This document shows, in pieces, positions 1-64,000 of a stretch of DNA of 64,000 nt. Within the stretch, counting starts at the first letter, position 1. Each line of letters begins with the position of its first letter. The notes beneath the pieces were generated by a model. The model was not told the origin of the DNA, did not search any database, and saw only the letters and a list, made by a program, of their open reading frames with translations. The stretch lies in the IMG/VR virus record IMGVR_UViG_3300044293_000613, positions 1-64,000 of that record. One strand, 5' to 3'. Source of the DNA: a virus. Position numbers and translations under genes: made by a program.

Positions 1-1
1 T

Positions 2-202
2 TTTATTCCAGCTATTTTGTTTACAATTTACGGAGTCAGCGATTTTTACCTTAATTATTTTGATCTTTTGTCTAAAGAGCACCATATGGGATTTTTTCTT
101 AGGTTCTTTTTTCCGATCTCTTTAGGTCTTTTAGTTACCAGTTTAGAATATAGAAAAAGAAAAAGATTAATAAAAGACATTAAAGACTATCTTGATAAAT
201 AA
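2..202 (+). CDS. partial membrane protein, 5' end outside window
   Basis: The reading frame is open from the left edge of the window, so the start lies outside it and only the C-terminal 66 or so residues are visible. The visible part has two hydrophobic stretches (around PAILFTIYGV and FFLRFFFPISLGLLV) followed by a very basic end (YRKRKRLIKDIKDYLDK). That pattern fits an inner-membrane protein with a cytoplasmic positively charged tail. I do not recognise a family. The gene is followed immediately by a short convergent open frame on the other strand. Function unknown. Confidence 0.45.
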   Translation, partial: FIPAILFTIYGVSDFYLNYFDLLSKEHHMGFFLRFFFPISLGLLVTSLEYRKRKRLIKDIKDYLDK

Positions 203-277
203 TTATTTAATTCTCTCTTTTAAATAAAGTATATAAACTAAAACTGCACCACAAATTAGCCAAGAAGCCAGTGTCAT
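203..277 (-). CDS. possible 24-residue single-span membrane peptide
   Basis: A short frame reads MTLASWLICGAVLVYILYL then KERIK, that is, one hydrophobic helix followed by positive charges, as in many small phage membrane proteins. It lies in an otherwise empty gap between the preceding gene and hsp20, does not overlap either, and is preceded on its own strand by GTGTAATC, which resembles the element found upstream of the structural genes. There is no clear Shine-Dalgarno. It could equally be a chance frame, since nothing besides composition and position supports it. Confidence 0.3.
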   Translation of the reverse strand: MTLASWLICGAVLVYILYLKERIK

Positions 278-284
278 ATAAAAA

Positions 285-292
285 GATTACAC
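285..292 (-). promoter_or_regulatory. GTGTAAT element before the 24-residue frame
   Basis: On the minus strand this reads GTGTAATC and lies a few bases upstream of the ATG at 277. It matches the first seven bases of the repeated late-gene element GTGTAATTTA described elsewhere in this window, and it follows a hairpin, as another copy does near 58320. In AT-rich DNA a single short match is weak evidence. Confidence 0.25.
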
Positions 293-322
293 TTAGCACC
301 AAGGCTTGAACTTGACGCTAAG
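292..322 (-). terminator. hairpin downstream of hsp20
   Basis: A stem-loop lies just beyond the hsp20 stop codon: CTTAGC pairs with GCTAAG, and inside it CAAG pairs with CTTG, with a symmetric AC/AC internal loop and a 7-base apical loop. In the hsp20 direction it is followed after a few bases by a run of five T. It is a plausible intrinsic terminator, although the T-run is not immediately adjacent. Confidence 0.4.
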
Positions 323-329
323 ATTATTA

Positions 330-680
330 TTAGTCTATTTTAATTTTATTTTGTAGTTTTTTATTTTCTTTAACGAAGGTAATAGTTAGCAAACCATCCT
401 CATGCTTTGCTTTAACTTCAGAAAGATCTACTTTTCTAGGCAAGTAAAAAGATTTTTCATATTTTACTTTGCCTTCTTTTCTAGTTGCCTTAATTGTTAG
501 ATATTCTTGATTTGTTGTAATATCAATATTTTCTTTCTTGAATCCTGCGAGAGGAATTTCAAGAGAATACTGATCATTTTCTAAAACAAAGTCAGAATAA
601 TTATTATAACTTAAAGTCTCATTTAATATATTATCAAATATATCTAGTGGACTTCTTCCATTTCTTAGTGTCAATAGCAT
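330..680 (-). CDS. hsp20: small heat-shock protein, Hsp20/alpha-crystallin family
   Basis: This 116-residue protein is almost entirely an alpha-crystallin domain. It shows the family pattern YSLEIPLAGFKKENIDI near residue 38, a positively charged middle strand, and the diagnostic HEDGLLTITF near residue 92 (the A-x-x-x-G-V-L type motif). Small heat-shock proteins are ATP-independent holdases that bind unfolding proteins. Phage copies are well known, especially in T4-like cyanophages, and are thought to protect folding or assembly during infection. The N-terminal arm is short and the C-terminal I-x-I/V anchor is represented by KIKID. A strong AGGAGG lies upstream of the ATG. It is transcribed alone, with a sigma-70-like promoter upstream and a hairpin downstream. 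Confidence 0.9.
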   Translation of the reverse strand: MLLTLRNGRSPLDIFDNILNETLSYNNYSDFVLENDQYSLEIPLAGFKKENIDITTNQEYLTIKATRKEGKVKYEKSFYLPRKVDLSEVKAKHEDGLLTITFVKENKKLQNKIKID

Positions 681-700
681 ATTTTTCTATGCCTCCTTTA

Positions 701-729
701 TTTATATTTATAAGCAAGATCTATGCCAA
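701..729 (-). promoter_or_regulatory. sigma-70-like promoter for hsp20
   Basis: On the minus strand TTGGCA (724-729) and TATAAA (701-706) are separated by exactly 17 bases. Transcription would begin around 694, close to or inside the AGGAGG that precedes the hsp20 ATG, so a second TATAAA at 707-712 may be the one used. TATAAATA also resembles a T4 late promoter, so the sigma class is not settled. Confidence 0.45.
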
Positions 730-844
730 GTCTCTACAGAGACAAAATAGTAATATAGAGTCAAAATGACATAATAATTAATTTGGCTACATTGACAAAA
801 TGGCTCACTTCGAGTTTGAAATATTTTATGTGTATATATTATAT

Positions 845-1270
845 ATGCCAATACCCCAAAAAAAAGATAACGAAAAACAAGGTGATTATATGGGGCGTTG
901 CATGGAATTCATGAAAGATGAGAAATATCCTCAAAAACAAAAAGTCGCAATTTGCTTAAATACATTTAATTCTCCAAAAAAGAAAAGTAAAGGCACAAAT
1001 GTAGAAATCGACTTTACTGAACAGATTAAGGAATTGAAAGAGAAGAAAGCAAAAGAAGAAGCAGAAAAACAAGCAAAATCAGAGCCAGTAACTGAACCAG
1101 TTGTGGAACAAAAAGTAGAAGCTCCTGCACCAGTTGTAGTAGAGCAAAAAGTTGAGCCAGAATCAGAAGTTAAAGTAGAAACCCCAGTTGTTGAACCAAC
1201 ACATAATGCAGTAACTGCACCAGCTAAACAAGTATCAGAAGTCAAAGTAGAAGAAAATAAAACTTCTTGA
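845..1270 (+). CDS. phage protein with MPIP N-terminal motif and acidic repetitive tail
   Basis: I place the start at the internal ATG at 845 (141 residues), because MPIPxxK at the N-terminus followed by a Cys-containing block ending in KVAICLNTF is a recurring arrangement in phage proteins encoded near the head genes. Frames upstream of it are AT-rich and non-descript. Residues from about 50 onward are low complexity, rich in Lys, Glu, Pro and Val with repeated units such as VEQKVE, so this part is probably disordered. The biochemical role is unknown. A -10-like TATATA lies six bases before the ATG and there is no Shine-Dalgarno, as for other genes in this half of the window. Confidence 0.6.
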   Translation: MPIPQKKDNEKQGDYMGRCMEFMKDEKYPQKQKVAICLNTFNSPKKKSKGTNVEIDFTEQIKELKEKKAKEEAEKQAKSEPVTEPVVEQKVEAPAPVVVEQKVEPESEVKVETPVVEPTHNAVTAPAKQVSEVKVEENKTS

Positions 1271-1295
1271 TTTATTAATATAAATATCCTATAAT
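1267..1295 (+). promoter_or_regulatory. sigma-70-like promoter, leaderless type
   Basis: TTGATT (1267-1272) is followed after exactly 17 bases by a perfect TATAAT (1290-1295), and an ATG follows after seven more bases (1303). Transcription should therefore start at or next to the ATG. It may now drive the glycan module, because the open frame at its ATG is only 12 codons. A 7-base-pair hairpin (ATATCCT/AGGATAT, 1284-1304) followed by GTTTTT overlaps it and could instead be read as a weak terminator for the preceding gene. Confidence 0.6.
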
Positions 1296-1302
1296 ACAGG
1301 AT

Positions 1303-1341
1303 ATGTTTTTAATTACCGGTGGATCAGATTTAATAGAATAA
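1303..1341 (+). pseudogene. 12-codon remnant of an epimerase/dehydratase start
   Basis: The frame reads MFLITGGSDLIE and then stops. It closely resembles the N-terminal beta-strand and glycine loop of NAD-dependent sugar epimerases (typically ILITGGSGFIG), with two of the usual glycines altered. It starts exactly where the promoter at 1267-1295 would begin a transcript. I infer that a full-length epimerase gene once stood here and was deleted apart from its promoter and first codons. Sugar epimerase relatives remain nearby at 5269 and 6139. A functional leader peptide is a less likely alternative. Confidence 0.4.
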
Positions 1342-1376
1342 GCTTAAAGAAGGCATTTTAAATAAATGTTGATAAT

Positions 1377-2318
1377 ATGAATATAGCAGTTCGACTTGAA
1401 GGTGGTCTGGGTGATTGTCTGCTAGGCAATAGATTTGTTCCAGCCATCAAAGAAAAATACAAAGAAGCAGCTGTAACCGCCTATATAGACAGCGAAGGTA
1501 AAACCTTTCAAAAAGAGGGATTAAGCATATTATATCCTTCTATGTATAAACAGATAAATATTATAGAAAGAAAAAAATATAAATCATTTTGGGTGGACTG
1601 CCAATTTGGTACAGATAATTATTACGGAGCATTAGAAAATGTTCCAGACAATATTCAAGAAGAATTTAAGAGCTATGATAAATTTTACGATTTACATATA
1701 GATTCTTTGAAATGGATAGATATGGATTTTGATTGGCTAAGATATTATAGATTTTTTCCAAAACCAGAGCTGCAAATAGAAAATAATAAAGGAGATTATA
1801 TTGTATTTCATTTAATATCTTCTACATCTGTAGGTCATAGGTTAGAAGATTGGTATATAGAGAGATTAGTTAAAGAAGCAGCATTAAAAAATAAAGTATA
1901 TCTGATATCAACCGAAGACACAAACTGTTTTTACGATAAGGTTAAAGATATAGAAAATGTGCATTTGTTTAACGGCTCAATTAAAGAGGTCTGTGAATTA
2001 ATATCAAATGCAAAATTAATGCTATCAACAGATAGCGGATTTAGATATATAGCCTATGGATATGGTATTCCCACGTTAACTTATTCAAAACAATCAACTC
2101 AACCATTCACTTCTATACCAAGTCATCAAATAAGATGGCTAATGTTTCCAGAAACATGCTTTCCACTAAATTACGATGCAATAAATATCGTAGATATAAT
2201 TAATAAAATAATTGAAAATAGAGGATATATTTTACTTCCATACTTTAAAGATTTTAATATACAAGCAGTGAAAAGAATTTATGCAATTAATAAAGAAAAG
2301 AGTATAATTACAAAATAA
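1377..2318 (+). CDS. glycosyltransferase family 9-like (heptosyltransferase fold)
   Basis: This 313-residue protein begins with RLEGGLGDCLLGNRF, the glycine-rich start of the GT-B Rossmann domain in GT9 (ADP-heptose:LPS heptosyltransferase) proteins. It carries the matching C-terminal nucleotide-sugar site MLSTDSGFRYIAYGYGIPT, equivalent to the DSGxxHxAxxxxxP motif. The usual His of that motif is Tyr here. Length is close to the family norm. It heads a co-directional block of methyltransferases and glycosyltransferases, so a role in making or modifying a surface glycan, or in decorating virions or nucleotides, is likely. The donor and acceptor cannot be deduced. No Shine-Dalgarno is obvious. 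Confidence 0.7.
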   Translation: MNIAVRLEGGLGDCLLGNRFVPAIKEKYKEAAVTAYIDSEGKTFQKEGLSILYPSMYKQINIIERKKYKSFWVDCQFGTDNYYGALENVPDNIQEEFKSYDKFYDLHIDSLKWIDMDFDWLRYYRFFPKPELQIENNKGDYIVFHLISSTSVGHRLEDWYIERLVKEAALKNKVYLISTEDTNCFYDKVKDIENVHLFNGSIKEVCELISNAKLMLSTDSGFRYIAYGYGIPTLTYSKQSTQPFTSIPSHQIRWLMFPETCFPLNYDAINIVDIINKIIENRGYILLPYFKDFNIQAVKRIYAINKEKSIITK

Positions 2319-2322
2319 ATTT

Positions 2323-2970
2323 ATGAATGAATTTGATCTATATAAAGATTATATAAATAGAGGATGTGTAGCTTATGATATTGGAGCGCATATTGGACAA
2401 ATAGCCGTCCAGATGTTACAAAAAGAAGCTAAAGTTTACGCATTTGAACCTTCTCCAAATAATTTTCCAATCTTAAAAGCAAATTGCGAAAGATTGGGAA
2501 TTAAATGTTTTGATGTAGCCTTACATGACAAAAATTATTCATGTTTAACTCAATTTAAAGATTGTAGAACTGATTATACAGACAGTAATGGCAAAAAGAA
2601 CGACACAATACAGCAAATTTATTATGTTATTTTAGAAGATTTTATAAAAAGTAACGATCTAGAACTTCCAGATTTTATTAAACTCGATATCGAAGGTATG
2701 GAAAGTCTAGTTCTTAAAACTTTTAAATTTCTATTTGAAGGTAAGAGACCAATTCTATATGTAGAAATTCATGCTCAATCAAGGAACTTAGACAATCAAA
2801 ATTATCCAGATAATCCACATTGGGTATGGCCAGAAGATGGAGGTTTCAATTTCAATAATTTAAAAAATTATAATTATAATATAATTATCAATAATAAAAT
2901 TTTAGACATTAATCAAGATTGGAATCCTAAAGAAAATTCTCATTCAAATATGATATTAAAACCAATATGA
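2323..2970 (+). CDS. FkbM-family SAM-dependent methyltransferase
   Basis: The 215-residue sequence shows the class I SAM-binding motif YDIGAHIGQIAVQ near residue 18, then the acidic end of strand 2 in VYAFEPSPNNF, and the FkbM hallmark DFIKLDIEGMESLVL followed by LYVEIHA. FkbM enzymes O-methylate sugars or polyketides, and phages often carry them beside glycosyltransferases. It begins four bases after the preceding stop and overlaps the next gene by ATGA, so the three genes form one transcriptional unit. A sugar O-methyltransferase role is inferred from the neighbours. Confidence 0.85.
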   Translation: MNEFDLYKDYINRGCVAYDIGAHIGQIAVQMLQKEAKVYAFEPSPNNFPILKANCERLGIKCFDVALHDKNYSCLTQFKDCRTDYTDSNGKKNDTIQQIYYVILEDFIKSNDLELPDFIKLDIEGMESLVLKTFKFLFEGKRPILYVEIHAQSRNLDNQNYPDNPHWVWPEDGGFNFNNLKNYNYNIIINNKILDINQDWNPKENSHSNMILKPI

Positions 2971-3341
2971 TATACGATAAAAAAAGAATATGTATCGCAT
3001 CGATTCATACAGCGAATATGAATCCTTTAGCGGAAATCACTTGGGATAAAAATAAAAAGATCTATTGTGATTTTAAAGGATATAGTTACGAAGTCAGAGA
3101 GCAAGCTACATGGAGAAAAGAAGAATATAAAGATTTAATTAAGATTATTCCACAGAAATATATGAATGCTTATCCATATAGTGAAATTAGAGAGCATCCA
3201 AATGGTCTAGAAGATGCAACAGGAATAAATGGAGATTGGAAACCAGGAGACTTAATTATCCATGTGGCAGGATTTGGAATTGATTTTTATAAAGAGTGCG
3301 TAAATCATTTAAGAAGCTATAATAGTAGGGTAGTAAAATAG
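2967..3341 (+). CDS. shortened GT34-like (GMA12/MNN10) glycosyltransferase
   Basis: At 124 residues this is about half the usual length. The N-terminus (RICIASIHTAN, then KIYCDFKGYSYEV) resembles the start of galactosyltransferases of the GMA12/MNN10 type. Later parts (IPQKYMNAYP and GDLIIHVAGF) match the end of that fold, where a His near the C-terminus is typical. The middle section, which normally contains the D-x-D metal site, is missing. The gene is therefore probably an internally deleted, inactive transferase, though it stays in frame. It overlaps fkbM by four bases. The family assignment rests on remembered motif similarity only. Confidence 0.45.
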   Translation: MIYDKKRICIASIHTANMNPLAEITWDKNKKIYCDFKGYSYEVREQATWRKEEYKDLIKIIPQKYMNAYPYSEIREHPNGLEDATGINGDWKPGDLIIHVAGFGIDFYKECVNHLRSYNSRVVK

Positions 3342-3363
3342 TAGAAGTTTATCTTATAGATAA

Positions 3364-3369
3364 TATAAT
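3364..3369 (+). promoter_or_regulatory. TATAAT -10 box before 3378
   Basis: A perfect TATAAT ends eight bases before the ATG at 3378 in a 36-base gap, and there is no Shine-Dalgarno. I find no convincing -35 box. The spacing resembles the better-supported leaderless promoters elsewhere in the window. Confidence 0.35.
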
Positions 3370-3377
3370 ATTAATAT

Positions 3378-4040
3378 ATGGAGTTGAGTTTTTTTAAAAG
3401 ATATGAGAACGGAGATCGAGCTCTAGGTTCTAGATTATCTACATTTAAGATTGCTCTTTCTCTTTTAGATCATACTAAAAATAATAATTTTATTGAAACA
3501 GGCACTACTAGAAAAAATTATTTAACCACCCCAGACGTATGTGAAAGAGCAGCAGATGGTGGATCTACGTTAATCTTTGCCGATTATGTTTCTAGATTTG
3601 GAGGGCATGTTTGGACCTGTGATATAGAAAAAAAGAATATAGAGAATTGTAAAATAGCTACAGAACAATATCAAAAATCTATTACTTACGTAGTTGATGA
3701 TTCTTTAAATTTTTTAAATAATTTTAATCAGAAAATAGACTTTTTATATTTAGATTCTGTAGATAGTCATTTGCCGAATGCTAATGAGCACCAATTAAAA
3801 GAAATAAAATTAGCGTATAAAAATTTACATAATAAAAGTATAATTCTTTTAGATGATCTTGGAAGTAAAACTAATTTATCAATACCTTTTCTTAAAGATA
3901 AAAATTGGTGTCAAATATTAATTGATGTGCCAAGACCAGCACGATATAATAATCTTATGCAAGGGATATTCGTAAAAGAAGAATTTTTATATATAGATCA
4001 TAGTTCAATTCCAGAAGATAAAAGATTTAAAGATGTGTGA
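3378..4040 (+). CDS. class I methyltransferase-like protein
   Basis: This 220-residue protein looks like a Methyltransf_24-type class I fold. FIETGTTRKNY near residue 38 is in the position of the glycine motif, GGHVWTCDIEKKNI gives the acidic residue at the end of strand 2, and KIDFLYLDSVDSH gives the strand-4 acidic motif, followed by SIILLDDLGSKT. Such proteins in glycan clusters usually methylate sugars. The glycine motif is less regular than normal, so activity is not certain. It follows a TATAAT box and sits in the same direction as its neighbours. Confidence 0.6.
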   Translation: MELSFFKRYENGDRALGSRLSTFKIALSLLDHTKNNNFIETGTTRKNYLTTPDVCERAADGGSTLIFADYVSRFGGHVWTCDIEKKNIENCKIATEQYQKSITYVVDDSLNFLNNFNQKIDFLYLDSVDSHLPNANEHQLKEIKLAYKNLHNKSIILLDDLGSKTNLSIPFLKDKNWCQILIDVPRPARYNNLMQGIFVKEEFLYIDHSSIPEDKRFKDV

Positions 4041-4064
4041 AAATAGCTGTAATAAATATATAGT

Positions 4065-4247
4065 ATGAATTTTATTAATAAATATCAAAAACATAATCTA
4101 GGTAAATATAGTTATCTAGAGCCTATTATAAATTCTAATATAGATAATTTTGTACAATTTGGCAAAAACAACAACTATAAAATTTTAAAAATTCATGTAG
4201 GAGATTCTCAGCCTGTAGATTCTTTTATTGTATACGAAAAGATATAA
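4065..4247 (+). CDS. small protein, possibly a methyltransferase C-terminal fragment
   Basis: Sixty residues with a regular start and stop. Its last half (KILKIHVGDSQPVDSFIVYEKI) looks like the final strands of a small alpha/beta enzyme, which suggests a remnant of a longer gene. I do not recognise a family. It sits between a methyltransferase and a truncated glycosyltransferase, a region that appears to have suffered deletions. The ATG is preceded by AT-rich DNA without a Shine-Dalgarno. Confidence 0.35.
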   Translation: MNFINKYQKHNLGKYSYLEPIINSNIDNFVQFGKNNNYKILKIHVGDSQPVDSFIVYEKI

Positions 4248-4250
4248 AAA

Positions 4251-4433
4251 ATGAAAGTAGCATTACAGATGGCTGCAAATCCTAGATCTTTTAAAAGATG
4301 TTACGCTTCTCTTAAAGATAATATATTAAACACATTAAATCCAGATATATTTATTCATACTTGGAATTTAAAAGGTCGAGAAAGACCAGACGTTGTTACT
4401 GATGGTTCTTGCGAAGAATATATAGAATTCTAA
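4251..4433 (+). pseudogene. N-terminal fragment of a glycosyltransferase-like protein
   Basis: The 60 residues begin MKVALQMAANPRSFKRCYAS and reach DIFIHTWN near residue 33. This is the recognisable start of a phage and bacterial family of putative glycosyltransferases of roughly 250 residues, whose N-terminus has a conserved PR...F...Y pattern followed by D-x-F-x-H-x-W. The frame then stops at 4433. The following 38 bases give no convincing continuation in either other frame, so I read this as a 3'-truncated remnant and not as a sequencing frameshift. Confidence 0.5.
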
Positions 4434-4471
4434 AAGTTTAGGAATATACCGCCTCATGTTTCTATAAATTT

Positions 4472-5272
4472 ATGATTTACGATTGTTTTACATTTTTTAA
4501 TGAATTAGATTTATTAGAAATAAGATTGAATACCTTAAACGATATTGTGGATAAATTTATTCTTGTAGAAGCATCAAAAACGCAATCTTTACTAGATAAG
4601 CCCTTTTATTTTGAAGAAAATAAAGACAGATATTCAAAATTTTTAGACAAAATCATCCATATAAAAGTCACCGATTATCCCAAGAAAGATGGATGGGCCA
4701 TGGAAAATTATCAAAGGAACTGCATTGTTCATGGTCTAAAGAAGGCGGATTTAAAAGAGAACGATATTATTGGTATTTCAGATCTAGACGAAATTTGGGC
4801 ACCAAAAATTAAAGATAAATTTGAAGAGTATTTTAGTCAAGTAAAATTTTTATCTGTAGGTATGAAATATATAGTCTTTTATCTTAACCTAGAAACTGTG
4901 GACAAGAATTGGATAGGGACGATATTTGTTCAAGCCAAAGATTTAATTCATTATAGCCCTCAGAATCTTCGAAATATAAAAGATCACGTTTCTCATGTCG
5001 AAGAGGCAGGATGGCATTTTGGATATCAAGGAGGCAAAGAAAAGGTATATCAAAAGTATCTTTCATGTATAGAGCCTTTAGATAAATCTAAACTACCAAC
5101 TAAAGAAGTATTTTATAAAGAATTTGAAGAAAGAATTAAAAATGAAGGCAGTTTTATATATTCAGATAATTTATCGGATCAATCTATTAAATTAAAAAAA
5201 ATAAATATAGAAGAAAATCTTCCAAAATATTTAATCGAAAACCAAGAAAAATATAAACACATGTTTGTATGA
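4472..5272 (+). CDS. GT17-like glycosyltransferase, copy 1
   Basis: The 266-residue protein begins MIYDCFTFFNELDLLEIRL and contains FILVEASKTQ, ENYQRN and the metal-site pattern ISDLDEIW (about residue 107). These are hallmarks of family GT17 (beta-1,4-mannosyl-glycoprotein N-acetylglucosaminyltransferase type). The GWHFGYQGG segment near residue 172 also fits the family. Length is normal for phage and bacterial members. The enzyme would transfer a sugar to a glycan using a nucleotide-sugar donor, but the substrates are unknown. It overlaps the next gene by ATGA. A diverged second copy lies at 7205. Confidence 0.75.
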   Translation: MIYDCFTFFNELDLLEIRLNTLNDIVDKFILVEASKTQSLLDKPFYFEENKDRYSKFLDKIIHIKVTDYPKKDGWAMENYQRNCIVHGLKKADLKENDIIGISDLDEIWAPKIKDKFEEYFSQVKFLSVGMKYIVFYLNLETVDKNWIGTIFVQAKDLIHYSPQNLRNIKDHVSHVEEAGWHFGYQGGKEKVYQKYLSCIEPLDKSKLPTKEVFYKEFEERIKNEGSFIYSDNLSDQSIKLKKINIEENLPKYLIENQEKYKHMFV

Positions 5273-6126
5273 AAATACTTCTTTTAGGATATAGAGGATA
5301 TGTAGGTAATAAGTTTTTTATTTTCTTAAAAAGAAAAGATTTAGAAGTATTTCCGTTAAGCAGAGAGAACTTTAATCTTTTAGATGAGAATAAATTATAT
5401 AATGTAGTCAAAAATGTAAATCCAGACTTCATTATAAATTGTGCGGGATATACTGGTAAGCCAAATGTTGATGCTTGCGAATCAAACAAACAAGCCTGCT
5501 GGCACGGAAATGTTACATTACCAAAAATTATTTCAAAAATTTGTAATTCGTTAAAGATAAAATATATACAATTATCCAGTGGTTGTATATATAGCGGGTC
5601 AAAAAATGGACAAGGTTTTACGGAAGAAGATCCGCCTAATTTCTGTTTCGATAAACCTCCCTCTTCTTATTATAGTGGTACAAAGGCCGTAGCAGAGGAT
5701 ATTTTAATAAAAGATCCATACGCTTATATATGCAGATTACGTATACCTTTTAATAACGAAAAAGATCAAAAGAATTATATAACTAAATTATTGAATTATG
5801 ATATCCTTTTGAATGCTCAAAATTCGCTATCAAATATAGATGAATTTATTGAAGCATGTTTTTATTTACTAGAGAAGAATTGCGATACAGGTATATATAA
5901 TATAACTAATTCTGGGTGGATTGATACAAAACAAATTACTAGTATGTTAAACGAATATAAGACAAAAAAACAATTTAAATTTTTTGAAAATGAAAATGAT
6001 TTTTACTCAAAAGTAGCAATAACTCCAAGGTCTAATTGCATTTTAGATAATTCCAAGCTTATAAAGACGGGATATAAAATGAAAGGCATTAAAGATTCTT
6101 TATTAGAATCAATAAAAAAATATTAA
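5269..6126 (+). CDS. RmlD/NRS-ER-like nucleotide-sugar epimerase-reductase
   Basis: A 285-residue extended short-chain dehydrogenase. It has the NAD(P)-binding GYRGYVG at residues 8-14 and the YxxxK-type catalytic pair in YYSGTK. Diagnostic blocks resemble the bifunctional 3,5-epimerase/4-reductase that finishes rhamnose synthesis in plants and giant viruses: GKPNVDACE, then SSGCIYSG, CRLRIPF, NYITKLLNY and GIYNITNSG. In this cluster the likely substrate is the 4-keto-6-deoxy sugar nucleotide made by the dehydratase encoded next, giving an activated 6-deoxyhexose. Whether it both epimerises and reduces, or only reduces, cannot be told from sequence. Start codon overlaps the preceding stop. 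Confidence 0.75.
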   Translation: MKILLLGYRGYVGNKFFIFLKRKDLEVFPLSRENFNLLDENKLYNVVKNVNPDFIINCAGYTGKPNVDACESNKQACWHGNVTLPKIISKICNSLKIKYIQLSSGCIYSGSKNGQGFTEEDPPNFCFDKPPSSYYSGTKAVAEDILIKDPYAYICRLRIPFNNEKDQKNYITKLLNYDILLNAQNSLSNIDEFIEACFYLLEKNCDTGIYNITNSGWIDTKQITSMLNEYKTKKQFKFFENENDFYSKVAITPRSNCILDNSKLIKTGYKMKGIKDSLLESIKKY

Positions 6127-6132
6127 TATAAT
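6103..6132 (+). promoter_or_regulatory. -10 box TATAAT before gmd
   Basis: A perfect TATAAT (6127-6132) ends six bases before the gmd ATG, so a transcript would start at the A of the ATG. The best -35 candidate, TTAGAA at 6103-6108 (spacer 18), is poor. No Shine-Dalgarno is present. It follows the leaderless pattern seen at several other genes. Confidence 0.45.
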
Positions 6133-6138
6133 AGATAT

Positions 6139-7188
6139 ATGAGTAAGAATATTATTATTACTGGTATTACAGGTCAAGACGGATCTTATATGGTAGATTA
6201 TTTATTGAAAAATACAGATTACAATATTGTTGGAATTAGGCGCAGAAGCTCAAATCCAAATTTACAAAACCTCAAACATAATTTAAATAATAGTAGATTC
6301 AAGATGTTGATTGCCGATCTTTCCGATAGCAATTCAATAGATGAGATTGTTAAGGAAATTATACCACATTATTTTATTAATTTTGCCGCCCAGTCTTTCG
6401 TTGGAAGTAGTTGGCAAATACCACTTCAAACATTTGACGCCACAGCTTTAGGAGTTTTAAGATGTTTGGAAGCGATTAGAAAATATGCGCCAAAATGTAG
6501 GTTTTATTCTGCAGGTTCAAGCGAGGAAATGGGAGACGTTTTATATACACCTCAAGATTTAAATCATCCAATTAGACCTAGAAGCCCTTATGGAGCAGCA
6601 AAAGCAGCGGCAAGACATATAACTAAGGTCTACAGAGAATCTTACGATCTTTTCGCTATACATTCTATACTTTACAACCATGAAAGCGAAAGAAGGGGCG
6701 AAGAATTTGTTACGAGAAAAATATCTAAAGGGGTAGCAAATATTTTTAAAGCAATAAAAAACAATGAAGAAATAAAGCCAATAGAATTGGGAAATCTTGA
6801 CTCAAAAAGAGATTGGAGTCATGCAGAAGATTTTATCGAAGGAATTTGGCTGATGTTAAATCAATCAAGCCCAAAGGAATATATTTTATCTTCTAATGAA
6901 ACTCATACCATAAGAGAGTTTATACAAGAAGCATTTAAAGTAATTGATATTGAAGGGCATTGGATATATACTGGAGATGGCAGAGCAGAAGATGAAGCCT
7001 TTTATTTAAAAACAGAAAAAGAAAATTATATATCACTTGTTAAAGTAAATCCTAAGTTTTATCGTCCAGCAGAAGTTAATTTATTACAGGGAGATTCTTC
7101 AATCGCTAGACAAGAACTAAATTGGACACCAAAAAATTCGTTTAAAGATCTAGTTCGCAGGATGGTCAATTCAGACTTAAATCAGTAG
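6139..7188 (+). CDS. gmd: GDP-mannose 4,6-dehydratase
   Basis: This 349-residue short-chain dehydrogenase is a near-complete match to Gmd: NAD(P)-binding GITGQDGSYMVDYLL at the N-terminus, the RRRSSNPN nucleotide-binding segment, FAAQSFVGSSW, the catalytic GSSEEMG with Tyr151-x3-Lys155 in SPYGAAKAAA, then NHESERRGEEFVTRKI and the DSKRDWSHAEDFIEG block. The enzyme converts GDP-D-mannose to GDP-4-keto-6-deoxymannose, the precursor of GDP-fucose, GDP-rhamnose and related 6-deoxyhexoses. Together with the upstream reductase it would supply an activated deoxysugar to the glycosyltransferases on either side. Phage-borne gmd is known in cyanophages and other marine phages. Confidence 0.93.
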   Translation: MSKNIIITGITGQDGSYMVDYLLKNTDYNIVGIRRRSSNPNLQNLKHNLNNSRFKMLIADLSDSNSIDEIVKEIIPHYFINFAAQSFVGSSWQIPLQTFDATALGVLRCLEAIRKYAPKCRFYSAGSSEEMGDVLYTPQDLNHPIRPRSPYGAAKAAARHITKVYRESYDLFAIHSILYNHESERRGEEFVTRKISKGVANIFKAIKNNEEIKPIELGNLDSKRDWSHAEDFIEGIWLMLNQSSPKEYILSSNETHTIREFIQEAFKVIDIEGHWIYTGDGRAEDEAFYLKTEKENYISLVKVNPKFYRPAEVNLLQGDSSIARQELNWTPKNSFKDLVRRMVNSDLNQ

Positions 7189-7190
7189 TA

Positions 7191-7200
7191 GTGTAATTCT
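7191..7200 (+). promoter_or_regulatory. GTGTAATTCT element before GT17 copy 2
   Basis: GTGTAATTCT follows the gmd stop codon and ends four bases before the GTG at 7205. It resembles the GTGTAATTTA element upstream of structural genes, but could also provide a -10 (TAATTC) with TTCAGA 18 bases upstream. Only one instance occurs in this module, so chance is possible. Confidence 0.25.
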
Positions 7201-7204
7201 TAGT

Positions 7205-8170
7205 GTGGATAATTTATTAAAAAGATTTGAAGTAAATAAATTTTTTTTTAAAAATAAAAATAAATATAAAATATATGATTGCTTTCTATTTTTAAATGAG
7301 AATGATCTACTAGAAATTAGATTAAATGAGTTGTCAGATGTAGTAGATTATTTTATTATTGTGGAGTCAAAGTTAACATTTACAAAACATGCAAAGCCAT
7401 TTAATTTTGATATACAAAGATTCGCAAAATTTAAAGATCAAATTATTTATATTCAAGATGAACAATATATCAAATCCCCAAACCCATGGGAAACAGAAAA
7501 ATATCAAAGAAATAAATTAATAGAAGGATTAAATTTGCCATATTTAGATATAAAAGCCTCACAACAAGATCTAATAATATTGAGTGATTTAGATGAAATT
7601 CCCAAGAAAGAGTCAATAAAAGATGTCTTTTTTGAAATATATAAAAATAATAAAAAGTATGTTAAATTAAATCTTAAAAGCTTTAGATATGCAATTAACA
7701 ACCAGATGATTACAGATCAAGAATGGGCTGGACCAACCTGTACAAAAAGAATTGATATATCTACAATGCAAGAATTAAGAAAAGAGAATAATGCATTTTA
7801 TATTAAAAATTCTGGTTGGCATTATTCATGGATGGGAAATCCAGAAGATATTATATACAAGCTTAGATCCTATTCTCATAAAGAAAACGACAAATGGCCT
7901 AATAATGATGTAAGTTTTATTAAGGAAAGGATTAGTAAAGGATATTCATGCCTAGGGCATGAAGAATGTCTATTTAAAATTATAGATTTAAACAAGAAAA
8001 ATTGCTCAAAGTATGTCTTGAAAAACAAAGAAAAATATGATAAACTAATATTTAAGCATGAAAAAAGTTCCATCTGGGCACAAATTACTTCATTATATCA
8101 TAAAAAAGTTTGTGAAATCAAAGAATATTCCTTGGGGATACGAAATAAATCAAGCAAAAAAATTAATTAA
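7205..8170 (+). CDS. GT17-like glycosyltransferase, copy 2, with read-through tail
   Basis: This 321-residue protein is homologous along its length to the GT17 protein at 4472: YDCFLFLNENDLLEIRLNEL, FIIVESKLT, EKYQRNKL, the metal motif LSDLDEIPKK, and GWHYSWMG. The start is a GTG, which gives about 20 extra N-terminal residues relative to copy 1. Homology to copy 1 ends at KYVLKNKEKYDKLIF. The last 38 or so residues continue into the next gene in a different frame and look like chance coding, so an ancestral stop near 8055 has probably been lost. The first 260-280 residues are intact and include the D-x-D. A role in glycan assembly is inferred. Confidence 0.7.
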   Translation: MDNLLKRFEVNKFFFKNKNKYKIYDCFLFLNENDLLEIRLNELSDVVDYFIIVESKLTFTKHAKPFNFDIQRFAKFKDQIIYIQDEQYIKSPNPWETEKYQRNKLIEGLNLPYLDIKASQQDLIILSDLDEIPKKESIKDVFFEIYKNNKKYVKLNLKSFRYAINNQMITDQEWAGPTCTKRIDISTMQELRKENNAFYIKNSGWHYSWMGNPEDIIYKLRSYSHKENDKWPNNDVSFIKERISKGYSCLGHEECLFKIIDLNKKNCSKYVLKNKEKYDKLIFKHEKSSIWAQITSLYHKKVCEIKEYSLGIRNKSSKKIN

Positions 8171-8402
8171 ATTTGAAGAGAACGCTTGGTTTTGGCTCAA
8201 AATTAAATCAAAAGAATTAAAATCTTTAGATTGGCTATTATCTTATAAAGGAAAAAAGTTTCTTTTAAAAGAAAAAGCGTTATTAGATGTTGACAAAACT
8301 AATAAAATCACATATAATTTAAAAGATGATAAAATCGGAAATGATAAACCTATCGTAAAAAAACCAAAAACATTAAAGGAGTTTTTAAATGGCAAGACCT
8401 AA
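8058..8402 (+). CDS. conserved-looking small basic protein upstream of recombinase
   Basis: The 114-residue protein starts inside the 3' end of the previous gene (113-base overlap) and overlaps the recombinase start by 14 bases. It is Lys-rich with two aromatic clusters (IPWGYEINQAKKLI and NAWFWLKIKS) and a lysine-rich tail. The regular heptad-like N-terminal part looks like genuine protein, in contrast to the tail that the overlapping GT17 frame produces here. I do not know the family. Its place immediately before recA, with coupled translation, suggests a role in recombination or replication. Confidence 0.55.
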   Translation: MKKVPSGHKLLHYIIKKFVKSKNIPWGYEINQAKKLIKFEENAWFWLKIKSKELKSLDWLLSYKGKKFLLKEKALLDVDKTNKITYNLKDDKIGNDKPIVKKPKTLKEFLNGKT

Positions 8403-9531
8403 AGCAGTTGTAGAAGAAGTAGCTCAAGGACCTATATCAAATGATAGGTTAAAAGCATTTTTAAAAGATAATAAAGAAGACCATTATAATTTTGAAGATG
8501 AAATTTACTATAAAGTATCATCTGGCAGCTTAAATTTAGATTTTGTAATGGGAGGAGGATTTAGTCCGGGGTTACATAGATTTCTTGGAATGAATGAAGG
8601 TGGAAAAACATCCGAAGCCTTAGAAGTCATGAAAAACTTCCTTAAAACAGTTACAAATGCAAGAGGAGTTTTAATTAAAGCTGAAGGTAGACTCTCAAAA
8701 GAGATTCAAGAAAGGTCGGGAATCGAATATATAACAGATCCGGACAAATGGAAAGACGGAAATTGTTTTGTATTTGAATGTAATATATTTGAAACAGTTT
8801 CAGAATTGATGCTTGAACTTGTAAAAAATAACCCTGAAAATAAAAAATATTTATTCATTTTAGATTCTGTAGACGGATTAATGCCAAAAAATGACGTAGG
8901 GAAAACTCTATCAGACGCAACGAAGGTCGCTGGTGGAGCAGTAATATCCTCAGTTTTAATGAAAAAAATGTCTATCGCCTTATCTAAGAGAGGTCACATG
9001 GCAATCTTTATTAGCCAAGTTCGATCAGATATTAAACTTGATCCATATGCAGTAAATAAAGATATCAGACAAACTACTGCTACAGGCGGAAATGCATTAT
9101 TACATTTTGCAAATTGGATTATTGAATTTGAGCCACGTTTTAATAGAGATCTTATATTAGAGAAACCAAACGAGAAATACGACTCAATTAAGAATAAAAT
9201 TATTGGTCATACAGCAAAACTTACAATTAAAAAGTCGACAAATGAAACAACAAATCATAAAGTAGAGTATCCAATTAAGTATGGACGTAAAAGCGGAACA
9301 TCTATTTGGAGAGAATATGAAATTATTGATCAACTTATCGCTTGGCAATTTGTTACAGCAAAAGGAGCTTGGATTACAGTAGGTGATGATCTAATCAAAG
9401 AATTAAAAGATGCAAATCTAGATTTAACTAAACAACATCAAGGAATAGATAATTTTAGAAAATATTTAGAAGAAAATCCAAAGATCACAGAATATTTATT
9501 TGATAAATATAAAAAATTAATACCTGCATGA
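8389..9531 (+). CDS. RecA/UvsX-like recombinase
   Basis: A 380-residue RecA-fold ATPase. The Walker A loop is GMNEGGKTS (from residue 67), Walker B is LFILDSVDGL, and the later AIFISQVRSD and the ATGGNALLHFANW loop correspond to the RecA L1/L2 DNA-binding region. The C-terminal part after residue 290 has a small winged region and no long acidic tail. It would form filaments on single-stranded DNA and drive strand exchange in phage recombination-dependent replication and repair. The P-loop differs from the usual GPESSGKTT. A good AAGGAG lies upstream of the ATG, unlike most genes in this half. The downstream nuclease overlaps by ATGA. Confidence 0.88.
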   Translation: MARPKAVVEEVAQGPISNDRLKAFLKDNKEDHYNFEDEIYYKVSSGSLNLDFVMGGGFSPGLHRFLGMNEGGKTSEALEVMKNFLKTVTNARGVLIKAEGRLSKEIQERSGIEYITDPDKWKDGNCFVFECNIFETVSELMLELVKNNPENKKYLFILDSVDGLMPKNDVGKTLSDATKVAGGAVISSVLMKKMSIALSKRGHMAIFISQVRSDIKLDPYAVNKDIRQTTATGGNALLHFANWIIEFEPRFNRDLILEKPNEKYDSIKNKIIGHTAKLTIKKSTNETTNHKVEYPIKYGRKSGTSIWREYEIIDQLIAWQFVTAKGAWITVGDDLIKELKDANLDLTKQHQGIDNFRKYLEENPKITEYLFDKYKKLIPA

Positions 9532-9947
9532 GGTTATATAGCGTAAACGGAAAGCTTGTAAACAAAAATGTTTCAAGATATCTTGTTGATTGGGATAAAT
9601 CCAGCAGAAGTAAAATTCAATTTAATATAAAAAAATTTTTTGAACAATACTGGAAAAGTCATATTGTATATGAAGAGTTTCCTGTTTATGGATCTTTAAT
9701 GAAAGTTGATTTACTTAACGCTACAAAAAAAATCGCAATTGAAGTTAATGGCGAGCAACATGAAAATTTTAATGAATTTTTTCACGCAAATTCGCGGATA
9801 AATTATTTGCAAAGCATAAAAAGAGATTGCAAAAAAGCAGAATGGTTAGAAAAAAATAATTTTAAATTTATTGAATTGTATCAAAAAGATTTAAAAAATT
9901 TATCGCCAAATTTCTTCTTAGAAAATTTCGATATAAACATATTTTAG
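9528..9947 (+). CDS. PD-(D/E)xK endonuclease, Vsr/DUF559-like
   Basis: The 139-residue protein contains VYGSLMKVDLLN followed by KKIAIEVNGEQHENFN, which gives the Asp...Glu-x-Asn/Gln pattern of Vsr-like and DUF559 nucleases, then a helix with RDCKKAEWLEKNNFKFIEL typical of the same fold. Such small enzymes nick mismatches or branched DNA. Immediate coupling to the recombinase (ATGA overlap) argues for processing of recombination intermediates, for example Holliday junction or branch cleavage. The exact substrate is not known. Confidence 0.65.
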   Translation: MRLYSVNGKLVNKNVSRYLVDWDKSSRSKIQFNIKKFFEQYWKSHIVYEEFPVYGSLMKVDLLNATKKIAIEVNGEQHENFNEFFHANSRINYLQSIKRDCKKAEWLEKNNFKFIELYQKDLKNLSPNFFLENFDINIF

Positions 9948-9960
9948 TGTAAAATTTTAT

Positions 9961-10209
9961 GTGCAGAAAGATTTTCCGAAGTCGTTGCTTGAATCATTAA
10001 ATGAAAATTCATTTGGAGGATTTATTTTATTTAATTTTAATGCGGAAGGTGATCCTCAAGTAATGACAAAATTTGATAATCAATTAAATGCTATGGCTTT
10101 ACAGCAATATGTTAATTATTGGGCAGAAGCTATGAACTCATTAAATATAGAATGCACAATACAAAATATTGCAGAGATCGGCAAAAAGAAACGCAAGAAA
10201 AAAGATTAG
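9961..10209 (+). CDS. small protein of unknown function
   Basis: Eighty-two residues from a GTG start. The middle is hydrophobic and aromatic (SFGGFILFNFNAEG) and the C-terminus is a cluster of lysines (GKKKRKKKD), which could bind nucleic acid. A TAAAAT box ends five bases before the GTG, consistent with leaderless initiation, and there is no Shine-Dalgarno. It lies between the recombination nuclease and the helicase. No family recognised. Confidence 0.55.
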   Translation: MQKDFPKSLLESLNENSFGGFILFNFNAEGDPQVMTKFDNQLNAMALQQYVNYWAEAMNSLNIECTIQNIAEIGKKKRKKKD

Positions 10210-10238
10210 TTGACTTAAAAATAAATGCAAGATAAACT
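10210..10238 (+). promoter_or_regulatory. sigma-70-like promoter before the helicase
   Basis: TTGACT (10210-10215) and TAAACT (10233-10238) are 17 bases apart, and the helicase ATG follows after eight bases. Transcription would start within one or two bases of the ATG. No Shine-Dalgarno lies in the gap. Confidence 0.5.
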
Positions 10239-10246
10239 TATATAGT

Positions 10247-11737
10247 ATGCCTATATATTCTATTCAAGTAGAGCGTCATGTTTTAGGAGGACTGATTAGA
10301 AATCCAGAAATATTTTTTGATGTTTCAAGATTTATATCTGAAAAAGATTTTTTTAACGATGTTCATACAACAATATTTTCTTGTATTAAAGATGAGCTTA
10401 ATAAAAATAATAAGATAGATAAAGTTTTATTGGCGCAAAAGATAAAAAATCTTGGAATATCCTTTAAAGATGAAATTGACATTTTCTCTTATATAGAGGC
10501 TTTATTTTTAACACAAATAAACGTACAAGGAACATTGAATGCTTGCAAAGAGCTTAGTAAAATAAAGGTTCGTAGGGAACTGTTTGAAACAGCAGAAAAT
10601 GTTAAGAAATATGTAAAAGATAATCCAGAAGATGGAATTGATTCAATAGTATCAAAAGTAGATGAAATCTATAATAATAAAGTATCTCAATATTATATTG
10701 AAGGCGAGCCAGTAAATCTTTTTGAAGAAATGGAGAATATTATTGAAGAGATCGGTAACAATCCAAGAGAAGAGACGGGTTTAAAGACCCCTTATAATAA
10801 TTTTAATAATTTATATGGAGGACTAAAACAAGGGAATATTTATTCTATAGTAAGTAGACCTGGACAAGGAAAATCAACTTGGCTTAATGATATTGCATAT
10901 AAAACAGCTAATATGTGCAATAAAAATACAAAAGCCTTAATTCTAGATACCGAAATGTCTACTCTTGATACGCAAATGAGATTAGTAGCAAGTATTTCTG
11001 GAGTACCCTTATGGTTTATTGAAACGGGCAATTGGAGAAAGAATCCAGAGATGATTCAAAAAGTAAGAGATGCTTGGCCAAAGGTCAAGGGAATGACGCA
11101 TTATCATTATCATGTTGCAAATAAGAATATTGATGAAGTTGCTTCAATTATTCGCAGATGGTATTATACCAAAGCCGGTAGAGGTAAGCAAGCCTTGATT
11201 GCATATGACTATATAAAATTAACTGGTGAAAAAGTTAGCCAAAATTGGGCAGAGCACCAAGCGATTGGTGAAAAGATTGACAAGCTTAAAAGAATTTCAG
11301 AGGAAATTAAATGTCCAGTTATTACTGCGATGCAATTAAACAGAACTGGAGAAAACTTTAATAGAAGTGCAAATCAAGTAACAGACGATAGTTCTGCTAT
11401 TGCATTATCAGATCGTATGCAATGGTTCGCTTCATTTGTAGGCATCTTTAGAAGAAAAACTCAAGACGAAATCCAAACAGATGGAGAACAGTTTGGCACA
11501 CATAAATTAATTGCAATTAAAACAAGATTCCAAGGCAGAGAAGGCACAGGGCATCATGATTTAGTTCGCCGAAGAACTGGCGAAAATGAATTCAAATACT
11601 TTAATAATTACATAAACTTTGAAGTAGGTAATTTTAACGTAGAAGAAAGAGGAACTTTGCGTGAAATCGTAGATGCAGAAAATGAAAGACTAGATTTTGA
11701 TCAAGGCGGTCAAAATGAAGATGGAGAATTATTATGA
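10247..11737 (+). CDS. dnaB: DnaB-like replicative DNA helicase
   Basis: The 496-residue protein has the two-domain DnaB layout. Residues 1-110 form the N-terminal helical domain (YSIQVERHVLGGLIRNP at the start), and the RecA-like motor begins near 180 with GLKTPYNNFNNLYGGLKQGN, Walker A SRPGQGKST at 202-210, LILDTEMS, the Walker B region LIAYDYIKLTG, and CPVITAMQLNR. The end is acidic (DFDQGGQNEDGELL). Hexameric DnaB unwinds DNA at the fork and recruits primase. The phage primase is encoded two genes downstream, with thyX between and coupled by ATGA. Confidence 0.92.
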   Translation: MPIYSIQVERHVLGGLIRNPEIFFDVSRFISEKDFFNDVHTTIFSCIKDELNKNNKIDKVLLAQKIKNLGISFKDEIDIFSYIEALFLTQINVQGTLNACKELSKIKVRRELFETAENVKKYVKDNPEDGIDSIVSKVDEIYNNKVSQYYIEGEPVNLFEEMENIIEEIGNNPREETGLKTPYNNFNNLYGGLKQGNIYSIVSRPGQGKSTWLNDIAYKTANMCNKNTKALILDTEMSTLDTQMRLVASISGVPLWFIETGNWRKNPEMIQKVRDAWPKVKGMTHYHYHVANKNIDEVASIIRRWYYTKAGRGKQALIAYDYIKLTGEKVSQNWAEHQAIGEKIDKLKRISEEIKCPVITAMQLNRTGENFNRSANQVTDDSSAIALSDRMQWFASFVGIFRRKTQDEIQTDGEQFGTHKLIAIKTRFQGREGTGHHDLVRRRTGENEFKYFNNYINFEVGNFNVEERGTLREIVDAENERLDFDQGGQNEDGELL

Positions 11738-12390
11738 ATGTAAAATTAATATCTATAACTCAACCATATATTGATGGCATCAATAATGCCGAAGACTTGG
11801 TTGCTTATTGTGCAAGAGTCAGCAATCCATCCAATCAAATGAATACGGAGACTGCACCAAGATTGTTGAGCTTCTTAATCAAGCATAAGCATTGGTCCCC
11901 TTTTGAACTTGTAGATATGACAGTAGAAATAAAGACAAGTAGAGCTATAGCTGCACAAATTTTGAGGCATCGCTCATTTTCTTTTCAAGAATTTAGTCAA
12001 AGATATAGCGTAGCTGCAGAGTTTGAGGATATTGAATTAAGATTACAGGGCGATAAAAATAGACAAGTTGGTGAGAATCTTATGCCAGTCACAAATCCTG
12101 CATACAAAAATATTAGCAATTTAATTGGAGAATCAATAGCATTATCTCATCATTGTTATGAAACGATGATTGAAAATGGCGTAGCGAAAGAAGTAGCAAG
12201 AATGGTTTTACCACTTACAACAGAAACAACAATGTATATGAAAGGTTCTCTGCGAAGCTGGATTCATTATCTTGAGCTAAGAACAGAGCAAAACACGCAA
12301 AAAGAACACAGAATAATTGCAGATAGATGTAAGAAAATCTTTATTAAAGAATTTCCTCTCATTAGCGAAGCTTTACAATGGAAAACATAA
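11734..12390 (+). CDS. thyX: flavin-dependent thymidylate synthase
   Basis: The 218-residue protein contains the ThyX signature RHR-x7-S as RHRSFSFQEFSQRYS, beginning at Arg78, plus FELVDMTVEIKTSRA before it and EVARMVLPLTTETTMYM plus SWIHYLELR after it. ThyX uses FAD, NADPH and methylene-tetrahydrofolate to methylate dUMP to dTMP. Length is typical. It overlaps the helicase stop and the primase start, so it belongs to the replication operon and would boost thymidine supply for this AT-rich genome. Confidence 0.95.
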   Translation: MNVKLISITQPYIDGINNAEDLVAYCARVSNPSNQMNTETAPRLLSFLIKHKHWSPFELVDMTVEIKTSRAIAAQILRHRSFSFQEFSQRYSVAAEFEDIELRLQGDKNRQVGENLMPVTNPAYKNISNLIGESIALSHHCYETMIENGVAKEVARMVLPLTTETTMYMKGSLRSWIHYLELRTEQNTQKEHRIIADRCKKIFIKEFPLISEALQWKT

Positions 12391-13286
12391 AAGAAATTTT
12401 ATCGAATCTTGGATATAACCTTAAGGAATATTCTAAGGAATATCGTACAAGACCATTGTATAGAGATTCAGATAATGAAAATGTATTAGTTATTTATAAA
12501 GATTCTGGAAGATGGGTAGATTTTAAAGAAAATTTAACTGGTAATTTACAAGACCTAGTTAGGATTACCTTAAATTTATCTAATAATGTAGAAGCAAAAG
12601 AATGGATTAGTCAAAAAGCCCCAAATACAAATACTTATACTGTATATAAAAAACCAGAAATCAAACAAGTAAAATGCTATTCTCCAGAAGTTTTACTTAA
12701 ACTTGTCAAAGACCACGGTTTTTGGAACAAACGAAGTATATCAAATGAAACAATGGAAGCATTTGAAGGAGGAATCTTGCAAGAAGGCAGAATGAAAGGC
12801 AGATATGTTTTTCCAATTTTTGATAAGGAAAGACAATTGATTGGAGTTGCGGGTAGAGATATTCTTAATAGAAGCGAAAAAATATGTCCTAAATGGAAAC
12901 TTGTGGGTGATAAAATTAATTGGAAATATCCATTACAAGTAAATTTAAAAATATTATCTGAATCAAAAAGTGTTATTTTAATTGAAAGTATTGGAGATAT
13001 GTTGGCCTTATGGGAAGCAGGAATTAAAAATACAATTGTTACATTTGGATTAAATTTAAATACAGGAATATTAAATACTTTATTAATATTGAATCCAAGT
13101 AAAATCTATATATCATTTAATAATGATTCAACTAAAAATAATGCTGGCAATTTGGCAGCCGAAAAAGCAAAAGAAAAATTATTGAAACATTTTGATAAAC
13201 ATCAAATATCAATAATATTACCCACACAAAAAGACTTTGGAGAAATGACAAGACAAGAAATTATTCAATGGAAAACAAATCTATAA
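12378..13286 (+). CDS. DNA primase, TOPRIM type
   Basis: A 302-residue primase. The N-terminal region (RTRPLYRDSDNENVLVIY, then RWVDFKENLTGNLQDLV) resembles the start of phage DnaG-like primases but has no zinc-binding Cys/His cluster. The TOPRIM core follows: FPIFDKERQLIGVAGRDI, then VILIESIGDMLALWEAGI (the conserved Glu) and a metal-binding segment read here as SFNNDSTKNNAG, where the usual D-x-D is N-N-D. It would lay RNA primers for the polymerase. The missing zinc finger and weaker second acidic motif are unusual. The start overlaps thyX by 13 bases. Confidence 0.8.
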   Translation: MENIKEILSNLGYNLKEYSKEYRTRPLYRDSDNENVLVIYKDSGRWVDFKENLTGNLQDLVRITLNLSNNVEAKEWISQKAPNTNTYTVYKKPEIKQVKCYSPEVLLKLVKDHGFWNKRSISNETMEAFEGGILQEGRMKGRYVFPIFDKERQLIGVAGRDILNRSEKICPKWKLVGDKINWKYPLQVNLKILSESKSVILIESIGDMLALWEAGIKNTIVTFGLNLNTGILNTLLILNPSKIYISFNNDSTKNNAGNLAAEKAKEKLLKHFDKHQISIILPTQKDFGEMTRQEIIQWKTNL

Positions 13287-14260
13287 AAATTTTATCGGCT
13301 TCAAGAATTAAAACTCTAGAAACATGCTCTTGGGTCTATTGGAATAATTATCACACTAAAGTTCCTCAAACCCAAAATGATGGGGCATTAAGAGGCATAG
13401 TATGTCATAAGATATTTGAAATTCTATCAAATAAAAAGCATAAAAAACATTTTAACTCAATAATAAAAAAGAACTCTATAAAAGGTAGTAAAGCTATAGA
13501 AAGATTAACTAAAAAATTAATAAATCAGGCTCCGTTAGATATGAACAATTTTGAAATAATTGATGAAATGATTCTAGTTGGATTAAAACATGATTTTTAT
13601 GGTGAAGACGGCAAAATCGTATCTCCAGAATATGCTTTTGAGATCAAAAGTGAAAATCCAAAATACCATGTTAAAGGATTTATTGATAAGCCTATTAAAA
13701 TCAAAAATAAAATGCTTATAATTGACTACAAGAGCTCCAAAGCTAAATTTAGGGGTGATGACCTTGAAGCCAATATTCAAGCAATGATGTATAGTTTAGC
13801 TAGTAAAAAATTATGGCCTAAACTTAAGCCTATAGTTCGTTTTTTATTTTTAAGATTTCCAAAACAACCAGTCCAAGAACTTGAATTTGATGATAATCAA
13901 ATAAAAGGATTCGAACATTATCTTGAATATGTCAATGCCCATATTAATAATTTTAATATTGATAGTGCACAATCTAATTTTGCAGTAGACAATCCTAAAA
14001 GCAAATGGATGTGCGGTGTTGGTAATTGGAAATGTCCATACAAAGATTTATTTGAATATTACGTTAAATTAAATGATAAGGATGAAATCATTGAATCTAA
14101 TTTCGATGGTAAATTTAAAGTTATAGAAGGATTTAAAATAGAAAAAAGAAAATACGCTGGATGTCCAAGGTTTAATAATGTTTCCATCAATCAATCAACA
14201 GATGATATTTTAGATGAAATTACATCAAAATCAAAAGACGCATTTGATGATTTATCTTGA
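13268..14260 (+). CDS. Cas4/AddB-like PD-(D/E)xK exonuclease with Cys cluster
   Basis: The 330-residue protein has the RecB-nuclease family layout: SASRIKTLETCSW at the start, RGIVCHKIFE (motif I His), VKGFIDKP (Asp), LIIDYKSSKAK (Asp-x-Lys) and EANIQAMMYS (the Gln-x3-Tyr motif). Cys20, Cys249, Cys256 and Cys299 could ligate an iron-sulfur cluster as in Cas4 and AddB. Cas4/RecB-like nucleases in phages trim DNA ends for recombination. Here the gene overlaps the primase by 19 bases and closes the replication operon. The Cys spacing is not the classical one, so the cluster is an inference. Confidence 0.75.
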   Translation: MENKSIKILSASRIKTLETCSWVYWNNYHTKVPQTQNDGALRGIVCHKIFEILSNKKHKKHFNSIIKKNSIKGSKAIERLTKKLINQAPLDMNNFEIIDEMILVGLKHDFYGEDGKIVSPEYAFEIKSENPKYHVKGFIDKPIKIKNKMLIIDYKSSKAKFRGDDLEANIQAMMYSLASKKLWPKLKPIVRFLFLRFPKQPVQELEFDDNQIKGFEHYLEYVNAHINNFNIDSAQSNFAVDNPKSKWMCGVGNWKCPYKDLFEYYVKLNDKDEIIESNFDGKFKVIEGFKIEKRKYAGCPRFNNVSINQSTDDILDEITSKSKDAFDDLS

Positions 14261-14285
14261 CATATCAACTAAAATATAGTATAAA
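14257..14285 (+). promoter_or_regulatory. strong sigma-70 promoter, leaderless start of PHP gene
   Basis: A perfect TTGACA (14257-14262), exactly 17 bases, then TATAAA (14280-14285). The ATG of the next gene is at 14292, precisely where transcription should begin, so the message is predicted to be leaderless. This is the clearest promoter in the window. TATAAATA here also matches the T4 late consensus, but the perfect -35 argues for sigma-70. Confidence 0.7.
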
Positions 14286-14291
14286 TAAAAC

Positions 14292-15053
14292 ATGTGTAAT
14301 ATAATACCTTTATTTAAAAGTCATTTTTCAATAGGTAAAAGTATATTGACTCTTGAAGAAAAAAATGAAGAAGAGAATGAACCAGATTCAATCATACAAA
14401 TTGCTAGAGACAACAAGTTAAAAAAGGTATTTCTTGTCGAGGACTGTTTTAGTGGTTTTCTGCAAGCTTATAAAAATCTAAAAGCAGTGAATATTGATCT
14501 CGTATTCGGTATTAAATTTGTATTTTGTGATAATATAGCAAATAAGAACGAGGAAGAATTAAAAAAGCATCATAAATTAATATTATTTGCTAATGGTGAC
14601 GAAGGATACACAACATTAATTAAATTATGGACAAAAGCTAATACTGATGGTTTTTACTATACGCCTAGATTGGATATGAATATTTTAAAAGAAAACTTTA
14701 ATGATGGTATTAAAATTGCTATACCATTTTATGATAATTTTATATTTAACAATTCTTTGAAAGGATATCAATGTCTGCCTTTTATTGAAAACTATAAACC
14801 ATTTGTTTTTATAGAAAATAATAAATTAATTTTTGATGGTTTAATCAAGAATAAGATGGAAGATTTTGCAAAATTAAACAAATTAGATTTAATAAAAACA
14901 AAGAGTATTTATTACAAAAATAAAAAAGATTTTAAAAGTTTTCTAACTTTTAGATGCATTAATAATCGAACCACCTTGAACAAACCAGAAATGGAACATA
15001 TGTCTAGTAATGAATTTTGTTTCGAAAGTTGGAAGGAGCAAAATCATGGATGA
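14292..15053 (+). CDS. DNA polymerase III alpha, separate PHP-domain protein
   Basis: These 253 residues correspond to the N-terminal PHP (polymerase and histidinol phosphatase) domain of DnaE. They start with PLFKSHFSIGKSILTLEE, continue with QIARDNKLKKVFLVED and GIKFVFCDN, and finish with the characteristic linker FLTFRCINNRTTL...MSSNEFCF that in DnaE joins PHP to the catalytic part. The canonical HxHS metal motif is reduced to SHFS, so phosphoesterase or proofreading activity is doubtful. The catalytic core is encoded at 15963, two genes downstream. The domain probably associates with it to complete the polymerase. Leaderless promoter directly upstream. Confidence 0.75.
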   Translation: MCNIIPLFKSHFSIGKSILTLEEKNEEENEPDSIIQIARDNKLKKVFLVEDCFSGFLQAYKNLKAVNIDLVFGIKFVFCDNIANKNEEELKKHHKLILFANGDEGYTTLIKLWTKANTDGFYYTPRLDMNILKENFNDGIKIAIPFYDNFIFNNSLKGYQCLPFIENYKPFVFIENNKLIFDGLIKNKMEDFAKLNKLDLIKTKSIYYKNKKDFKSFLTFRCINNRTTLNKPEMEHMSSNEFCFESWKEQNHG

Positions 15054-15687
15054 ACATCTTTTAAGATTTGATAAAAGTAAGACTTTTTTATTTATAGATT
15101 GCGAGACATTTAATTTATGTTTGAATTTTTGTCATAATCTACCTTGGGAAATTGCTATGTTAAAATGTCAAAGCGACAGAATCATAGATTCTAAAGACAT
15201 TTATTTAAAATGGAAAACTCATTTAAAAATAAGTAAAGATGCAGCAAAAATTACAAGATTTGATCCTAAAACAATAAAAAAAAATGGTATTGATCCCGAA
15301 GCATTTTTTCCTACATTAAAAGATTGGATAGATAAGACAGATTATATTGTTGGTCATAATATAATAGGATTTGATCTATATATAATAAATGAATATTATA
15401 AATTTATGGGTATAAATCCAATTGATTTTTTGTCTAAATCTATAGATACGAATTTATTGTATAAAGGAATCAAGACGGGAATATCTTATGATTCTAAAAA
15501 AGAAAGTTTACAAGAATATATGTATAAACTTTACCATACGAAATTTAAAAATGTAAGGACAAATTTAACTGCTGCTGGAAAAGATTTAGATATTCAGCAT
15601 GATTATGAATCTTTGCACAATGCGCTCTCAGATCTAGAGTTGAATTTCAAAGTCTGGAATAAAATTAAATATATGGTCAACATTTGA
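15046..15687 (+). CDS. DEDDh 3'-5' exonuclease, DnaQ-like
   Basis: I choose the ATG at 15046 because AAGGAG lies just upstream and it overlaps the previous stop by eight bases, giving 213 residues. Exo motif I is FIDCETF (Asp18, Glu20), motif II is VGHNIIGFDLYI, and motif III is HNALSDLE (His-x4-Asp), all characteristic of the epsilon/PolC proofreading family. It would remove mismatched 3' ends for the family C polymerase. The position between the PHP and polymerase genes mirrors the domain order of PolC, where the exonuclease is inserted in the PHP region. Confidence 0.85.
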   Translation: MDEHLLRFDKSKTFLFIDCETFNLCLNFCHNLPWEIAMLKCQSDRIIDSKDIYLKWKTHLKISKDAAKITRFDPKTIKKNGIDPEAFFPTLKDWIDKTDYIVGHNIIGFDLYIINEYYKFMGINPIDFLSKSIDTNLLYKGIKTGISYDSKKESLQEYMYKLYHTKFKNVRTNLTAAGKDLDIQHDYESLHNALSDLELNFKVWNKIKYMVNI

Positions 15688-15716
15688 TTGCGTTCTAGAT
15701 AAAAAAGGAATATAAT
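15688..15716 (+). promoter_or_regulatory. sigma-70-like promoter before 15725
   Basis: A perfect TATAAT (15711-15716) lies 17 bases after TTGCGT (15688-15693) and eight bases before the ATG at 15725. The -35 is partial. An AAAAAAGGA stretch overlaps the spacer and is too far from the ATG to act as a ribosome binding site. Confidence 0.4.
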
Positions 15717-15724
15717 AACTAATT

Positions 15725-15979
15725 ATGGCATCAATGGATTTTATATACGATATTCTCAATAAATTTGAGAAAGAAAATATTGATTATCTTTTAATAACAT
15801 TGCAACATGGAAAAACTAATAGTAAAGCAGATGTATTTTATTCATTGAACAATGAAGAAAAATCATTTATAGCTCTTAAACAAGGACTAACAGAGTTTCA
15901 ATCAAATTTAGATAGATCTATCAACAGACACAGTTCAAACAAAAAACGTAAAAGAAAAAAGGATGATGACGAATATTGA
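15725..15979 (+). CDS. small protein between exonuclease and polymerase
   Basis: Eighty-four residues. The N-terminal half looks like a small alpha/beta domain (FIYDILNKFEKENIDYLLIT, then FYSLNNEEKSFIALKQGLTEF), and the C-terminus is strongly basic, then acidic (KKRKRKKDDDEY). It overlaps the polymerase start by 17 bases, so translation is coupled. Its place inside the split polymerase III locus suggests a polymerase accessory factor, but no family is recognised. Confidence 0.6.
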   Translation: MASMDFIYDILNKFEKENIDYLLITLQHGKTNSKADVFYSLNNEEKSFIALKQGLTEFQSNLDRSINRHSSNKKRKRKKDDDEY

Positions 15980-18500
15980 TTTTATAAATTCATTTAAAAA
16001 GATTGAATTGCCTCTCTATGGGGTAAGACTTCCGGAATTTAAAGTTAAATCAGAGTACAAAAGGAATCTAGGTTTATCTGAAGATGCCTCTAATACCAAC
16101 TTTTTAAAGAAATTGGCATATTCAAAATTGCCTATAGGTAAAGAATATAAAAAGCGTCTTGATTATGAGTTCGAGATTATCGAAGACTTAGGATTTATTG
16201 ATTATATTATTTTGGTTTGGCTGGTCATCAATTACTGCAAAGAAAATAAAATTCCTACAGGTCTAGGAAGAGGAAGCGCAGCTGGAAGTCTTATTTTATT
16301 TTTAATAGGAGTAACTAAAATTGATCCTATTAAACATGATCTTTACTTCGAAAGGTTTATATCTAAAATTAGAGCGAAAAAGCAAACTGTAGATGGAATA
16401 ACATATTTGGACGGAAGTTTGATGTGTGATGTTGATTTGGATATCTGTTATTATAATCGTCATAAAGTAATTGATTTCTTGAACGAAATATTTCCAAATA
16501 GAATTAGTAAAATACTGACATTTAACACGCTTAGTGGAAAATTATTAATCAAAGAGTGTGGAAAAATAGTAGAAGAAAAAAGTGAAACAGAGATGACTAG
16601 TGTTAGCTCCTTGATTCCAAAGATATTCGGGCAGGTAAAAGACATTTCTGAAGCTTATCAAGATGTTGGAAAATTTAAAGAGTGGTGTGATGAAAATCTT
16701 GAGATTTATAGTATAGCTCTGAAATTAAGAAACTTAATTAAGAATAAAGGCGTTCACCCTTCTGGAGTTCAGATTTCTCATAGTCCTTTGTCAGAAACTT
16801 GCCCATTAGAATTATCCTCAGACAAAGAACAAGTAAGTGCTTTTGATATGAATGATATCAGTCAGTTTAATGTTAAGCTAGACCTTTTAGGCTTAAGAAG
16901 TGTTTCTGTAGTTTATGATGTATGCAGTATGATAAATAAAAACATTGAAGATATAGATACAGAAGATAATTTTATATATCAACAATTACAATTTTTAAGA
17001 AATCCACATGGACTATTTCAAATTGAAGCAGACACAAATTTTAAAGTTTGCAAAAAAGTTAAGCCAAGAAATTCAGAAGAGTTAAGCGCGGTACTAGCTT
17101 TAGCAAGACCTGGAGCTTTGCAATTCGTAGATCAATATGCAAAATATGTAGAGACTGGAGAATTCCAATCTATCCATCCATTCTTTGATGATATTTTAAA
17201 ACGAACAGGTGGAGTAGCTTTGTATCAAGAGCAGCTAATGCAAATGGCGAGTAAGATAGGTTTTACTTTAGACGAAGCAGAAATATTGAGAAGAATTGTA
17301 GGAAAGAAAAAGACCGAAGAGATCAAAACCTGGAAAGAAAAAATCGAAAAGAAATGCGTTAAAAATAATTTACCAAAAGAAGTAGGTGAAGTTCTATGGA
17401 AAATTCTAGAAGACTCTGCAAACTATTCTTTTAATGCAAGTCATAGTCAAAGTTATGCAGCACTAGCTGCAATTACTATCTACTTAAAATTTAAGTATCC
17501 TAAAGAATTTTTCTTATCCCTACTTAAAATGACTAGATTTGAACCCGATCCAATAACTGAAATATCTAAGATCCATAAAGAGATGGATTTGTTTGATATT
17601 AAATTATTACCTCCACACATCATTAAATCTGAAATGGACTTTAGTGTTGAAGAAAATAATATAAGATTTGGACTTCTTTCAATAAAAGGTATTTCAGACA
17701 AATCAATTGAAAGACTAAATAATTTTAGAAATAAGTATGCTACAAAATTTGACGTATTTAAATCTGCGCAGCAAGCAAAATTATCTATTAGAGTTTTATC
17801 TCCTCTCATACAAGCTGGAGCGTTAGAAAACTTTAAACAATCAAGAAGCAAAGTTGTATTAGAAGCTCAATTATGGAATATACTGACTCAAAATGAGCAA
17901 AAATATGCTATGATGTATGGAGAAAAGTTTGATTACGATTTATTCAAAATTATTAAATTTCTTAGCGCCACAAAAGACGAAAAAGGTAAATTCATAATTA
18001 AAGAAACCAGACTTGAAACAATTAGAAAATCTTATGATCCATATAAAAAGATATATGAGCAGAATAGCAAGAATGAAAGATTCGCTAATTGGTATTATGA
18101 AAATAAATTATTAGGTTATACATATAACACCACACTAAAAGATATTTTTTCAGATCAAAAGCCAGATCTTCTTAATATAAGAGAGATCAATGAAGCTCCT
18201 CAAAATCTACCAGTATTATTTATAGGAGTTATTAAAGATCAATATTTAGGTACATCTAATAATAGTAAGAAAACAAGGTATTTAAGATTAAATGTTCAAG
18301 ATGAGACATCAACAATCAATACTCTTATATTTAATGATAAGATTGAGGAATGTAAAGAGATGAACAGTTTTCTACCTAAAGAAAATAATATTGTTATTGT
18401 AAAAGGCAAAAAGAAAAGTGAAGATGCTGTTTTTGCGGATCTTATAGCTGTTCAAGATCATAAAATATTTATGAAATTAGGCGAAATTAAAGAAAAATAA
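15963..18500 (+). CDS. DNA polymerase III alpha catalytic subunit lacking the PHP domain
   Basis: The 845 residues correspond to DnaE from just after the PHP domain to the OB fold. Key blocks are GLGRGSAAGSLILFLIGV, the palm aspartates in CDVDLDIC (Asp156, Asp158), VHPSGVQIS, the third palm aspartate in KLDLLGLRS (Asp307), GLFQIEAD, GGVALYQEQLMQMA, FNASHSQSYA and, near the end, an OB-fold segment PVLFIGVIKDQYLG...RYLRLNVQDET. It is the replicative polymerase. The frame begins in the linker after PHP, so the break is clean and not an internal mutation. There is no sign of the cyanobacterial DnaE split intein. Two ATGs (15963, 15966) follow AAAAAAGG. Confidence 0.92.
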   Translation: MMTNIDFINSFKKIELPLYGVRLPEFKVKSEYKRNLGLSEDASNTNFLKKLAYSKLPIGKEYKKRLDYEFEIIEDLGFIDYIILVWLVINYCKENKIPTGLGRGSAAGSLILFLIGVTKIDPIKHDLYFERFISKIRAKKQTVDGITYLDGSLMCDVDLDICYYNRHKVIDFLNEIFPNRISKILTFNTLSGKLLIKECGKIVEEKSETEMTSVSSLIPKIFGQVKDISEAYQDVGKFKEWCDENLEIYSIALKLRNLIKNKGVHPSGVQISHSPLSETCPLELSSDKEQVSAFDMNDISQFNVKLDLLGLRSVSVVYDVCSMINKNIEDIDTEDNFIYQQLQFLRNPHGLFQIEADTNFKVCKKVKPRNSEELSAVLALARPGALQFVDQYAKYVETGEFQSIHPFFDDILKRTGGVALYQEQLMQMASKIGFTLDEAEILRRIVGKKKTEEIKTWKEKIEKKCVKNNLPKEVGEVLWKILEDSANYSFNASHSQSYAALAAITIYLKFKYPKEFFLSLLKMTRFEPDPITEISKIHKEMDLFDIKLLPPHIIKSEMDFSVEENNIRFGLLSIKGISDKSIERLNNFRNKYATKFDVFKSAQQAKLSIRVLSPLIQAGALENFKQSRSKVVLEAQLWNILTQNEQKYAMMYGEKFDYDLFKIIKFLSATKDEKGKFIIKETRLETIRKSYDPYKKIYEQNSKNERFANWYYENKLLGYTYNTTLKDIFSDQKPDLLNIREINEAPQNLPVLFIGVIKDQYLGTSNNSKKTRYLRLNVQDETSTINTLIFNDKIEECKEMNSFLPKENNIVIVKGKKKSEDAVFADLIAVQDHKIFMKLGEIKEK

Positions 18501-18501
18501 C

Positions 18502-18530
18502 TTGATTTATAATTTAGTAATTGATATCAT
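18502..18530 (+). promoter_or_regulatory. sigma-70-like promoter, leaderless type, before 18538
   Basis: TTGATT (18502-18507), 17 bases, TATCAT (18525-18530), seven bases, ATG. The predicted transcript start coincides with the start codon and there is no Shine-Dalgarno. Confidence 0.6.
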
Positions 18531-18537
18531 ATAATAT

Positions 18538-19119
18538 ATGATACAAATTTATAAACCTACTCCTCGTAATACTGGCACTGCTTGTAGCTTTTCCTTTAAT
18601 AATTTAGATGGTAATTTTTATTTAAATTTAATTAAACAAGCTTCTTGGAATTACCAAAAAAAGATAGGTAGCTTTTCCGAGAACGCCCAAAATCCAGAAA
18701 AGAAGGTCGTTGTAAAACTGTCTAAGATCGAAGTATGTGGTATTCTAGATGCATTAGATAATAATAGAACTACAGATTTCTTTCACAATTCTGAAAACCA
18801 AAAATTAGGTATAAAATTTTCTCCATATATTCGCGATGATAAACAAGTGGGATATAGTTTAAACGTTATTAAAAATTCTAAAACACAGACTACTCAACCT
18901 GCGGTTAGCTTTCTCATTGGTTTTACATTTGCTGAAGCTAGAATGGTAACAGAATATATTAAGTTTGGGCTAAGTCATATATTTTCTACAGAACGCAGTG
19001 AAGAGATTAAAAAACTTAAAAATGCAAAATCAAAAGCTATTGAGAACAAAAAGCAAAAGGATCAAGTAGAAGATATTGCAGAAGACGGTGATCTTTCTGA
19101 AGAAGAAGATCTCTGGTAA
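18538..19119 (+). CDS. possible single-stranded DNA-binding protein
   Basis: The 193-residue protein has a beta-rich, aromatic body (YKPTPRNTGTACSFSFNN, NFYLNLIKQASWNY, AVSFLIGFTFAEAR), a basic helix (EEIKKLKNAKSKAIENKKQK) and an acidic C-terminus ending DGDLSEEEDLW. An acidic tail with a terminal aromatic residue is the shared feature of phage and bacterial SSBs (T7 gp2.5, T4 gp32, bacterial SSB), where it docks replication partners. The gene sits directly after the polymerase and has its own promoter. No SSB gene is otherwise visible. The assignment is an inference from these features and is not a recognised family match. Confidence 0.5.
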   Translation: MIQIYKPTPRNTGTACSFSFNNLDGNFYLNLIKQASWNYQKKIGSFSENAQNPEKKVVVKLSKIEVCGILDALDNNRTTDFFHNSENQKLGIKFSPYIRDDKQVGYSLNVIKNSKTQTTQPAVSFLIGFTFAEARMVTEYIKFGLSHIFSTERSEEIKKLKNAKSKAIENKKQKDQVEDIAEDGDLSEEEDLW

Positions 19120-19124
19120 GAATA

Positions 19125-21044
19125 ATGCGCAAAAAAGTAGTTTTTCAATCTGATTTTGCTTTGGCAAAAACAGGTTTTGGAAGAAACTCTAAAGCAATAT
19201 TAAAGTATTTATACAAAACTGGTAAATATGATCTTATTAATTATTGCTGCGGCATGCAAAAAGGTAATGATCAATTAGATAGAACTCCATGGAAAAGCTT
19301 AGGATCATTGCCTAATACTCAGCAAGAAATAGATAAATTAAACAAAGATCCGCACTTAGCTAGAATAGCAAGTTACGGAGCGTATCTTATTGATGAGATT
19401 ATTAAAGAAGAAAAACCAGATGTTTATATTGCTGTGCAGGATATATGGGGAGTAGATTTCGCAATAGATAAACCTTGGTTTAACAAAATCAATTCTGTCA
19501 TATGGACGACATTAGATTCTTTGCCCATCTTAGACTCAGCAGTAAAATATGCGCCAAAAATTAAAAATTATTGGATTTGGAGCGATTTTGCAACCCAAGC
19601 TTTACATAAGCTTGGACATAAACATGTAAAAACTGTGCATGGAGCATTAGATATAGAAAACTTTTACAGACTATCAAATGAAGATAGGTTAAAACTAAGA
19701 TCAAAATTTGGCATTGATAAAGATAAATTTATAGTAGGTTTTGTATTTAGAAATCAGTTAAGGAAAAGCGTTCCTAATTTATTAGAAGGATATGCTTTAT
19801 GGAAAAAGAATAACAACATTAAAAATTCTGGATTATTATTGCATACTCATTTTGGAGAAGGTTGGAACATTATCAAACTTGCAAAAGAGTATGGTATTGA
19901 TACTAAAGAGATATATACAACTTATATTTGTAAAAGTTGCGGCTCTTACGAAGTTAAAAGTTTTGAAGGACAAGATTTAAATTGCAAATTCTGCGACACA
20001 GAAAAATCGCAGGTAACTACAAATGTAGGTTTAGGTATATCAGAGAAAGAATTAAATGAAGTATACAATCTTATGGATGTATACTGTCATCCATTTACAA
20101 GTGGTGGTCAAGAAATACCAATTCAAGAAGCGAAATTGACAGAACTAATTACCCTTGTAACAAATTATTCCTGTGGCGAAGAGATGTGCAAAAATGAAGC
20201 AGCAAGCTTGTCTCTTAATTGGTTTAAATATAGAGAGCACGGGACAGAATTTATTAAAGCTTCAACTGATCCAAAATCAATAGCAGAAAATATACAGAAA
20301 GTATATTTCATGGATCTGGAAAGTAGATTAAAGCTTGGTAAACAAGCAAGACAATGGACAATAGAGAACTATTCTGTTGAAATTATAGGAAAAATTATTG
20401 AAGAATTTATCGACTCTTGTCCGTTTATTGATAAACAAATGTCTTTCAAGATAGAAGAAAAAAATCCTTATCACACCGTTCCCGAAATTAAAGATGATTC
20501 TGAATGGGTAAAATATCTTTATCACAATATCTTAAATACAAAAAATGTAGATGAAAAAGATGAAGGACATAAATACTGGATGCAAGAGATAAAGAAGGGA
20601 ATGAAACGAATAGATATTGAGAATTATTTTCGTCAAATAGCTCTTCAAGATAACAATAAAAATAAGACGGTATCTTTTGACGATGTCTTAGATAAAGATG
20701 ACGCTGGTAAAAGATTACTTTTTGTCATGCCAGAAAGCATTGGGGATGTATTCTTGTCAACAAGTTTATTCAAATCAATTAAAGAACAATATCCAGAATA
20801 TAATTTATATGTTGCTACAAAACCAGAATATTTTGAAGTATTAGAAGGAAACCCATATATACATAAAACCATACAATACATTTCTCAAATGGATAGTCTA
20901 GTTTGGTTAGAAGGAATTGGCTCACATAAAGGATATTTTGAAATTGCTCTTTTACCTTATTCTCAGACTCAAAGATTCTTGACATATCTTCATAATGGTA
21001 AAACAAATATAGCTTATAAGGATTATAAATATGCATCTAGTTGA
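19125..21044 (+). CDS. GT4-like glycosyltransferase with zinc ribbon and GT9 N-terminal half
   Basis: In this 639-residue protein, residues 1 to about 440 form a GT4-type GT-B glycosyltransferase (FALAKTGFGRNSKAIL at the start, IVGFVFRNQLRKSVPNLLEGY, then HPFTSGGQEIPIQEAKL in the donor site). A zinc ribbon is inserted in it: Cys269-x2-Cys272 and Cys287-x2-Cys290. After a linker, RLLFVMPESIGDVFLSTSLF (residue 530 on) starts a GT9 domain, which is cut off by the stop at 21044 and continues in the next gene in another frame. It probably acts with that gene product as a bifunctional sugar transferase. It follows the previous gene by five bases. Confidence 0.75.
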   Translation: MRKKVVFQSDFALAKTGFGRNSKAILKYLYKTGKYDLINYCCGMQKGNDQLDRTPWKSLGSLPNTQQEIDKLNKDPHLARIASYGAYLIDEIIKEEKPDVYIAVQDIWGVDFAIDKPWFNKINSVIWTTLDSLPILDSAVKYAPKIKNYWIWSDFATQALHKLGHKHVKTVHGALDIENFYRLSNEDRLKLRSKFGIDKDKFIVGFVFRNQLRKSVPNLLEGYALWKKNNNIKNSGLLLHTHFGEGWNIIKLAKEYGIDTKEIYTTYICKSCGSYEVKSFEGQDLNCKFCDTEKSQVTTNVGLGISEKELNEVYNLMDVYCHPFTSGGQEIPIQEAKLTELITLVTNYSCGEEMCKNEAASLSLNWFKYREHGTEFIKASTDPKSIAENIQKVYFMDLESRLKLGKQARQWTIENYSVEIIGKIIEEFIDSCPFIDKQMSFKIEEKNPYHTVPEIKDDSEWVKYLYHNILNTKNVDEKDEGHKYWMQEIKKGMKRIDIENYFRQIALQDNNKNKTVSFDDVLDKDDAGKRLLFVMPESIGDVFLSTSLFKSIKEQYPEYNLYVATKPEYFEVLEGNPYIHKTIQYISQMDSLVWLEGIGSHKGYFEIALLPYSQTQRFLTYLHNGKTNIAYKDYKYASS

Positions 21045-22203
21045 AACATACGCCTTAAATTGTGGATTAAAAATTGATAAGCCTTTTATATATGAAAAGT
21101 ATTGCCCAATACCATTCAATAAATATATATCTTTTCAACCGTGCAGTAAATATGATTCTAAAAGCTATGATCTTTGGCAAGAAGTAATTAATCAAATTCA
21201 TCCAAAATTAATAGAAAAAGATATTCATATCATTCAAATTGGCGGAAAAGATGAAAAGCCAGTAGATAATTGTTACCACTTGCAAGGGAAAACAACGATT
21301 AATCAAGCTGCTTACATTATTAAAAGGGCAATAATGCACTTTGGAGCAGATAGCTTCGGAGTACATATCGCTAGTAGTTATGATAAACCTATTGTGGCTC
21401 TTTATTCTAATGGTAGGCCAGAAAATGCAGGGCCTTATTTTGGTAATAAAAATAATGTAAAATTAATAGAAATTGACAAGAAAGACCGTAGACCTAGTTA
21501 TTCGGCCCAAGAAAGTCCCAAGACTATTAATGAAATTGATCCAATTGAAGTGGCTAATTCAATATTGAAATTTTTAGATCTAGAAGATGTTAAATTAAAA
21601 ACATTGTATATTGGGAATGAATATCATAGAAAATTAATTGAAGCTGTTCCAGACTCTGTTATATCTGATATCTCTAAACTAGGAGTAAATTCCTTGATTA
21701 TGAGATTAGATTACGAGTTTAATGAAAATGCGCTAGTAGAACAACTGAAAAGAAATAATTGTTCAATCTATACTAATAAGCCAATTAAATATAGTATATT
21801 AAATCAATATAAAAATAATATAGCGCAAATCATTTATAATTTAGATGAAAATCATGATATTAACTTTGTTAAAGATCTGAAAAAATTAGCAAAACCATTT
21901 GTGGTTTTGACTTATCTTTCTGATGATTTCGTTCAGTCTATTAAATATGATTATATGGAGTATAGTAAAATATTAAAATTAAATAAAACAATTAAAAATA
22001 ATATACCTCAGTTAAAGGATCGAGACCTAACAAATGTATATTATAAATCTAATAAAATTACTATAAGTAAAGGAAAAGTATATAATTCTAAAGCTACTTA
22101 TAAAACTGGTATAATATATGAGGGTAAACCTATAAAAGTAGTAGATAATCCGGACTTTTGGGAAGAAGCAAAATATTTTTACATATTTGAGTTGACAACT
22201 TAA
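21031..22203 (+). CDS. GT9 C-terminal half plus unknown domain
   Basis: The 390-residue protein starts in the middle of the GT9 fold: MHLVETYALNCGL, YISFQPCSKYDSK, IIQIGGKDEKPV, and the donor-site block FGADSFGVHIASSYDKPIVALYSN near residue 105. This completes the half-domain at the end of the previous gene. Residues after about 190 are of unknown fold. The ATG has its own AAGGA eight bases upstream and overlaps the previous frame by 14 bases, so the two halves appear to be translated separately and coupled. No slippery sequence is evident for programmed frameshifting. Base and codon use match the neighbours. Confidence 0.7.
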   Translation: MHLVETYALNCGLKIDKPFIYEKYCPIPFNKYISFQPCSKYDSKSYDLWQEVINQIHPKLIEKDIHIIQIGGKDEKPVDNCYHLQGKTTINQAAYIIKRAIMHFGADSFGVHIASSYDKPIVALYSNGRPENAGPYFGNKNNVKLIEIDKKDRRPSYSAQESPKTINEIDPIEVANSILKFLDLEDVKLKTLYIGNEYHRKLIEAVPDSVISDISKLGVNSLIMRLDYEFNENALVEQLKRNNCSIYTNKPIKYSILNQYKNNIAQIIYNLDENHDINFVKDLKKLAKPFVVLTYLSDDFVQSIKYDYMEYSKILKLNKTIKNNIPQLKDRDLTNVYYKSNKITISKGKVYNSKATYKTGIIYEGKPIKVVDNPDFWEEAKYFYIFELTT

Positions 22204-22220
22204 TAAAATAGTGGTACCAT
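22192..22220 (+). promoter_or_regulatory. sigma-70 promoter, leaderless type, before 22227
   Basis: A perfect TTGACA (22192-22197), 17 bases, TACCAT (22215-22220), then six bases to the ATG at 22227. Transcription should start on the ATG. The -35 lies inside the 3' end of the preceding gene. Confidence 0.6.
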
Positions 22221-22226
22221 TCTTAA

Positions 22227-23018
22227 ATGGAAGAATCAATATCTATTAATAGTACAGAGTTAGCTAAAGCGACAATCCAGAATGTTGATGATCTTACTGT
22301 TGTTCAACCTAGAGTTAGTCCACCAAAGTTCTTTGTAAGAAATTGTTATGGTCTTATTGAAAATGATAATATCAACTATGTATTCAATGATGATGGATCT
22401 ATCAATTGGAGAGGAATGGTTAAGCAGCAATATCTTGTACCAAATCGTCAAAGAACACAAGAAACAGATGTTTCAAAATTGGAGGATAAAGATCTTCTTA
22501 TCCTTTTGGGTGGGATTAAAGAGCTAGCTCAAATCAGAGGTTTTACAAGTGTTGAATATAAAGTCGTTACAGCAACAGACAATTATTTTGCAACATCTTG
22601 TAAGATTACATGGGCTCCTAACTATGAGACAGAGAATCGTCCAGTAGTGTTCGAAGCCCTTGCGGATGCTTCTCTTGTGAACACAAAAGACTTTGCTCGT
22701 TACTTCTTGGCGGCAATCGCAGAGAATAGGGCATTTGTTAGATGTGTCCGTAATTTTTTAAAGATTAATATTGTTTCCCAAGAAGAGCTTGGAGATGTAA
22801 AACTTGGGCTTGTAGCAAAAGAAAACTTTGAAAAAGAAAACCCAATGAATCCAACACTTCTTCTAGAGAAGATTATGCAGGATAAAGGGATCACTTTTGA
22901 TGTTCTAAAAAAGAGATTAGTAAAAGAAAAATTTGACAGTGCAGATAATTTTAATTCAATTAAAGATGTACCAAAAAGTAAAGTTTTTGAATTAATTGAA
23001 AGAATTAAAAAGGTTTAA
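22227..23018 (+). CDS. putative DNA repair/annealing protein of unknown family
   Basis: The 263-residue protein has a compact central domain (SKLEDKDLLILLGGIKELAQIRG, then EYKVVTATDNYFATSCKITW) with a conserved-looking helix AIAENRAFVRCVRNFLKI, and a separate C-terminal helical domain (TLLLEKIMQDKGITFDVLKKRL, then VPKSKVFELIERIKKV). The ENRAFVR helix after a small beta-sheet recalls Rad52-like annealing proteins, but I cannot assign it with confidence. The coding sequence is noticeably less AT-rich than its neighbours and it has its own strong promoter, so it is probably abundant early in infection. Its stop overlaps the stop of the convergent tail gene. Confidence 0.5.
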   Translation: MEESISINSTELAKATIQNVDDLTVVQPRVSPPKFFVRNCYGLIENDNINYVFNDDGSINWRGMVKQQYLVPNRQRTQETDVSKLEDKDLLILLGGIKELAQIRGFTSVEYKVVTATDNYFATSCKITWAPNYETENRPVVFEALADASLVNTKDFARYFLAAIAENRAFVRCVRNFLKINIVSQEELGDVKLGLVAKENFEKENPMNPTLLLEKIMQDKGITFDVLKKRLVKEKFDSADNFNSIKDVPKSKVFELIERIKKV

Positions 23019-26000
23019 CTAACAATTTTTAGCGTACCACTTTGGACGTAAATTGCTCCTCTTGGTAAACCTACCGAAGATGTAGGAATATTATTAACAT
23101 CAAAATGGATTGGAGAAACTCCAGGATTTACCCCAGTTATATAAATACCACTAGCAAAATGCATAGTTAATGTATTTGTACCAAGATTTCTTTTTGTAGA
23201 AGTTGTGCTATCTCCAAGAACTAAACACCCACTCTGATTAATATTAATATTTCTACCAACTCCATAACTGTAAGAACCATTGATAATATTATCACTTCCA
23301 CCAACTATTGCAGAATATGATCCAGATATGACATTAGATTTTCCTCCTAATATTGCTGAACTTAAACTTTCATTAGGAGTAGATCTATCAGTATTTTGAA
23401 TATAATTTCTTTCTCCACCTACGATAACTGCATTTTGAACACTACCAGTAATTATATTTAAATTACCAGCGAGAACACCGCAGAAAGCAGTCTTTGGGGC
23501 TTCAATTTCGCTAACGAAATCAGAGATAATATTTGAACGACCACCAGGAATAACATTATAATCTCCAAAAATTATATTTTTAACGCCTCCTCCAATAACA
23601 GAAACAAGTCCTTTAATATAATTACCTGTTCCTCCACCAATTGTAGAACTTCCTACGTCATCAAATCCAAATCCTGCAAGTCTTCCGTATGAACTTTCGC
23701 CTAAAAAGTTTCTTGTTAATACTAAATCTCTTGTTAAGTCTGTTATAATATAATCATAATTTAAATCTAATAATTCTTGACCAGATATATTATCAGAAAT
23801 TTTTATATTAAATCTGGAACGATTAGCAGAAGTAAAGATATTATAATATAAATTATTATTCGAAGTTGCACGACCAAATACTTTGACTTCTGCAGATGCA
23901 GAATTTTCAGTACCAATTACAATTTCATTCGATAATGTATAATTCTCATAGCCTAATATCTTGCTAACAGCAGAATATTCTTGATATCCTGTGCCCTCTA
24001 CAGCAAGATAATTAACTCTTACTCGTTCTCCACTATTTAAATTTTTTGATAATTTTATAGAGAATCCTGTTTTTGTTATATCTTGAATATTAACAATATA
24101 ATAATTTGTTTCATTTATATTTTGTAAATTAAATAATACCTCTGGTTTTTTATTCAATGTTAAATTAAATGGAATGTCAAATGTATTTTCTACTCCTGAT
24201 ATAATTGTTGAAGAAGCATAATGATATCCAGAGTCAAATGGGTATCGACCAGATCTATAAATACCTATATTAAATCCAATATTTTCAAGGAGATTTGCGC
24301 CAAAATTAATATCAAAAGTGTTTGTACCATGATTTGACGTAGAATAAGGATAGAAATTTTCTCCTGTTATCATCTCATCAATAATTGGAATATATTCAAC
24401 GCTACTATATCCAGAAAGTAGATCTATAGTATAACTTGAATTTCCAAGAGATAATCCAGTACTATATACTTGTAGATTATCATTAATAATCGTACCAGTA
24501 TAACTTACAGCATCCAAAAAGATATATTCATTCGAAGAATCAATATCATTATTTAATTTTATTTTTAAAATATTTTTTCCTGTTTCACGTATCTTGGCTA
24601 TATAAAGATCATTTGAATCTGGTTTGAAAACATTTTGGAAAACATGTGAAGCTCTTGCTATAGGAATATCAAAATGAACTCCAGTACCGAATATCATATT
24701 ATTAAAAGGTTTAATACTACCGATTTCTAAAATTTTGCCGCTATTTTCGTTAACACCTGTAAAGTAGCCTTTGTTTCCTGCGAAGAAATGAACTATAACA
24801 TTTTCATCTAGATTCTTAGAAAATACTATATTAAATCCAGATCTATCAATACCTGTAATGTAATTTTTATAAAAATCTTGAGATTGTATGGTATTTAATA
24901 CAATTAGATCGTCTGTATCAACAAAAGGTGTATTAAAATTAATTTTCACATCTTTATTTCCAGCATTAATTCCAGTTTTAAATACTTTAAATTGACAAAC
25001 CTTATCATCTTCTTGGAAAGACCCAGAATAAAGATTTTCAGATAAAATGCTTACCCAAGACAATAGATTAATTGTTAAATCTTCTGTATCAAGAATATTA
25101 GCAAATTCAACATCATAGCTTGTAGATGTAATATTACCATATTTAATATCATAGAAATCTTCTTCACCAGTTTTTTCTATGTTATGTAATACAGCTAATT
25201 GATTGGTATAAAGAAATAATGGATATTTAATATTTAGAATTTGTTGACCTGTTACTGGCACAGAAAAGATTTGATTTCCAATTCCAGCAAGACCAGTTGA
25301 TAAAGCATCTACAACATTTGCTCTACCTCCACCAATATTACAAAACGATCCGATAATTTTATTATTCTTTCCGCCAACAATATTAGAGTCTTCAGAATTA
25401 AATACGTCAAGACCAGTAATTAAATTGTCTTGTCCTGCTACGATTGAAGATCTTTTGGTTCCTGTAGCAAAATTACTTGTGCCGAATATAAATACGTTAT
25501 CAGAACCAGTTTCAATAACGTTATTTAGTCCGAGAGCTACAGAATGGTTAGATCTAACAACATTGTTCGCATTTGTAATATCTCTAGAAGTTGTAAGAAT
25601 ACCAGAAAGTGGTCCAACAATATCTAAACCAAGACCATTAAATTTAATATAATTTTCTGAATTTCCAACTCTAAATTTTGGTTTATAAGGATTATCAGTA
25701 TTGTCATAACCTAAAAAGAATCCACTTCCAAGATTTGAATCTATATCATTTACGCTTTTTATAATACCACTAGGAATTCCAAGTCTTCCTACATTAACTA
25801 ACGATGTGATATTAGACTGTTCTGCAAGTAAAATTTGAGTAGCTGTAGCGCTGAACTCATTTGAAAAAGCAATCCAATTTATATTTGAAGGACCAGGAAT
25901 TGAATTAATATTTGTAATTGCTGCATACCAGTAATTTGCTCCATTAGGATATTTTACAACATCTCTACGCACATTATCTGCTACATATCCAATAGATGGG

Positions 26001-28441
26001 TCCCACTCTCCACGATAAACAATTCCAGGTCCAGCTAATGATCTTCCAGAAGATCCAAAATTAGCTTGCAATATCATTCCCTCGTTAGGCTTCTCTCCAT
26101 CAAGAGCTCTTATTTTAATATAATAATTTCCACCGCTAGTTGGTACACCATAAATTTGATTAGATGAATTTAAGCTAGGACTTATTCCTGGAGGAAATAT
26201 TTCTTCTCCAACGCCAGATAAAGTTGTTGCAGAAATTTCAAAACTTGTTGCTCTTGAAGTTGTTTGAATTTGATAAAAAAATGCTTGGTCCAATGGATTT
26301 GTAACAATACTTGGACTTGTAAATATATCTGAATTTGGTGGACGATATCCACTAATATTTGCTATTTTAATTTTACGATCTCTAGTTATAATTAAATTTT
26401 CATAACCAATACCTGTATCGTAATAAGTATTATATAAAAATAACTCTCCGCTCCCTGTAATATCTCCACCTAATTTTGCCTCGATTACTGTATATCCAGT
26501 TGTATTATCTCCACCAGTAATCTGTATTACGTTTTTGCTTACTATTTCTAATGGGTAATAATTTATGTCTTTAAAGCCAAAAATATTTTTTGTGCCACTA
26601 TAACCACTAAAATAAATCTGATTAACACTAGAAGCATTGATTCCAGAAATGGTAATATATCCTAAACTATTGTATAACGTATTAGAAGGGGTAACATCAA
26701 AGATTGTAGGAAAAATATCTATTGATTTTTCTGAAGATAAAAGGTATTCATCATTAAATTTATTTCTTTTGATTTTAATTCTTGCTTGAGGATTTTTTAC
26801 TTCTTTTGGAATTCTGATTCTTATACCAGTTGCAGTATTAGATTCTTTTATTCCACTAACTAAATATGAACCTGTAACTGTTGCTAATCCAGTTATTGAA
26901 AGAAAATAAATATCTGAATTTGAAAGATTACCATAATCGCCAGAGGTTGCAGTTGGAGAATAAATTTCTATTTGATCTAAATATTTTGCTCCTTGTACAC
27001 CAGATAAATATCTTATATTAACATTAGCAGGATTAAGTTTAACCGATGCTATAAGTAAATTATTTGTATTTGATGAAGATATTAATGTACCAGAGTTTGG
27101 AAAATCCTGAGAAAAAAGTCTAAGTTCTGTGGTTTTATAATTATCTGGAAGTGAAAAACTAGCACGAGTACCCGTATTGACTACAGAAATTTTATTTCTT
27201 AATAGATTTTGTTGCCCTATATTAATGTAGTTTGTTCTTTGAAGATATTTTCCAGAAATTGAGATAGAAGCTCCTGTACCTAGCAATATATCATTAGGGC
27301 TAAATCCACTAACAATAACAGATGGATATAAAACATTTAATACTGAAACGCTTTCTGCAGAGCCATATTTTCCAGAAATAAAAATTTTATTAGTCTCTGC
27401 ATAATTAGGTAATAAGAAATTTATTCCTGTATTACCAACTTTATTAAATTGTATATCAAGATCATCTAAGTAAACTTTATCTATAAAACTTAAATTATCT
27501 CCAGAGATAGTAATGCTTGTTGAATCTACCGTTCCAGTTCTAGGAAAAAATTCGTCAAGATAAGGAATTCCAATTACTTTAAATCCTGTAAATGTATTCT
27601 GAACAATATCTTTATATTTTAAATTTTCTACTACACCAGAAATCTCCCCTCTTATATTTAAAGGAACTTGGAACTCTATAAATTCTATTTGTTCAGTTGT
27701 TAAATATTTTTCATACTCTAAACTAACCTTGGCATCTCTACCATTGGCTCCTACCAACTCAATAGGCATAGATAAATCTGGAATAGTAAATATACCTGAA
27801 TTTAATATATTAAAACTAGCTAAAGATCCACTGATTCCTGTTGTAGTTACTTCTAAACTAGCCGCTGTATTGGGTAAATAAGTTTTTAGCCCAGAAAAGT
27901 ATATTATTTCTCCAACATTATAACCAGTCCCAAAATCTGTTAATTCTACAGAGGATAATTTATATAATCCACTATCTTGATAAGTAGGTGATACTTCTAC
28001 ACCTTCATTATCAAATAATTTTAGATTAGGAGAAGGATAAAAATTTGTTCCGCTAACTCGAATATATTGAAAAGGAAAACCAGAAATAAAGTCAATTCCA
28101 GAAACTCTTGGTCTATCAACAATATGTAAATCAACAAAATTAGAAGATTTACCATAACTATTAAATAAATATAAATTATATTTCGATGGACTAACACCAG
28201 TAGGGATAGTAAACTCTATAGCATCTTCATAAATTGTATTATTAATTCCAGAAATATTTTGTTTGTCTTGACCGTAAACATTAAAAAATAGGTCAGAATT
28301 GAAAATACTTTGACCAGAAATTTGTAGAATGTTCTTCTTAAACGCTTCTCCAGAAATAATAATTTTTTCACCAGTAATACCAAATAAATTATTTGATGAT
28401 ATTATTGGCTCGGCTTGTCTTAATTCAAAAAATGTACTCAT
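23015..28441 (-). CDS. large tail fibre/decoration protein with TIG, CBM-like and YadA-like repeats
   Basis: The 1808-residue protein starts directly with IPT/TIG-type immunoglobulin-like repeats (for example FGITGEKIIISGEAFKKN), which recur to about residue 700. Near residues 800-860 is a carbohydrate-binding-like stretch (YRGEWDPSIGYVADN, then NYWYAA). Two blocks, about 950-1050 and 1585-1740, are built of trimeric-autotransporter (Hep_Hag/YadA head) repeats such as SAIVGGSDNIINGSYSYGVG. Between them several lectin-like beta modules repeat. It is most likely a trimeric fibre or tail-surface adhesin that contacts the host. It is the last gene of a minus-strand operon, overlapping the previous gene by ATGA. 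Confidence 0.75.
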   Translation of the reverse strand: MSTFFELRQAEPIISSNNLFGITGEKIIISGEAFKKNILQISGQSIFNSDLFFNVYGQDKQNISGINNTIYEDAIEFTIPTGVSPSKYNLYLFNSYGKSSNFVDLHIVDRPRVSGIDFISGFPFQYIRVSGTNFYPSPNLKLFDNEGVEVSPTYQDSGLYKLSSVELTDFGTGYNVGEIIYFSGLKTYLPNTAASLEVTTTGISGSLASFNILNSGIFTIPDLSMPIELVGANGRDAKVSLEYEKYLTTEQIEFIEFQVPLNIRGEISGVVENLKYKDIVQNTFTGFKVIGIPYLDEFFPRTGTVDSTSITISGDNLSFIDKVYLDDLDIQFNKVGNTGINFLLPNYAETNKIFISGKYGSAESVSVLNVLYPSVIVSGFSPNDILLGTGASISISGKYLQRTNYINIGQQNLLRNKISVVNTGTRASFSLPDNYKTTELRLFSQDFPNSGTLISSSNTNNLLIASVKLNPANVNIRYLSGVQGAKYLDQIEIYSPTATSGDYGNLSNSDIYFLSITGLATVTGSYLVSGIKESNTATGIRIRIPKEVKNPQARIKIKRNKFNDEYLLSSEKSIDIFPTIFDVTPSNTLYNSLGYITISGINASSVNQIYFSGYSGTKNIFGFKDINYYPLEIVSKNVIQITGGDNTTGYTVIEAKLGGDITGSGELFLYNTYYDTGIGYENLIITRDRKIKIANISGYRPPNSDIFTSPSIVTNPLDQAFFYQIQTTSRATSFEISATTLSGVGEEIFPPGISPSLNSSNQIYGVPTSGGNYYIKIRALDGEKPNEGMILQANFGSSGRSLAGPGIVYRGEWDPSIGYVADNVRRDVVKYPNGANYWYAAITNINSIPGPSNINWIAFSNEFSATATQILLAEQSNITSLVNVGRLGIPSGIIKSVNDIDSNLGSGFFLGYDNTDNPYKPKFRVGNSENYIKFNGLGLDIVGPLSGILTTSRDITNANNVVRSNHSVALGLNNVIETGSDNVFIFGTSNFATGTKRSSIVAGQDNLITGLDVFNSEDSNIVGGKNNKIIGSFCNIGGGRANVVDALSTGLAGIGNQIFSVPVTGQQILNIKYPLFLYTNQLAVLHNIEKTGEEDFYDIKYGNITSTSYDVEFANILDTEDLTINLLSWVSILSENLYSGSFQEDDKVCQFKVFKTGINAGNKDVKINFNTPFVDTDDLIVLNTIQSQDFYKNYITGIDRSGFNIVFSKNLDENVIVHFFAGNKGYFTGVNENSGKILEIGSIKPFNNMIFGTGVHFDIPIARASHVFQNVFKPDSNDLYIAKIRETGKNILKIKLNNDIDSSNEYIFLDAVSYTGTIINDNLQVYSTGLSLGNSSYTIDLLSGYSSVEYIPIIDEMITGENFYPYSTSNHGTNTFDINFGANLLENIGFNIGIYRSGRYPFDSGYHYASSTIISGVENTFDIPFNLTLNKKPEVLFNLQNINETNYYIVNIQDITKTGFSIKLSKNLNSGERVRVNYLAVEGTGYQEYSAVSKILGYENYTLSNEIVIGTENSASAEVKVFGRATSNNNLYYNIFTSANRSRFNIKISDNISGQELLDLNYDYIITDLTRDLVLTRNFLGESSYGRLAGFGFDDVGSSTIGGGTGNYIKGLVSVIGGGVKNIIFGDYNVIPGGRSNIISDFVSEIEAPKTAFCGVLAGNLNIITGSVQNAVIVGGERNYIQNTDRSTPNESLSSAILGGKSNVISGSYSAIVGGSDNIINGSYSYGVGRNININQSGCLVLGDSTTSTKRNLGTNTLTMHFASGIYITGVNPGVSPIHFDVNNIPTSSVGLPRGAIYVQSGTLKIVS

Positions 28442-30099
28442 TCAAATAAACTCCCATCTTCAGAGATCATTTGAATTGCATATCTTCCTGATGGAAAATT
28501 TTCAAATGGTATAAGACCGCTTAATGTATCATGGCTCATGAGAAGGAAATCTGTTGAAAAACTATTGTTATTCTGTTGATATATGTTATCGGCATATCTA
28601 AATTTTACAGATACATAGTTGTAATCTCCAGTTCCATCATTTAAAATTACTTTTTTGAAACTTTTGCCAGAAATTATTATGTTTGTTCCTCTTGTTCCAA
28701 AAGGAGGGAAAACCCCTGTTGGTAAAGGACTTTCAAAAAATTTATCATTAGTTTCTACATTGATATCTATAGGTCCTAAAAATCCTATTTTTCCATTTAT
28801 ATAAGACTCTGTATATGGAACTTTTAATCTAGAAGCATTTTTATTTAAAATTTCGTATTCTGCAATAGGAATTCTTTCAACAAATGTTTCAGCATTTCCG
28901 CTATAAAGATATATTTTTTTATAAAATCCAGATTTTCCAACGTAGCTAAATGTATTATAATCAATTTGATTATTGATAATCGTACAATAATTTAATTTTA
29001 AATTATAATTTCCTGTAGCAAATGGTATGTTTAAATTAAATCTATCTTTACTTAAATTTGATACATTAGTTTTATATGCATTACCTTGTCCAGAATACTC
29101 TACGCTTGTTATAAGAAATGGAGGATAATTTTTATTTGTAGATAAATTGATACCGGTTATATAAATTCCAGTTCCTATGTTAATACCTGTACTATTGTAA
29201 ATTCCATTATCAAAATTAATTCCTGTATTTTGTAATACTAAAAAATTTACATATCCAGTTTCATTAATATTTTTATCAAAATTAATATAAAAATTGTTTA
29301 CGTTTTTGCCAGATATATATGAATCATAATTTAGTCCAGTCATTTCTTGAGTATAAAAAACGGAATAATTTGTATCAGGTAAACTTATGGGTAAATTAAC
29401 TAAATACGATTGAAAACCTGTAGGTATAGTATAAGAAAAGGTTTGAAATCCAGTTACTCTTAAAGATGGAAAAGTGAATATATGATTTTCATAATATTTA
29501 GAATTTATCAGAGAAATTTGCACATTGATATTTTTACCGCTTGCATTATCATAATCAAATATTTTTTTAACACCATAGAAGCCAGTAGAATTATTTAAAT
29601 TAATATTTTGAGCGTAAATAAATGTTGAATTTTTTAATTCACTTGCGTTAGTAATATTAAATTGACCATTAGAACCCGTAAATATATATTCTATATCATC
29701 AAAAATAGGCTGTGCATATAAATATGCCCCAGTTGCTGTATTTATAGCTTTGCCTATTATGTTAATCCATTCTCCAGAAGCAGAATTATTTGGAGTAAAA
29801 TTTTCAATAAAAGGTATTGGATAAAAAGTTATAGGATTACCAGTTACTGTAAATTCCGTAGAACTAGCTACGATATTTCCAGATTCTGGATCGTTAGGAA
29901 TAACTATATTTAAGGTATTAATATCAATTAAATTAAAATTACAATTCATTCCTGCTAAAGTAATAGAATCAATATAATCTAAATCATTTCCAAAAATTTG
30001 TATATTTTCATTTATATTACCAGTCGGACTTGAAACTCCGTTGATAAAAGGATTAGGAGGTATAAACTGAAATATTCCTGTAGAAGTTACTAGTCCCAT
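28438..30099 (-). CDS. tail surface protein with IPT/TIG-like domains
   Basis: The 553-residue protein has Ig-like TIG domains near residues 15-95 (FINGVSSPTGNINENIQIFG) and 455-545 (FPPFGTRGTNIIISGKSFKK), with a long beta-rich middle that contains a module similar to ones in the neighbouring fibre (ISGKNVNNFYINFDKNINETG). It has no enzymatic motif. It is probably an elongated structural protein of the tail or fibre, made together with the downstream 1808-residue protein, whose start overlaps its stop. Confidence 0.6.
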   Translation of the reverse strand: MGLVTSTGIFQFIPPNPFINGVSSPTGNINENIQIFGNDLDYIDSITLAGMNCNFNLIDINTLNIVIPNDPESGNIVASSTEFTVTGNPITFYPIPFIENFTPNNSASGEWINIIGKAINTATGAYLYAQPIFDDIEYIFTGSNGQFNITNASELKNSTFIYAQNINLNNSTGFYGVKKIFDYDNASGKNINVQISLINSKYYENHIFTFPSLRVTGFQTFSYTIPTGFQSYLVNLPISLPDTNYSVFYTQEMTGLNYDSYISGKNVNNFYINFDKNINETGYVNFLVLQNTGINFDNGIYNSTGINIGTGIYITGINLSTNKNYPPFLITSVEYSGQGNAYKTNVSNLSKDRFNLNIPFATGNYNLKLNYCTIINNQIDYNTFSYVGKSGFYKKIYLYSGNAETFVERIPIAEYEILNKNASRLKVPYTESYINGKIGFLGPIDINVETNDKFFESPLPTGVFPPFGTRGTNIIISGKSFKKVILNDGTGDYNYVSVKFRYADNIYQQNNNSFSTDFLLMSHDTLSGLIPFENFPSGRYAIQMISEDGSLFE

Positions 30100-30100
30100 A

Positions 30101-31069
30101 TTATGCTAATGTTAATAGTTTAATCTTATTTTCTAGTTTTTTTAATCTAGGTATTTTTACTTTTAATCCAGTCGTACCTATAATTTGAAAATTTGTTGCT
30201 TCTGCATCTTCAAAAAAGATTCCAGCAACACCTTGAAAATTTTCTCCTTTGATAAAAACTTCGTCATTATATCTACCGGATATAGGAAAAAAATCTTCAA
30301 TTACTGCTTCTTCTAATTGATTAAATTGACGTATTGTTATTTCAGTAGTTAAATTTTCTTCTACTCTTGCGCCAAAACTTTTCTTTATTAGAAATCCAGT
30401 GCAACTATAAGTTTCTGTTATGGTTGGAGAACTTAATGGTTTTAAACCAAAAGCAATAGCTACTCTTTCTCCAGACACTTTTACAAGTGGATTTAAATTA
30501 TCGCAATTTATAGTTGCAATTGTCTCTCTTATACCAAACACTCCACGTTCTTCTTGAATTTTATCTATATGAACTTCTGGACGAATATCTGTGCTATAAA
30601 TAATATTTGCATTTAAGTAAGATCCTGTTATATATTCATTATTAAAGTTGAAAATACTAATATTATTTAAATGAACAAAATTTCTTGCATCATTATTTGT
30701 GTCATAAACTGGAACAAAATTTCCAGTTGGAGATCTAAAAAATATTATATCTGCAGCGCATAAAACAGGATTGTGAGGATTAAATCTTACATTTAAATTT
30801 CTTAAATAACCAGTTTGCTTGATACCTCCAAAATCAAACATTAAGCCGTTATCTTCATGAATGTATTTTTTAAGAGGATCTTGCCCACTATAATAGTAAC
30901 TAAAACTAAGATTTCCTTGAATTAAGTTATCTGGGCTAATTGTATCTGCGTGTCTTTGATCAACTTCGATATAAGGAGTTACTTGAGCTTCATAAGATAA
31001 TTGAGCTTCTGTAGCCGTTATAGGCACATCATTTATTTTGATTAAAAGATTTTTTGCAGAATAGAACAT
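30101..31069 (-). CDS. tail-tube-like protein with C-terminal TIG domain
   Basis: Of 322 residues, roughly the first 230 are a beta-rich structural domain with features of tail tube or tail-terminator subunits (NLLIKINDVPITATEAQLSY, GNLSFSYYYSGQDPLKKYI, RNLNVRFNPHNPV). The C-terminus is a TIG Ig-like domain (IEDFFPISGRYNDEVFIKGE). Two further proteins of similar size and style precede it in the operon. I infer a decorated tube-like ring or a fibre attachment protein at the tail. One base separates it from each neighbour. Confidence 0.5.
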   Translation of the reverse strand: MFYSAKNLLIKINDVPITATEAQLSYEAQVTPYIEVDQRHADTISPDNLIQGNLSFSYYYSGQDPLKKYIHEDNGLMFDFGGIKQTGYLRNLNVRFNPHNPVLCAADIIFFRSPTGNFVPVYDTNNDARNFVHLNNISIFNFNNEYITGSYLNANIIYSTDIRPEVHIDKIQEERGVFGIRETIATINCDNLNPLVKVSGERVAIAFGLKPLSSPTITETYSCTGFLIKKSFGARVEENLTTEITIRQFNQLEEAVIEDFFPISGRYNDEVFIKGENFQGVAGIFFEDAEATNFQIIGTTGLKVKIPRLKKLENKIKLLTLA

Positions 31070-31070
31070 T

Positions 31071-31859
31071 TTAGTAGTGCTGAGTTATAGTCTTAGTTGT
31101 CCTTACGATATCATCAAGATTTGATTCAATCGTAGAATTGTTAATATAAGCGTCTGGCATTTCAATGCTAAATGTGTTTGAGTCTAAAATACCAGAGATA
31201 TTTATACGTAATGGTATGTTTTCACCAGTATAAACTAGTTTTGTAAATAAATTTTCTGTCATATTTACTGTTTCTTGTGCTCGTATTGGTTTTACTTCTA
31301 TTGGATCTTCATTTCCTAAAGTATAAATAGGATTTAAATTAACAGCAAATGTGTAAGTTAGATTATATGTATCTCCATTTAAAGCTTTACCTGAGATAAC
31401 AGCGCTTTTAGAACTATGAGCTATACTATCAGCTGAAGCAGTATTAGGGTTTGTTTTTGTATTTAGATTACCACTTATTTTATTATAAGTAACATAAGTC
31501 GTTTGAGCAACGATAACATTATTAGGTTCAACTTTTAAATTATAATTATTTAAATAACAATTATATCCTGTAATCCCAGCTAAAGCTATAGTTACTCCAT
31601 TATAAGAAGAGGGAGCAGAAATTAAATTTTTTATTTCTTTGACTATATTAAACCCAGGGTCACCTGTTGGATTTATAAGATAAGAGAATTGAAATGTACC
31701 ATTTTTTGGTCCAGTTGTGACTTGTCTTTTAAAAGGTTTTCTTTTCCCTAAAGTGTAAACTGGGCCTAAAGTTATATCAGTATTTAGACTTGCTGTTGTA
31801 GCTAAAACTCCAGTATTGTTAATGCTAATTTCACATTGATCGTAATATATTCTTGACAT
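31071..31859 (-). CDS. tail-tube-like structural protein
   Basis: The 262-residue protein appears to contain two similar halves, each with a pattern like SLNTDITLGPVYTLGKRKPF and, later, FAVNLNPIYTLGNEDPIEV, suggesting a duplicated beta-barrel as in tail tube proteins. It has no enzymatic motif. It has its own upstream GTGTAATTTA element and a leader with AAAGGAATAAGG, so it should be well translated late in infection. Probable role: structural subunit of the tail end. Confidence 0.5.
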   Translation of the reverse strand: MSRIYYDQCEISINNTGVLATTASLNTDITLGPVYTLGKRKPFKRQVTTGPKNGTFQFSYLINPTGDPGFNIVKEIKNLISAPSSYNGVTIALAGITGYNCYLNNYNLKVEPNNVIVAQTTYVTYNKISGNLNTKTNPNTASADSIAHSSKSAVISGKALNGDTYNLTYTFAVNLNPIYTLGNEDPIEVKPIRAQETVNMTENLFTKLVYTGENIPLRINISGILDSNTFSIEMPDAYINNSTIESNLDDIVRTTKTITQHY

Positions 31860-31882
31860 AACCTTTTACCTTATTCCTTTCA

Positions 31883-31892
31883 TAAATTACAC
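31883..31892 (-). promoter_or_regulatory. late element GTGTAATTTA before 31859
   Basis: On the minus strand GTGTAATTTA lies 23 bases before the ATG and is followed by a leader containing AAAGGAATAAGG and then AAAAGG, a double Shine-Dalgarno. The same 12 bases AAAGGAATAAGG precede the divergent gene at 32766. It is one of seven such elements ahead of structural genes. Confidence 0.5.
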
Positions 31893-31894
31893 TA

Positions 31895-32701
31895 TCATCT
31901 TGATATAACACTTTCGTAAGTTAATTGAACCAAAGCGCTTCCATCGGTGTCAGCATTATAATCTTCTTTTATAAGATTAGCGTCTTTGATATTAAAGCTA
32001 TTAACTACAGTTGAAGTGTTGTGCTTGTTTAAATTGATATTAAAATCAAAAATATGCTCATTTTTTGGGTAATCAAATAAATTCTTCATTTTATAATCAT
32101 GTAAAGATATACCAAAGGTTGTGGTTATAATCAATGGATGTTGTAGTTTAACATCTACTGGTTTAACTTTACTTACGTCATATATAGGGAGTCTATTTGA
32201 TTTAATATTAATGCTAATATTATTAATTTTTTCTGAATCTAGTTCGTTAAAATTCACTTCTATATCACCAGGATTTACAATATTTAGATCATATTCCTTC
32301 ATAACAAATGGAGTATTTGAAGCTATGCCGCTACCAAACTCATTGTAAATATTCCATTTTGTGGCTATAGTAGGGATTGTGCCAATTGCACATGAAAATG
32401 TATATTCTGCTAAATACCCACTATTCATTACAAATATATTATTATCATATTGTATTTTAATATTTGCCCCAAGATCACCAGTATATTTTATAAAAGGATC
32501 CGTATTAATAAATAAAGTATCTAAATTTAAAGCCCCAATATATAATCCTATAGGAGCAGTTGTTAAGGATGTGGTATTTGACCCTAAATATTTGACATTT
32601 TGAATAGGAGCATCGTAACTAGCCACTATAGATTGAGCCCCTGTTATAGGGTTATCATCTATAAAAATATGATTAAATTCTCTGGTGTATCTAGATAACA
32701 T
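31895..32701 (-). CDS. tail-tube-like or tail-associated structural protein
   Basis: I start this at the ATG at 32701 (268 residues), because a Shine-Dalgarno AAAGG lies eight bases upstream and the layout then matches the leaders of the other late genes. An ATG at 32719 would add six residues. The sequence (MLSRYTREFNHIFIDDNPITG at its start) is beta-rich and aromatic, comparable in size and style to the tail tube protein at 58381 and the two tube-like proteins downstream. It has no enzymatic motif. First gene of the minus-strand decoration operon. Confidence 0.5.
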   Translation of the reverse strand: MLSRYTREFNHIFIDDNPITGAQSIVASYDAPIQNVKYLGSNTTSLTTAPIGLYIGALNLDTLFINTDPFIKYTGDLGANIKIQYDNNIFVMNSGYLAEYTFSCAIGTIPTIATKWNIYNEFGSGIASNTPFVMKEYDLNIVNPGDIEVNFNELDSEKINNISINIKSNRLPIYDVSKVKPVDVKLQHPLIITTTFGISLHDYKMKNLFDYPKNEHIFDFNINLNKHNTSTVVNSFNIKDANLIKEDYNADTDGSALVQLTYESVISR

Positions 32702-32718
32702 TCCTTTTACCTTTATCA

Positions 32719-32728
32719 TAAATTACAC
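32719..32728 (-). promoter_or_regulatory. late element GTGTAATTTA, minus-strand arm
   Basis: GTGTAATTTA on the minus strand, 17 bases before the ATG at 32701. It forms one arm of an inverted repeat with the plus-strand copy at 32737, TTACACC pairing with GGTGTAA around a 6-base centre, in the gap between divergent operons. Confidence 0.5.
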
Positions 32729-32736
32729 CCCATTAG

Positions 32737-32746
32737 GTGTAAATAT
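32737..32746 (+). promoter_or_regulatory. late element GTGTAAATAT, plus-strand arm
   Basis: GTGTAAATAT on the plus strand, 19 bases before the gpM-like ATG, followed by AAAAGGAATAAGG as ribosome binding site. Mirror partner of the minus-strand element at 32719-32728. Together they would fire the two divergent tail operons. Confidence 0.5.
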
Positions 32747-32765
32747 ATAAAAGGAATAAGGTTAT

Positions 32766-33320
32766 ATGGCGTCTATAAATGATAATATAGAGAATTGGAA
32801 TAACTTATCTATAGGGTATTCTTTTAGAAAAAATGATATAGTTAAATACCATGGTTTTTTTTGGTATTGTTTAAAAGACCATGTTAAAGTTGGTCCTAGT
32901 ACAGATGAACCCGATACATCTCCTGGTGCAGAATATTGGGGTGGAATTACTCAATTGCAAAATGGAGTAAAAATACCAATTTTCATATGGGTAGCTTCAT
33001 ATACATCTACAGTTCAACATAAACCATCTACAACTTCAATAAGATTTGGAAATGGTTACGAACAAAGGATATCTAAAACAATTAATCCGGATTTGAAAGC
33101 TTTTCAATTGACTTTTGATCAAAGAACAGAACATGAGGCGAGAGCAATTATACATTTCTTAAAAGATAAAACTGGATCAAAATCATTCGCTTATAATCCT
33201 CCTGGCATCTATTCTGAAACAACTTATAGAACAAAATTTGTATGTAGAGAATGGGAAACAAATTTCACTTTTAAAGAAAATTATTCAATTAGAGCAAAAC
33301 TAGAAGAGGTTTCTGGATAA
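32766..33320 (+). CDS. minor tail protein, lambda gpM-like, with N-terminal CBM-like module
   Basis: The 184-residue protein ends in a domain typical of lambda gpM: TTSIRFGNGYEQRISKTINP, then QRTEHEARAIIHFLKDKTG and FAYNPPGIYSE. The first 80 or so residues are an extra module with the pattern W...Y..gDIVKYHGFFWYCLKDH...P...YW, resembling chitin-type carbohydrate-binding modules (CBM5/12). gpM is a tail-tip assembly protein that acts after tape measure and tube initiation. It is first in the M-L-K-I-J operon, with an AAGGAATAAGG leader. Confidence 0.85.
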   Translation: MASINDNIENWNNLSIGYSFRKNDIVKYHGFFWYCLKDHVKVGPSTDEPDTSPGAEYWGGITQLQNGVKIPIFIWVASYTSTVQHKPSTTSIRFGNGYEQRISKTINPDLKAFQLTFDQRTEHEARAIIHFLKDKTGSKSFAYNPPGIYSETTYRTKFVCREWETNFTFKENYSIRAKLEEVSG

Positions 33321-33329
33321 TAATATATT

Positions 33330-35702
33330 ATGTCATATACAGCGAATGTAATTTCTCCTCCACCAAGTGTAGAGCAACTTGCAGCAACAAGTATTCAGCC
33401 AAGCGAATATTTTTTACGAACTCTTGAAGCTCAAAAGTCAATTAATACTCATATTCATGAAATTGAACCTTCAACACCAATTTTTCTTTATGAGATAAAC
33501 TTAAATCAAATTCGACCAGAGTCTATAAATTATCCGACTACAGAAGGTCCAATTAAAAATGGTATTTTACGTATTCATAATGATTTTAATTTATTCAACA
33601 TAAATCGAGGAATTATTAAGTGGAAAGGAGAATATTATTTTCCATTTCCAATTTATGGAGAACAATTTGACATAACTTCTAATGGTACAATACCTACTCC
33701 AAAAGTAAAATTTTCTAGTCAATTTTTAGATGACGAATTTAATTCATTTTACAAATATATTCGCATGCAAATGAATGAATTAAAGGATATTGTTGGCTCA
33801 AAAGTTACTAGAATAAAAACTTTTGTTAGATATCTTAGCGCAGATAATTTTGAAGGAAACGTTAATCCATTTAATGAAAACGTTTTAGTTCCTTGGGCTT
33901 CTCGAGATGGAGATGTTTTGACTGTAAGATCTACAAAACGCGTTCCAACATTTTTTTCTAAATGGTTAGTTTACTATCCAATTCCAAATTATAATAATAA
34001 ATTAAAAATTTTTAGCTCTTTAAAAACATATGATAAAACTAGAACTTTAAATATTCAAAATCAAATTCAAAATCATACCGTAGAATCTACAGACTTTATA
34101 AGTTTATATATAAATCAGTTAATTAACACTACTCTAGAAGTTCCAGAAACGTTTTCTATAGATATTTTTTCTTTTTCTGGATCAAATAATTTTACGTCTA
34201 TCATACCTGATCAAGCCAAAGAATTTACACAAATAAATACATCAAATAAATTAAAATTATTTTGTCAAATATATAGCGATGTTTTTTCGCCAACGTCGTC
34301 ATTTATAACAACTCCAGCTTTTCCTGTATCATTTACTCAATCTCCAGATAGTTTAATTTCTTTCATATCTGCAAAATCAAATACAGAAGGATTTGCTCAA
34401 TCTTTTAATTACGATATAACAAATCAAACTCAAACAGGTTTTCAAGCTAATTTTTCTCAACCAATTAGTGGAAATTTAGATTTAAATTATTTAACAATTC
34501 CAACGGGTGCATACACAGGCATTAATCCTTATTCAAACGAATCAACAAATTTAATTGCTATAAAAATTGTTAATAATTTTGGATCAGCTTCATCTGGAGA
34601 ATATAATATTCAATTTCCTTTGGTATTTAATAATGTACCAAAAATACTATTTAATGCTCAATCTACTTCTGGATTTATATTTAATCAATATTTAAAAAAT
34701 ATATCTAATACAGGATGCACTTTTGTAGCAACAAATACAGGAATAAGCAATTTTAGCTTAGGTCTACAAAGTGGATTTTTACTAGCTACAGACTATTTCG
34801 TAGAAGACTCTACTCCAACAGGTGCGCCTCAAATATTCTCTGCGGCAGCAAATTTAGCTCTTAGTTCTTTAGATAACATTAACGATAATACACTCGGTTC
34901 TCAAGAGATAGAGCTCGCCCCAGATATTTATTATATAGATAGAAAAGTGCAAGAAGATTCTGTAAATGTAGTTTATGAACTTGCATCTTTACTTGATATA
35001 GAAGGAGTAAAATTACCTTCTAGGATTTTATTATCAAAAAATTGTCCATTTACATATAGAGGCGAAGGTTGTCTTTATGAAAGAGGTGATAGATTAACTT
35101 CTGTTCATTCTGGGGTGTATGGAAGCATAGAAGGAATAGCGAAATATGAGAGTGGAGAAGCAAATACAAATAATATCAATTTAAGCGATGAGCAAATATG
35201 TATCGGTTTAAAATCTGCCCCTCCAGTAGCAGATTCAAGTGATGCTACGTTTACAAATGAAATAAGTAGTAGTAATTGGATAGACAAAGGAGCTTGGGTA
35301 GATGGAACAAGTTATAATTCTGGAAACTTTATATACATTGAAAAAAATGAAATAAAATATTATTTTGTTTGTCAAAAAAATCATATTGGGGATTCCATTA
35401 GCTCTCCACCTAATCTTAATTATTGGAAATCAGATACATGCTCGAAAACTTTAAAAGGTTGTAAATTGCGTTGGAAAAATAATCCAAATTTCCCAACAAT
35501 TAGAATAAGTGGATCATATATCTACTCAGGCTATTCAGAAGTTCATCAAAGAAATATGAGTATTTCTGATGTTCTTTTTGCTGACACGATTGCTGCCCCA
35601 AAAGATTATTATGATAATCAATTAATAGGCATATTACCATTTGGAGGATTTCCATCTGTAGAAGGTAAATATAGATCTCAACAAGGACCCGAAGGCGGCT
35701 AA
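33330..35702 (+). CDS. minor tail protein, lambda gpL-like, enlarged
   Basis: The N-terminus (PIFLYEINL, then KFSSQFLDDEF and GSKVTRIKTFVRYL) and C-terminus (NCPFTYRGEGCLYE, TCSKTLKGC, LPFGGFPSV) match lambda gpL, whose C-terminal cysteines hold an iron-sulfur cluster. The four cysteines here are 572, 581, 704 and 711. At 790 residues the protein is over three times the lambda length. The extra central part contains lectin-like beta modules, and a CBM-like insert (YNSGNFIYIEKNEIKYYFVC) lies between the two Cys pairs. It forms part of the conical tail tip and probably binds surface glycans. Confidence 0.85.
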   Translation: MSYTANVISPPPSVEQLAATSIQPSEYFLRTLEAQKSINTHIHEIEPSTPIFLYEINLNQIRPESINYPTTEGPIKNGILRIHNDFNLFNINRGIIKWKGEYYFPFPIYGEQFDITSNGTIPTPKVKFSSQFLDDEFNSFYKYIRMQMNELKDIVGSKVTRIKTFVRYLSADNFEGNVNPFNENVLVPWASRDGDVLTVRSTKRVPTFFSKWLVYYPIPNYNNKLKIFSSLKTYDKTRTLNIQNQIQNHTVESTDFISLYINQLINTTLEVPETFSIDIFSFSGSNNFTSIIPDQAKEFTQINTSNKLKLFCQIYSDVFSPTSSFITTPAFPVSFTQSPDSLISFISAKSNTEGFAQSFNYDITNQTQTGFQANFSQPISGNLDLNYLTIPTGAYTGINPYSNESTNLIAIKIVNNFGSASSGEYNIQFPLVFNNVPKILFNAQSTSGFIFNQYLKNISNTGCTFVATNTGISNFSLGLQSGFLLATDYFVEDSTPTGAPQIFSAAANLALSSLDNINDNTLGSQEIELAPDIYYIDRKVQEDSVNVVYELASLLDIEGVKLPSRILLSKNCPFTYRGEGCLYERGDRLTSVHSGVYGSIEGIAKYESGEANTNNINLSDEQICIGLKSAPPVADSSDATFTNEISSSNWIDKGAWVDGTSYNSGNFIYIEKNEIKYYFVCQKNHIGDSISSPPNLNYWKSDTCSKTLKGCKLRWKNNPNFPTIRISGSYIYSGYSEVHQRNMSISDVLFADTIAAPKDYYDNQLIGILPFGGFPSVEGKYRSQQGPEGG

Positions 35703-35703
35703 A

Positions 35704-36444
35704 ATGAATATTGAATTTAATCTTCAATTAAAAGAAAAAATCAAAAGAGAAGCTTTAAAAAATTCGCCCTATGAATCTTGTGGTTTTATTTATTTAGATA
35801 AACAGACTTTAAAATTTGAAGTTTTTCCATGTAAAAATGTAGCTTCCAATAAAATGAATATGTTTTCTATCTCACCTCAACAATATATTGCATGTAGTTC
35901 TTTAGGGGAAATTACCTCCTGTTATCATTCTCATACGAATGACAATTTAGACTTTAGTGAAATAGATAAGGAAAATAGTAATAAATATAATATGCATTAC
36001 ATATTATATAATACAAAAAAAGATATATTCAATTTTTACAGTCCAAATTCAGAAAAAAATCCATATATTGGAAGGCCATTTATCCTAGGAATTTCAGATT
36101 GTTTTACATTAATGAAAGACTACGCGCAAAAAGAAAGAAATGTACTTTTAAATTTTCCAAAATATACAGCTTATCCAAAAGATATAAAAGAAATTGGAGC
36201 CTTATATGAAAAACATTTTTTAGAAAATGGATTTGTTAAACTAGATAAAAATGTTAAATTAGAGAAAGACGATGGTATTATGATGATATTTCCTGCGGTA
36301 TGCGAAGACTATCCAACTCATGCAGCAGCTTATATAGGAGACAATATAATCTTACATCAGCCTTTAAATTCTTTTTCTTGTGTAAATATATATGATAATT
36401 TCTATAAAAAACATACTAGTTATGTATTAAGGTATAGAGGTTAA
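35704..36444 (+). CDS. tail-tip protein, lambda gpK-like (JAMM plus NlpC/P60)
   Basis: The 246-residue protein has two peptidase-fold domains in the gpK order. Residues 1-110 are a JAB/MPN metalloprotease domain with CGFIYLDKQ and the metal motif CYHSHTNDNLDFSEID (His75, His77, Asp). Residues 125-246 are an NlpC/P60 peptidoglycan hydrolase with the nucleophile Cys133 in GISDCFTLMKDY and the His of THAAAYIGDNIILHQPL. gpK helps assemble the tail tip and may cut cell-wall peptides on infection. One base separates it from the gpL-like gene and nine from gpI. Confidence 0.92.
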   Translation: MNIEFNLQLKEKIKREALKNSPYESCGFIYLDKQTLKFEVFPCKNVASNKMNMFSISPQQYIACSSLGEITSCYHSHTNDNLDFSEIDKENSNKYNMHYILYNTKKDIFNFYSPNSEKNPYIGRPFILGISDCFTLMKDYAQKERNVLLNFPKYTAYPKDIKEIGALYEKHFLENGFVKLDKNVKLEKDDGIMMIFPAVCEDYPTHAAAYIGDNIILHQPLNSFSCVNIYDNFYKKHTSYVLRYRG

Positions 36445-36452
36445 AAAGGCAT

Positions 36453-37757
36453 ATGGTAAACATTAAATTACATGGTATTCTAGGAGAAGAAATAGGTCAA
36501 GACTGGAATCTTGATGTTAATAGCGTTGCAGAAGCGTTTAGAGCTATAGAAGCAAACACTCAAAAATTAACTAAAACATTAATTAAACACGCAGAAAATA
36601 ATTTAAAGTACGAAATTCTAATTAATAATAGACCTATTTGGGTTGCAAAGGCGCAAGATTTACCAGAGGCAAATAAAGATGTAAAAAAAGAACATTTTGA
36701 AATGCTTGGTAATTCAGAATTTTGTATGAATTTCGGTCATAATCTAAAAAGTATAGATGTAGTACCTGTTTTGGAAGGCGCAGGTGGTGGTGGTGGTGGT
36801 GGGGGAAATAGTTGTTTTCCAGCTGGCACAAAAATTCTAACTCCTAATGGAGAAAAAAATATAGAAAATCTTAGCATCGGAGATGAAATTTTATCTTTTG
36901 ATAAAGATAAAAATGTACAAAAAGATACAATTGAAGAAGTATTTTATCATAAAAATAATAAAATTTTAAAAATAACTTTATGGGATGGACATGTTATTAG
37001 AGCAACTCCTAATCATTGGTTTCTAAACGAGTATAATAGATTTGCTCCAATTGAAAATTTTAAAGTTGGGGATGTTCTTATACATAAAAGTGGAGATGTA
37101 TTGCCAATAGAAAAAATTGAAGAAGATGGTTTTGAAGATGCGTATAATTTCCATGTTAAAAGTAATCATACTTATATTGCTAATAATATTTTAGTCCATA
37201 ATGGAGGAGGTGGTAAAGGTGGAGGAGGTGGTAAAGGTGGAATGAGTAGCGCAAAAGGAATTTTTGCAATCTTTTTAGCGATTCTTTTAATTCCATTTGG
37301 CGGACCATTATTTGGGTTGACTTTGATGCAACTAATGCCAGCAATTTTAGGATTATTAGCTCTAGGAGTATCTATGCTTTTAATGAAACCACCACCAATG
37401 GTTAGTCCGCAAACTATCGCAAATCCTTCTGCAGATTTTGAAGCTTCTCCAGAATCTGGTGGAGAACCTTCTTACACATTTAATGGTCCAGTAAATACTG
37501 TTGGTGAAGGTGGACCAATTCCTATAGGATATGGAAGATTAATAATAGGAAGTCATCAAGTATTTAGCTCTTATGATCAATTATACAGAATTCAGTCAAG
37601 AGAAAATAGATATGGATCTGATGGCAGACCACCAACAGATGCCGGAGCAGATAATTACCCAACAAAAAGCTTTTACTTTAATCATTATGGAAGTGCAATA
37701 GATATTCAAGATTTCCAAGGAAATTCTTTATCTCAATCTTCATTACAAGGCGCATAA
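36453..37757 (+). CDS. tail assembly protein, lambda gpI-like, interrupted by a Hint (BIL) domain
   Basis: The 434-residue protein begins with a gpI-like ubiquitin-fold region (KLHGILGEEIGQDWNLDVNSVAEAFRAI) and ends with the gpI tail: a Gly/Lys-rich linker, two membrane-like helices (AKGIFAIFLAILLIPFGGPL, then MPAILGLLALGVSMLL) and FNGPVNTVGEGGPIPIGYGR. Residues 121-250 are an intein-type Hint domain inserted in the glycine linker. Excision would give 304 residues, or cleavage would separate the two parts. gpI works with gpJ and gpK at tail-tip assembly. RBS AAAAAGG is close to the ATG. Confidence 0.88.
   Translation: MVNIKLHGILGEEIGQDWNLDVNSVAEAFRAIEANTQKLTKTLIKHAENNLKYEILINNRPIWVAKAQDLPEANKDVKKEHFEMLGNSEFCMNFGHNLKSIDVVPVLEGAGGGGGGGGNSCFPAGTKILTPNGEKNIENLSIGDEILSFDKDKNVQKDTIEEVFYHKNNKILKITLWDGHVIRATPNHWFLNEYNRFAPIENFKVGDVLIHKSGDVLPIEKIEEDGFEDAYNFHVKSNHTYIANNILVHNGGGGKGGGGGKGGMSSAKGIFAIFLAILLIPFGGPLFGLTLMQLMPAILGLLALGVSMLLMKPPPMVSPQTIANPSADFEASPESGGEPSYTFNGPVNTVGEGGPIPIGYGRLIIGSHQVFSSYDQLYRIQSRENRYGSDGRPPTDAGADNYPTKSFYFNHYGSAIDIQDFQGNSLSQSSLQGA
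36783..36800 (+). repeat. GGT trinucleotide run encoding polyglycine
   Basis: Six consecutive GGT codons, followed by GGG and GGA, encode the run of glycines immediately before the Hint domain. A similar glycine-rich linker resumes after the domain, so the element sits inside what was one flexible linker. Confidence 0.8.
36813..37202 (+). other. Hint/bacterial intein-like domain in gpI-like protein
   Basis: Codons 121-250 (130 residues) form a mini-intein: block A CFPAGTKILTPNGEKNIENL with the N-terminal Cys, GDEILSFDKD, block B GHVIRATPNHWF, and a C-terminal block YNFHVKSNHTYIANNILVHN. There is no homing endonuclease insert. The residue after the final His-Asn is Gly and not Cys, Ser or Thr, which is the feature of bacterial-intein-like domains that cleave and only sometimes splice. 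It is flanked by polyglycine on both sides. Confidence 0.85.
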
Positions 37758-37758
37758 T

Positions 37759-40700
37759 ATGGCAAAAAAATGTAAAGATTGCGATCCAAATAAATATATT
37801 GAAGGAGTTGCTTATAGAGGAAGAAATGGGCATTCTTTTGACGGAGTATATTCCTATAATGATGTTGGTCAGCCATATGATAGTAATGAAAATCCAACTA
37901 CAGATATGCTTGCTAATGTATCAGATATGTTAGATGCATACAATCCAATTTTTACTTCAAAATTTGCAACAGGCTTATCTGATTCTTTAAATAATCCACT
38001 ATATGTTAAGGGTATAGATAAAGATCGAGGATTTTGGTTTATATGGAGTTTTATAGATGGAATCGTTGCTTATAATTCTCCAAGAAGTTCTGTTACTGCT
38101 CCAGCAATCATAAGTTCAGGAACAACAACAGCGAAACTCAACCAAAATTTTAATTTTTCAATTCAAACAGATAAAATTCCTTCGATATTAACTTATACAA
38201 ATTTTGGACAATTTGCAGATCAAGATAGTTCTGATAAACTAAGATTTTCAAAAAGCTTAACTAATCAATCTTATACTCAAACAGGAGAAAATATTACAAT
38301 AACTTTATCAAATAATTCAATTTTTACTTTAGGAGAATTTGTTTTTTGTAAATTTATTTCTGGATCTCAAAATAAACATGATTCCTATCAAATTATAGGT
38401 GCTACTTCGACAACGATTACAATTCGAATCCCAGGATCCTTAACGACATCTGGATCAGTAGATTTATATTCTTTTAAATATTTTAATCCTAGCAGTACAA
38501 ATAATTCTCTTTTAAAGAATAAGATAAATTACGTAGGCTATTATACAGGTTTTATAAATGCTACATTAATAGGCACTACCGCGAATTATACTAGTAAAAA
38601 AAGTTTAACGATTAAATCTTTATCATCAGATGGAACGGAGCCTATTTATGTTACAAGTAACCCAACTATACATGCGTTCCGTGGAAATAGTTTCGTTTAT
38701 CAAATTACTACCAATTTAGATATATCTCAATATGATGTATTAATGAGTAGGGCTCAACTAGATATAATTAATAATTTAAACTTAACATGGAATAGTGAAA
38801 CCAAAGTTATTCAAGGGACTATAAATCCACAAATAGATGCTGAATTAAAAACTGAAGCTTGGACATTTGAAATTAGAGCAAAGAGAGGTGCAGATGTTGG
38901 AAATAGAACTACTTTTAATTTAAATATTCTAAAAGGAAATCTAAATGCCAGTATAAATTTTCCTGGAGTTCCAGGAGCGTTTACTCCTTATAGTTTGACT
39001 GGTACTGTAGGCAAATCTTTTAACTCTAAGCTGTCTATTCATAATTCAAACATTGTAGGAATATCAAATTTACCAGAAGGATTAAATTTTAATTCTTCAA
39101 ATAATTTAATTACAGGAACTCCAAAACATGCAGGTGTATTTACTTCTAAAATAAGCGCTTCAAATGCTAGAGGAACAAATCAAGGAACAATCATATTTAC
39201 TTTCAGTCCATTCGAAGAAAATAATCGACCATCTGGTACAACCTATCCATCAGAAATTCAACTTTTACAAAATAGTTATTCTGTTCTAAGAAATAATAAG
39301 ATAACATTAAGGCTACGTTCTAAAAGAACAAGAATGGTCTCTCCGCAGCCACCAAAGCCTTCAGAAGAAATATATTTCAAAAAAATAAACAAAAGTGAAT
39401 ATAATTATATAAAACAAAATAATTTTCCTGCGCCATTTTCAGCAAATTATATATATAACGCTAATTCTCCAACGGTTATTTTTTCTTTAAATAGTCCTCA
39501 TAATTTCGTTGTTGGAACTTACTTAGATGTTACATTCCAAGCAAATAGTTCTCTTAAAGCTGGAAGGTTTTTAATCACGAGTATTATAAATAATACTACA
39601 GTTGAAGTAAATTTAGGAGATAAAACATCTAATAAATCAACAGCGAGTGAAACAGCTACAGTATCGTCTTACGTTGTGGCTTTAAATGGAACAGATATAA
39701 GTAACATATCATTTGTTCCTAGAGACTCTCTAGAAGCAGAAACTAATTTTTGGATTTACATAATAGATACAAACACAACTGATGCATTTCCAATAGAAAT
39801 TGAAGGATCTTATGATATATCTTCAATCCTTCCTGCTCAAATTGATGGTATAGGAAATGCTTGTTTTGCGCCTCAAAATAGTGAAGCTAAAGGAGCAGTA
39901 TCAACTCCTTTCACACAAGAAATTGCAGTTACAGCTTCTTCGCTCGTAAAATCTGCCTGGAGTGCAAATCCTGCGGAAAATATACCAGTAATATCTTTTA
40001 ATCCTGGACCAAATCTAGAGCATCAAATTATATTTCTAAGTGGTCCCTTAGAAGTACAAACTGCTTTTGCAAATCAAACTCTACCTAAAAGTGGAGTTAA
40101 AAAATATCCTAATGGTGTTCCTACATCAAATGGTACGTATACTTTTTTTATTAGATTATTTGATACTTGTACATTTAATAGAGTAACAAGCGAATTCGTA
40201 TTATTTTTAGGAACATATACTCCTAGAGTAGGAGATGTATACGTTTGTACATATAGAGCAACGTGTTTTACTAAAAAAATGCGAGTCAATACTCCTAAAG
40301 GCAAAATTAATATAGATAAATTAAAAATTGGAAATGAAGTATATGCATTTGATGAAGATAAAAATATTCATATATCAAAAATAATTAAAATTATAGATCA
40401 TAATAAAATTTCTCAACCAGTATTTAAAGTAAAATTAGAAAATGGAACTGTTTTAGAAAGCACATTATCTCATCAATTTTTAGATGGAGATGGTAATTTT
40501 AAGTTTCTTGGCGAAATGAAAGCTGGAGAATATTTATTTTCATTTGGTAAAAAAGTAAAAATTTTAAGCATAGACCAAAGTCATATGGAAGAAGTTTACA
40601 ACTTTGAAATAGATAAATATCATACATATATAGTAGAAGATATATTTGTTCATAATGGGGGGCATGCGCCCCGAAAAAACTCGTACAACTATAACGCTAA

Positions 40701-43278
40701 TTATACTCTAACTAGTAATTCTATCCCAGGCAATTGCCATACTCTAGTATCAAGAATAGGAGATACTATAACTTATAATAACTACGCTTATCAATATAGA
40801 AATAATTTATCTGAATCTAAGGACATTGGAATTACTTCTTTAACAAACATATCTTTATTAGATATTTTAGGTGAAGGACCAATAGAAGGTATTGTAAACT
40901 ATGAAATCAAACCGAGACCCGGGTATCAGAAAGGAGATATAGGATATAAAAATGGGGTTGATTTAGTCAAATATCCAGGTCAAAATTCCTTTATAAGATC
41001 TATTTATTGGAATGAAACAGCTCTTGCAGATGATACTTTTCCAAATCCAGGTAGTGTTAATTTTGATTTTATTAAGCTAAAATTTGATAATGCCGATTGT
41101 GCTCCTCGTCATGCAGATATTACTCAGTTATCCAATATAAGACTAGAAGAAGAGTTTTATTCAAAAAAAGCAGGAAATGGTATTTATGTCAATCATCTAG
41201 AATTTAGAGATCAAAATAATAATCTTTTATCTAGCTTCGCTAAATTACCAAGAAGATTGACTAGCACAAAAACTGTAGGCACAAGATTATTTGGTAAACG
41301 CAAATTCCAAGATAACACAGAGAGAAGTTATAAAAAATCTATTAATATTTTAACAAAAGATCTTTATGGATTAAGACTTCATATTAAAGTAATTAGTCTT
41401 TTTAAACAAATTGTAGACTTAAGAATTTTTGAAAGCGCAAGTGAAGCGGAATCAAACAGTGAAGGAGGTAGAATTGATCGTCAAAGTGTAACTTTTAACA
41501 TTACATTAAAAAGAATTGATAAAGGTAGTGGATCGGAAGGTTTTATTATTACCCCAATAAATGTAGGAGCAAATAAAACATCTTTACCTCTAGTGATAAC
41601 TGGCAGATTAAATTCTGGTCCGTATATTGAAACATTTGAATGGACAGGTTTGACTACGGTTTCAAATCAAAGAACAGTTGGATGGGAAATAGAAATAGAA
41701 CCAACATATACAGAACCAATAGACAATAATGTAGTGTTAAAAACTGGTATAGATTCAATTACAGAAACTTATAACGAGCTTTTAATTTTACCTAATACAG
41801 CAGCAATTATGACAACATTTGATGCTAGATTTTTTTCAAGTATTCCGCAAAGATCTTACGATACTAGATTATTGAAAGTCAAAGTACCATTAAACTATAA
41901 TCCTTATTCTAAAACTTATGATGGTATCTGGAATGGAGCATTTAAACTTGCGTGGACAGATAATCCCGCCTGGTGTTTTTATGATCTTTTAACGAACAGA
42001 AGATATGGTTTAGGTAAGTATGTAGACCCAAGATATACAGATAAATGGACTTTGTATGAAATAGGAAAATATTGTGATCAATTGGTTAGCGATGGAAAAG
42101 GAGGTCTTGAGCCAAGATTTACATGCAATATGCTAATCTCAACAAGAGAAGATGCTTATAAAGTTGTAAATGATATGGCAAGTATATTTAGAGGTTTAGT
42201 ATATTACAGTGCAGGGTTAATTATGATTTCTCAAGATAGACCAAAAGATGCAATTTATATATTTAACAATAGCAATGTCAAAGATGGAGAATTTACATAT
42301 AGTAATACTAGCAGAAGAGTAAGAAGAAATATTGCGCTTGTAAGATATAATGATAAAGATAATTTTTTTAAACCAGCAGTTAAATATGTAGAAAATAGAG
42401 AAGGAATTATTAGATATGGTATAAGAGAAACTGAAGTGAGCGCATTTGGTTGCACAAGCGAAGGCCAAGCTGAACGACTAGGAAAATGGACTTTAATATC
42501 TGAGAATTCAGAATCCGAATTAGTGAGTTTTGAAACAAGTTTACCTGCAATGTATTTAAAGCCTGGAGATATAGTGTTAATTCAAGATCAAAACAGGCAA
42601 AATAAAATTTTGGGTGGTAGAACATACGAATTAAATAAAAATTATGCAATATTAGATGTAAAATATGAAAATATATCTGGATATCTTCCAGTAATTAGCG
42701 GTTGTAAATTTAATATATTAACTCCCGCAGGTAATATAGAAATAGGAACTCCTAGTGGTAATTATCTCACAGATTTACAAGAGCAACAACAGGCTAACGT
42801 ATTTAAAGAAAGAGTTTTAAATGATATAGAATTTATGACTACAGAAGGCATGCAATCTGGGATAAATACATCTGTAATTAGAAGAAAACAGATACAAACA
42901 ATTAATTATAATATTGAAAATGATGATACTTCTAGTAATTCTTTTGGCGCGTATGTAAGTTTAGAAACAGGAATTAATTACAATGGCTATACAAAACTAA
43001 GCTTTGGAAGCGCAAGATTAGATGACAAAGAACACACATTGTTGCAAAATACAGTTTGGACTATAGAGCTTGATCCAAAAAAATATGATCATACAAAAAG
43101 TCCAAGTATATCAGGCAAAAGCAGTGCATCACTTTATCCTGGAGCAAGTCTAGAACCATATATAGATAGAACTCAAAAATTTAGGGTACTTGATATCGAA
43201 GAGCAAGAAGAATATAGATATAAAATTACAGCACTTCAATATGAGGAATCTAAATATGATATGGGAGATGATATATAA
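37759..43278 (+). CDS. tail tip attachment protein, lambda gpJ-like, interrupted by a Hint (BIL) domain
   Basis: In this 1839-residue protein the C-terminal half is gpJ: SLLDILGEGPIEGIVNYE, GNGIYVNHLEF, NPAWCFYDLLTNRRYGLG, LISTREDAYKVVNDMAS and GLIMISQDRPKDA, which form the hub of the tail tip. The first 835 residues are an added region that starts with CxxC (KKCKDCDP) and includes at least one He_PIG-type Ig domain (LPEGLNFNSSNNLITGTP). Residues 836-966 are a Hint domain at the boundary between the two regions. gpJ determines receptor binding in lambda. Processing would join or separate the 835-residue head and the 873-residue hub. Confidence 0.88.
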   Translation: MAKKCKDCDPNKYIEGVAYRGRNGHSFDGVYSYNDVGQPYDSNENPTTDMLANVSDMLDAYNPIFTSKFATGLSDSLNNPLYVKGIDKDRGFWFIWSFIDGIVAYNSPRSSVTAPAIISSGTTTAKLNQNFNFSIQTDKIPSILTYTNFGQFADQDSSDKLRFSKSLTNQSYTQTGENITITLSNNSIFTLGEFVFCKFISGSQNKHDSYQIIGATSTTITIRIPGSLTTSGSVDLYSFKYFNPSSTNNSLLKNKINYVGYYTGFINATLIGTTANYTSKKSLTIKSLSSDGTEPIYVTSNPTIHAFRGNSFVYQITTNLDISQYDVLMSRAQLDIINNLNLTWNSETKVIQGTINPQIDAELKTEAWTFEIRAKRGADVGNRTTFNLNILKGNLNASINFPGVPGAFTPYSLTGTVGKSFNSKLSIHNSNIVGISNLPEGLNFNSSNNLITGTPKHAGVFTSKISASNARGTNQGTIIFTFSPFEENNRPSGTTYPSEIQLLQNSYSVLRNNKITLRLRSKRTRMVSPQPPKPSEEIYFKKINKSEYNYIKQNNFPAPFSANYIYNANSPTVIFSLNSPHNFVVGTYLDVTFQANSSLKAGRFLITSIINNTTVEVNLGDKTSNKSTASETATVSSYVVALNGTDISNISFVPRDSLEAETNFWIYIIDTNTTDAFPIEIEGSYDISSILPAQIDGIGNACFAPQNSEAKGAVSTPFTQEIAVTASSLVKSAWSANPAENIPVISFNPGPNLEHQIIFLSGPLEVQTAFANQTLPKSGVKKYPNGVPTSNGTYTFFIRLFDTCTFNRVTSEFVLFLGTYTPRVGDVYVCTYRATCFTKKMRVNTPKGKINIDKLKIGNEVYAFDEDKNIHISKIIKIIDHNKISQPVFKVKLENGTVLESTLSHQFLDGDGNFKFLGEMKAGEYLFSFGKKVKILSIDQSHMEEVYNFEIDKYHTYIVEDIFVHNGGHAPRKNSYNYNANYTLTSNSIPGNCHTLVSRIGDTITYNNYAYQYRNNLSESKDIGITSLTNISLLDILGEGPIEGIVNYEIKPRPGYQKGDIGYKNGVDLVKYPGQNSFIRSIYWNETALADDTFPNPGSVNFDFIKLKFDNADCAPRHADITQLSNIRLEEEFYSKKAGNGIYVNHLEFRDQNNNLLSSFAKLPRRLTSTKTVGTRLFGKRKFQDNTERSYKKSINILTKDLYGLRLHIKVISLFKQIVDLRIFESASEAESNSEGGRIDRQSVTFNITLKRIDKGSGSEGFIITPINVGANKTSLPLVITGRLNSGPYIETFEWTGLTTVSNQRTVGWEIEIEPTYTEPIDNNVVLKTGIDSITETYNELLILPNTAAIMTTFDARFFSSIPQRSYDTRLLKVKVPLNYNPYSKTYDGIWNGAFKLAWTDNPAWCFYDLLTNRRYGLGKYVDPRYTDKWTLYEIGKYCDQLVSDGKGGLEPRFTCNMLISTREDAYKVVNDMASIFRGLVYYSAGLIMISQDRPKDAIYIFNNSNVKDGEFTYSNTSRRVRRNIALVRYNDKDNFFKPAVKYVENREGIIRYGIRETEVSAFGCTSEGQAERLGKWTLISENSESELVSFETSLPAMYLKPGDIVLIQDQNRQNKILGGRTYELNKNYAILDVKYENISGYLPVISGCKFNILTPAGNIEIGTPSGNYLTDLQEQQQANVFKERVLNDIEFMTTEGMQSGINTSVIRRKQIQTINYNIENDDTSSNSFGAYVSLETGINYNGYTKLSFGSARLDDKEHTLLQNTVWTIELDPKKYDHTKSPSISGKSSASLYPGASLEPYIDRTQKFRVLDIEEQEEYRYKITALQYEESKYDMGDDI
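40264..40656 (+). other. Hint/bacterial intein-like domain in gpJ-like protein
   Basis: Codons 836-966 (131 residues) mirror the gpI domain: Cys836 in TCFTKKMRVNTPKGKINIDK, GNEVYAFDEDKN, the block B region GTVLESTLSHQFL, and the C-terminal block YNFEIDKYHTYIVEDIFVHN followed by Gly-Gly. Size, layout and the VHN-G ending are the same as in the neighbouring gene, although the sequences have diverged considerably. No endonuclease domain is present. Confidence 0.85.
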
Positions 43279-46200
43279 TGAGCCAGTATCCCTCTAAATT
43301 ACCAGAAGCTTCTGTAAATTTAATTAATATTACGGACAATAGCAAAGGTTTTGAAGTAGTAATTAAACCTATTGAAAATATAGAAAATATAGAATCTTAT
43401 AGAATATATTTAAGTAATTATGCTTTTTATACAGAGCCAAACACAAATCCAAATCAATTTTTAATAAAAGAAATACCTTATTCGACAAAGGATGAATATT
43501 TTTATTATGTACCAAGAAATACTGGTATTCATTATTTAACAGTATTTTCAAAAAATAATTTAGGCTTTGAATCTACTGGAGTATTATTTTCTGAAGTTAT
43601 ACCAGTACAAAATCCAATTAATGAAGTGTTGTTGCATAATTTAAATTACTATTCTGATTTAATTTTATTGTCTGATAATATTAATTATTCTGGAGGAATG
43701 TCTAATATATCAGTTGATAATAAAAAAGAAATTACTGTATATACTCCATACGCATACTTAGCTTGGCAATTAGATACAGTCGCAGAGACAACAAACGATA
43801 TTAAAAAAAATTCTCCAGAGAACAATGAATATGATTTTACAAAATATTTCAAAGATAATTCAATTAATTTTTATATTAGAGTTATACCAGGTTTAGATCA
43901 AAATAGTGGCATATTAACTGATAATACTGTTCTTAGAAATAATTCTAATGATATTTATCGTATTACCACAGCTTGTTTAACTCCTAAATTAAGTGTAAAC
44001 GCTAGCGATTTACAAATACAAAAATTTAATTTAACAAAAAGTGGAGATATTATTTCTGAAGTAGAGATAAAAACTCCAGAAATTATTAGTGAAAATAATA
44101 GATATTTTCTTTTTGATTACGGAATTAATTACGACTCATATTTAATTAATAATACAATTCACGTTGAAGCTACTGATGATTCAAATACTTTAACTTTTAA
44201 TCCAGAAGTGCAAAATACAGGAGATTTTTTAAACGAGTTATTAACTTTAACTGGATCAGGAATTGGTCCTAAATCATATGTCAAAATATCTCAACCTGGA
44301 CATTATAATAATTATTATGTGTCTATAGAAGCCGTAGACGATGACGGAAATTCATCCGCAGGAGGAAATATAAATATATACGATTCACAAAGATATACAA
44401 ATGAAAAAGGTTACAAATTAGTTAAAGTTAATCATAATAAAATATCAAAAAATAATGTATTAAAAATATTTAAAAATTATTATAGAGAAGGCAACAATAA
44501 AATTGTTTTTGAAATTAAAGATTTATTACCTGTGCATGTTGGTTTGGATTCAATCATCATTTTTCCAAAAAAATATAGAGAAAATATAAATTTAGAAGAA
44601 CAAACCGAATATTATGATAAATATATATTTTTACGTAATCTAAAGAATATTGATATCTTAAATTTAAATCCTAATTATAAAATTGAATCTCTGGATGATC
44701 AAAATACTACTCATTTTAAAATAACATGCACACTCAGTACAGATAGTTTACTTGTAAATGATAATATATTTTCTATTAAATTATATTATTTGAACAGTTT
44801 GGAAGCACAAGCTTTAAACTTTTATACTAGATTTGCTGGTGTATCAAATGAAGCAGTATTTAATTATTTAAACACTACTGATCTCGTTGACAAATATGTA
44901 ACATTAAATAAATTTGTTAAAGATAATAAAAATTATACATCTACAATAGCTGCAAGTTATCAAGGGTTAGTATACTTTTTTACTCCAGAAAGTTATCCAT
45001 ATATTGCATGGCCTAATGAAGAGTATAGAAATACATATTTCAATAGAGATGGAGCAAGAATGCTTGATTTTAAAGATGATGGTGTTGCTTCTGGTCCTCA
45101 ATTTTTTGATTATTTTCCATTAGCGCAAGCTAGAATTAATGGTCAATTTCCTAATGAGAATAAATATAAAACAACATATAGGTGCTTAGATAGTTATAAA
45201 TATAATGCAACAACTAATTTTGTTAGTTTTGAGCCAGAAGATGTTCCTCCTAGTGGGGTTAATAATAATCCTAGTTATCTTGGAGCTTATGATCCTGGCA
45301 ATATTGGAGATTTAGAATCTCCAGAAACAGTAGATTTTAAATATGTTAAAGATGATTTAAAATATTTTGCAGCAAAAAATATATATTCAGTCAAATTACT
45401 AAGCGTAGGCATACAGAAAGAAGATGCTTATGCTATTGTAGAATTTATATTAGATATACCTGATGCACAAGATTTTATTGTGCAAGGCATATCTGGAACG
45501 GATACAGTTCTTGAAAAAGGCGTTAAAGAAATTAACGGCACAAATTATCATTATTTTATTGCAAAATTTGTTTCTTCTTGTGGTGTAGATGCAGATCCAA
45601 TTCTTAATGGTGAAAATATAGATGTTAAGAATATTGTAGATTCAAAGAAGATGATCTCTTTTGTTGTGTATCCTACAAAATTTAAGATTATCGAAGATCC
45701 ATCGGATGTGCCATTTTTTGGAGATTTTTATCTGCTATCTAATAGCATAAATAATAAAGAATTTAATTTATTAAAAATTTGTCCAAGAACATTATTAACA
45801 AATAATACTGATTGCGTAAAAACATGTTGCGTAGAGGATACAGATACAATTAATTTTAGATCTGAATTTAAACAATTTTTTATTATAAGTAAATATGTTC
45901 CAAATCAAACAGAGAGCAATTACCCTTATGGTAAGATCTGTGGTATGAATAAATATGTATTTGGATCTAGAAGTTGGAGATATTCCGCTTTTGATTATAC
46001 TGGTTCTAATATAACTTTATATTACAAGAAACCAACTGATTCGATTAATTCTCTCAATTTAGGCATATTATGCCACCCAGAACATAATGTAGGAATACAC
46101 AAGATATTAATATATTTAAAGCAAATTAATAATATTGATTCTATAACTTGGTCTAGTTCAGATTTAATAGATTCTTATACTTTTGAAGAAGTAATTAAAT

Positions 46201-46394
46201 ATTACTCAATATATTTAGATATACCAGATTTTGATTTCTCTAATAGAACATCTGAAATCTATGAGAAGATAATTAAAAATTATAATTCTTGGGTAAATCA
46301 AGGTCTAAAATTTGCAATAAAAATTATGGTTATAGATAATTCTGGTGATTCGATAGATCAAACTTTTATATTTCAAAATGATGAAAATTGTTAA
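43278..46394 (+). CDS. tail-tip/receptor-binding protein downstream of gpJ
   Basis: The 1038-residue protein starts on the last base of the gpJ stop. Its N-terminus (ASVNLINITDNSKGFEVVIK, then IESYRIYLS and VPRNTGIHYLTVFSKNNLGF) looks like fibronectin type III folds, which often extend gpJ-type proteins. The rest is beta-rich without a recognised family and includes several Cys pairs (KTCCVEDTD). By position it is the most distal tail protein and a candidate receptor-binding subunit. Its stop overlaps that of the convergent tape measure gene by the sequence TTAA. Confidence 0.6.
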   Translation: MSQYPSKLPEASVNLINITDNSKGFEVVIKPIENIENIESYRIYLSNYAFYTEPNTNPNQFLIKEIPYSTKDEYFYYVPRNTGIHYLTVFSKNNLGFESTGVLFSEVIPVQNPINEVLLHNLNYYSDLILLSDNINYSGGMSNISVDNKKEITVYTPYAYLAWQLDTVAETTNDIKKNSPENNEYDFTKYFKDNSINFYIRVIPGLDQNSGILTDNTVLRNNSNDIYRITTACLTPKLSVNASDLQIQKFNLTKSGDIISEVEIKTPEIISENNRYFLFDYGINYDSYLINNTIHVEATDDSNTLTFNPEVQNTGDFLNELLTLTGSGIGPKSYVKISQPGHYNNYYVSIEAVDDDGNSSAGGNINIYDSQRYTNEKGYKLVKVNHNKISKNNVLKIFKNYYREGNNKIVFEIKDLLPVHVGLDSIIIFPKKYRENINLEEQTEYYDKYIFLRNLKNIDILNLNPNYKIESLDDQNTTHFKITCTLSTDSLLVNDNIFSIKLYYLNSLEAQALNFYTRFAGVSNEAVFNYLNTTDLVDKYVTLNKFVKDNKNYTSTIAASYQGLVYFFTPESYPYIAWPNEEYRNTYFNRDGARMLDFKDDGVASGPQFFDYFPLAQARINGQFPNENKYKTTYRCLDSYKYNATTNFVSFEPEDVPPSGVNNNPSYLGAYDPGNIGDLESPETVDFKYVKDDLKYFAAKNIYSVKLLSVGIQKEDAYAIVEFILDIPDAQDFIVQGISGTDTVLEKGVKEINGTNYHYFIAKFVSSCGVDADPILNGENIDVKNIVDSKKMISFVVYPTKFKIIEDPSDVPFFGDFYLLSNSINNKEFNLLKICPRTLLTNNTDCVKTCCVEDTDTINFRSEFKQFFIISKYVPNQTESNYPYGKICGMNKYVFGSRSWRYSAFDYTGSNITLYYKKPTDSINSLNLGILCHPEHNVGIHKILIYLKQINNIDSITWSSSDLIDSYTFEEVIKYYSIYLDIPDFDFSNRTSEIYEKIIKNYNSWVNQGLKFAIKIMVIDNSGDSIDQTFIFQNDENC

Positions 46395-49300
46395 CGGCCT
46401 AAATCTCTGCCCTTAGAGCCTTGATATAATACTCCACCTGGACGCTGTTCTTCTACTATTACTTTTAATATCTGTTGCCTTAATAATTCGGCTAATATCC
46501 TAGATCTTTCCATAGTCTTCTTGAACTTCTCTTGGTCATTCATATCATTTCCTTCGCTATCTTGACTTTCATCTTTCTTATCTTGAGATGTTTGACCATT
46601 TTGATCAACATTAACGCTTATTGTTATATTATTTGTTACTCCGCCAGCTTGTGTTGTGTCGGTTACTGTAGCTTCAGTTTCAGTTTTATCTTTCATCTCT
46701 TTTGTTTGATCTTCTACAGTCCTATTTAATTGATCAAGAGATTTCAATAATTTAGTCATAGCGTCTACAAATTGAGCTCTAGAGTTATCTTGATTATTCT
46801 GTTCTCCGCCTAAACCAATACTAGGCAAACTAGTTCCTACTGGACCACCTTCTGCAAATCCTTGGACTTGTCCTCTATTTAAACGATTGAAGAAAAGTTC
46901 ACCCATTCTATCTACAACGTCTTTGCGTATAACATATTCTCCACCCATTAACATAGCTGGAACATCATCTTTAGTGGAAGTTCCTCCGTAAATCATTCCA
47001 CCAGTAGCTCTACTTGCCCAACTTGGAGTAATACCTAATCTACTTCCTGTAGAGAACCAATTACTAAAAGGGATTCCCGTAGAAGAACTAAATCCATAAT
47101 TTGCTCCACCAAAATTACCAAATCCTCCAAAATATCTACTACCAAATGCAAAAGGAGAAAGAGCATTAGGAGTTCTAGGAAACTTAAATGATCCAAGTTG
47201 TCCAGTTGTAGAACCTGTAAATCCTAAATAATTTAAATAATTATTAAATCCTAATTGACCATAGCTAGATTTACCCATAAAAGCCATTGGATCTGTACCT
47301 AATAATAATCTATTATAAGGTTGATTAGTATAAAAAGATGAAAATCTTGCTTGCAAGCCTTTTTCTAAATTTGTAACATTTTTTGTATCCATCAATGCTC
47401 CAACTGCTCTGTATAAATCTTGAGGCGCAAGTTCTTCTTGTTTTATTAAATCTGCTAAATTTTTTTGATATTCTTCTGCAAATTCTGGATCTGCAAAAGG
47501 ATTAAAGTCTTGTTTTGTCACTTTTTGAGATGATGGTAGACCTCCTGGCTTATATGCTTTAGGTGGTTGCATCATTGCTCTATTTGATGGTGGAATTCCT
47601 GGTTTTCCAGGATATCCTGGAAAACCATTTGGATATAAACGTTTTATAGCATCTGTTACAACTTCCCAAGGTTTTCCTACCGTTTCCCAAGGTTGAGGAA
47701 GATCAACTGGAATTTCTGGTATTGATAATGCTTGCGGAGCTCCGCGAGCATATCTACGAGGATTTTCATAAAGTCTTGATATTTGCGTTCTGGCAGGTAA
47801 ACTAGTTCCTGCTGTAACAACTGGTGGATTAGTCCCTGCTATTTGAGGTGTAGAGATTGGAAATGCTGGCATAGGCATAGTTGATCTTGATGGAAAAGGC
47901 ATATTAACTACACCTTGCGGACTCTGCATCGCTTTCTTTGCTGCTTCTGGTGTCAAAAATCCAAGATCTACTTGTCTTTGCAATTCTGGGGGTAAACCAG
48001 CTATAGAAACTTGTGGCATGGCAGGAAATGTGCCTTTTGGACCACCACCAGTTGTAGCTATACCTTCTGGATCTATACTTATAGGTAATGTAGATCTAGC
48101 TTGTGGAAGATAAGATCTAAGAGCTTTTGCAGTGCCTGCTACTTTAGTAGCATAAGCTCCTTCTGGCAACTTACCAGCATAGCCTTGTCTCGCTAAAATA
48201 TCAGCTCTTTTTGCAACATCAGTAACTCCTAGAGCTTCTTTGTATCTAGGCTTTTTCATGAATTGAATAAAATCTTCGGTAAATTCATTTAAATCTTTAT
48301 ATTTTCTGTATACATTTGGACTTAACTCTCCTCTAGCTCTTTCATCTGCATTTGCTGGTAAAGTTATAGTATCTCCTTTGTATCCTCCTCCAGCTTTAAT
48401 TCCTGCTAAATTAAATCCAAATCTAGCTAATTCAGACATTCCATAATCACTTTCAAGTGCAAATTGAGCTAGAACAGCTTCTGGTGTAGTTCCAAGTTTC
48501 TGAGCTATAAGAAAAGCAATAGGATAATTTTGATCAACAAATGCTTGTTTTTTTACGTCTGCTCCAGTCCTATATCCTTTAACTTTACCTCCAATTGCAT
48601 ATCTTCCAGCGGCAGCTTGACCAAATATTTGTTCGTATGGATTAGTTAATATTGGAGCGACATTACCTCTGGCATAGAATAATGGATCAACAGGTCTTGC
48701 AAACATCATAAAATAATCTTGAGCTGCATTTTGAGTATATGTTTTATAACCAGCAGGGGCACCCAAACCAACATTAAAAGCTAAACCTTGGTAAGTAGAA
48801 GATGGGGCTCCTCCCATCATTTGAAAACCGCCAGGGCCAAATCCTATTCCTCCTGCACCAGGTCCATACTGAGGTAATAATTGCATTTGTTTTGCGAATG
48901 GATCTCTAAACCCAGATAATTGACCCATTTCTACTTGTCTTTTTATTTCTTTTGTCTGTTCGTCTGTTAACCCAGGAATAGAAGTTTGCATACCGCTGTA
49001 TTGACCTATAGAGCCCATTACAGTTTTACCAATGTCTTGAAAAAATCCTAAAAATGTATTTCCTATACTACCACCACCCCCCCCACCCCCAAAAAGACTA
49101 CCTAAACCTGAACCAAATTTTCCAACACTTGCCATTGAACCAAAAAGTCCCATTCCAACTCCTAATAATCCTCCAATAAATCCTTGTGTTACTTGACGAT
49201 TATAAGCTGCCATTCTTTCAGAATTAATTCTATTCGCTTCTTCTTGAGCTTTCCTACGCATCTCTTCAACTTGACGCATTTGTTCATTATAGCTTGTTTT

Positions 49301-52300
49301 AAAATTACTTACTTGTTGCTGATAATTTTGCATTCCCATAAATCTTTCTGATCTTAATGCGTTCATAGGATTATTTTCATCAGTTATAGCTCTTGTACTT
49401 AAAAGATCAGAGATATTAAATCTACCTGTTAGCGCTGGAACATTAGCTAATTCTTCCGGAGCATTTACTGTAGTTTTAAATGCTTCATCTGTAAATGGTC
49501 TAGTTAGTCTTTCTCCTTGAACTCCATAAAAATCATATTGATTTACAAGCAGACTGTTAATACTTCCACCTGTTGCATAACCTCTAATTCTGCCACCTTT
49601 AGACAAGATATTATCTCCACCGCCAGGGAAAGGGTAATATCCTTGTTCGGCCATCCATTGATCAAATAAATCAAGATTACCAAATATTCCTCCTGCAACT
49701 CCAAGCATTTTGACTCCTGTCTTTAATAAAGGACTACCAAATCTTGTAATCTTATCTTGATATCTCATCAGGCTTTTTAATAATGGATGTTGTGAAACTG
49801 GTATAGCTTTTGTTGAATCTCCTACTAATCTTGCATATGGTTTCGCAATTTTTGGTAATAATACCTCTGGTGATGCCATTTCACTAGATTTAACGCCAAA
49901 TTGTATATTTTCTCCTAAAGCTGCACGTACTTTACTAGGATCAAAGGGAGAGCTTGTATCATGTAAACCTTGATAAGCACGAGCTCTTGCTTGCTGTAAA
50001 GGTTTAAGACGAACCCAGTCTGGAAGGTTTTTTGGAGGCTTAGCTCCCATGCCTCCAGCTGTTTTTGGATAACTCAGACCTTTCTCATCATCCAAGATTG
50101 AATATTTTCCTTCAAGATATTTAAATTGACTCATTGTTAAGTTTTTGCCTTTAAATAATGCTGGAGTTTTATCTTCTATACCAAAATTTCCATAAATTGG
50201 AGTCTGGGCAGGATTAACACCATAAAGTGCGGCTTGTCTTATACTACCTTGTTGAACACCTTTAAACATTGGTAAAACTCTAGATGGATTTGCTTCAGCT
50301 GCTCTCCCCCCAGCAGAAGATGTAATTGTACTACCATATTGTGAGCCTATTTTTACTCGAGGAGACGCCATCATTCCTCCTAATGGTTCTCCTTTAACTG
50401 ACACGCTAGGATCTGCTAACATAAATCCTCGAGCTACAGTATTTCCTGAATTAAATTGATTCCATGGTTGTCCATATTGATTAGCTGCCGATTGAATAAA
50501 ACCGCTTATAGTTCTATCTGAAATATCATATAAAGTTTTTAGCCTAAATCCACCAGCTAAAGTCCCAGGTATATTAGCTTTAATTCCACCTTGCAATCTT
50601 GTTATGCCATATAGTTGTTGATTTAGTTGTTTATTCATACTTAATGGCAATGATTCTGCGGTGACTTTTGCTCCAGTAGAATATCCTTTTATCATTCCGC
50701 CCTGATTAAGCATATTTAGAGCATTTATACCATATTTATTAACAGCGCTTTTTCTTAATACATATTCGCCATCTGTAAGCATAGCTGGAACGTCATCTTT
50801 TACTCCACTCCCGCCATCTACATAACCGCCACCACTATATTTTTTAATTAATCCTCCTTTAGCTTTGCCACCGCCAAATATACTATTAAATATACCACCT
50901 AATAATCCTCCACTATTATTTGCTGTGCCACCAAATCCGCCCCCACCAGTTAATCCTCCAAGAAGACTACGCATACCGATGCTAAATTGTTCTTTAATTA
51001 TCTGTTGTGAAATGCTAAGTGCCATGTCTCTAAATGCATCTTCAGCAGTTTTTGTTCCATCAAGAAATGCACCAAATGCATCTTCAAAACCAGTTTGCAT
51101 ATTTTCAGCAAGATTAGCAAAAGATTCATTAATTTTTCTAGCAGTTGTTTGGGCATTATCGCCAAATCTATCAAAGAAAGATGTTACAGGTTGAAACCCT
51201 TCTTGAAGCTTGCCCTGTTTTAATAAATCATTAAAATAATTTTGTCTTGCCTCAGCTCTTTCACTAGAAAACATTTTAGATGCATTTGTTTGAAAAGTTA
51301 TAGCATCAGATCTTAATTTAAGCTCTGCAAAAGCATCATTAACGCTCATAGTTTTATCTTTTACTTTATTGACAATCTCTGCGTAACTTTTTGTAAACTC
51401 TTCTAATTGTTTCATTCCTGTAGATGTATTACCTACTTGATAATATAAATCTGTATATTGTTTGGTAAAATCTTGTTCAAAACCTTTGCTAACACCAGCT
51501 TGAAGACTCTGATTAACATCTGTAAATCTAACTCTTTCTAAATCTCTTGGACTAATTGGTACATTTCCTGTTCTTCCAAGTAGTCCAGATAAACCTTCCA
51601 TAGTAGTGATATTTCTTGTTGCAGCAATTTGATTAATTTTGTTTTGTAAATTCTCATATTCTATTCTTCTATTTTCCATAGCTATAAAGGCTTCTATGAC
51701 TGGGGTAAGATCTCTTTTTCCTTCTTCTATTAAGGCTGTTAGAGCTTCTGCTTGATCTTTTGGTAAACCAAGAGTATTTATTCCATCGCTAATGCTAGCA
51801 ATTCCTTGTTTAGCATTTTCTGCAGCATTTTGAATCTTTCTAGCATCTTCTTGAGTCAATTGTTTTTCAGTTATAGCTTCATAATATGTTTCTAAAGATT
51901 TAGCTTGCTGATCTACCAAATTTTGAAATCTTATTTTTTGTTCTTTATCTAGTTCTCTGAATGTTTTATCTCCAGTTAAAAATCCAAATCTATCCATTAA
52001 TTCTGCTCTATCCATTCCTCCTTTTAAAAATGCTCCTTTACTTTCAGCAATGTTTAAAGTCCCTCTACTTTCAGCAAGAGCTAAATTGATTCTTTCTCTT
52101 AATTCTGCTGTATTACCTAATTGAACATATAAATTTTTTACTTCTTCCGCTGTCTTTGGAGATACCATAGCTATTTGGTTCAAACCGTCAACAATATCAC
52201 TATTAGCTTTTTGTATTAATCTAACTTTAGTTTCTGTAGATAAATCTGGTCTTTCTTCTAAAGTATTTAAAGTTTCTAAAGATGTATTTAATGTTTGTGC

Positions 52301-55300
52301 ACCAACAGTTAAATTATTAAAATTCTCTTTTGCTATTTCAATTTCTTTTGCAACTTCTGGCATTATATCTTTAAGTTCTGATATAACATTGTAGACTGCT
52401 AATCCTCCAGCCGCAACTCCTGCAGCTCCAATAGTCATAGGTCCACCGCCTAATGCTGCTGCCGTTCCAACTGCGCCAAGAGTACCAAATGCGCCAGTAA
52501 CACCAGCTCTTGTTGCTCTTCCACCTCTACTAACGTCATCTCCTACGTATTGACTAATAATTCCACCAATAATAGGCGCTGCAATTGTTGCGGCTGCTCC
52601 ATATCTAGAACCAAATCTTCCTATAGCACCGCCAACCCCACCTCTTCGATTAAAATCTACTCTTCTTTCTAATGCTGTACTACCAACGCCTAAAATTGGA
52701 CCTTCTCTAGAAGCTTGTTGGCGATAATTTGCTAAATTAACTGTTGCACTCTCTAGTTGTTTTCTAGCGTTAGAAATAGCTTGTTCATCATTTGCAGAAC
52801 TTCTTTCAATATTTTTTAAATTATTTAAAGCTTTATTTCTCTCTCTTAATAGATCTTTATATTTAATTTGTTCAATTCTTGTTTGTTGTAATGTTGCAGC
52901 TTGCTCTTCTGTTCTACGTTGGCCAAGCAATAAAAGCATTAATGAAGTTGGATCAAAACCTCCTAAACCAACTCCAGCAAAATTAGGTATAAATCCATTT
53001 GTCATCATTCCTTGAATTTTTTTAGAGTTTTGTATAGCATTACTAATTCCTTCTGGATGGTCTCTCATTACTGCTGCAAAATTTGGTTGAGTTTTTCCAT
53101 CTCTTACATAGAGTCCAAGACCCTCTTTATAATCTAAAGTTGGTTTTCCACCAAGACTTTTTTCTGTACTAAAAGCTTTATCTAATGGTGAAAAATTAGG
53201 AATAAAACCTAATGCTTTTTTAGTTTTAGCCTGAGATTTTAATGGATATCCTTGATTAGAAGCAATTTTGTTCGCCATAGATTGAGCCTGATCAGGATTT
53301 AGAGCGTTTTTTACTTCTCCAAATTTAAATTTATTTAAAACTTCTGCGCCTTTAAAAGTTTTAGCAATTCTATTTAATTCATCTTTTGTTAAATCTAATG
53401 GCGCATTAGGATCTTCAACTGCACTGAAAATTGCAGATTTTAATCCTGCTTCAAAAACGCTTCCTATTGCAGCTTCAATAGTAGATCTATTAAAATTTGA
53501 ATCTACATAATTCTTAAATTGACCACTTCTAACTAAATTTTCTGGATTTAAAGCTGCATTATTAATGAATGTATATACTGCGCCTTTTAATTTTTTCTCA
53601 ATATCAGTATATAGTTCTGCTCCTAAACCACCTTTTCCACCTGGAAAACCAAAAGTTGAAAATATAAATTCTGGATTTGGATCTCCTCTCTTTCCCATAT
53701 ATTTATCTGCTGTTGCTTTTGTAGATCCTAAACCAGTTCCTCCAAAAGATGGATAAACAAGTACCGCACCAGTCTGGTTAATTTCATCTTTTGATAAAAC
53801 TCCTTTACCTAAACCAAGTGCTCTAGCCTCTGTTTGAGTTTTATAATAACTCAAAGCGTTATCTTTTACGCTATTTTTTAAAAAAGATCCCCCTTCAGAT
53901 GTTCCGCCGATTAAATACTGCTTAAATGGACTATTTTTTTTATTTAATTCATCGTAAATATTTTTAGAAATTGGGATATATCCTCTTTCAACCATTGCAT
54001 CATAAGAAGCAAAATTAGGAATAAACCCTCTATTTGCATAAGGATCTATACCATATCTACCTTTAAATTTTTGTTTATATGCTTTACCTGCTTCACTATT
54101 CGCTGGTGGCATTATTCCTGGTTGAGAAAGACCAGAAAATTTTTTAACAGTTTCCGCATCATTATATGTGACTCTACCATAATTTGGTATATTCATAGAG
54201 CGAACTTCTCCTGGCATATACCCACCAGATATTGCTCCCATTATTTCTTTATTTGCATTAAAATTAGGTATAAAACCTTGACTTTTATTCCTTGTTGTTG
54301 CTGGGGCAGTAATAACACCTTTTTCTGTAGAAACGACTCCACGAGTAACAAGACCTTTAGTTAATGAAGCAGCAATTGCGTTAGATTGTTGTCTTGCCGC
54401 AGATTGAGCTTGAATAACAGTTAGTATATCTTTTTCAACTTGCAATAATGAAATCTGTTTGTTAACAATATTTTGTACTAATTGTGGATTTTGAGTTAAA
54501 ATACTATTTATCCTTTCTTGAATTTTAGCTTGTTCTTGACCAGCTTTACCAAGTCCTAAAAATGTTTTTGTTGCGTCTGCAGTAAATTTAGTTAAATTAA
54601 TAAATATTTTTGTAAAAACTGCGCCAAGCAATAATAATCCAGGACCTACTATAAAATCACCAATACCTTCTAAAATACCTTTTCCAATTTTATTTCCTAA
54701 ACCACTTCCTCCTTTAAAATCAAAACTTTCTAAAACTCCATTTAAAGTACCGAGAACCCTTTCGATTGCTGGAGCTAATGTCAATGATCCAATATCGCTT
54801 CCAGCTTTTGTTAAATTTGCTATAGTCTTATTAATTAATGCAGATAAAGTTTTATTTAATTCTTCATTTCTTTTTATAGCTTCATCTGTAGCACCGCTAG
54901 ATATCTTTAAAGCGTTACCATATACAGAATATTCCCTACTTAAATCTCCTAAAGCTGCTTTTAAAACGTTTATTTGGAAGACGCCGCCGACCAACTCTGC
55001 AATTTGAGCTTTTTGAGCCGCTCCTAATTGATCGAATTTAGTAGCAAGACCGGTTAAAATTTGAATAGCTGGAGCTGTATTTCCTTGTAAATCTCTAACA
55101 GCAATACCTAAACCTTCTAATTGATCTAACACATCAGTTCTTTGGACTCTAGTGAAAATAGTTTTTAATGAGTTGCCGATAACTGCTCCACCTCGCGCGG
55201 TAGTTTGATTAACACTAGCAACAATAGCTAATAATTGATCGAAACTGACTCCTACATCTTGCGCTGAACTACCAACTCGTTTTAAGGCTTCAGCAAGATC

Positions 55301-55936
55301 TGCAGAACTAACTGCAAATGCAGCATCAACGCTCGCTAATTTATTTACGATTTGAGTAGAATCTAAAGCTGAATTATTAAAAGAATTTATTGAAGCAGTT
55401 AAAGCTTCTACGCTAGAAGCAGCATCAAGACCAGAAAGACGAGCTAAAATTAATGCATCACTTGTTCTCTTTAAAGTTTGTTCAAGACTTAAACCTTGAC
55501 GAGCTAATTCTCCGGCTGCAGTAGCTACTGTTGAAAATGCTTGACCACTATTTTTTGCTATTTCAAAAAGTCGATTTCCAAACTGATCGAGACTTTTTGC
55601 GCTAACGCCTAAAATAACATTAATATCTGCTAAAGATTTCTGTACTTCTATTGTACTTCCAATTAAAGTTATAAAAGCTCTTTGAACATTATATATTGCT
55701 CCTGCAGAGGCACCGAATGCAATAACACGGGCGTTGGATGCATCTAACGATTTTTGGAACTCATTTGCTGCTCCCGTAATTCTACCTAAAGGTTGAGTAA
55801 AAGCTCTAGAATTTATTCCTTGTCCTAAATTAAATCCTCTGCTTTCTAATCTTTTTAAAGCTGCAGATACTTCCCTTTCCATTTGGGAAGTATTAACTGA
55901 TAGATTAATCTGCGCCTCACCTATATTTTGAGCCAT
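46391..55936 (-). CDS. tape measure protein with embedded glucosaminidase domain
   Basis: The 3181-residue protein has the TP901-type tape measure core in its first 370 residues (FQKSLDASNARVIAFGASAGA, SLADINVILGVSAKSLDQFG, GELARQGLSLEQTLKRTSDA, ARGGAVIGNSLKTIFTRVQR). Residues about 2460-2615 resemble a FlgJ/GH73 glucosaminidase (VLAQFALESDYGMSELARFG, then NLAGIKAGGGYKGD) with a candidate catalytic Glu. GFIPNF occurs four times between about residues 550 and 985, and a DDVPAML-GEYV-RK motif occurs near 1712 and 2987. The protein sets tail length and probably helps breach peptidoglycan. Confidence 0.92.
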   Translation of the reverse strand: MAQNIGEAQINLSVNTSQMEREVSAALKRLESRGFNLGQGINSRAFTQPLGRITGAANEFQKSLDASNARVIAFGASAGAIYNVQRAFITLIGSTIEVQKSLADINVILGVSAKSLDQFGNRLFEIAKNSGQAFSTVATAAGELARQGLSLEQTLKRTSDALILARLSGLDAASSVEALTASINSFNNSALDSTQIVNKLASVDAAFAVSSADLAEALKRVGSSAQDVGVSFDQLLAIVASVNQTTARGGAVIGNSLKTIFTRVQRTDVLDQLEGLGIAVRDLQGNTAPAIQILTGLATKFDQLGAAQKAQIAELVGGVFQINVLKAALGDLSREYSVYGNALKISSGATDEAIKRNEELNKTLSALINKTIANLTKAGSDIGSLTLAPAIERVLGTLNGVLESFDFKGGSGLGNKIGKGILEGIGDFIVGPGLLLLGAVFTKIFINLTKFTADATKTFLGLGKAGQEQAKIQERINSILTQNPQLVQNIVNKQISLLQVEKDILTVIQAQSAARQQSNAIAASLTKGLVTRGVVSTEKGVITAPATTRNKSQGFIPNFNANKEIMGAISGGYMPGEVRSMNIPNYGRVTYNDAETVKKFSGLSQPGIMPPANSEAGKAYKQKFKGRYGIDPYANRGFIPNFASYDAMVERGYIPISKNIYDELNKKNSPFKQYLIGGTSEGGSFLKNSVKDNALSYYKTQTEARALGLGKGVLSKDEINQTGAVLVYPSFGGTGLGSTKATADKYMGKRGDPNPEFIFSTFGFPGGKGGLGAELYTDIEKKLKGAVYTFINNAALNPENLVRSGQFKNYVDSNFNRSTIEAAIGSVFEAGLKSAIFSAVEDPNAPLDLTKDELNRIAKTFKGAEVLNKFKFGEVKNALNPDQAQSMANKIASNQGYPLKSQAKTKKALGFIPNFSPLDKAFSTEKSLGGKPTLDYKEGLGLYVRDGKTQPNFAAVMRDHPEGISNAIQNSKKIQGMMTNGFIPNFAGVGLGGFDPTSLMLLLLGQRRTEEQAATLQQTRIEQIKYKDLLRERNKALNNLKNIERSSANDEQAISNARKQLESATVNLANYRQQASREGPILGVGSTALERRVDFNRRGGVGGAIGRFGSRYGAAATIAAPIIGGIISQYVGDDVSRGGRATRAGVTGAFGTLGAVGTAAALGGGPMTIGAAGVAAGGLAVYNVISELKDIMPEVAKEIEIAKENFNNLTVGAQTLNTSLETLNTLEERPDLSTETKVRLIQKANSDIVDGLNQIAMVSPKTAEEVKNLYVQLGNTAELRERINLALAESRGTLNIAESKGAFLKGGMDRAELMDRFGFLTGDKTFRELDKEQKIRFQNLVDQQAKSLETYYEAITEKQLTQEDARKIQNAAENAKQGIASISDGINTLGLPKDQAEALTALIEEGKRDLTPVIEAFIAMENRRIEYENLQNKINQIAATRNITTMEGLSGLLGRTGNVPISPRDLERVRFTDVNQSLQAGVSKGFEQDFTKQYTDLYYQVGNTSTGMKQLEEFTKSYAEIVNKVKDKTMSVNDAFAELKLRSDAITFQTNASKMFSSERAEARQNYFNDLLKQGKLQEGFQPVTSFFDRFGDNAQTTARKINESFANLAENMQTGFEDAFGAFLDGTKTAEDAFRDMALSISQQIIKEQFSIGMRSLLGGLTGGGGFGGTANNSGGLLGGIFNSIFGGGKAKGGLIKKYSGGGYVDGGSGVKDDVPAMLTDGEYVLRKSAVNKYGINALNMLNQGGMIKGYSTGAKVTAESLPLSMNKQLNQQLYGITRLQGGIKANIPGTLAGGFRLKTLYDISDRTISGFIQSAANQYGQPWNQFNSGNTVARGFMLADPSVSVKGEPLGGMMASPRVKIGSQYGSTITSSAGGRAAEANPSRVLPMFKGVQQGSIRQAALYGVNPAQTPIYGNFGIEDKTPALFKGKNLTMSQFKYLEGKYSILDDEKGLSYPKTAGGMGAKPPKNLPDWVRLKPLQQARARAYQGLHDTSSPFDPSKVRAALGENIQFGVKSSEMASPEVLLPKIAKPYARLVGDSTKAIPVSQHPLLKSLMRYQDKITRFGSPLLKTGVKMLGVAGGIFGNLDLFDQWMAEQGYYPFPGGGDNILSKGGRIRGYATGGSINSLLVNQYDFYGVQGERLTRPFTDEAFKTTVNAPEELANVPALTGRFNISDLLSTRAITDENNPMNALRSERFMGMQNYQQQVSNFKTSYNEQMRQVEEMRRKAQEEANRINSERMAAYNRQVTQGFIGGLLGVGMGLFGSMASVGKFGSGLGSLFGGGGGGGSIGNTFLGFFQDIGKTVMGSIGQYSGMQTSIPGLTDEQTKEIKRQVEMGQLSGFRDPFAKQMQLLPQYGPGAGGIGFGPGGFQMMGGAPSSTYQGLAFNVGLGAPAGYKTYTQNAAQDYFMMFARPVDPLFYARGNVAPILTNPYEQIFGQAAAGRYAIGGKVKGYRTGADVKKQAFVDQNYPIAFLIAQKLGTTPEAVLAQFALESDYGMSELARFGFNLAGIKAGGGYKGDTITLPANADERARGELSPNVYRKYKDLNEFTEDFIQFMKKPRYKEALGVTDVAKRADILARQGYAGKLPEGAYATKVAGTAKALRSYLPQARSTLPISIDPEGIATTGGGPKGTFPAMPQVSIAGLPPELQRQVDLGFLTPEAAKKAMQSPQGVVNMPFPSRSTMPMPAFPISTPQIAGTNPPVVTAGTSLPARTQISRLYENPRRYARGAPQALSIPEIPVDLPQPWETVGKPWEVVTDAIKRLYPNGFPGYPGKPGIPPSNRAMMQPPKAYKPGGLPSSQKVTKQDFNPFADPEFAEEYQKNLADLIKQEELAPQDLYRAVGALMDTKNVTNLEKGLQARFSSFYTNQPYNRLLLGTDPMAFMGKSSYGQLGFNNYLNYLGFTGSTTGQLGSFKFPRTPNALSPFAFGSRYFGGFGNFGGANYGFSSSTGIPFSNWFSTGSRLGITPSWASRATGGMIYGGTSTKDDVPAMLMGGEYVIRKDVVDRMGELFFNRLNRGQVQGFAEGGPVGTSLPSIGLGGEQNNQDNSRAQFVDAMTKLLKSLDQLNRTVEDQTKEMKDKTETEATVTDTTQAGGVTNNITISVNVDQNGQTSQDKKDESQDSEGNDMNDQEKFKKTMERSRILAELLRQQILKVIVEEQRPGGVLYQGSKGRDLGR

Positions 55937-55954
55937 AATGCCTTTTTCCTATAA

Positions 55955-55964
55955 CAAATTACAC
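55955..55964 (-). promoter_or_regulatory. late element GTGTAATTTG before tape measure
   Basis: GTGTAATTTG on the minus strand, 18 bases before the tape measure ATG, with TAGGAAAAAGG as ribosome binding site in between. Same layout as the other late leaders. Confidence 0.5.
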
Positions 55965-56004
55965 ATTTATTGTAAAAATATTAGGTTAGTATATAATATT
56001 TCTC

Positions 56005-57018
56005 TTATAATCCATGCAATTTTATAAGATCTTGCATGTCTAATTTTCCACCTTTTTTACTAGCTTCTTTGGCTAAATCTATTGTATTGGATGTATCTTT
56101 TTCCTCTTTAATACCCAAACGCTTTAAGTCTTCAGTTGTAGCCCCTACAATAGAAGTTGCTATATTATCTTTTTGGCTTATTTTACTATTCTTGTTTAAT
56201 ACTTCCTCTACATTTTTTGAGCCTTCGAACCATTCTATAAGTTTATCTGGATCTTGGGTTAAATAATCTGGAGGTCTAGTTTTAGCGTTTTGTATGATAT
56301 TTTTAAAATACCTTCCATAACTAAATAATTCAATTTGATAAAAACTTAATTCAACCAAAGGTTTGCCATAGAATATATAAGGATCATCTTGACTAAGATA
56401 AAATATATTAGAAAAATATCCTGCTAAACTTATCTTTTTTAAATTTAAATCATTAAATTTATCATTTACTTCATTATAATTTTTTATTAAATTAACTATA
56501 TCTTTATTATCTAACTCTTCATAATCTACTTCGCTAAAGAATTTATCTTTTAGGTCTTCAGATTTATATAAAGACATATACATATAATATTCATTAATTT
56601 TTTTAGCGGTATATTCTTCCGCTGTAAATCCTATTAGAGCTTTCTTGTCCATTTCTAAAGCTTTTAACTCGGTTTCATTTTTATCAATTTCTGCACCTAT
56701 CTGATCTAATTGCGATTTAAGAAATAATTTACTTTTAGTAGATTTTAAGTTGAGAATAAACTTTTTAAGTTCAGATATCTTTTTATTTTTAGACTCTTCC
56801 CAAAGACCTTCTTTGATTAGATATTCTTCTTGTTCTTGATGCGTGGGCAAACCCATACTCTTGGCTTTCTCTAAAAACTGCTGATTATATATATCAATCT
56901 CAGCAGAATCCTGATTGTTGATATGTTTGAAAAATAAAGTGCCAGTCCCATTGATATTCTTTTTAGAATATCCTTTGATTATTTCAGAAAAAATAATCTT
57001 TAGATTTGATCCTATCAT
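56005..57018 (-). CDS. tail-module protein of unknown function, possible second chaperone
   Basis: The 337-residue protein has a coiled-coil central region (LKSQLDQIGAEIDKNETELKAL), an aromatic domain (DDPYIFYGKPLVELSFYQIELF) and an acidic/basic C-terminus. It occupies the place of the lambda gpT-type extension, between the gpG-like gene and the tape measure, and starts by ATGA overlap with the former. A programmed frameshift between them is unlikely, since a TGA stands in its frame directly before the ATG. A role in tape measure chaperoning is inferred from position only. Confidence 0.55.
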   Translation of the reverse strand: MIGSNLKIIFSEIIKGYSKKNINGTGTLFFKHINNQDSAEIDIYNQQFLEKAKSMGLPTHQEQEEYLIKEGLWEESKNKKISELKKFILNLKSTKSKLFLKSQLDQIGAEIDKNETELKALEMDKKALIGFTAEEYTAKKINEYYMYMSLYKSEDLKDKFFSEVDYEELDNKDIVNLIKNYNEVNDKFNDLNLKKISLAGYFSNIFYLSQDDPYIFYGKPLVELSFYQIELFSYGRYFKNIIQNAKTRPPDYLTQDPDKLIEWFEGSKNVEEVLNKNSKISQKDNIATSIVGATTEDLKRLGIKEEKDTSNTIDLAKEASKKGGKLDMQDLIKLHGL

Positions 57019-57803
57019 TCATTTGAGCCGGTTTTTGCCTCGGGTTTGATTTCTTCAGTAGGATTTTCAAAAGCTATAGTTGCAAGCTTTTCAAACTCTT
57101 CTTGAGAAGATGCTCGGCCTACATACCAAAAGCTTACGAAGTAAGCAAGTTTACGACAAACAAGAGCTTCAAAATCAGTTCCGTTTTCTTCCATATGATC
57201 ATAAATTCTTAGTTTACTTTCATAAAATCCATCTCCAAAAAATGGATACTCTTCGCCTTTATCATTTAATCCATAAGCTAGTTGCAATACCCACCATAAA
57301 ATAGTTTTATTTCTAGCTCTATTTTCAGCGGTTTGATCAAACAAGCTAGCTTGAGCAGTTTCAAAATCTTGAATTTCAGTCCTAAGTTCTGTAAGCTCAT
57401 TGATTACTTCTTTGTATCTTATATTTTCTGCTTCTGTTCTTTCTGATTCATCTTTAATGCTTAATTTTTGAAATTCATTCTGCTTTTCAAACATGCTAAC
57501 ATAAAGCGTAGCGTATGCATTTTTTTCCTCCTCACTAAGAACTCCTCCATCATTTGTGAATCTTTTAGATAGTAGAGCTCTAGTTAGCAATCCGGCTTTA
57601 ATCCCTTCTGATAAGCGAACTCCATAAAATAATTCCGCCTCATCAAAAAGCGCACGCGTTGGTTTGCGAAGAAAGATTTTAACCTGTTCTTTTTTTTTAA
57701 CTTTTTTAGTAGTTTTTATTTCTTCACCTTTTTCATTTTTAGAGATTTCAATTTCTTCAACTTCAACCTCTTTTGGCACCACAAATTCAAATAGCTTTTT
57801 CAT
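57015..57803 (-). CDS. putative tail assembly chaperone (gpG-like position)
   Basis: I use the ATG at 57803 (262 residues), since the alternative at 57821 is a TTG lying inside the apparent ribosome binding site AAAGGGATAAGGA. The protein starts KKLFEFVVPKEVEVEEIEIS, has a charged helical core (FRKP-like KIFLRKPTRALFDEAELFYG, then NEFQKLSIKDESERTEAEN) and a Trp-rich segment (KTILWWVLQLAYGLNDKGEEY). Small helical proteins encoded between tail tube and tape measure are usually tail assembly chaperones that coat the tape. No direct family match is claimed. Confidence 0.55.
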   Translation of the reverse strand: MKKLFEFVVPKEVEVEEIEISKNEKGEEIKTTKKVKKKEQVKIFLRKPTRALFDEAELFYGVRLSEGIKAGLLTRALLSKRFTNDGGVLSEEEKNAYATLYVSMFEKQNEFQKLSIKDESERTEAENIRYKEVINELTELRTEIQDFETAQASLFDQTAENRARNKTILWWVLQLAYGLNDKGEEYPFFGDGFYESKLRIYDHMEENGTDFEALVCRKLAYFVSFWYVGRASSQEEFEKLATIAFENPTEEIKPEAKTGSNE

Positions 57804-58062
57804 ATTCCTTATCCCTTTCAATTGATTCTATATATTTTTTAACTTTTTTAAATTGCACCCTACCACCTAGTAAGGATATAAATTTATTTTGTTTTTCCTT
57901 GTTCCATTTATCATAATTTTTACTTAAAAAGTTTGGGTTTGTTACTACTTCAAAAGTAGGTCTTAGTACTCCATACTCTTTAAGAGATCTCTGAATTGAT
58001 TGCAATTCAAGATTATTACGAATAACAGCTTCTTCTGAAAACTTAAAAATCATCTTTCTCAT
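57787..58062 (-). CDS. small tail-module protein
   Basis: Ninety-one residues, basic and helical (RNNLELQSIQRSLKEYGVLR, then KWNKEKQNKFISLLGG). It starts by ATGA overlap with the preceding gene and overlaps the next by 17 bases. Lies in the tail chaperone interval between tube and tape measure. Function not recognised. Confidence 0.5.
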   Translation of the reverse strand: MRKMIFKFSEEAVIRNNLELQSIQRSLKEYGVLRPTFEVVTNPNFLSKNYDKWNKEKQNKFISLLGGRVQFKKVKKYIESIERDKEYEKAI

Positions 58063-58289
58063 TTTAAATTAAAATCAAATTTTTCTAATTCTTCCTCTAT
58101 TTCACGAATTGTATCATTGCCGTGATCAAGTATTCTTTTACGATATTTTTGATATGATTCATTATCCATATTATAGTTAGAATTTACAGTATCTTCAAGA
58201 ATAAAAAGACAATGCTTATATAAATTTGTTACTTTTCTACGAAATTGGAATAATACATATTCCCTTAATTTAGGGTCACCTTTTTCCAT
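58059..58289 (-). CDS. small tail-module protein, first after tail tube
   Basis: Seventy-six residues, mostly helical and charged (REYVLFQFRRKVTNLYKHCL, then RILDHGNDTIREIEEELEKF). It has its own late element and a double Shine-Dalgarno AAGGAAAAAGG, placed directly after the tail tube terminator. Likely a tail assembly factor by position. Family unknown. Confidence 0.5.
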   Translation of the reverse strand: MEKGDPKLREYVLFQFRRKVTNLYKHCLFILEDTVNSNYNMDNESYQKYRKRILDHGNDTIREIEEELEKFDFNLK

Positions 58290-58313
58290 AATATTTAACC
58301 TTTTTCCTTACTT

Positions 58314-58323
58314 TATATTACAC
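58314..58323 (-). promoter_or_regulatory. late element GTGTAATATA before 58289
   Basis: GTGTAATATA on the minus strand, 24 bases before the ATG at 58289, with AAGGAAAAAGG between. It begins only a few bases beyond the tail tube terminator. TTGACG inside the terminator stem lies 16 bases from TAATAT, so a sigma-70 reading is also possible for this copy. Confidence 0.5.
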
Positions 58324-58331
58324 TAAAAAAA

Positions 58332-58361
58332 TACCCCGTCAAGGATTAACCTGACGGGGTA
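58332..58361 (-). terminator. intrinsic terminator after tail tube gene
   Basis: A perfect 10-base-pair GC-rich stem (TACCCCGTCA with TGACGGGGTA) with a 10-base loop, followed on the minus strand by ATTTTTTT. It lies just past the stop of the tail tube gene. It would isolate the abundant tube message from the downstream chaperone and tape genes. It is the strongest terminator in the window. Confidence 0.9.
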
Positions 58362-58380
58362 TATAATATATAACTATTTA

Positions 58381-59472
58381 CTATTCTTTTACACCGCTCA
58401 TAAACAAGCCACGATCCGTTTGATTTGGACCACCGATTTGTGTAGAGAAGTTTAATGTAACCGATTTGTTATCACCGATAGAACTACTAAACTCTTGACT
58501 ATCAAGTTTTGCTTTTTCTAGTTTGTAAGAAACTTGATTTGCAGAAGTTGTTGGGTTCTTGATGTTAATTTGTAGATTATAATCTTTGTCTGCGCCAATG
58601 ATATCAGCAAGATTACCAGTTGTTAGATCTCCAACAAGAGCGTCTATAGAGAGCGAAACAGTGACTGGGAATGTAATCTCTCTTGCAAATGCGAACTTAC
58701 TTCCTAACTTCTGGAGTGGCTCACGAGCAAGATCAAAGTTTAATGTGTAGCTTTGTATTTTTGCATCAGAGATTTTAACGCCACCCTCATCATAACCAAG
58801 TTCAAATGTGATATCGCCTGGGCGAAGAGCGCTTACGCCAGTAGCGCCAACAGATGAAGAGACTGGGTTTAATGCATATTGTTTTGTAGTAATTTTACTT
58901 CCGTCTGTTGATAGAACAGCTGGAATGTGATTACCTGTAACGCCATTATCAAATGACATATTTAAACCTTCAACATTAACTGTTACAGTTGGGAAATTAC
59001 CAATAGAGCCCTCTGTTGAATATGAGGTTAAGAAACCATTTCCGATACAAATAACGTTTTGATTGCTTGCGCCTGCTCCTACTCCAAGAGCATCTGTTCC
59101 TTCGGATACAGTACGGATGAAGTAATTCTTTTCGTCTTGAGTCTTATTGAGGATTCCAGAGATACATGTAACATCAAACGAATCCAATGGAGCAAAACCT
59201 AACAATTCTTCGTTAGCGAAACTGTTAAGTAGATAACTGAAGTCAAGCGATACAGTTGGGGATTCTAGAATAACGCGGTCTATAGCTGCTAATTCGCCAA
59301 ATTGATTAACGTCTTGACGAGTGATGTTGAAACTATAATTTGCAGTTTGAATACGATGCAATTGATTAACTAGATTATCACCTGTATTACCGGAGCTAAA
59401 ATGATCGCCAGTAGCTGGGGTTGGACCAACGTAAAGCGCTTCAGATTGATAAATAATTCTATTTCTTGGCAT
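58381..59472 (-). CDS. major tail tube protein
   Basis: The 363-residue protein begins PRNRIIYQSEALYVGPTPAT and is a beta-rich structural protein with segments like YSFNITRQDVNQFGELAAID and SPTVSLDFSYLLNSFANEELL, which fit a tail tube subunit of siphophages. The second half (FELGYDEGGVKISDAKIQSY, then VSLSIDALVGDLTTG) resembles a repeated tube-type barrel. It has a strong AGGAG, its own late element and the best terminator in the window, and its codons are less AT-biased than neighbours, all as expected for a major virion protein. It sits between head-tail connectors and chaperone genes. Confidence 0.75.
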   Translation of the reverse strand: MPRNRIIYQSEALYVGPTPATGDHFSSGNTGDNLVNQLHRIQTANYSFNITRQDVNQFGELAAIDRVILESPTVSLDFSYLLNSFANEELLGFAPLDSFDVTCISGILNKTQDEKNYFIRTVSEGTDALGVGAGASNQNVICIGNGFLTSYSTEGSIGNFPTVTVNVEGLNMSFDNGVTGNHIPAVLSTDGSKITTKQYALNPVSSSVGATGVSALRPGDITFELGYDEGGVKISDAKIQSYTLNFDLAREPLQKLGSKFAFAREITFPVTVSLSIDALVGDLTTGNLADIIGADKDYNLQINIKNPTTSANQVSYKLEKAKLDSQEFSSSIGDNKSVTLNFSTQIGGPNQTDRGLFMSGVKE

Positions 59473-59495
59473 ATTAAAATTCTCCTATATTTACT

Positions 59496-59505
59496 TTAAT
59501 TACAC
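59496..59505 (-). promoter_or_regulatory. late element GTGTAATTAA before tail tube gene
   Basis: GTGTAATTAA on the minus strand, 23 bases before the ATG, with AGGAG between. Just upstream the 11-base sequence AAAAAATAAGT is repeated twice, with TATAAATA between the copies. The second copy runs directly into the late element. Confidence 0.5.
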
Positions 59506-59536
59506 TTATTTTTTGATATTTATACTTATTTTTTAT

Positions 59537-60388
59537 TTATGATCTTGGGTATCTATATATTTCAAGCTCAAAATCAATAAAAGATGATATTGCATCTGGG
59601 TTAAGATCTTGATATTGACTTCTATTAGCCACATTTTTGCTAATATATATATTTTTTATATATACGCTATTAGAGCTACCAGCTCTGCCTGTGGTTAAAA
59701 GATCATAATTATAGCCAGATTTTAAGCCATTTAAGCTATTAAAGGGCATTTCATTTGGCTGAATAAGAGGGATATATGTACGGACCACATCTTTAAATAT
59801 GCTAGTTACTGCATCCATACTAAATATAGAGTCTGATATTACTATAGCTCTTACATTAATGTTGGTGCTATCTAAACCACCAAAAGCAAGAGGCTCATTG
59901 TTGCCACCATTATTTTTAAGATATATTGCAGGATAAGTTTGAGCATTAATTGGTAATCCTGTGGGGCTTTCTATAGTTTTTGGATTTAAATTAAATTTAG
60001 TTTCAAATAAAATCTTTTCTTCATTTTCATTAGTAAGATATACGCCATAGTCTTTAACAGCATATGCTCCACTTATTGTATGAGATGATTGATCGCTATC
60101 AAAATATAATTGTCCTTGATCTGCATTTATAGCCACAAGACCACTTTGACCAGTAGTAATAAATGTATTATTAATATAAACTCCACTTATAATATTAGAT
60201 TCAGTTATAGATTCATCTCTTACTAGATTTCTAAATGGTGCACCATAAGTATAATAACCATTATATATATTTGTAATAGGATAGAAATTACTGACATGAT
60301 TAGAAAATGCTTCACCTTTTTTGACCAATGTATGATCAAACCAAAGAATCATGCTGCTCATTAAAACATTTTCAAATTGTGGTTTCAT
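59537..60388 (-). CDS. virion structural protein upstream of tail tube, unknown
   Basis: The 283-residue protein starts MKPQFENVLMSSMILWFDHTL and is beta-rich with many aromatic residues. It has no enzymatic motif. The position between the gp10-like protein and the tube gene is where tail terminator or tail completion proteins are found, so that role is possible. The start codon overlaps the previous gene by four bases. Confidence 0.5.
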   Translation of the reverse strand: MKPQFENVLMSSMILWFDHTLVKKGEAFSNHVSNFYPITNIYNGYYTYGAPFRNLVRDESITESNIISGVYINNTFITTGQSGLVAINADQGQLYFDSDQSSHTISGAYAVKDYGVYLTNENEEKILFETKFNLNPKTIESPTGLPINAQTYPAIYLKNNGGNNEPLAFGGLDSTNINVRAIVISDSIFSMDAVTSIFKDVVRTYIPLIQPNEMPFNSLNGLKSGYNYDLLTTGRAGSSNSVYIKNIYISKNVANRSQYQDLNPDAISSFIDFELEIYRYPRS

Positions 60389-61002
60389 ACATTAAACTTA
60401 GCGTTAACCTTTGAATAAAATTTCTTTAAAATAGTTGACATATATGATGTTGGCTTAAATGAGCCAGGTCTAATTTCAGATTCTGTTTGAAGCCCTGTTC
60501 CAGAACGACTTCCTTTAAGATATTTTTTAAATATATAATAGCTAAAACCAGATATACCTTTTTCTATACCTCTAACCCAACTACGACCTCCTTCAAATGG
60601 CATAGGCGTAACAGATTCTATCTCATTTAATGTTGGCCCAGATATTGGAAAACTTATTTTTAAATCTTTGCCAGTAGCAGTAATAGTTGGCTTATTGTCT
60701 ACTCTAACATCATTAGCAAGAATATCTTTTATGATTTCAGTTGGATTACTCCCATCATTAAAACCAATATAACTAAAAAGATTGCCTTCACCGCCAAGAG
60801 TATTAGAAATATTGGAAGCTTCTGGCCCCGCCTCAATTTCTTTGGTAACAGGATGATTTTCAAATTCATTTATCATTTGCTGCTTATTTTTCTCTACATA
60901 TTCTTCAACAAGATCTTTTACTTGTTCACGAATAATCTTAACTACTCTTGGATTATTTGAGATTGATTTAGACAATTGGTTTTTATTTAATTTTAATCTC
61001 AT
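60385..61002 (-). CDS. HK97 gp10-like head-tail/tail completion protein
   Basis: The 205-residue protein has a helical start (RVVKIIREQVKDLVEEYVEK) and a C-terminal part MPFEGGRSWVRGIEKGISGF, where Trp and the I-E-x-G pattern recall HK97 gp10 and related minor tail proteins that complete the tail end joining the head. It overlaps both neighbours by 1-4 bases, so it is in the connector operon. Family placement is moderate. Confidence 0.5.
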   Translation of the reverse strand: MRLKLNKNQLSKSISNNPRVVKIIREQVKDLVEEYVEKNKQQMINEFENHPVTKEIEAGPEASNISNTLGGEGNLFSYIGFNDGSNPTEIIKDILANDVRVDNKPTITATGKDLKISFPISGPTLNEIESVTPMPFEGGRSWVRGIEKGISGFSYYIFKKYLKGSRSGTGLQTESEIRPGSFKPTSYMSTILKKFYSKVNAKFNV

Positions 61003-61445
61003 TATGATGCAGCCTCTAAAAAAAATACAAAATATTCAGAAGTAAGAAAACGCTTCATTGTATCATCTGTAACAACATTAAATGGTTTATTATCAATAAC
61101 TATTCTCTCTGTTTTGCCATTTTGCATTATAAAATCTCTGGCTTCTCTTTGGACTCTAATCTTAACAATCCCTTTACTAACTCTGCTTTTTAATTCTGGC
61201 AATAATTCAAGTTCTTGTTTTGGATTATATTTTACTTTAGCATCAAAAGTTCCGCTAACTGGAATATAAGTAATATTTGTTTTAATTGCAGCTTCACCAT
61301 ATCCAGGAAGGCTATTTGTAGAGACTTGATTAATTATCTTTTTAGGTTCTTTGTATACTACTATTGGTCTAGAGAAAGTGTCAAAAAGATCACCCATTAC
61401 TCCTGTGGCATTTGTTATCTCTATATCTGAAAGAAGACTTGGCAT
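61002..61445 (-). CDS. head closure/stopper-like protein
   Basis: The 147-residue protein has a beta-barrel-like pattern (FSRPIVVYKEPKKI, then VSGTFDAKVKY and GKTERIVIDNKPFNVV), resembling head-tail stopper proteins of siphophages in size and location. It follows the adaptor-like gene with a one-base overlap. No catalytic motif. Confidence 0.45.
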   Translation of the reverse strand: MPSLLSDIEITNATGVMGDLFDTFSRPIVVYKEPKKIINQVSTNSLPGYGEAAIKTNITYIPVSGTFDAKVKYNPKQELELLPELKSRVSKGIVKIRVQREARDFIMQNGKTERIVIDNKPFNVVTDDTMKRFLTSEYFVFFLEAAS

Positions 61446-61957
61446 TAGATTGACCTATTATAAGTATTAACAGATTGATCTCCTCCGGTTGATAATCCAG
61501 GAATTGTGTCGTCTCCTGCAACTTGCAAAGGAGTAATTTCATTTGTTGAATAGGCTTTAAGCATATCAGATAGTTCAAGCATTTCTTGCTTTTTAATACT
61601 AGCAAAAGTTTTGCTAAGTTCATTTTTATTTACTTTTGTTACAGAACTGCCTTCATCTGAAATACTAACAACACTATCAAGATTTACGCTCACAAGAGTT
61701 TTTCTTAATTGGCGGTCATAATAATGTATTGTATATAATTTCTTAAAAATAACTTTTTCATTTATATTAAATGGATCTGTTGATGTATCTTCAACTTCAA
61801 GAGAAGATTGATTAATAGTATAAGGTTTATTTAAAAGCACATTTAATGAACCAATATTGGTTCTTAGCCAAAAAGCTATAGAAGGAACGCTTATATCATC
61901 TGGCTCGCCAAGTTCATGAAAAAGCTCATCTGCTATATCAACAATTTTAGTAGTCAT
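61445..61957 (-). CDS. head-tail adaptor-like protein
   Basis: The 170-residue protein begins MTTKIVDIADELFHELGEPD, continues with IAFWLRTNIGSLNVLLNKPY and ends in a helix KTFASIKKQEMLELSDMLKAY. Helical proteins of this size at the start of a connector operon typically bind the portal as head-tail adaptors. It has a late element only seven bases before its ATG, so its message may be nearly leaderless. Confidence 0.45.
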   Translation of the reverse strand: MTTKIVDIADELFHELGEPDDISVPSIAFWLRTNIGSLNVLLNKPYTINQSSLEVEDTSTDPFNINEKVIFKKLYTIHYYDRQLRKTLVSVNLDSVVSISDEGSSVTKVNKNELSKTFASIKKQEMLELSDMLKAYSTNEITPLQVAGDDTIPGLSTGGDQSVNTYNRSI

Positions 61958-61964
61958 AGTACAC

Positions 61965-61974
61965 TAAATTACAC
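61965..61974 (-). promoter_or_regulatory. late element GTGTAATTTA before connector operon
   Basis: GTGTAATTTA on the minus strand ends seven bases before the ATG at 61957. Unlike the other copies there is no room for a Shine-Dalgarno between element and start. No TTGACA is found 15-19 bases upstream. Confidence 0.45.
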
Positions 61975-62022
61975 TATTTTAAGAGTAATATTAATATAGG
62001 TTATGCTAAACTAAAATAATAC

Positions 62023-62646
62023 TTATTTTTCAGCCCTGCCAGGTTTATGTACCTTAATTTGTAGGCGTAAACTTTCTGCCACATTACTCTTTGTATTTAA
62101 ATCAATGTTTAACTGCCGTGCACCTAACATACCGTCTTTTACCATATTTTGAAAAATACTTGTTATATCATAATCGGCGCTCAAGACCTCTAAATCTATC
62201 CCGTTTTGAATACCATGAAGACTATGACTTAATTTCTTTTTTCTAGTATTTTCGTTTAAAACTTGATCAAACATTCTAAAAGTATGCTCCGTTACAATTC
62301 GTACATGGGTAAAATCATTAAAGAAATTATCACACCGGTGATGAGGAGTCAGTATAGTCCATACACACCCCGGTACACTAACACGGTACATTTCTTTTAT
62401 AATCTCCAAAAATTTTTGAGGAGTTTGCCCCAGATGTTCCAGTATACTGTCAGCATTAATTTTAATGAAAAAACTATCCTTAAAGGGCCAAGGAGTTTGT
62501 TCAAAATTCAATACCTGATCGGGGTTACAGTCTTTCCAGATGTCCACATTCCAGTAGTCTAACAGCTTACGGTATCCACACCCCATGTTTAGTTGGTTGT
62601 GTTCAGGAACTAAAACAGTTGAGATATTTTCTTTCGTTTTCTTCAT
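62023..62646 (-). CDS. class I SAM-dependent methyltransferase
   Basis: I start this at the ATG at 62646 (207 residues), because homology-like sequence begins there. The open frame further upstream runs antisense-like through the next gene. The SAM motif is NQLNMGCGYRKL, followed by YWNVDIWKD, then the strand-4 region INADSILEHLGQTPQKFL and MYRVSVPGCVWTILTPHHR. It likely methylates a sugar or other small substrate with the adjacent GT25 and sulfotransferase. The sequence is less AT-rich than the phage core. It overlaps the GT25 gene by 44 bases. Confidence 0.75.
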   Translation of the reverse strand: MKKTKENISTVLVPEHNQLNMGCGYRKLLDYWNVDIWKDCNPDQVLNFEQTPWPFKDSFFIKINADSILEHLGQTPQKFLEIIKEMYRVSVPGCVWTILTPHHRCDNFFNDFTHVRIVTEHTFRMFDQVLNENTRKKKLSHSLHGIQNGIDLEVLSADYDITSIFQNMVKDGMLGARQLNIDLNTKSNVAESLRLQIKVHKPGRAEK

Positions 62647-63307
62647 GGTTGTTAAAGGTAGGGTGTTGAATGGTAGAAACCGGACCCTCATCATATGCAT
62701 ATATGTCATCTTGTAGAATAGAAAAAATATCTCCCCGGATAAAAGCATCCAAAGAAGTGGTAATTCCGTATTTAATAACCTGGGATAACATATTTTTTGC
62801 CACATACGGGTCAATGGCATAAGCATGGGCACAATACATAAACCGGTAATTAGGATTAAGTTGTCCGTAAATCATACGGGTATCATTTCTTTCCAATTGG
62901 TATTTACATCCCAAATAAGCAATACAGTTATATGCTTTATGGGTCTTGTAGGGTTTAATAACGATTGCATCATGTTCCAGCACAATAATAGGTTTATCCA
63001 ATTCAACACATTTCGCCCAAACCGATACATGACTTAAAAAGCATGCCACCTCCGAGGGAGTAAGCCATTGATTCATTTTTTTAATCCACTGTATCCAGGT
63101 TTGTTTTTTTAGATTATTAGGCACGACAATATGGTCGTTTTTCGTGCTAAAAGCATCATGAAAATAATAGGGGATGTTGTTTTGGTTACAAGATTCCGCA
63201 CACCTTTGTGCGTATTTTTCAGATACCTTATTACCTTTTATGGTAATAATATGGGCTGAATCTATATCTTGATTAAATTTAAAATCTAAACTATTCACTA
63301 TATCCAT
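62603..63307 (-). CDS. glycosyltransferase family 25 (LPS glycosyltransferase-like)
   Basis: The 234-residue protein has the GT25 core: AHIITIKGNKVSEKYAQRC at the start, LTPSEVACFLSHVSVWAKCV and the metal-site IIVLEHDAIV (usually EDDA, here EHDA). The later part GQLNPNYRFMYCAHAYAIDP also matches. GT25 enzymes add galactose or glucose to LPS or collagen-like acceptors. Length is normal. GC is higher than in the core genome, and the gene is flanked by a methyltransferase and a sulfotransferase. Confidence 0.8.
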   Translation of the reverse strand: MDIVNSLDFKFNQDIDSAHIITIKGNKVSEKYAQRCAESCNQNNIPYYFHDAFSTKNDHIVVPNNLKKQTWIQWIKKMNQWLTPSEVACFLSHVSVWAKCVELDKPIIVLEHDAIVIKPYKTHKAYNCIAYLGCKYQLERNDTRMIYGQLNPNYRFMYCAHAYAIDPYVAKNMLSQVIKYGITTSLDAFIRGDIFSILQDDIYAYDEGPVSTIQHPTFNNHEENERKYLNCFSS

Positions 63308-63999
63308 GCATCCCAGAAGATTTCCCGGTTATACTGCTCGTATAAATCCAATCCAATATACTCCACACAGTTAGTCACAGTTCTATCCACCGACGGTTTT
63401 ATTTTATGTAGATCGGGTAAACTGGTGGCCAGATCATTATAAGTCTCGGTTTGTTCTATCTTTTTAAAATTATGTTCAAATTTAGGCAGTTGAAAAAAAT
63501 CATATATTCTTTTCATTTGACTCTTGGGACTATTACAAAACCTGTTGTAATCAACAAATAACATATTGTCTTTGTGACCTTGAATGACTGCATCCTTAAT
63601 GCCTGCATGGGCTAGACCTAAAATACCAGCTGGTCCAGAGTAGTATAATGCCCGGGCAGCAATGGTCAATCCTCCGGTGTCTCCGGCAACCACTGAGAGG
63701 GGGTTATTCCTTTTAATCTTTTCAAAAGAAGTAATAATTTCCGCCGGGCTTCTTACCGGACACAACATTTTAATATCATAAGGTAATAGTTTTTTAAGCA
63801 ATCCAATCTGGGTAACCCACATTCTGTCTTTATCAAAAACTATTTCTTTACTAGAAGCATTATGATAATTATTTAAAACAGCTTTCAATACATTTATTTT
63901 TGCATTTTCATCGGGAAATTCACGATTGGCTTCCATATTATTCCAATTGGCAATAATATTGGCAATCAACGAACTCAAGGAGCTCACCGCATATCCTTC
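63298..63999 (-). CDS. sulfotransferase, 5' end outside window
   Basis: The frame is open to the right edge. A GTG at 63987 exists, but the PAPS-binding P-loop (typically PRSGSTLL) is missing, so the true N-terminus is beyond the window. Visible family features are EIVFDKDRMWVTQIGLLKKL, the 3'-phosphate-binding region MLCPVRSPAEIITSFEKI and LFVDYNRFCNSPKSQMKRIY. The enzyme transfers sulfate from PAPS to a sugar or other acceptor. It overlaps GT25 by ten bases. Its composition is less AT-rich than the core. Confidence 0.75.
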   Translation of the reverse strand, partial: EGYAVSSLSSLIANIIANWNNMEANREFPDENAKINVLKAVLNNYHNASSKEIVFDKDRMWVTQIGLLKKLLPYDIKMLCPVRSPAEIITSFEKIKRNNPLSVVAGDTGGLTIAARALYYSGPAGILGLAHAGIKDAVIQGHKDNMLFVDYNRFCNSPKSQMKRIYDFFQLPKFEHNFKKIEQTETYNDLATSLPDLHKIKPSVDRTVTNCVEYIGLDLYEQYNREIFWDAWI

Positions 64000-64000
64000 T

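Follow-up and report, generated by a model that had tools for sequence, protein, structure and literature searches.

Intein-like Hint domains in two neighbouring phage tail-tip genes: a possible self-processing step in tail maturation

Why would two adjacent genes for tail-tip proteins of the lambda gpI and gpJ type each carry a Hint domain, the fold of inteins? The question is raised by IMG/VR virus record IMGVR_UViG_3300044293_000613, a 69,579-base record of which positions 1 to 64,000 were analysed (this 64,000-nucleotide stretch is referred to as the window). Here, we describe the two domains, their flanks and their distribution, and propose, with a probability of roughly 55%, that both are working A-type bacterial-intein-like (BIL) domains, which would process their own precursors as the tail tip forms, mainly by cleavage.

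The genes follow the K-I-J order of lambda-type phages (Table 1). Like lambda-type gpI (TAPI), the window gpI is composed of a ubiquitin-like domain (Ubl), a glycine linker and a C-terminal domain, and it lies between a gpK with a JAB peptidase domain, whose JAMM pattern (HSHTNDNLDFSEID) is intact in a motif check, and a gpJ with a lambda-type hub (phrog_31/Phage-tail_3). The assignment of the gpI N-terminal family to the beta-grasp fold comes from a 2006 paper, which, in the portion available to us, also predicted that the gpK JAB peptidase cuts after the ubiquitin-like domain of gpI (PMC1779556); the putative plug role of the C-terminal domain is taken from lambda gpI. In contrast to lambda-type gpI, the glycine linker of the window protein is occupied by a Hint domain, which separates the ubiquitin-like domain from the plug domain at the region of the predicted JAB cut.

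Table 1. Coordinates of the tail-tip genes and of their parts in the window.
Feature	Position	Strand	Matches and basis
gpK-like gene	35704..36444	+	JAB (JAMM) metallopeptidase and NlpC/P60; Pfam PF14464 E 1.5e-7, PF00877 E 7.7e-5
gpI-like tail-tip gene, 434 aa	36453..37757	+	phrog_32 tail assembly protein E 1.6e-26
gpI ubiquitin-like (beta-grasp) N-terminal domain, residues 1-108	36453..36776	+	phrog_32 over residues 1-114
Polyglycine run GAGGGGGGGGNS before gpI Hint	36777..36812	+	sequence, alignment
gpI Hint (BIL) domain, 130 aa, residues 121-250	36813..37202	+	
Polyglycine run GGGGKGGGGGKGG after gpI Hint	37203..37241	+	alignment
gpI hydrophobic segment and C-terminal (putative) plug domain, residues 268-434	37254..37754	+	phrog_4554 at residues 299-370
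gpJ-like central tail hub gene, 1839 aa	37759..43278	+	phrog_31 central tail fiber J E 5.3e-128; Pfam PF13550
gpJ N region, 835 aa	37759..40263	+	Ig-like stretch (He_PIG) at residues 411-481
gpJ Hint (BIL) domain, 131 aa, residues 836-966	40264..40656	+	
gpJ hub region downstream of Hint	40657..43275	+	

A preliminary description of the locus had placed one Hint in the polyglycine linker of gpI and the other where the 835-residue N region meets the lambda gpJ-type hub, each beginning with Cys and ending in VHN followed by Gly-Gly, and in positions, lengths and terminal residues the sequence agrees with it. Both domains match Pfam PT-HINT above the curated cut-off and far beyond chance (E 7.6e-11 for the gpI Hint and 2.1e-6 for the gpJ Hint), and they are the only such matches in the record. 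The top PDB sequence match of the gpI Hint is the C. thermocellum BIL domain 2lwy (E 8.9e-14); in a fold comparison, its second-best match is BIL2 of Tetrahymena BUBL1. The gpI model, with a mean pLDDT of 53.2, is good over the Hint only. The predicted fold of the gpJ Hint matches 2lwy with a Z of 20.4 and 1.4 Å across 131 residues. The residues expected to be catalytic, C1, T65, H68, H129 and N130, are invariant across 25 aligned gpI and gpJ Hints, and a +1 nucleophile is absent, as had been claimed: Gly stands at +1 in both window Hints and in 17/17 distinct gpI Hints.

Judged by sequence and predicted fold, both are A-type BIL Hint domains. They resemble 2lwy in size and fold (2lwy and mini-inteins being the best matches), in Cys1, the TxxH motif and the terminal His-Asn, and in having no Cys, Ser or Thr at +1, the residues that mark canonical inteins. 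No homing endonuclease was found in either Hint, both being too short and without an extra domain; mini-inteins lack one as well. The flanks on the C-terminal side are plug and hub domains rather than the toxins of polymorphic-toxin PT-HINT proteins. Phage inteins (TerL, portal, helicase, polymerase) likewise place a Hint domain within a phage protein, but those described in the parts of the sources available to us are in the terminase, the portal and nucleic-acid enzymes, whereas the window Hints lie in tail-tip linkers and lack the +1 nucleophile. Tetrahymena BUBL proteins share with gpI the same fold and a glycine-ended ubiquitin-like domain directly before the BIL domain; unlike them, gpI has a single Ubl, on the N side only, a plug flank in place of the other and no tandem array. 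The reviewed A-type BILs, as far as the review was available, belong to the hypervariable parts of bacterial proteins that are not conserved, whereas gpI and the gpJ hub are conserved core proteins of the phage tail tip; we retain the classification because this point describes the known hosts and is not a property of the domain.

From Hint chemistry, Cys1 would attack the preceding peptide bond to form a thioester, the terminal Asn would cyclise and break the bond after the Hint and, with no Cys, Ser or Thr at +1, the thioester would mainly be hydrolysed. In gpI, this would free the ubiquitin-like domain with its glycine tail from the membrane-active plug domain, the same cut as predicted for the JAB peptidase gpK in lambda-type phages; in gpJ, it would part the 835-residue N region from the hub, and the N region would then remain in the tail tip non-covalently or be shed. 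Such self-cleavage by the window Hints is plausible, and similar Hints in the tail tips of many uncultured phages suggest self-processing in the maturation of these tails. We infer activity, cleavage over ligation and a role in maturation for both domains; a function as a timing device is possible.

Both Hints are complete, conserved and under selection, and their insertion points are known. The gpI Hint is present in 23/23 relatives with a complete gpI, several of which are near-identical contigs (17 distinct Hint sequences), and the median dN/dS values, from 140 of 169 pairs that are not independent (low-divergence or dS-saturated pairs dropped), are 0.149 for the Hint, 0.177 for the Ubl and 0.164 for the plug. 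These estimates indicate purifying selection on the Hint as strong as on the rest of the gene, and the earlier suggestion of a diversification device finds no support in a domain that is conserved and not variable. In all 17 rows of the clade that were checked, the Hint is accompanied by a neighbouring gpK whose JAMM motif is intact, so the Hint is not a simple substitute for gpK.

The gpJ Hint is optional in this clade: at the gpJ junction of 22 relatives (L009 and L022, in which the contig stops within the hub, are not in the hub table), 15 have the Hint, six have the N region and hub fused without it and one, L023, encodes the two as separate genes. Separation of gpJ is therefore not essential, given the six fused relatives. 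Median dN/dS, filtered in the same way and again from non-independent pairs (53 of 62), is 0.371 for the Hint, 0.427 for the N region and 0.207 for the hub, and the +1 residue is G, R or M. The end of the first L023 gene and the start of the second lie no more than about two residues from the Hint borders, and the interval contains two in-frame stops as well as an AAGG and an ATG. This arrangement fits gpJ self-cleavage and is known from one contig; scans with the L023 N region and the clade hub start brought up no contig with the junction beyond the relatives already counted. By eye, a Cys is conserved on both flanks of the gpJ Hint (GDVYxC before and IPxNC after, shifted in L009 and L010); a disulphide staple between them is a guess.

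The gpI Hints form a clade of their own (support 94/97), separate clades are also seen in a tree of 103 Hints (L156, L158, L159 and Hints not ending in HN left out), and the two window Hints are 35% identical. The view that they are diverged and not a recent duplication is thereby upheld, the separate clades ruling out a recent copy of one into the other. A joint clade of the gpI and clade-gpJ Hints is not rejected (p-AU 0.453), so an old duplication may lie behind them. In related phages, the pair of Hints occurs within the clade without being constant there, and it was not seen outside the clade where gpI is present.

In a wider scan, 543 uncultured-phage stretches match a Hint at a glycine-rich gpJ N terminus, 80 of which were fetched and checked. 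This family has Ala at +1 in 58/63 complete Hints and Gly at -1 in 63/64, and in 59/64 the G[AS]GG motif occurs a second time past the Hint, so that cleavage behind the Asn would expose a gpJ N terminus of native-like sequence.

Might the Hints instead splice, the freed +1 amine attacking the thioester after Asn cyclisation so that the glycine-rich flanks are joined and gpI and gpJ end up continuous? We regard this as doubtful, although the gpI Hint has flexible glycine on either side, gpI is continuous in Hint-less relatives (62/77 rows with a scored gpI), as is gpJ in the six fused clade members, which a spliced gpJ product would resemble, and a 2004 paper mentions splicing without a +1 nucleophile in its title. 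Ordinary splicing would be open to L099, whose +1 residue is Thr, but almost everywhere else Ala, Gly, Arg, Met or Lys occupies this position. Moreover, A-type BILs cleave and do not ligate according to the available part of the review, the split gene of L023 makes ligation unnecessary there, and most of the N-terminal gpJ cases would, if spliced, end up with the glycine motif in duplicate. An exchange in trans, in which the gpI thioester passes to an amine on gpJ or to a linker lysine and a different tail-tip protein thereby acquires the ubiquitin-like domain, seems improbable to us. It draws on the fold match to BUBL1 BIL2, for which the accessible part of the source describes attachment of a ubiquitin-like domain to a lysine without ATP (PMC8616854), and on Lys255 and Lys261 in the polyglycine run just past the gpI Hint, which are invariant in 17 sequences and suggestive only: Hint-less gpJ has glycine-lysine linkers too, so these lysines need not be acceptors. 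The gpI-gpJ exchange raised in the preliminary description is unsupported as an obligate step, since either Hint can be found alone: in 7/22 clade relatives the gpI Hint is present and the gpJ Hint missing, and outside the clade gpJ Hints were seen only beside Hint-less gpI, where gpI is present. Equally slim is the prospect that the gpI Hint is an E1-free Ubl conjugation device, with the Ubl thioester handed on to a lysine of the glycine linker that comes next or of a neighbouring tail-tip protein, and the gpK JAB domain the matching isopeptidase, in an attach-and-remove cycle that would control assembly.

The domains could also be near-neutral insertions, mini-inteins or BILs lodged in glycine linkers, which accept insertions, with no job for the phage. 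On a hub tree of 93 rows (10 of 103 dropped as partial or near duplicates), the gpJ Hint shows a minimum of 6 changes of state and 9 at best, and empty sites exist (L142 compared with L056 and L053; L099 compared with L093). Yet the gpI Hint was lost in none of the 23 relatives and equals its host gene in strength of selection, a homing endonuclease is lacking, and neutrality would be unexpected of domains that cut their own host protein; we consider this reading very improbable. Least of all do we expect fold-only structural domains that have lost catalysis: the invariant residues are the catalytic ones, with C1 and TxxH each in 64/64 distinct Hints of the wider gpJ scan.

Self-cleavage as the preferred reading would place self-processing Hint domains in the core of the phage tail tip, one of them exactly between the gpI Ubl and plug. 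Two papers on lambda tails, in the portions available to us, did not see the gpI N-terminal domain and left its processing unresolved. As the wider gpJ family has many members among uncultured phages, mutants of Cys1 and the terminal Asn would offer a genetic handle on whether and why tail-tip proteins need cutting, and the system may also include a viral counterpart of ubiquitin-like attachment without ATP. We found no literature on Hint domains in tail-tip genes among open-licence papers, a search with most subscription journals outside its scope.

Among cultured phages, the gpJ hub has matches in 1537 records and the Hint-bearing queries in 55, 11, 10 and 5 records; no Hint lies under an annotated gpI or gpJ among the matches listed (40 of 55 for the first query). 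Some of these matches lie in unannotated or hypothetical genes, and the surroundings of one were inspected. In cellular genomes, the architecture is found at 3/10 loci (L207-L209, each from a metagenome assembly), and the remaining seven gave no Hint match over 40 bits.

The idea that the Hint replaces the gpK JAB peptidase met with mixed evidence and was not adopted. In L051, L054, L055, L141, L142 and L143, which have an N-terminal gpJ Hint, gpI directly follows gpL with no gpK between; in these and L147 and L148, mostly short fragments, NlpC was found in 0/8 and JAB in 1/8, far from the tail genes. In the window clade and in L099, L150, L154 and L155, a Hint and a JAMM pattern stand side by side, and an upstream same-strand JAMM-like pattern occurs in 58/64 distinct loci of the wider gpJ scan, by a loose regular expression in all frames that is no test for gpK. 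Lastly, an 18-nt tandem repeat lies inside the polyglycine run after the gpI Hint, and a gpI tryptic peptide freed by a cut on the N side of the Hint would end EGAGGGGGGGGNS.

The tail-tip cluster of the window is of the lambda type, with genes in the order gpL-like, gpK-like, gpI-like and gpJ-like on the + strand, and both the gpI-like and the gpJ-like gene contain a complete Hint domain, about 130 residues long and of a kind known for self-processing. The two domains, the only matches to the Pfam profile PT-HINT across the 69,579-base IMG/VR virus record, both score above the cut-off.

Tail-tip genes and Hint domains of the window
Feature	Position	Strand	Location
gpL-like	33330-35702	+	lambda-type tail-tip cluster
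gpK-like, JAB + NlpC/P60	35704-36444	+	lambda-type tail-tip cluster
gpI-like	36453-37757	+	lambda-type tail-tip cluster
gpJ-like	37759-43278	+	lambda-type tail-tip cluster
gpI Hint, 130 aa	36813-37202	+	within gpI-like gene
gpJ Hint, 131 aa	40264-40656	+	within gpJ-like gene

These are real Hint domains, and the pairing reported in the preliminary description is borne out by Pfam, by sequence match to the PDB and by the predicted folds. The closest solved structure to the gpI Hint by sequence is the Clostridium thermocellum bacterial-intein-like (BIL) domain 2lwy (E 8.9e-14), and the AlphaFold model of gpI, of good quality within the Hint only, matches 2lwy best, followed by BIL2 of Tetrahymena BUBL1 and the gp41-1 intein. 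The gpJ Hint model (pLDDT ≥84 across the domain) retrieves inteins and BIL2 first in Foldseek, with 2lwy 12th by E-value, and VIA-align places it on 2lwy with Z 20.4 and 1.4 A over 131 residues, a result tied by several inteins. Given this tie and the Foldseek ranking, BIL domains and mini-inteins are inseparable by fold alone, and the discriminator is the residue directly after the domain (+1).

Both Hints are under constraint. Among 25 IMG/VR relatives of gpI, the gpI Hint is present in all 23 with a complete gpI; the set includes several near-identical contigs (L003 gpI is identical to that of the window) and yields 17 distinct Hint sequences, in which Cys121, Thr185, His188, His239, His249, Asn250, Gly251 and Gly252 are invariant. 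Across 25 aligned gpI and gpJ Hints, C1, T65, H68, H129 and N130 do not vary, and the loss of catalytic residues that had been considered was not seen. Median dN/dS, from non-independent pairs with high dS, is 0.149 in the gpI Hint, compared with 0.177 in the ubiquitin-like region (Ubl) and 0.164 in the plug (140/169 pairs); the gpJ Hint has 0.371, its N region 0.427 and its hub 0.207 (53/62 pairs).

In Hint folds, as outlined in a review and an account of BIL2 (PMC8616854), a thioester bond links Cys1 to the residue in front of it, and the Asn at the end of the domain cyclises. Because neither Hint has a nucleophile at +1, cleavage would be expected, which in gpI would separate a glycine-tailed Ubl from the rest of the protein, its hydrophobic segment and plug. 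The analysis establishes that both Hints are present, complete, located as given and under selection; from this, we infer that the domains are probably active, favour cleavage over ligation and serve tail-tip maturation. In one paper on the lambda tail tip, gpI is described as visible over residues 135-223 and gpK as undetected in virions; in another, gpI is visible from residue 101 onward, and neither paper sees its N-terminal domain. According to a prediction made in 2006 (PMC1779556), the gpK JAB domain frees the Ubl at its last glycine; here the gpI Hint occupies that location. The clade, the close relatives of the window, retains gpK with an intact JAMM motif (17/17 non-duplicate rows checked), and Hint and gpK may thus act sequentially or on separate bonds.

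The gpJ junction bears on cleavage and splicing alike. Among 22 covering clade contigs, it holds a Hint in 15, is fused without one in six, where 15-54 aa link the two parts, and is split in one, L023; scanning for more clade members gave no new gpJ junctions. In L023 the N gene terminates in ...GDVYSCRYT, followed by two in-frame stops, AAGG, seven bases and a new ATG starting MGYGNLRLPRYENF..., and both gene ends lie about two residues or less from the Hint borders of relatives. This two-chain state matches the product expected of double cleavage, and the six one-chain relatives match that of splicing. The hub tree calls for 9 changes in the gpJ Hint, of which starred branches force 6 or more, and for one in the gpI Hint. 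A Cys codon lies six residues ahead of the window gpJ Hint (40246-40248) and another at +27 (40735-40737); judged by eye, both also occur in split and Hint-less relatives, and the pair is a possible staple joining the two gpJ parts.

The trans exchange between gpI and gpJ suggested earlier is unlikely to be obligate, since each Hint is found without the other: gpI alone carries one in 7/22 clade contigs, and gpJ Hints adjoin Hint-less gpI outside the clade. By analogy with Tetrahymena BIL2, described as transferring a ubiquitin-like domain to lysine (PMC8616854), transfer of the gpI Ubl to a lysine is a less likely possibility. The candidate acceptors are two lysines that follow the gpI Hint within the glycine linker and are invariant in the 17-sequence alignment, Lys255 and Lys261, although Gly-Lys linkers also occur in Hint-less gpJ and the two need not be acceptors.

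In distant relatives the Hint lies at the extreme gpJ N terminus, right ahead of the hub and inside a glycine-rich motif. The occupied site KILRGAG[Hint]KGGGGGSC (L142) compares with the empty sites KVLRGAGGGGSSC (L056) and KIIRGAGGSVAKSC (L053), and IIRGAGGGGG[Hint]TGSGEG (L099) with IIRGAGGGGGKGGGG (L093). A scan with five such Hints matched at least 543 viral stretches and 10 genome loci; the best 80 of these viral stretches and the genome loci gave 64 distinct Hints, 61 viral and three from metagenome-assembled bacterial genomes. In this set, the 63 complete Hints all terminate in His-Asn and are followed at +1 by Ala (58), Gly (four) or Thr (one), the residue just before the Hint is Gly in 63/64, and the hub is in frame in 59/64, as many as have a second G[AS]GG motif downstream. 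The gpI Hint is absent from every gpI seen there (54/64), so the double Hint appears peculiar to the clade of the window. The gpI Ubl end (LEGAGGGG) and the gpJ start (IxGAGGGG) share a glycine motif, which the empty and occupied sites and these counts mark as the usual Hint insertion niche.

The N-terminal gpJ Hint of L099 (5672-6061, +1 Thr; represented in the set by its duplicate L217) is the sole one of those 63 with a splice-competent +1 residue. N-terminal gpJ Hints of L161, L163, L164, L166 and L168 end in Leu-Ser-Asn rather than Val-His-Asn. Upstream of a gpJ with an N-terminal Hint, L150, L151 and L153 have tandem gpI-like genes, each with Ubl and gpI C-terminal matches, and in L051, L054, L055, L141, L142 and L143 gpL is followed directly by gpI, with no gpK (JAB/NlpC) between. 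Single viral proteins with 2-3 head-to-tail C-terminal Hints occur in L167, L169, L171, L172, L189, L190 and L203.

Both the kind of Hint domain and the kind of host protein are already known; their combination in the tail tip, and its spread, appear to be new. Searches of open-licence literature turned up no description of tail-tip Hint domains. In a cultured-phage collection with hub matches in 1537 records, none of the Hint matches listed falls within a gene annotated as gpI or gpJ; some of the matches lie in unannotated or hypothetical genes. Ruminococcus phage NatCom_29429 (L297) has a Hint inside a hypothetical protein (8001-8405), and in each of two related records Hints occur at three places. 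Elsewhere in the window, an H-type lectin match is above the cut-off in a 1808-aa protein (23015-28441, - strand) and weaker, below the cut-off, in the enlarged gpL-like protein, and the + strand carries phage-borne genes for a DnaB-like helicase (10247-11737), a DNA polymerase III alpha-like protein (15963-18500) and a glycosyltransferase (19125-21044).
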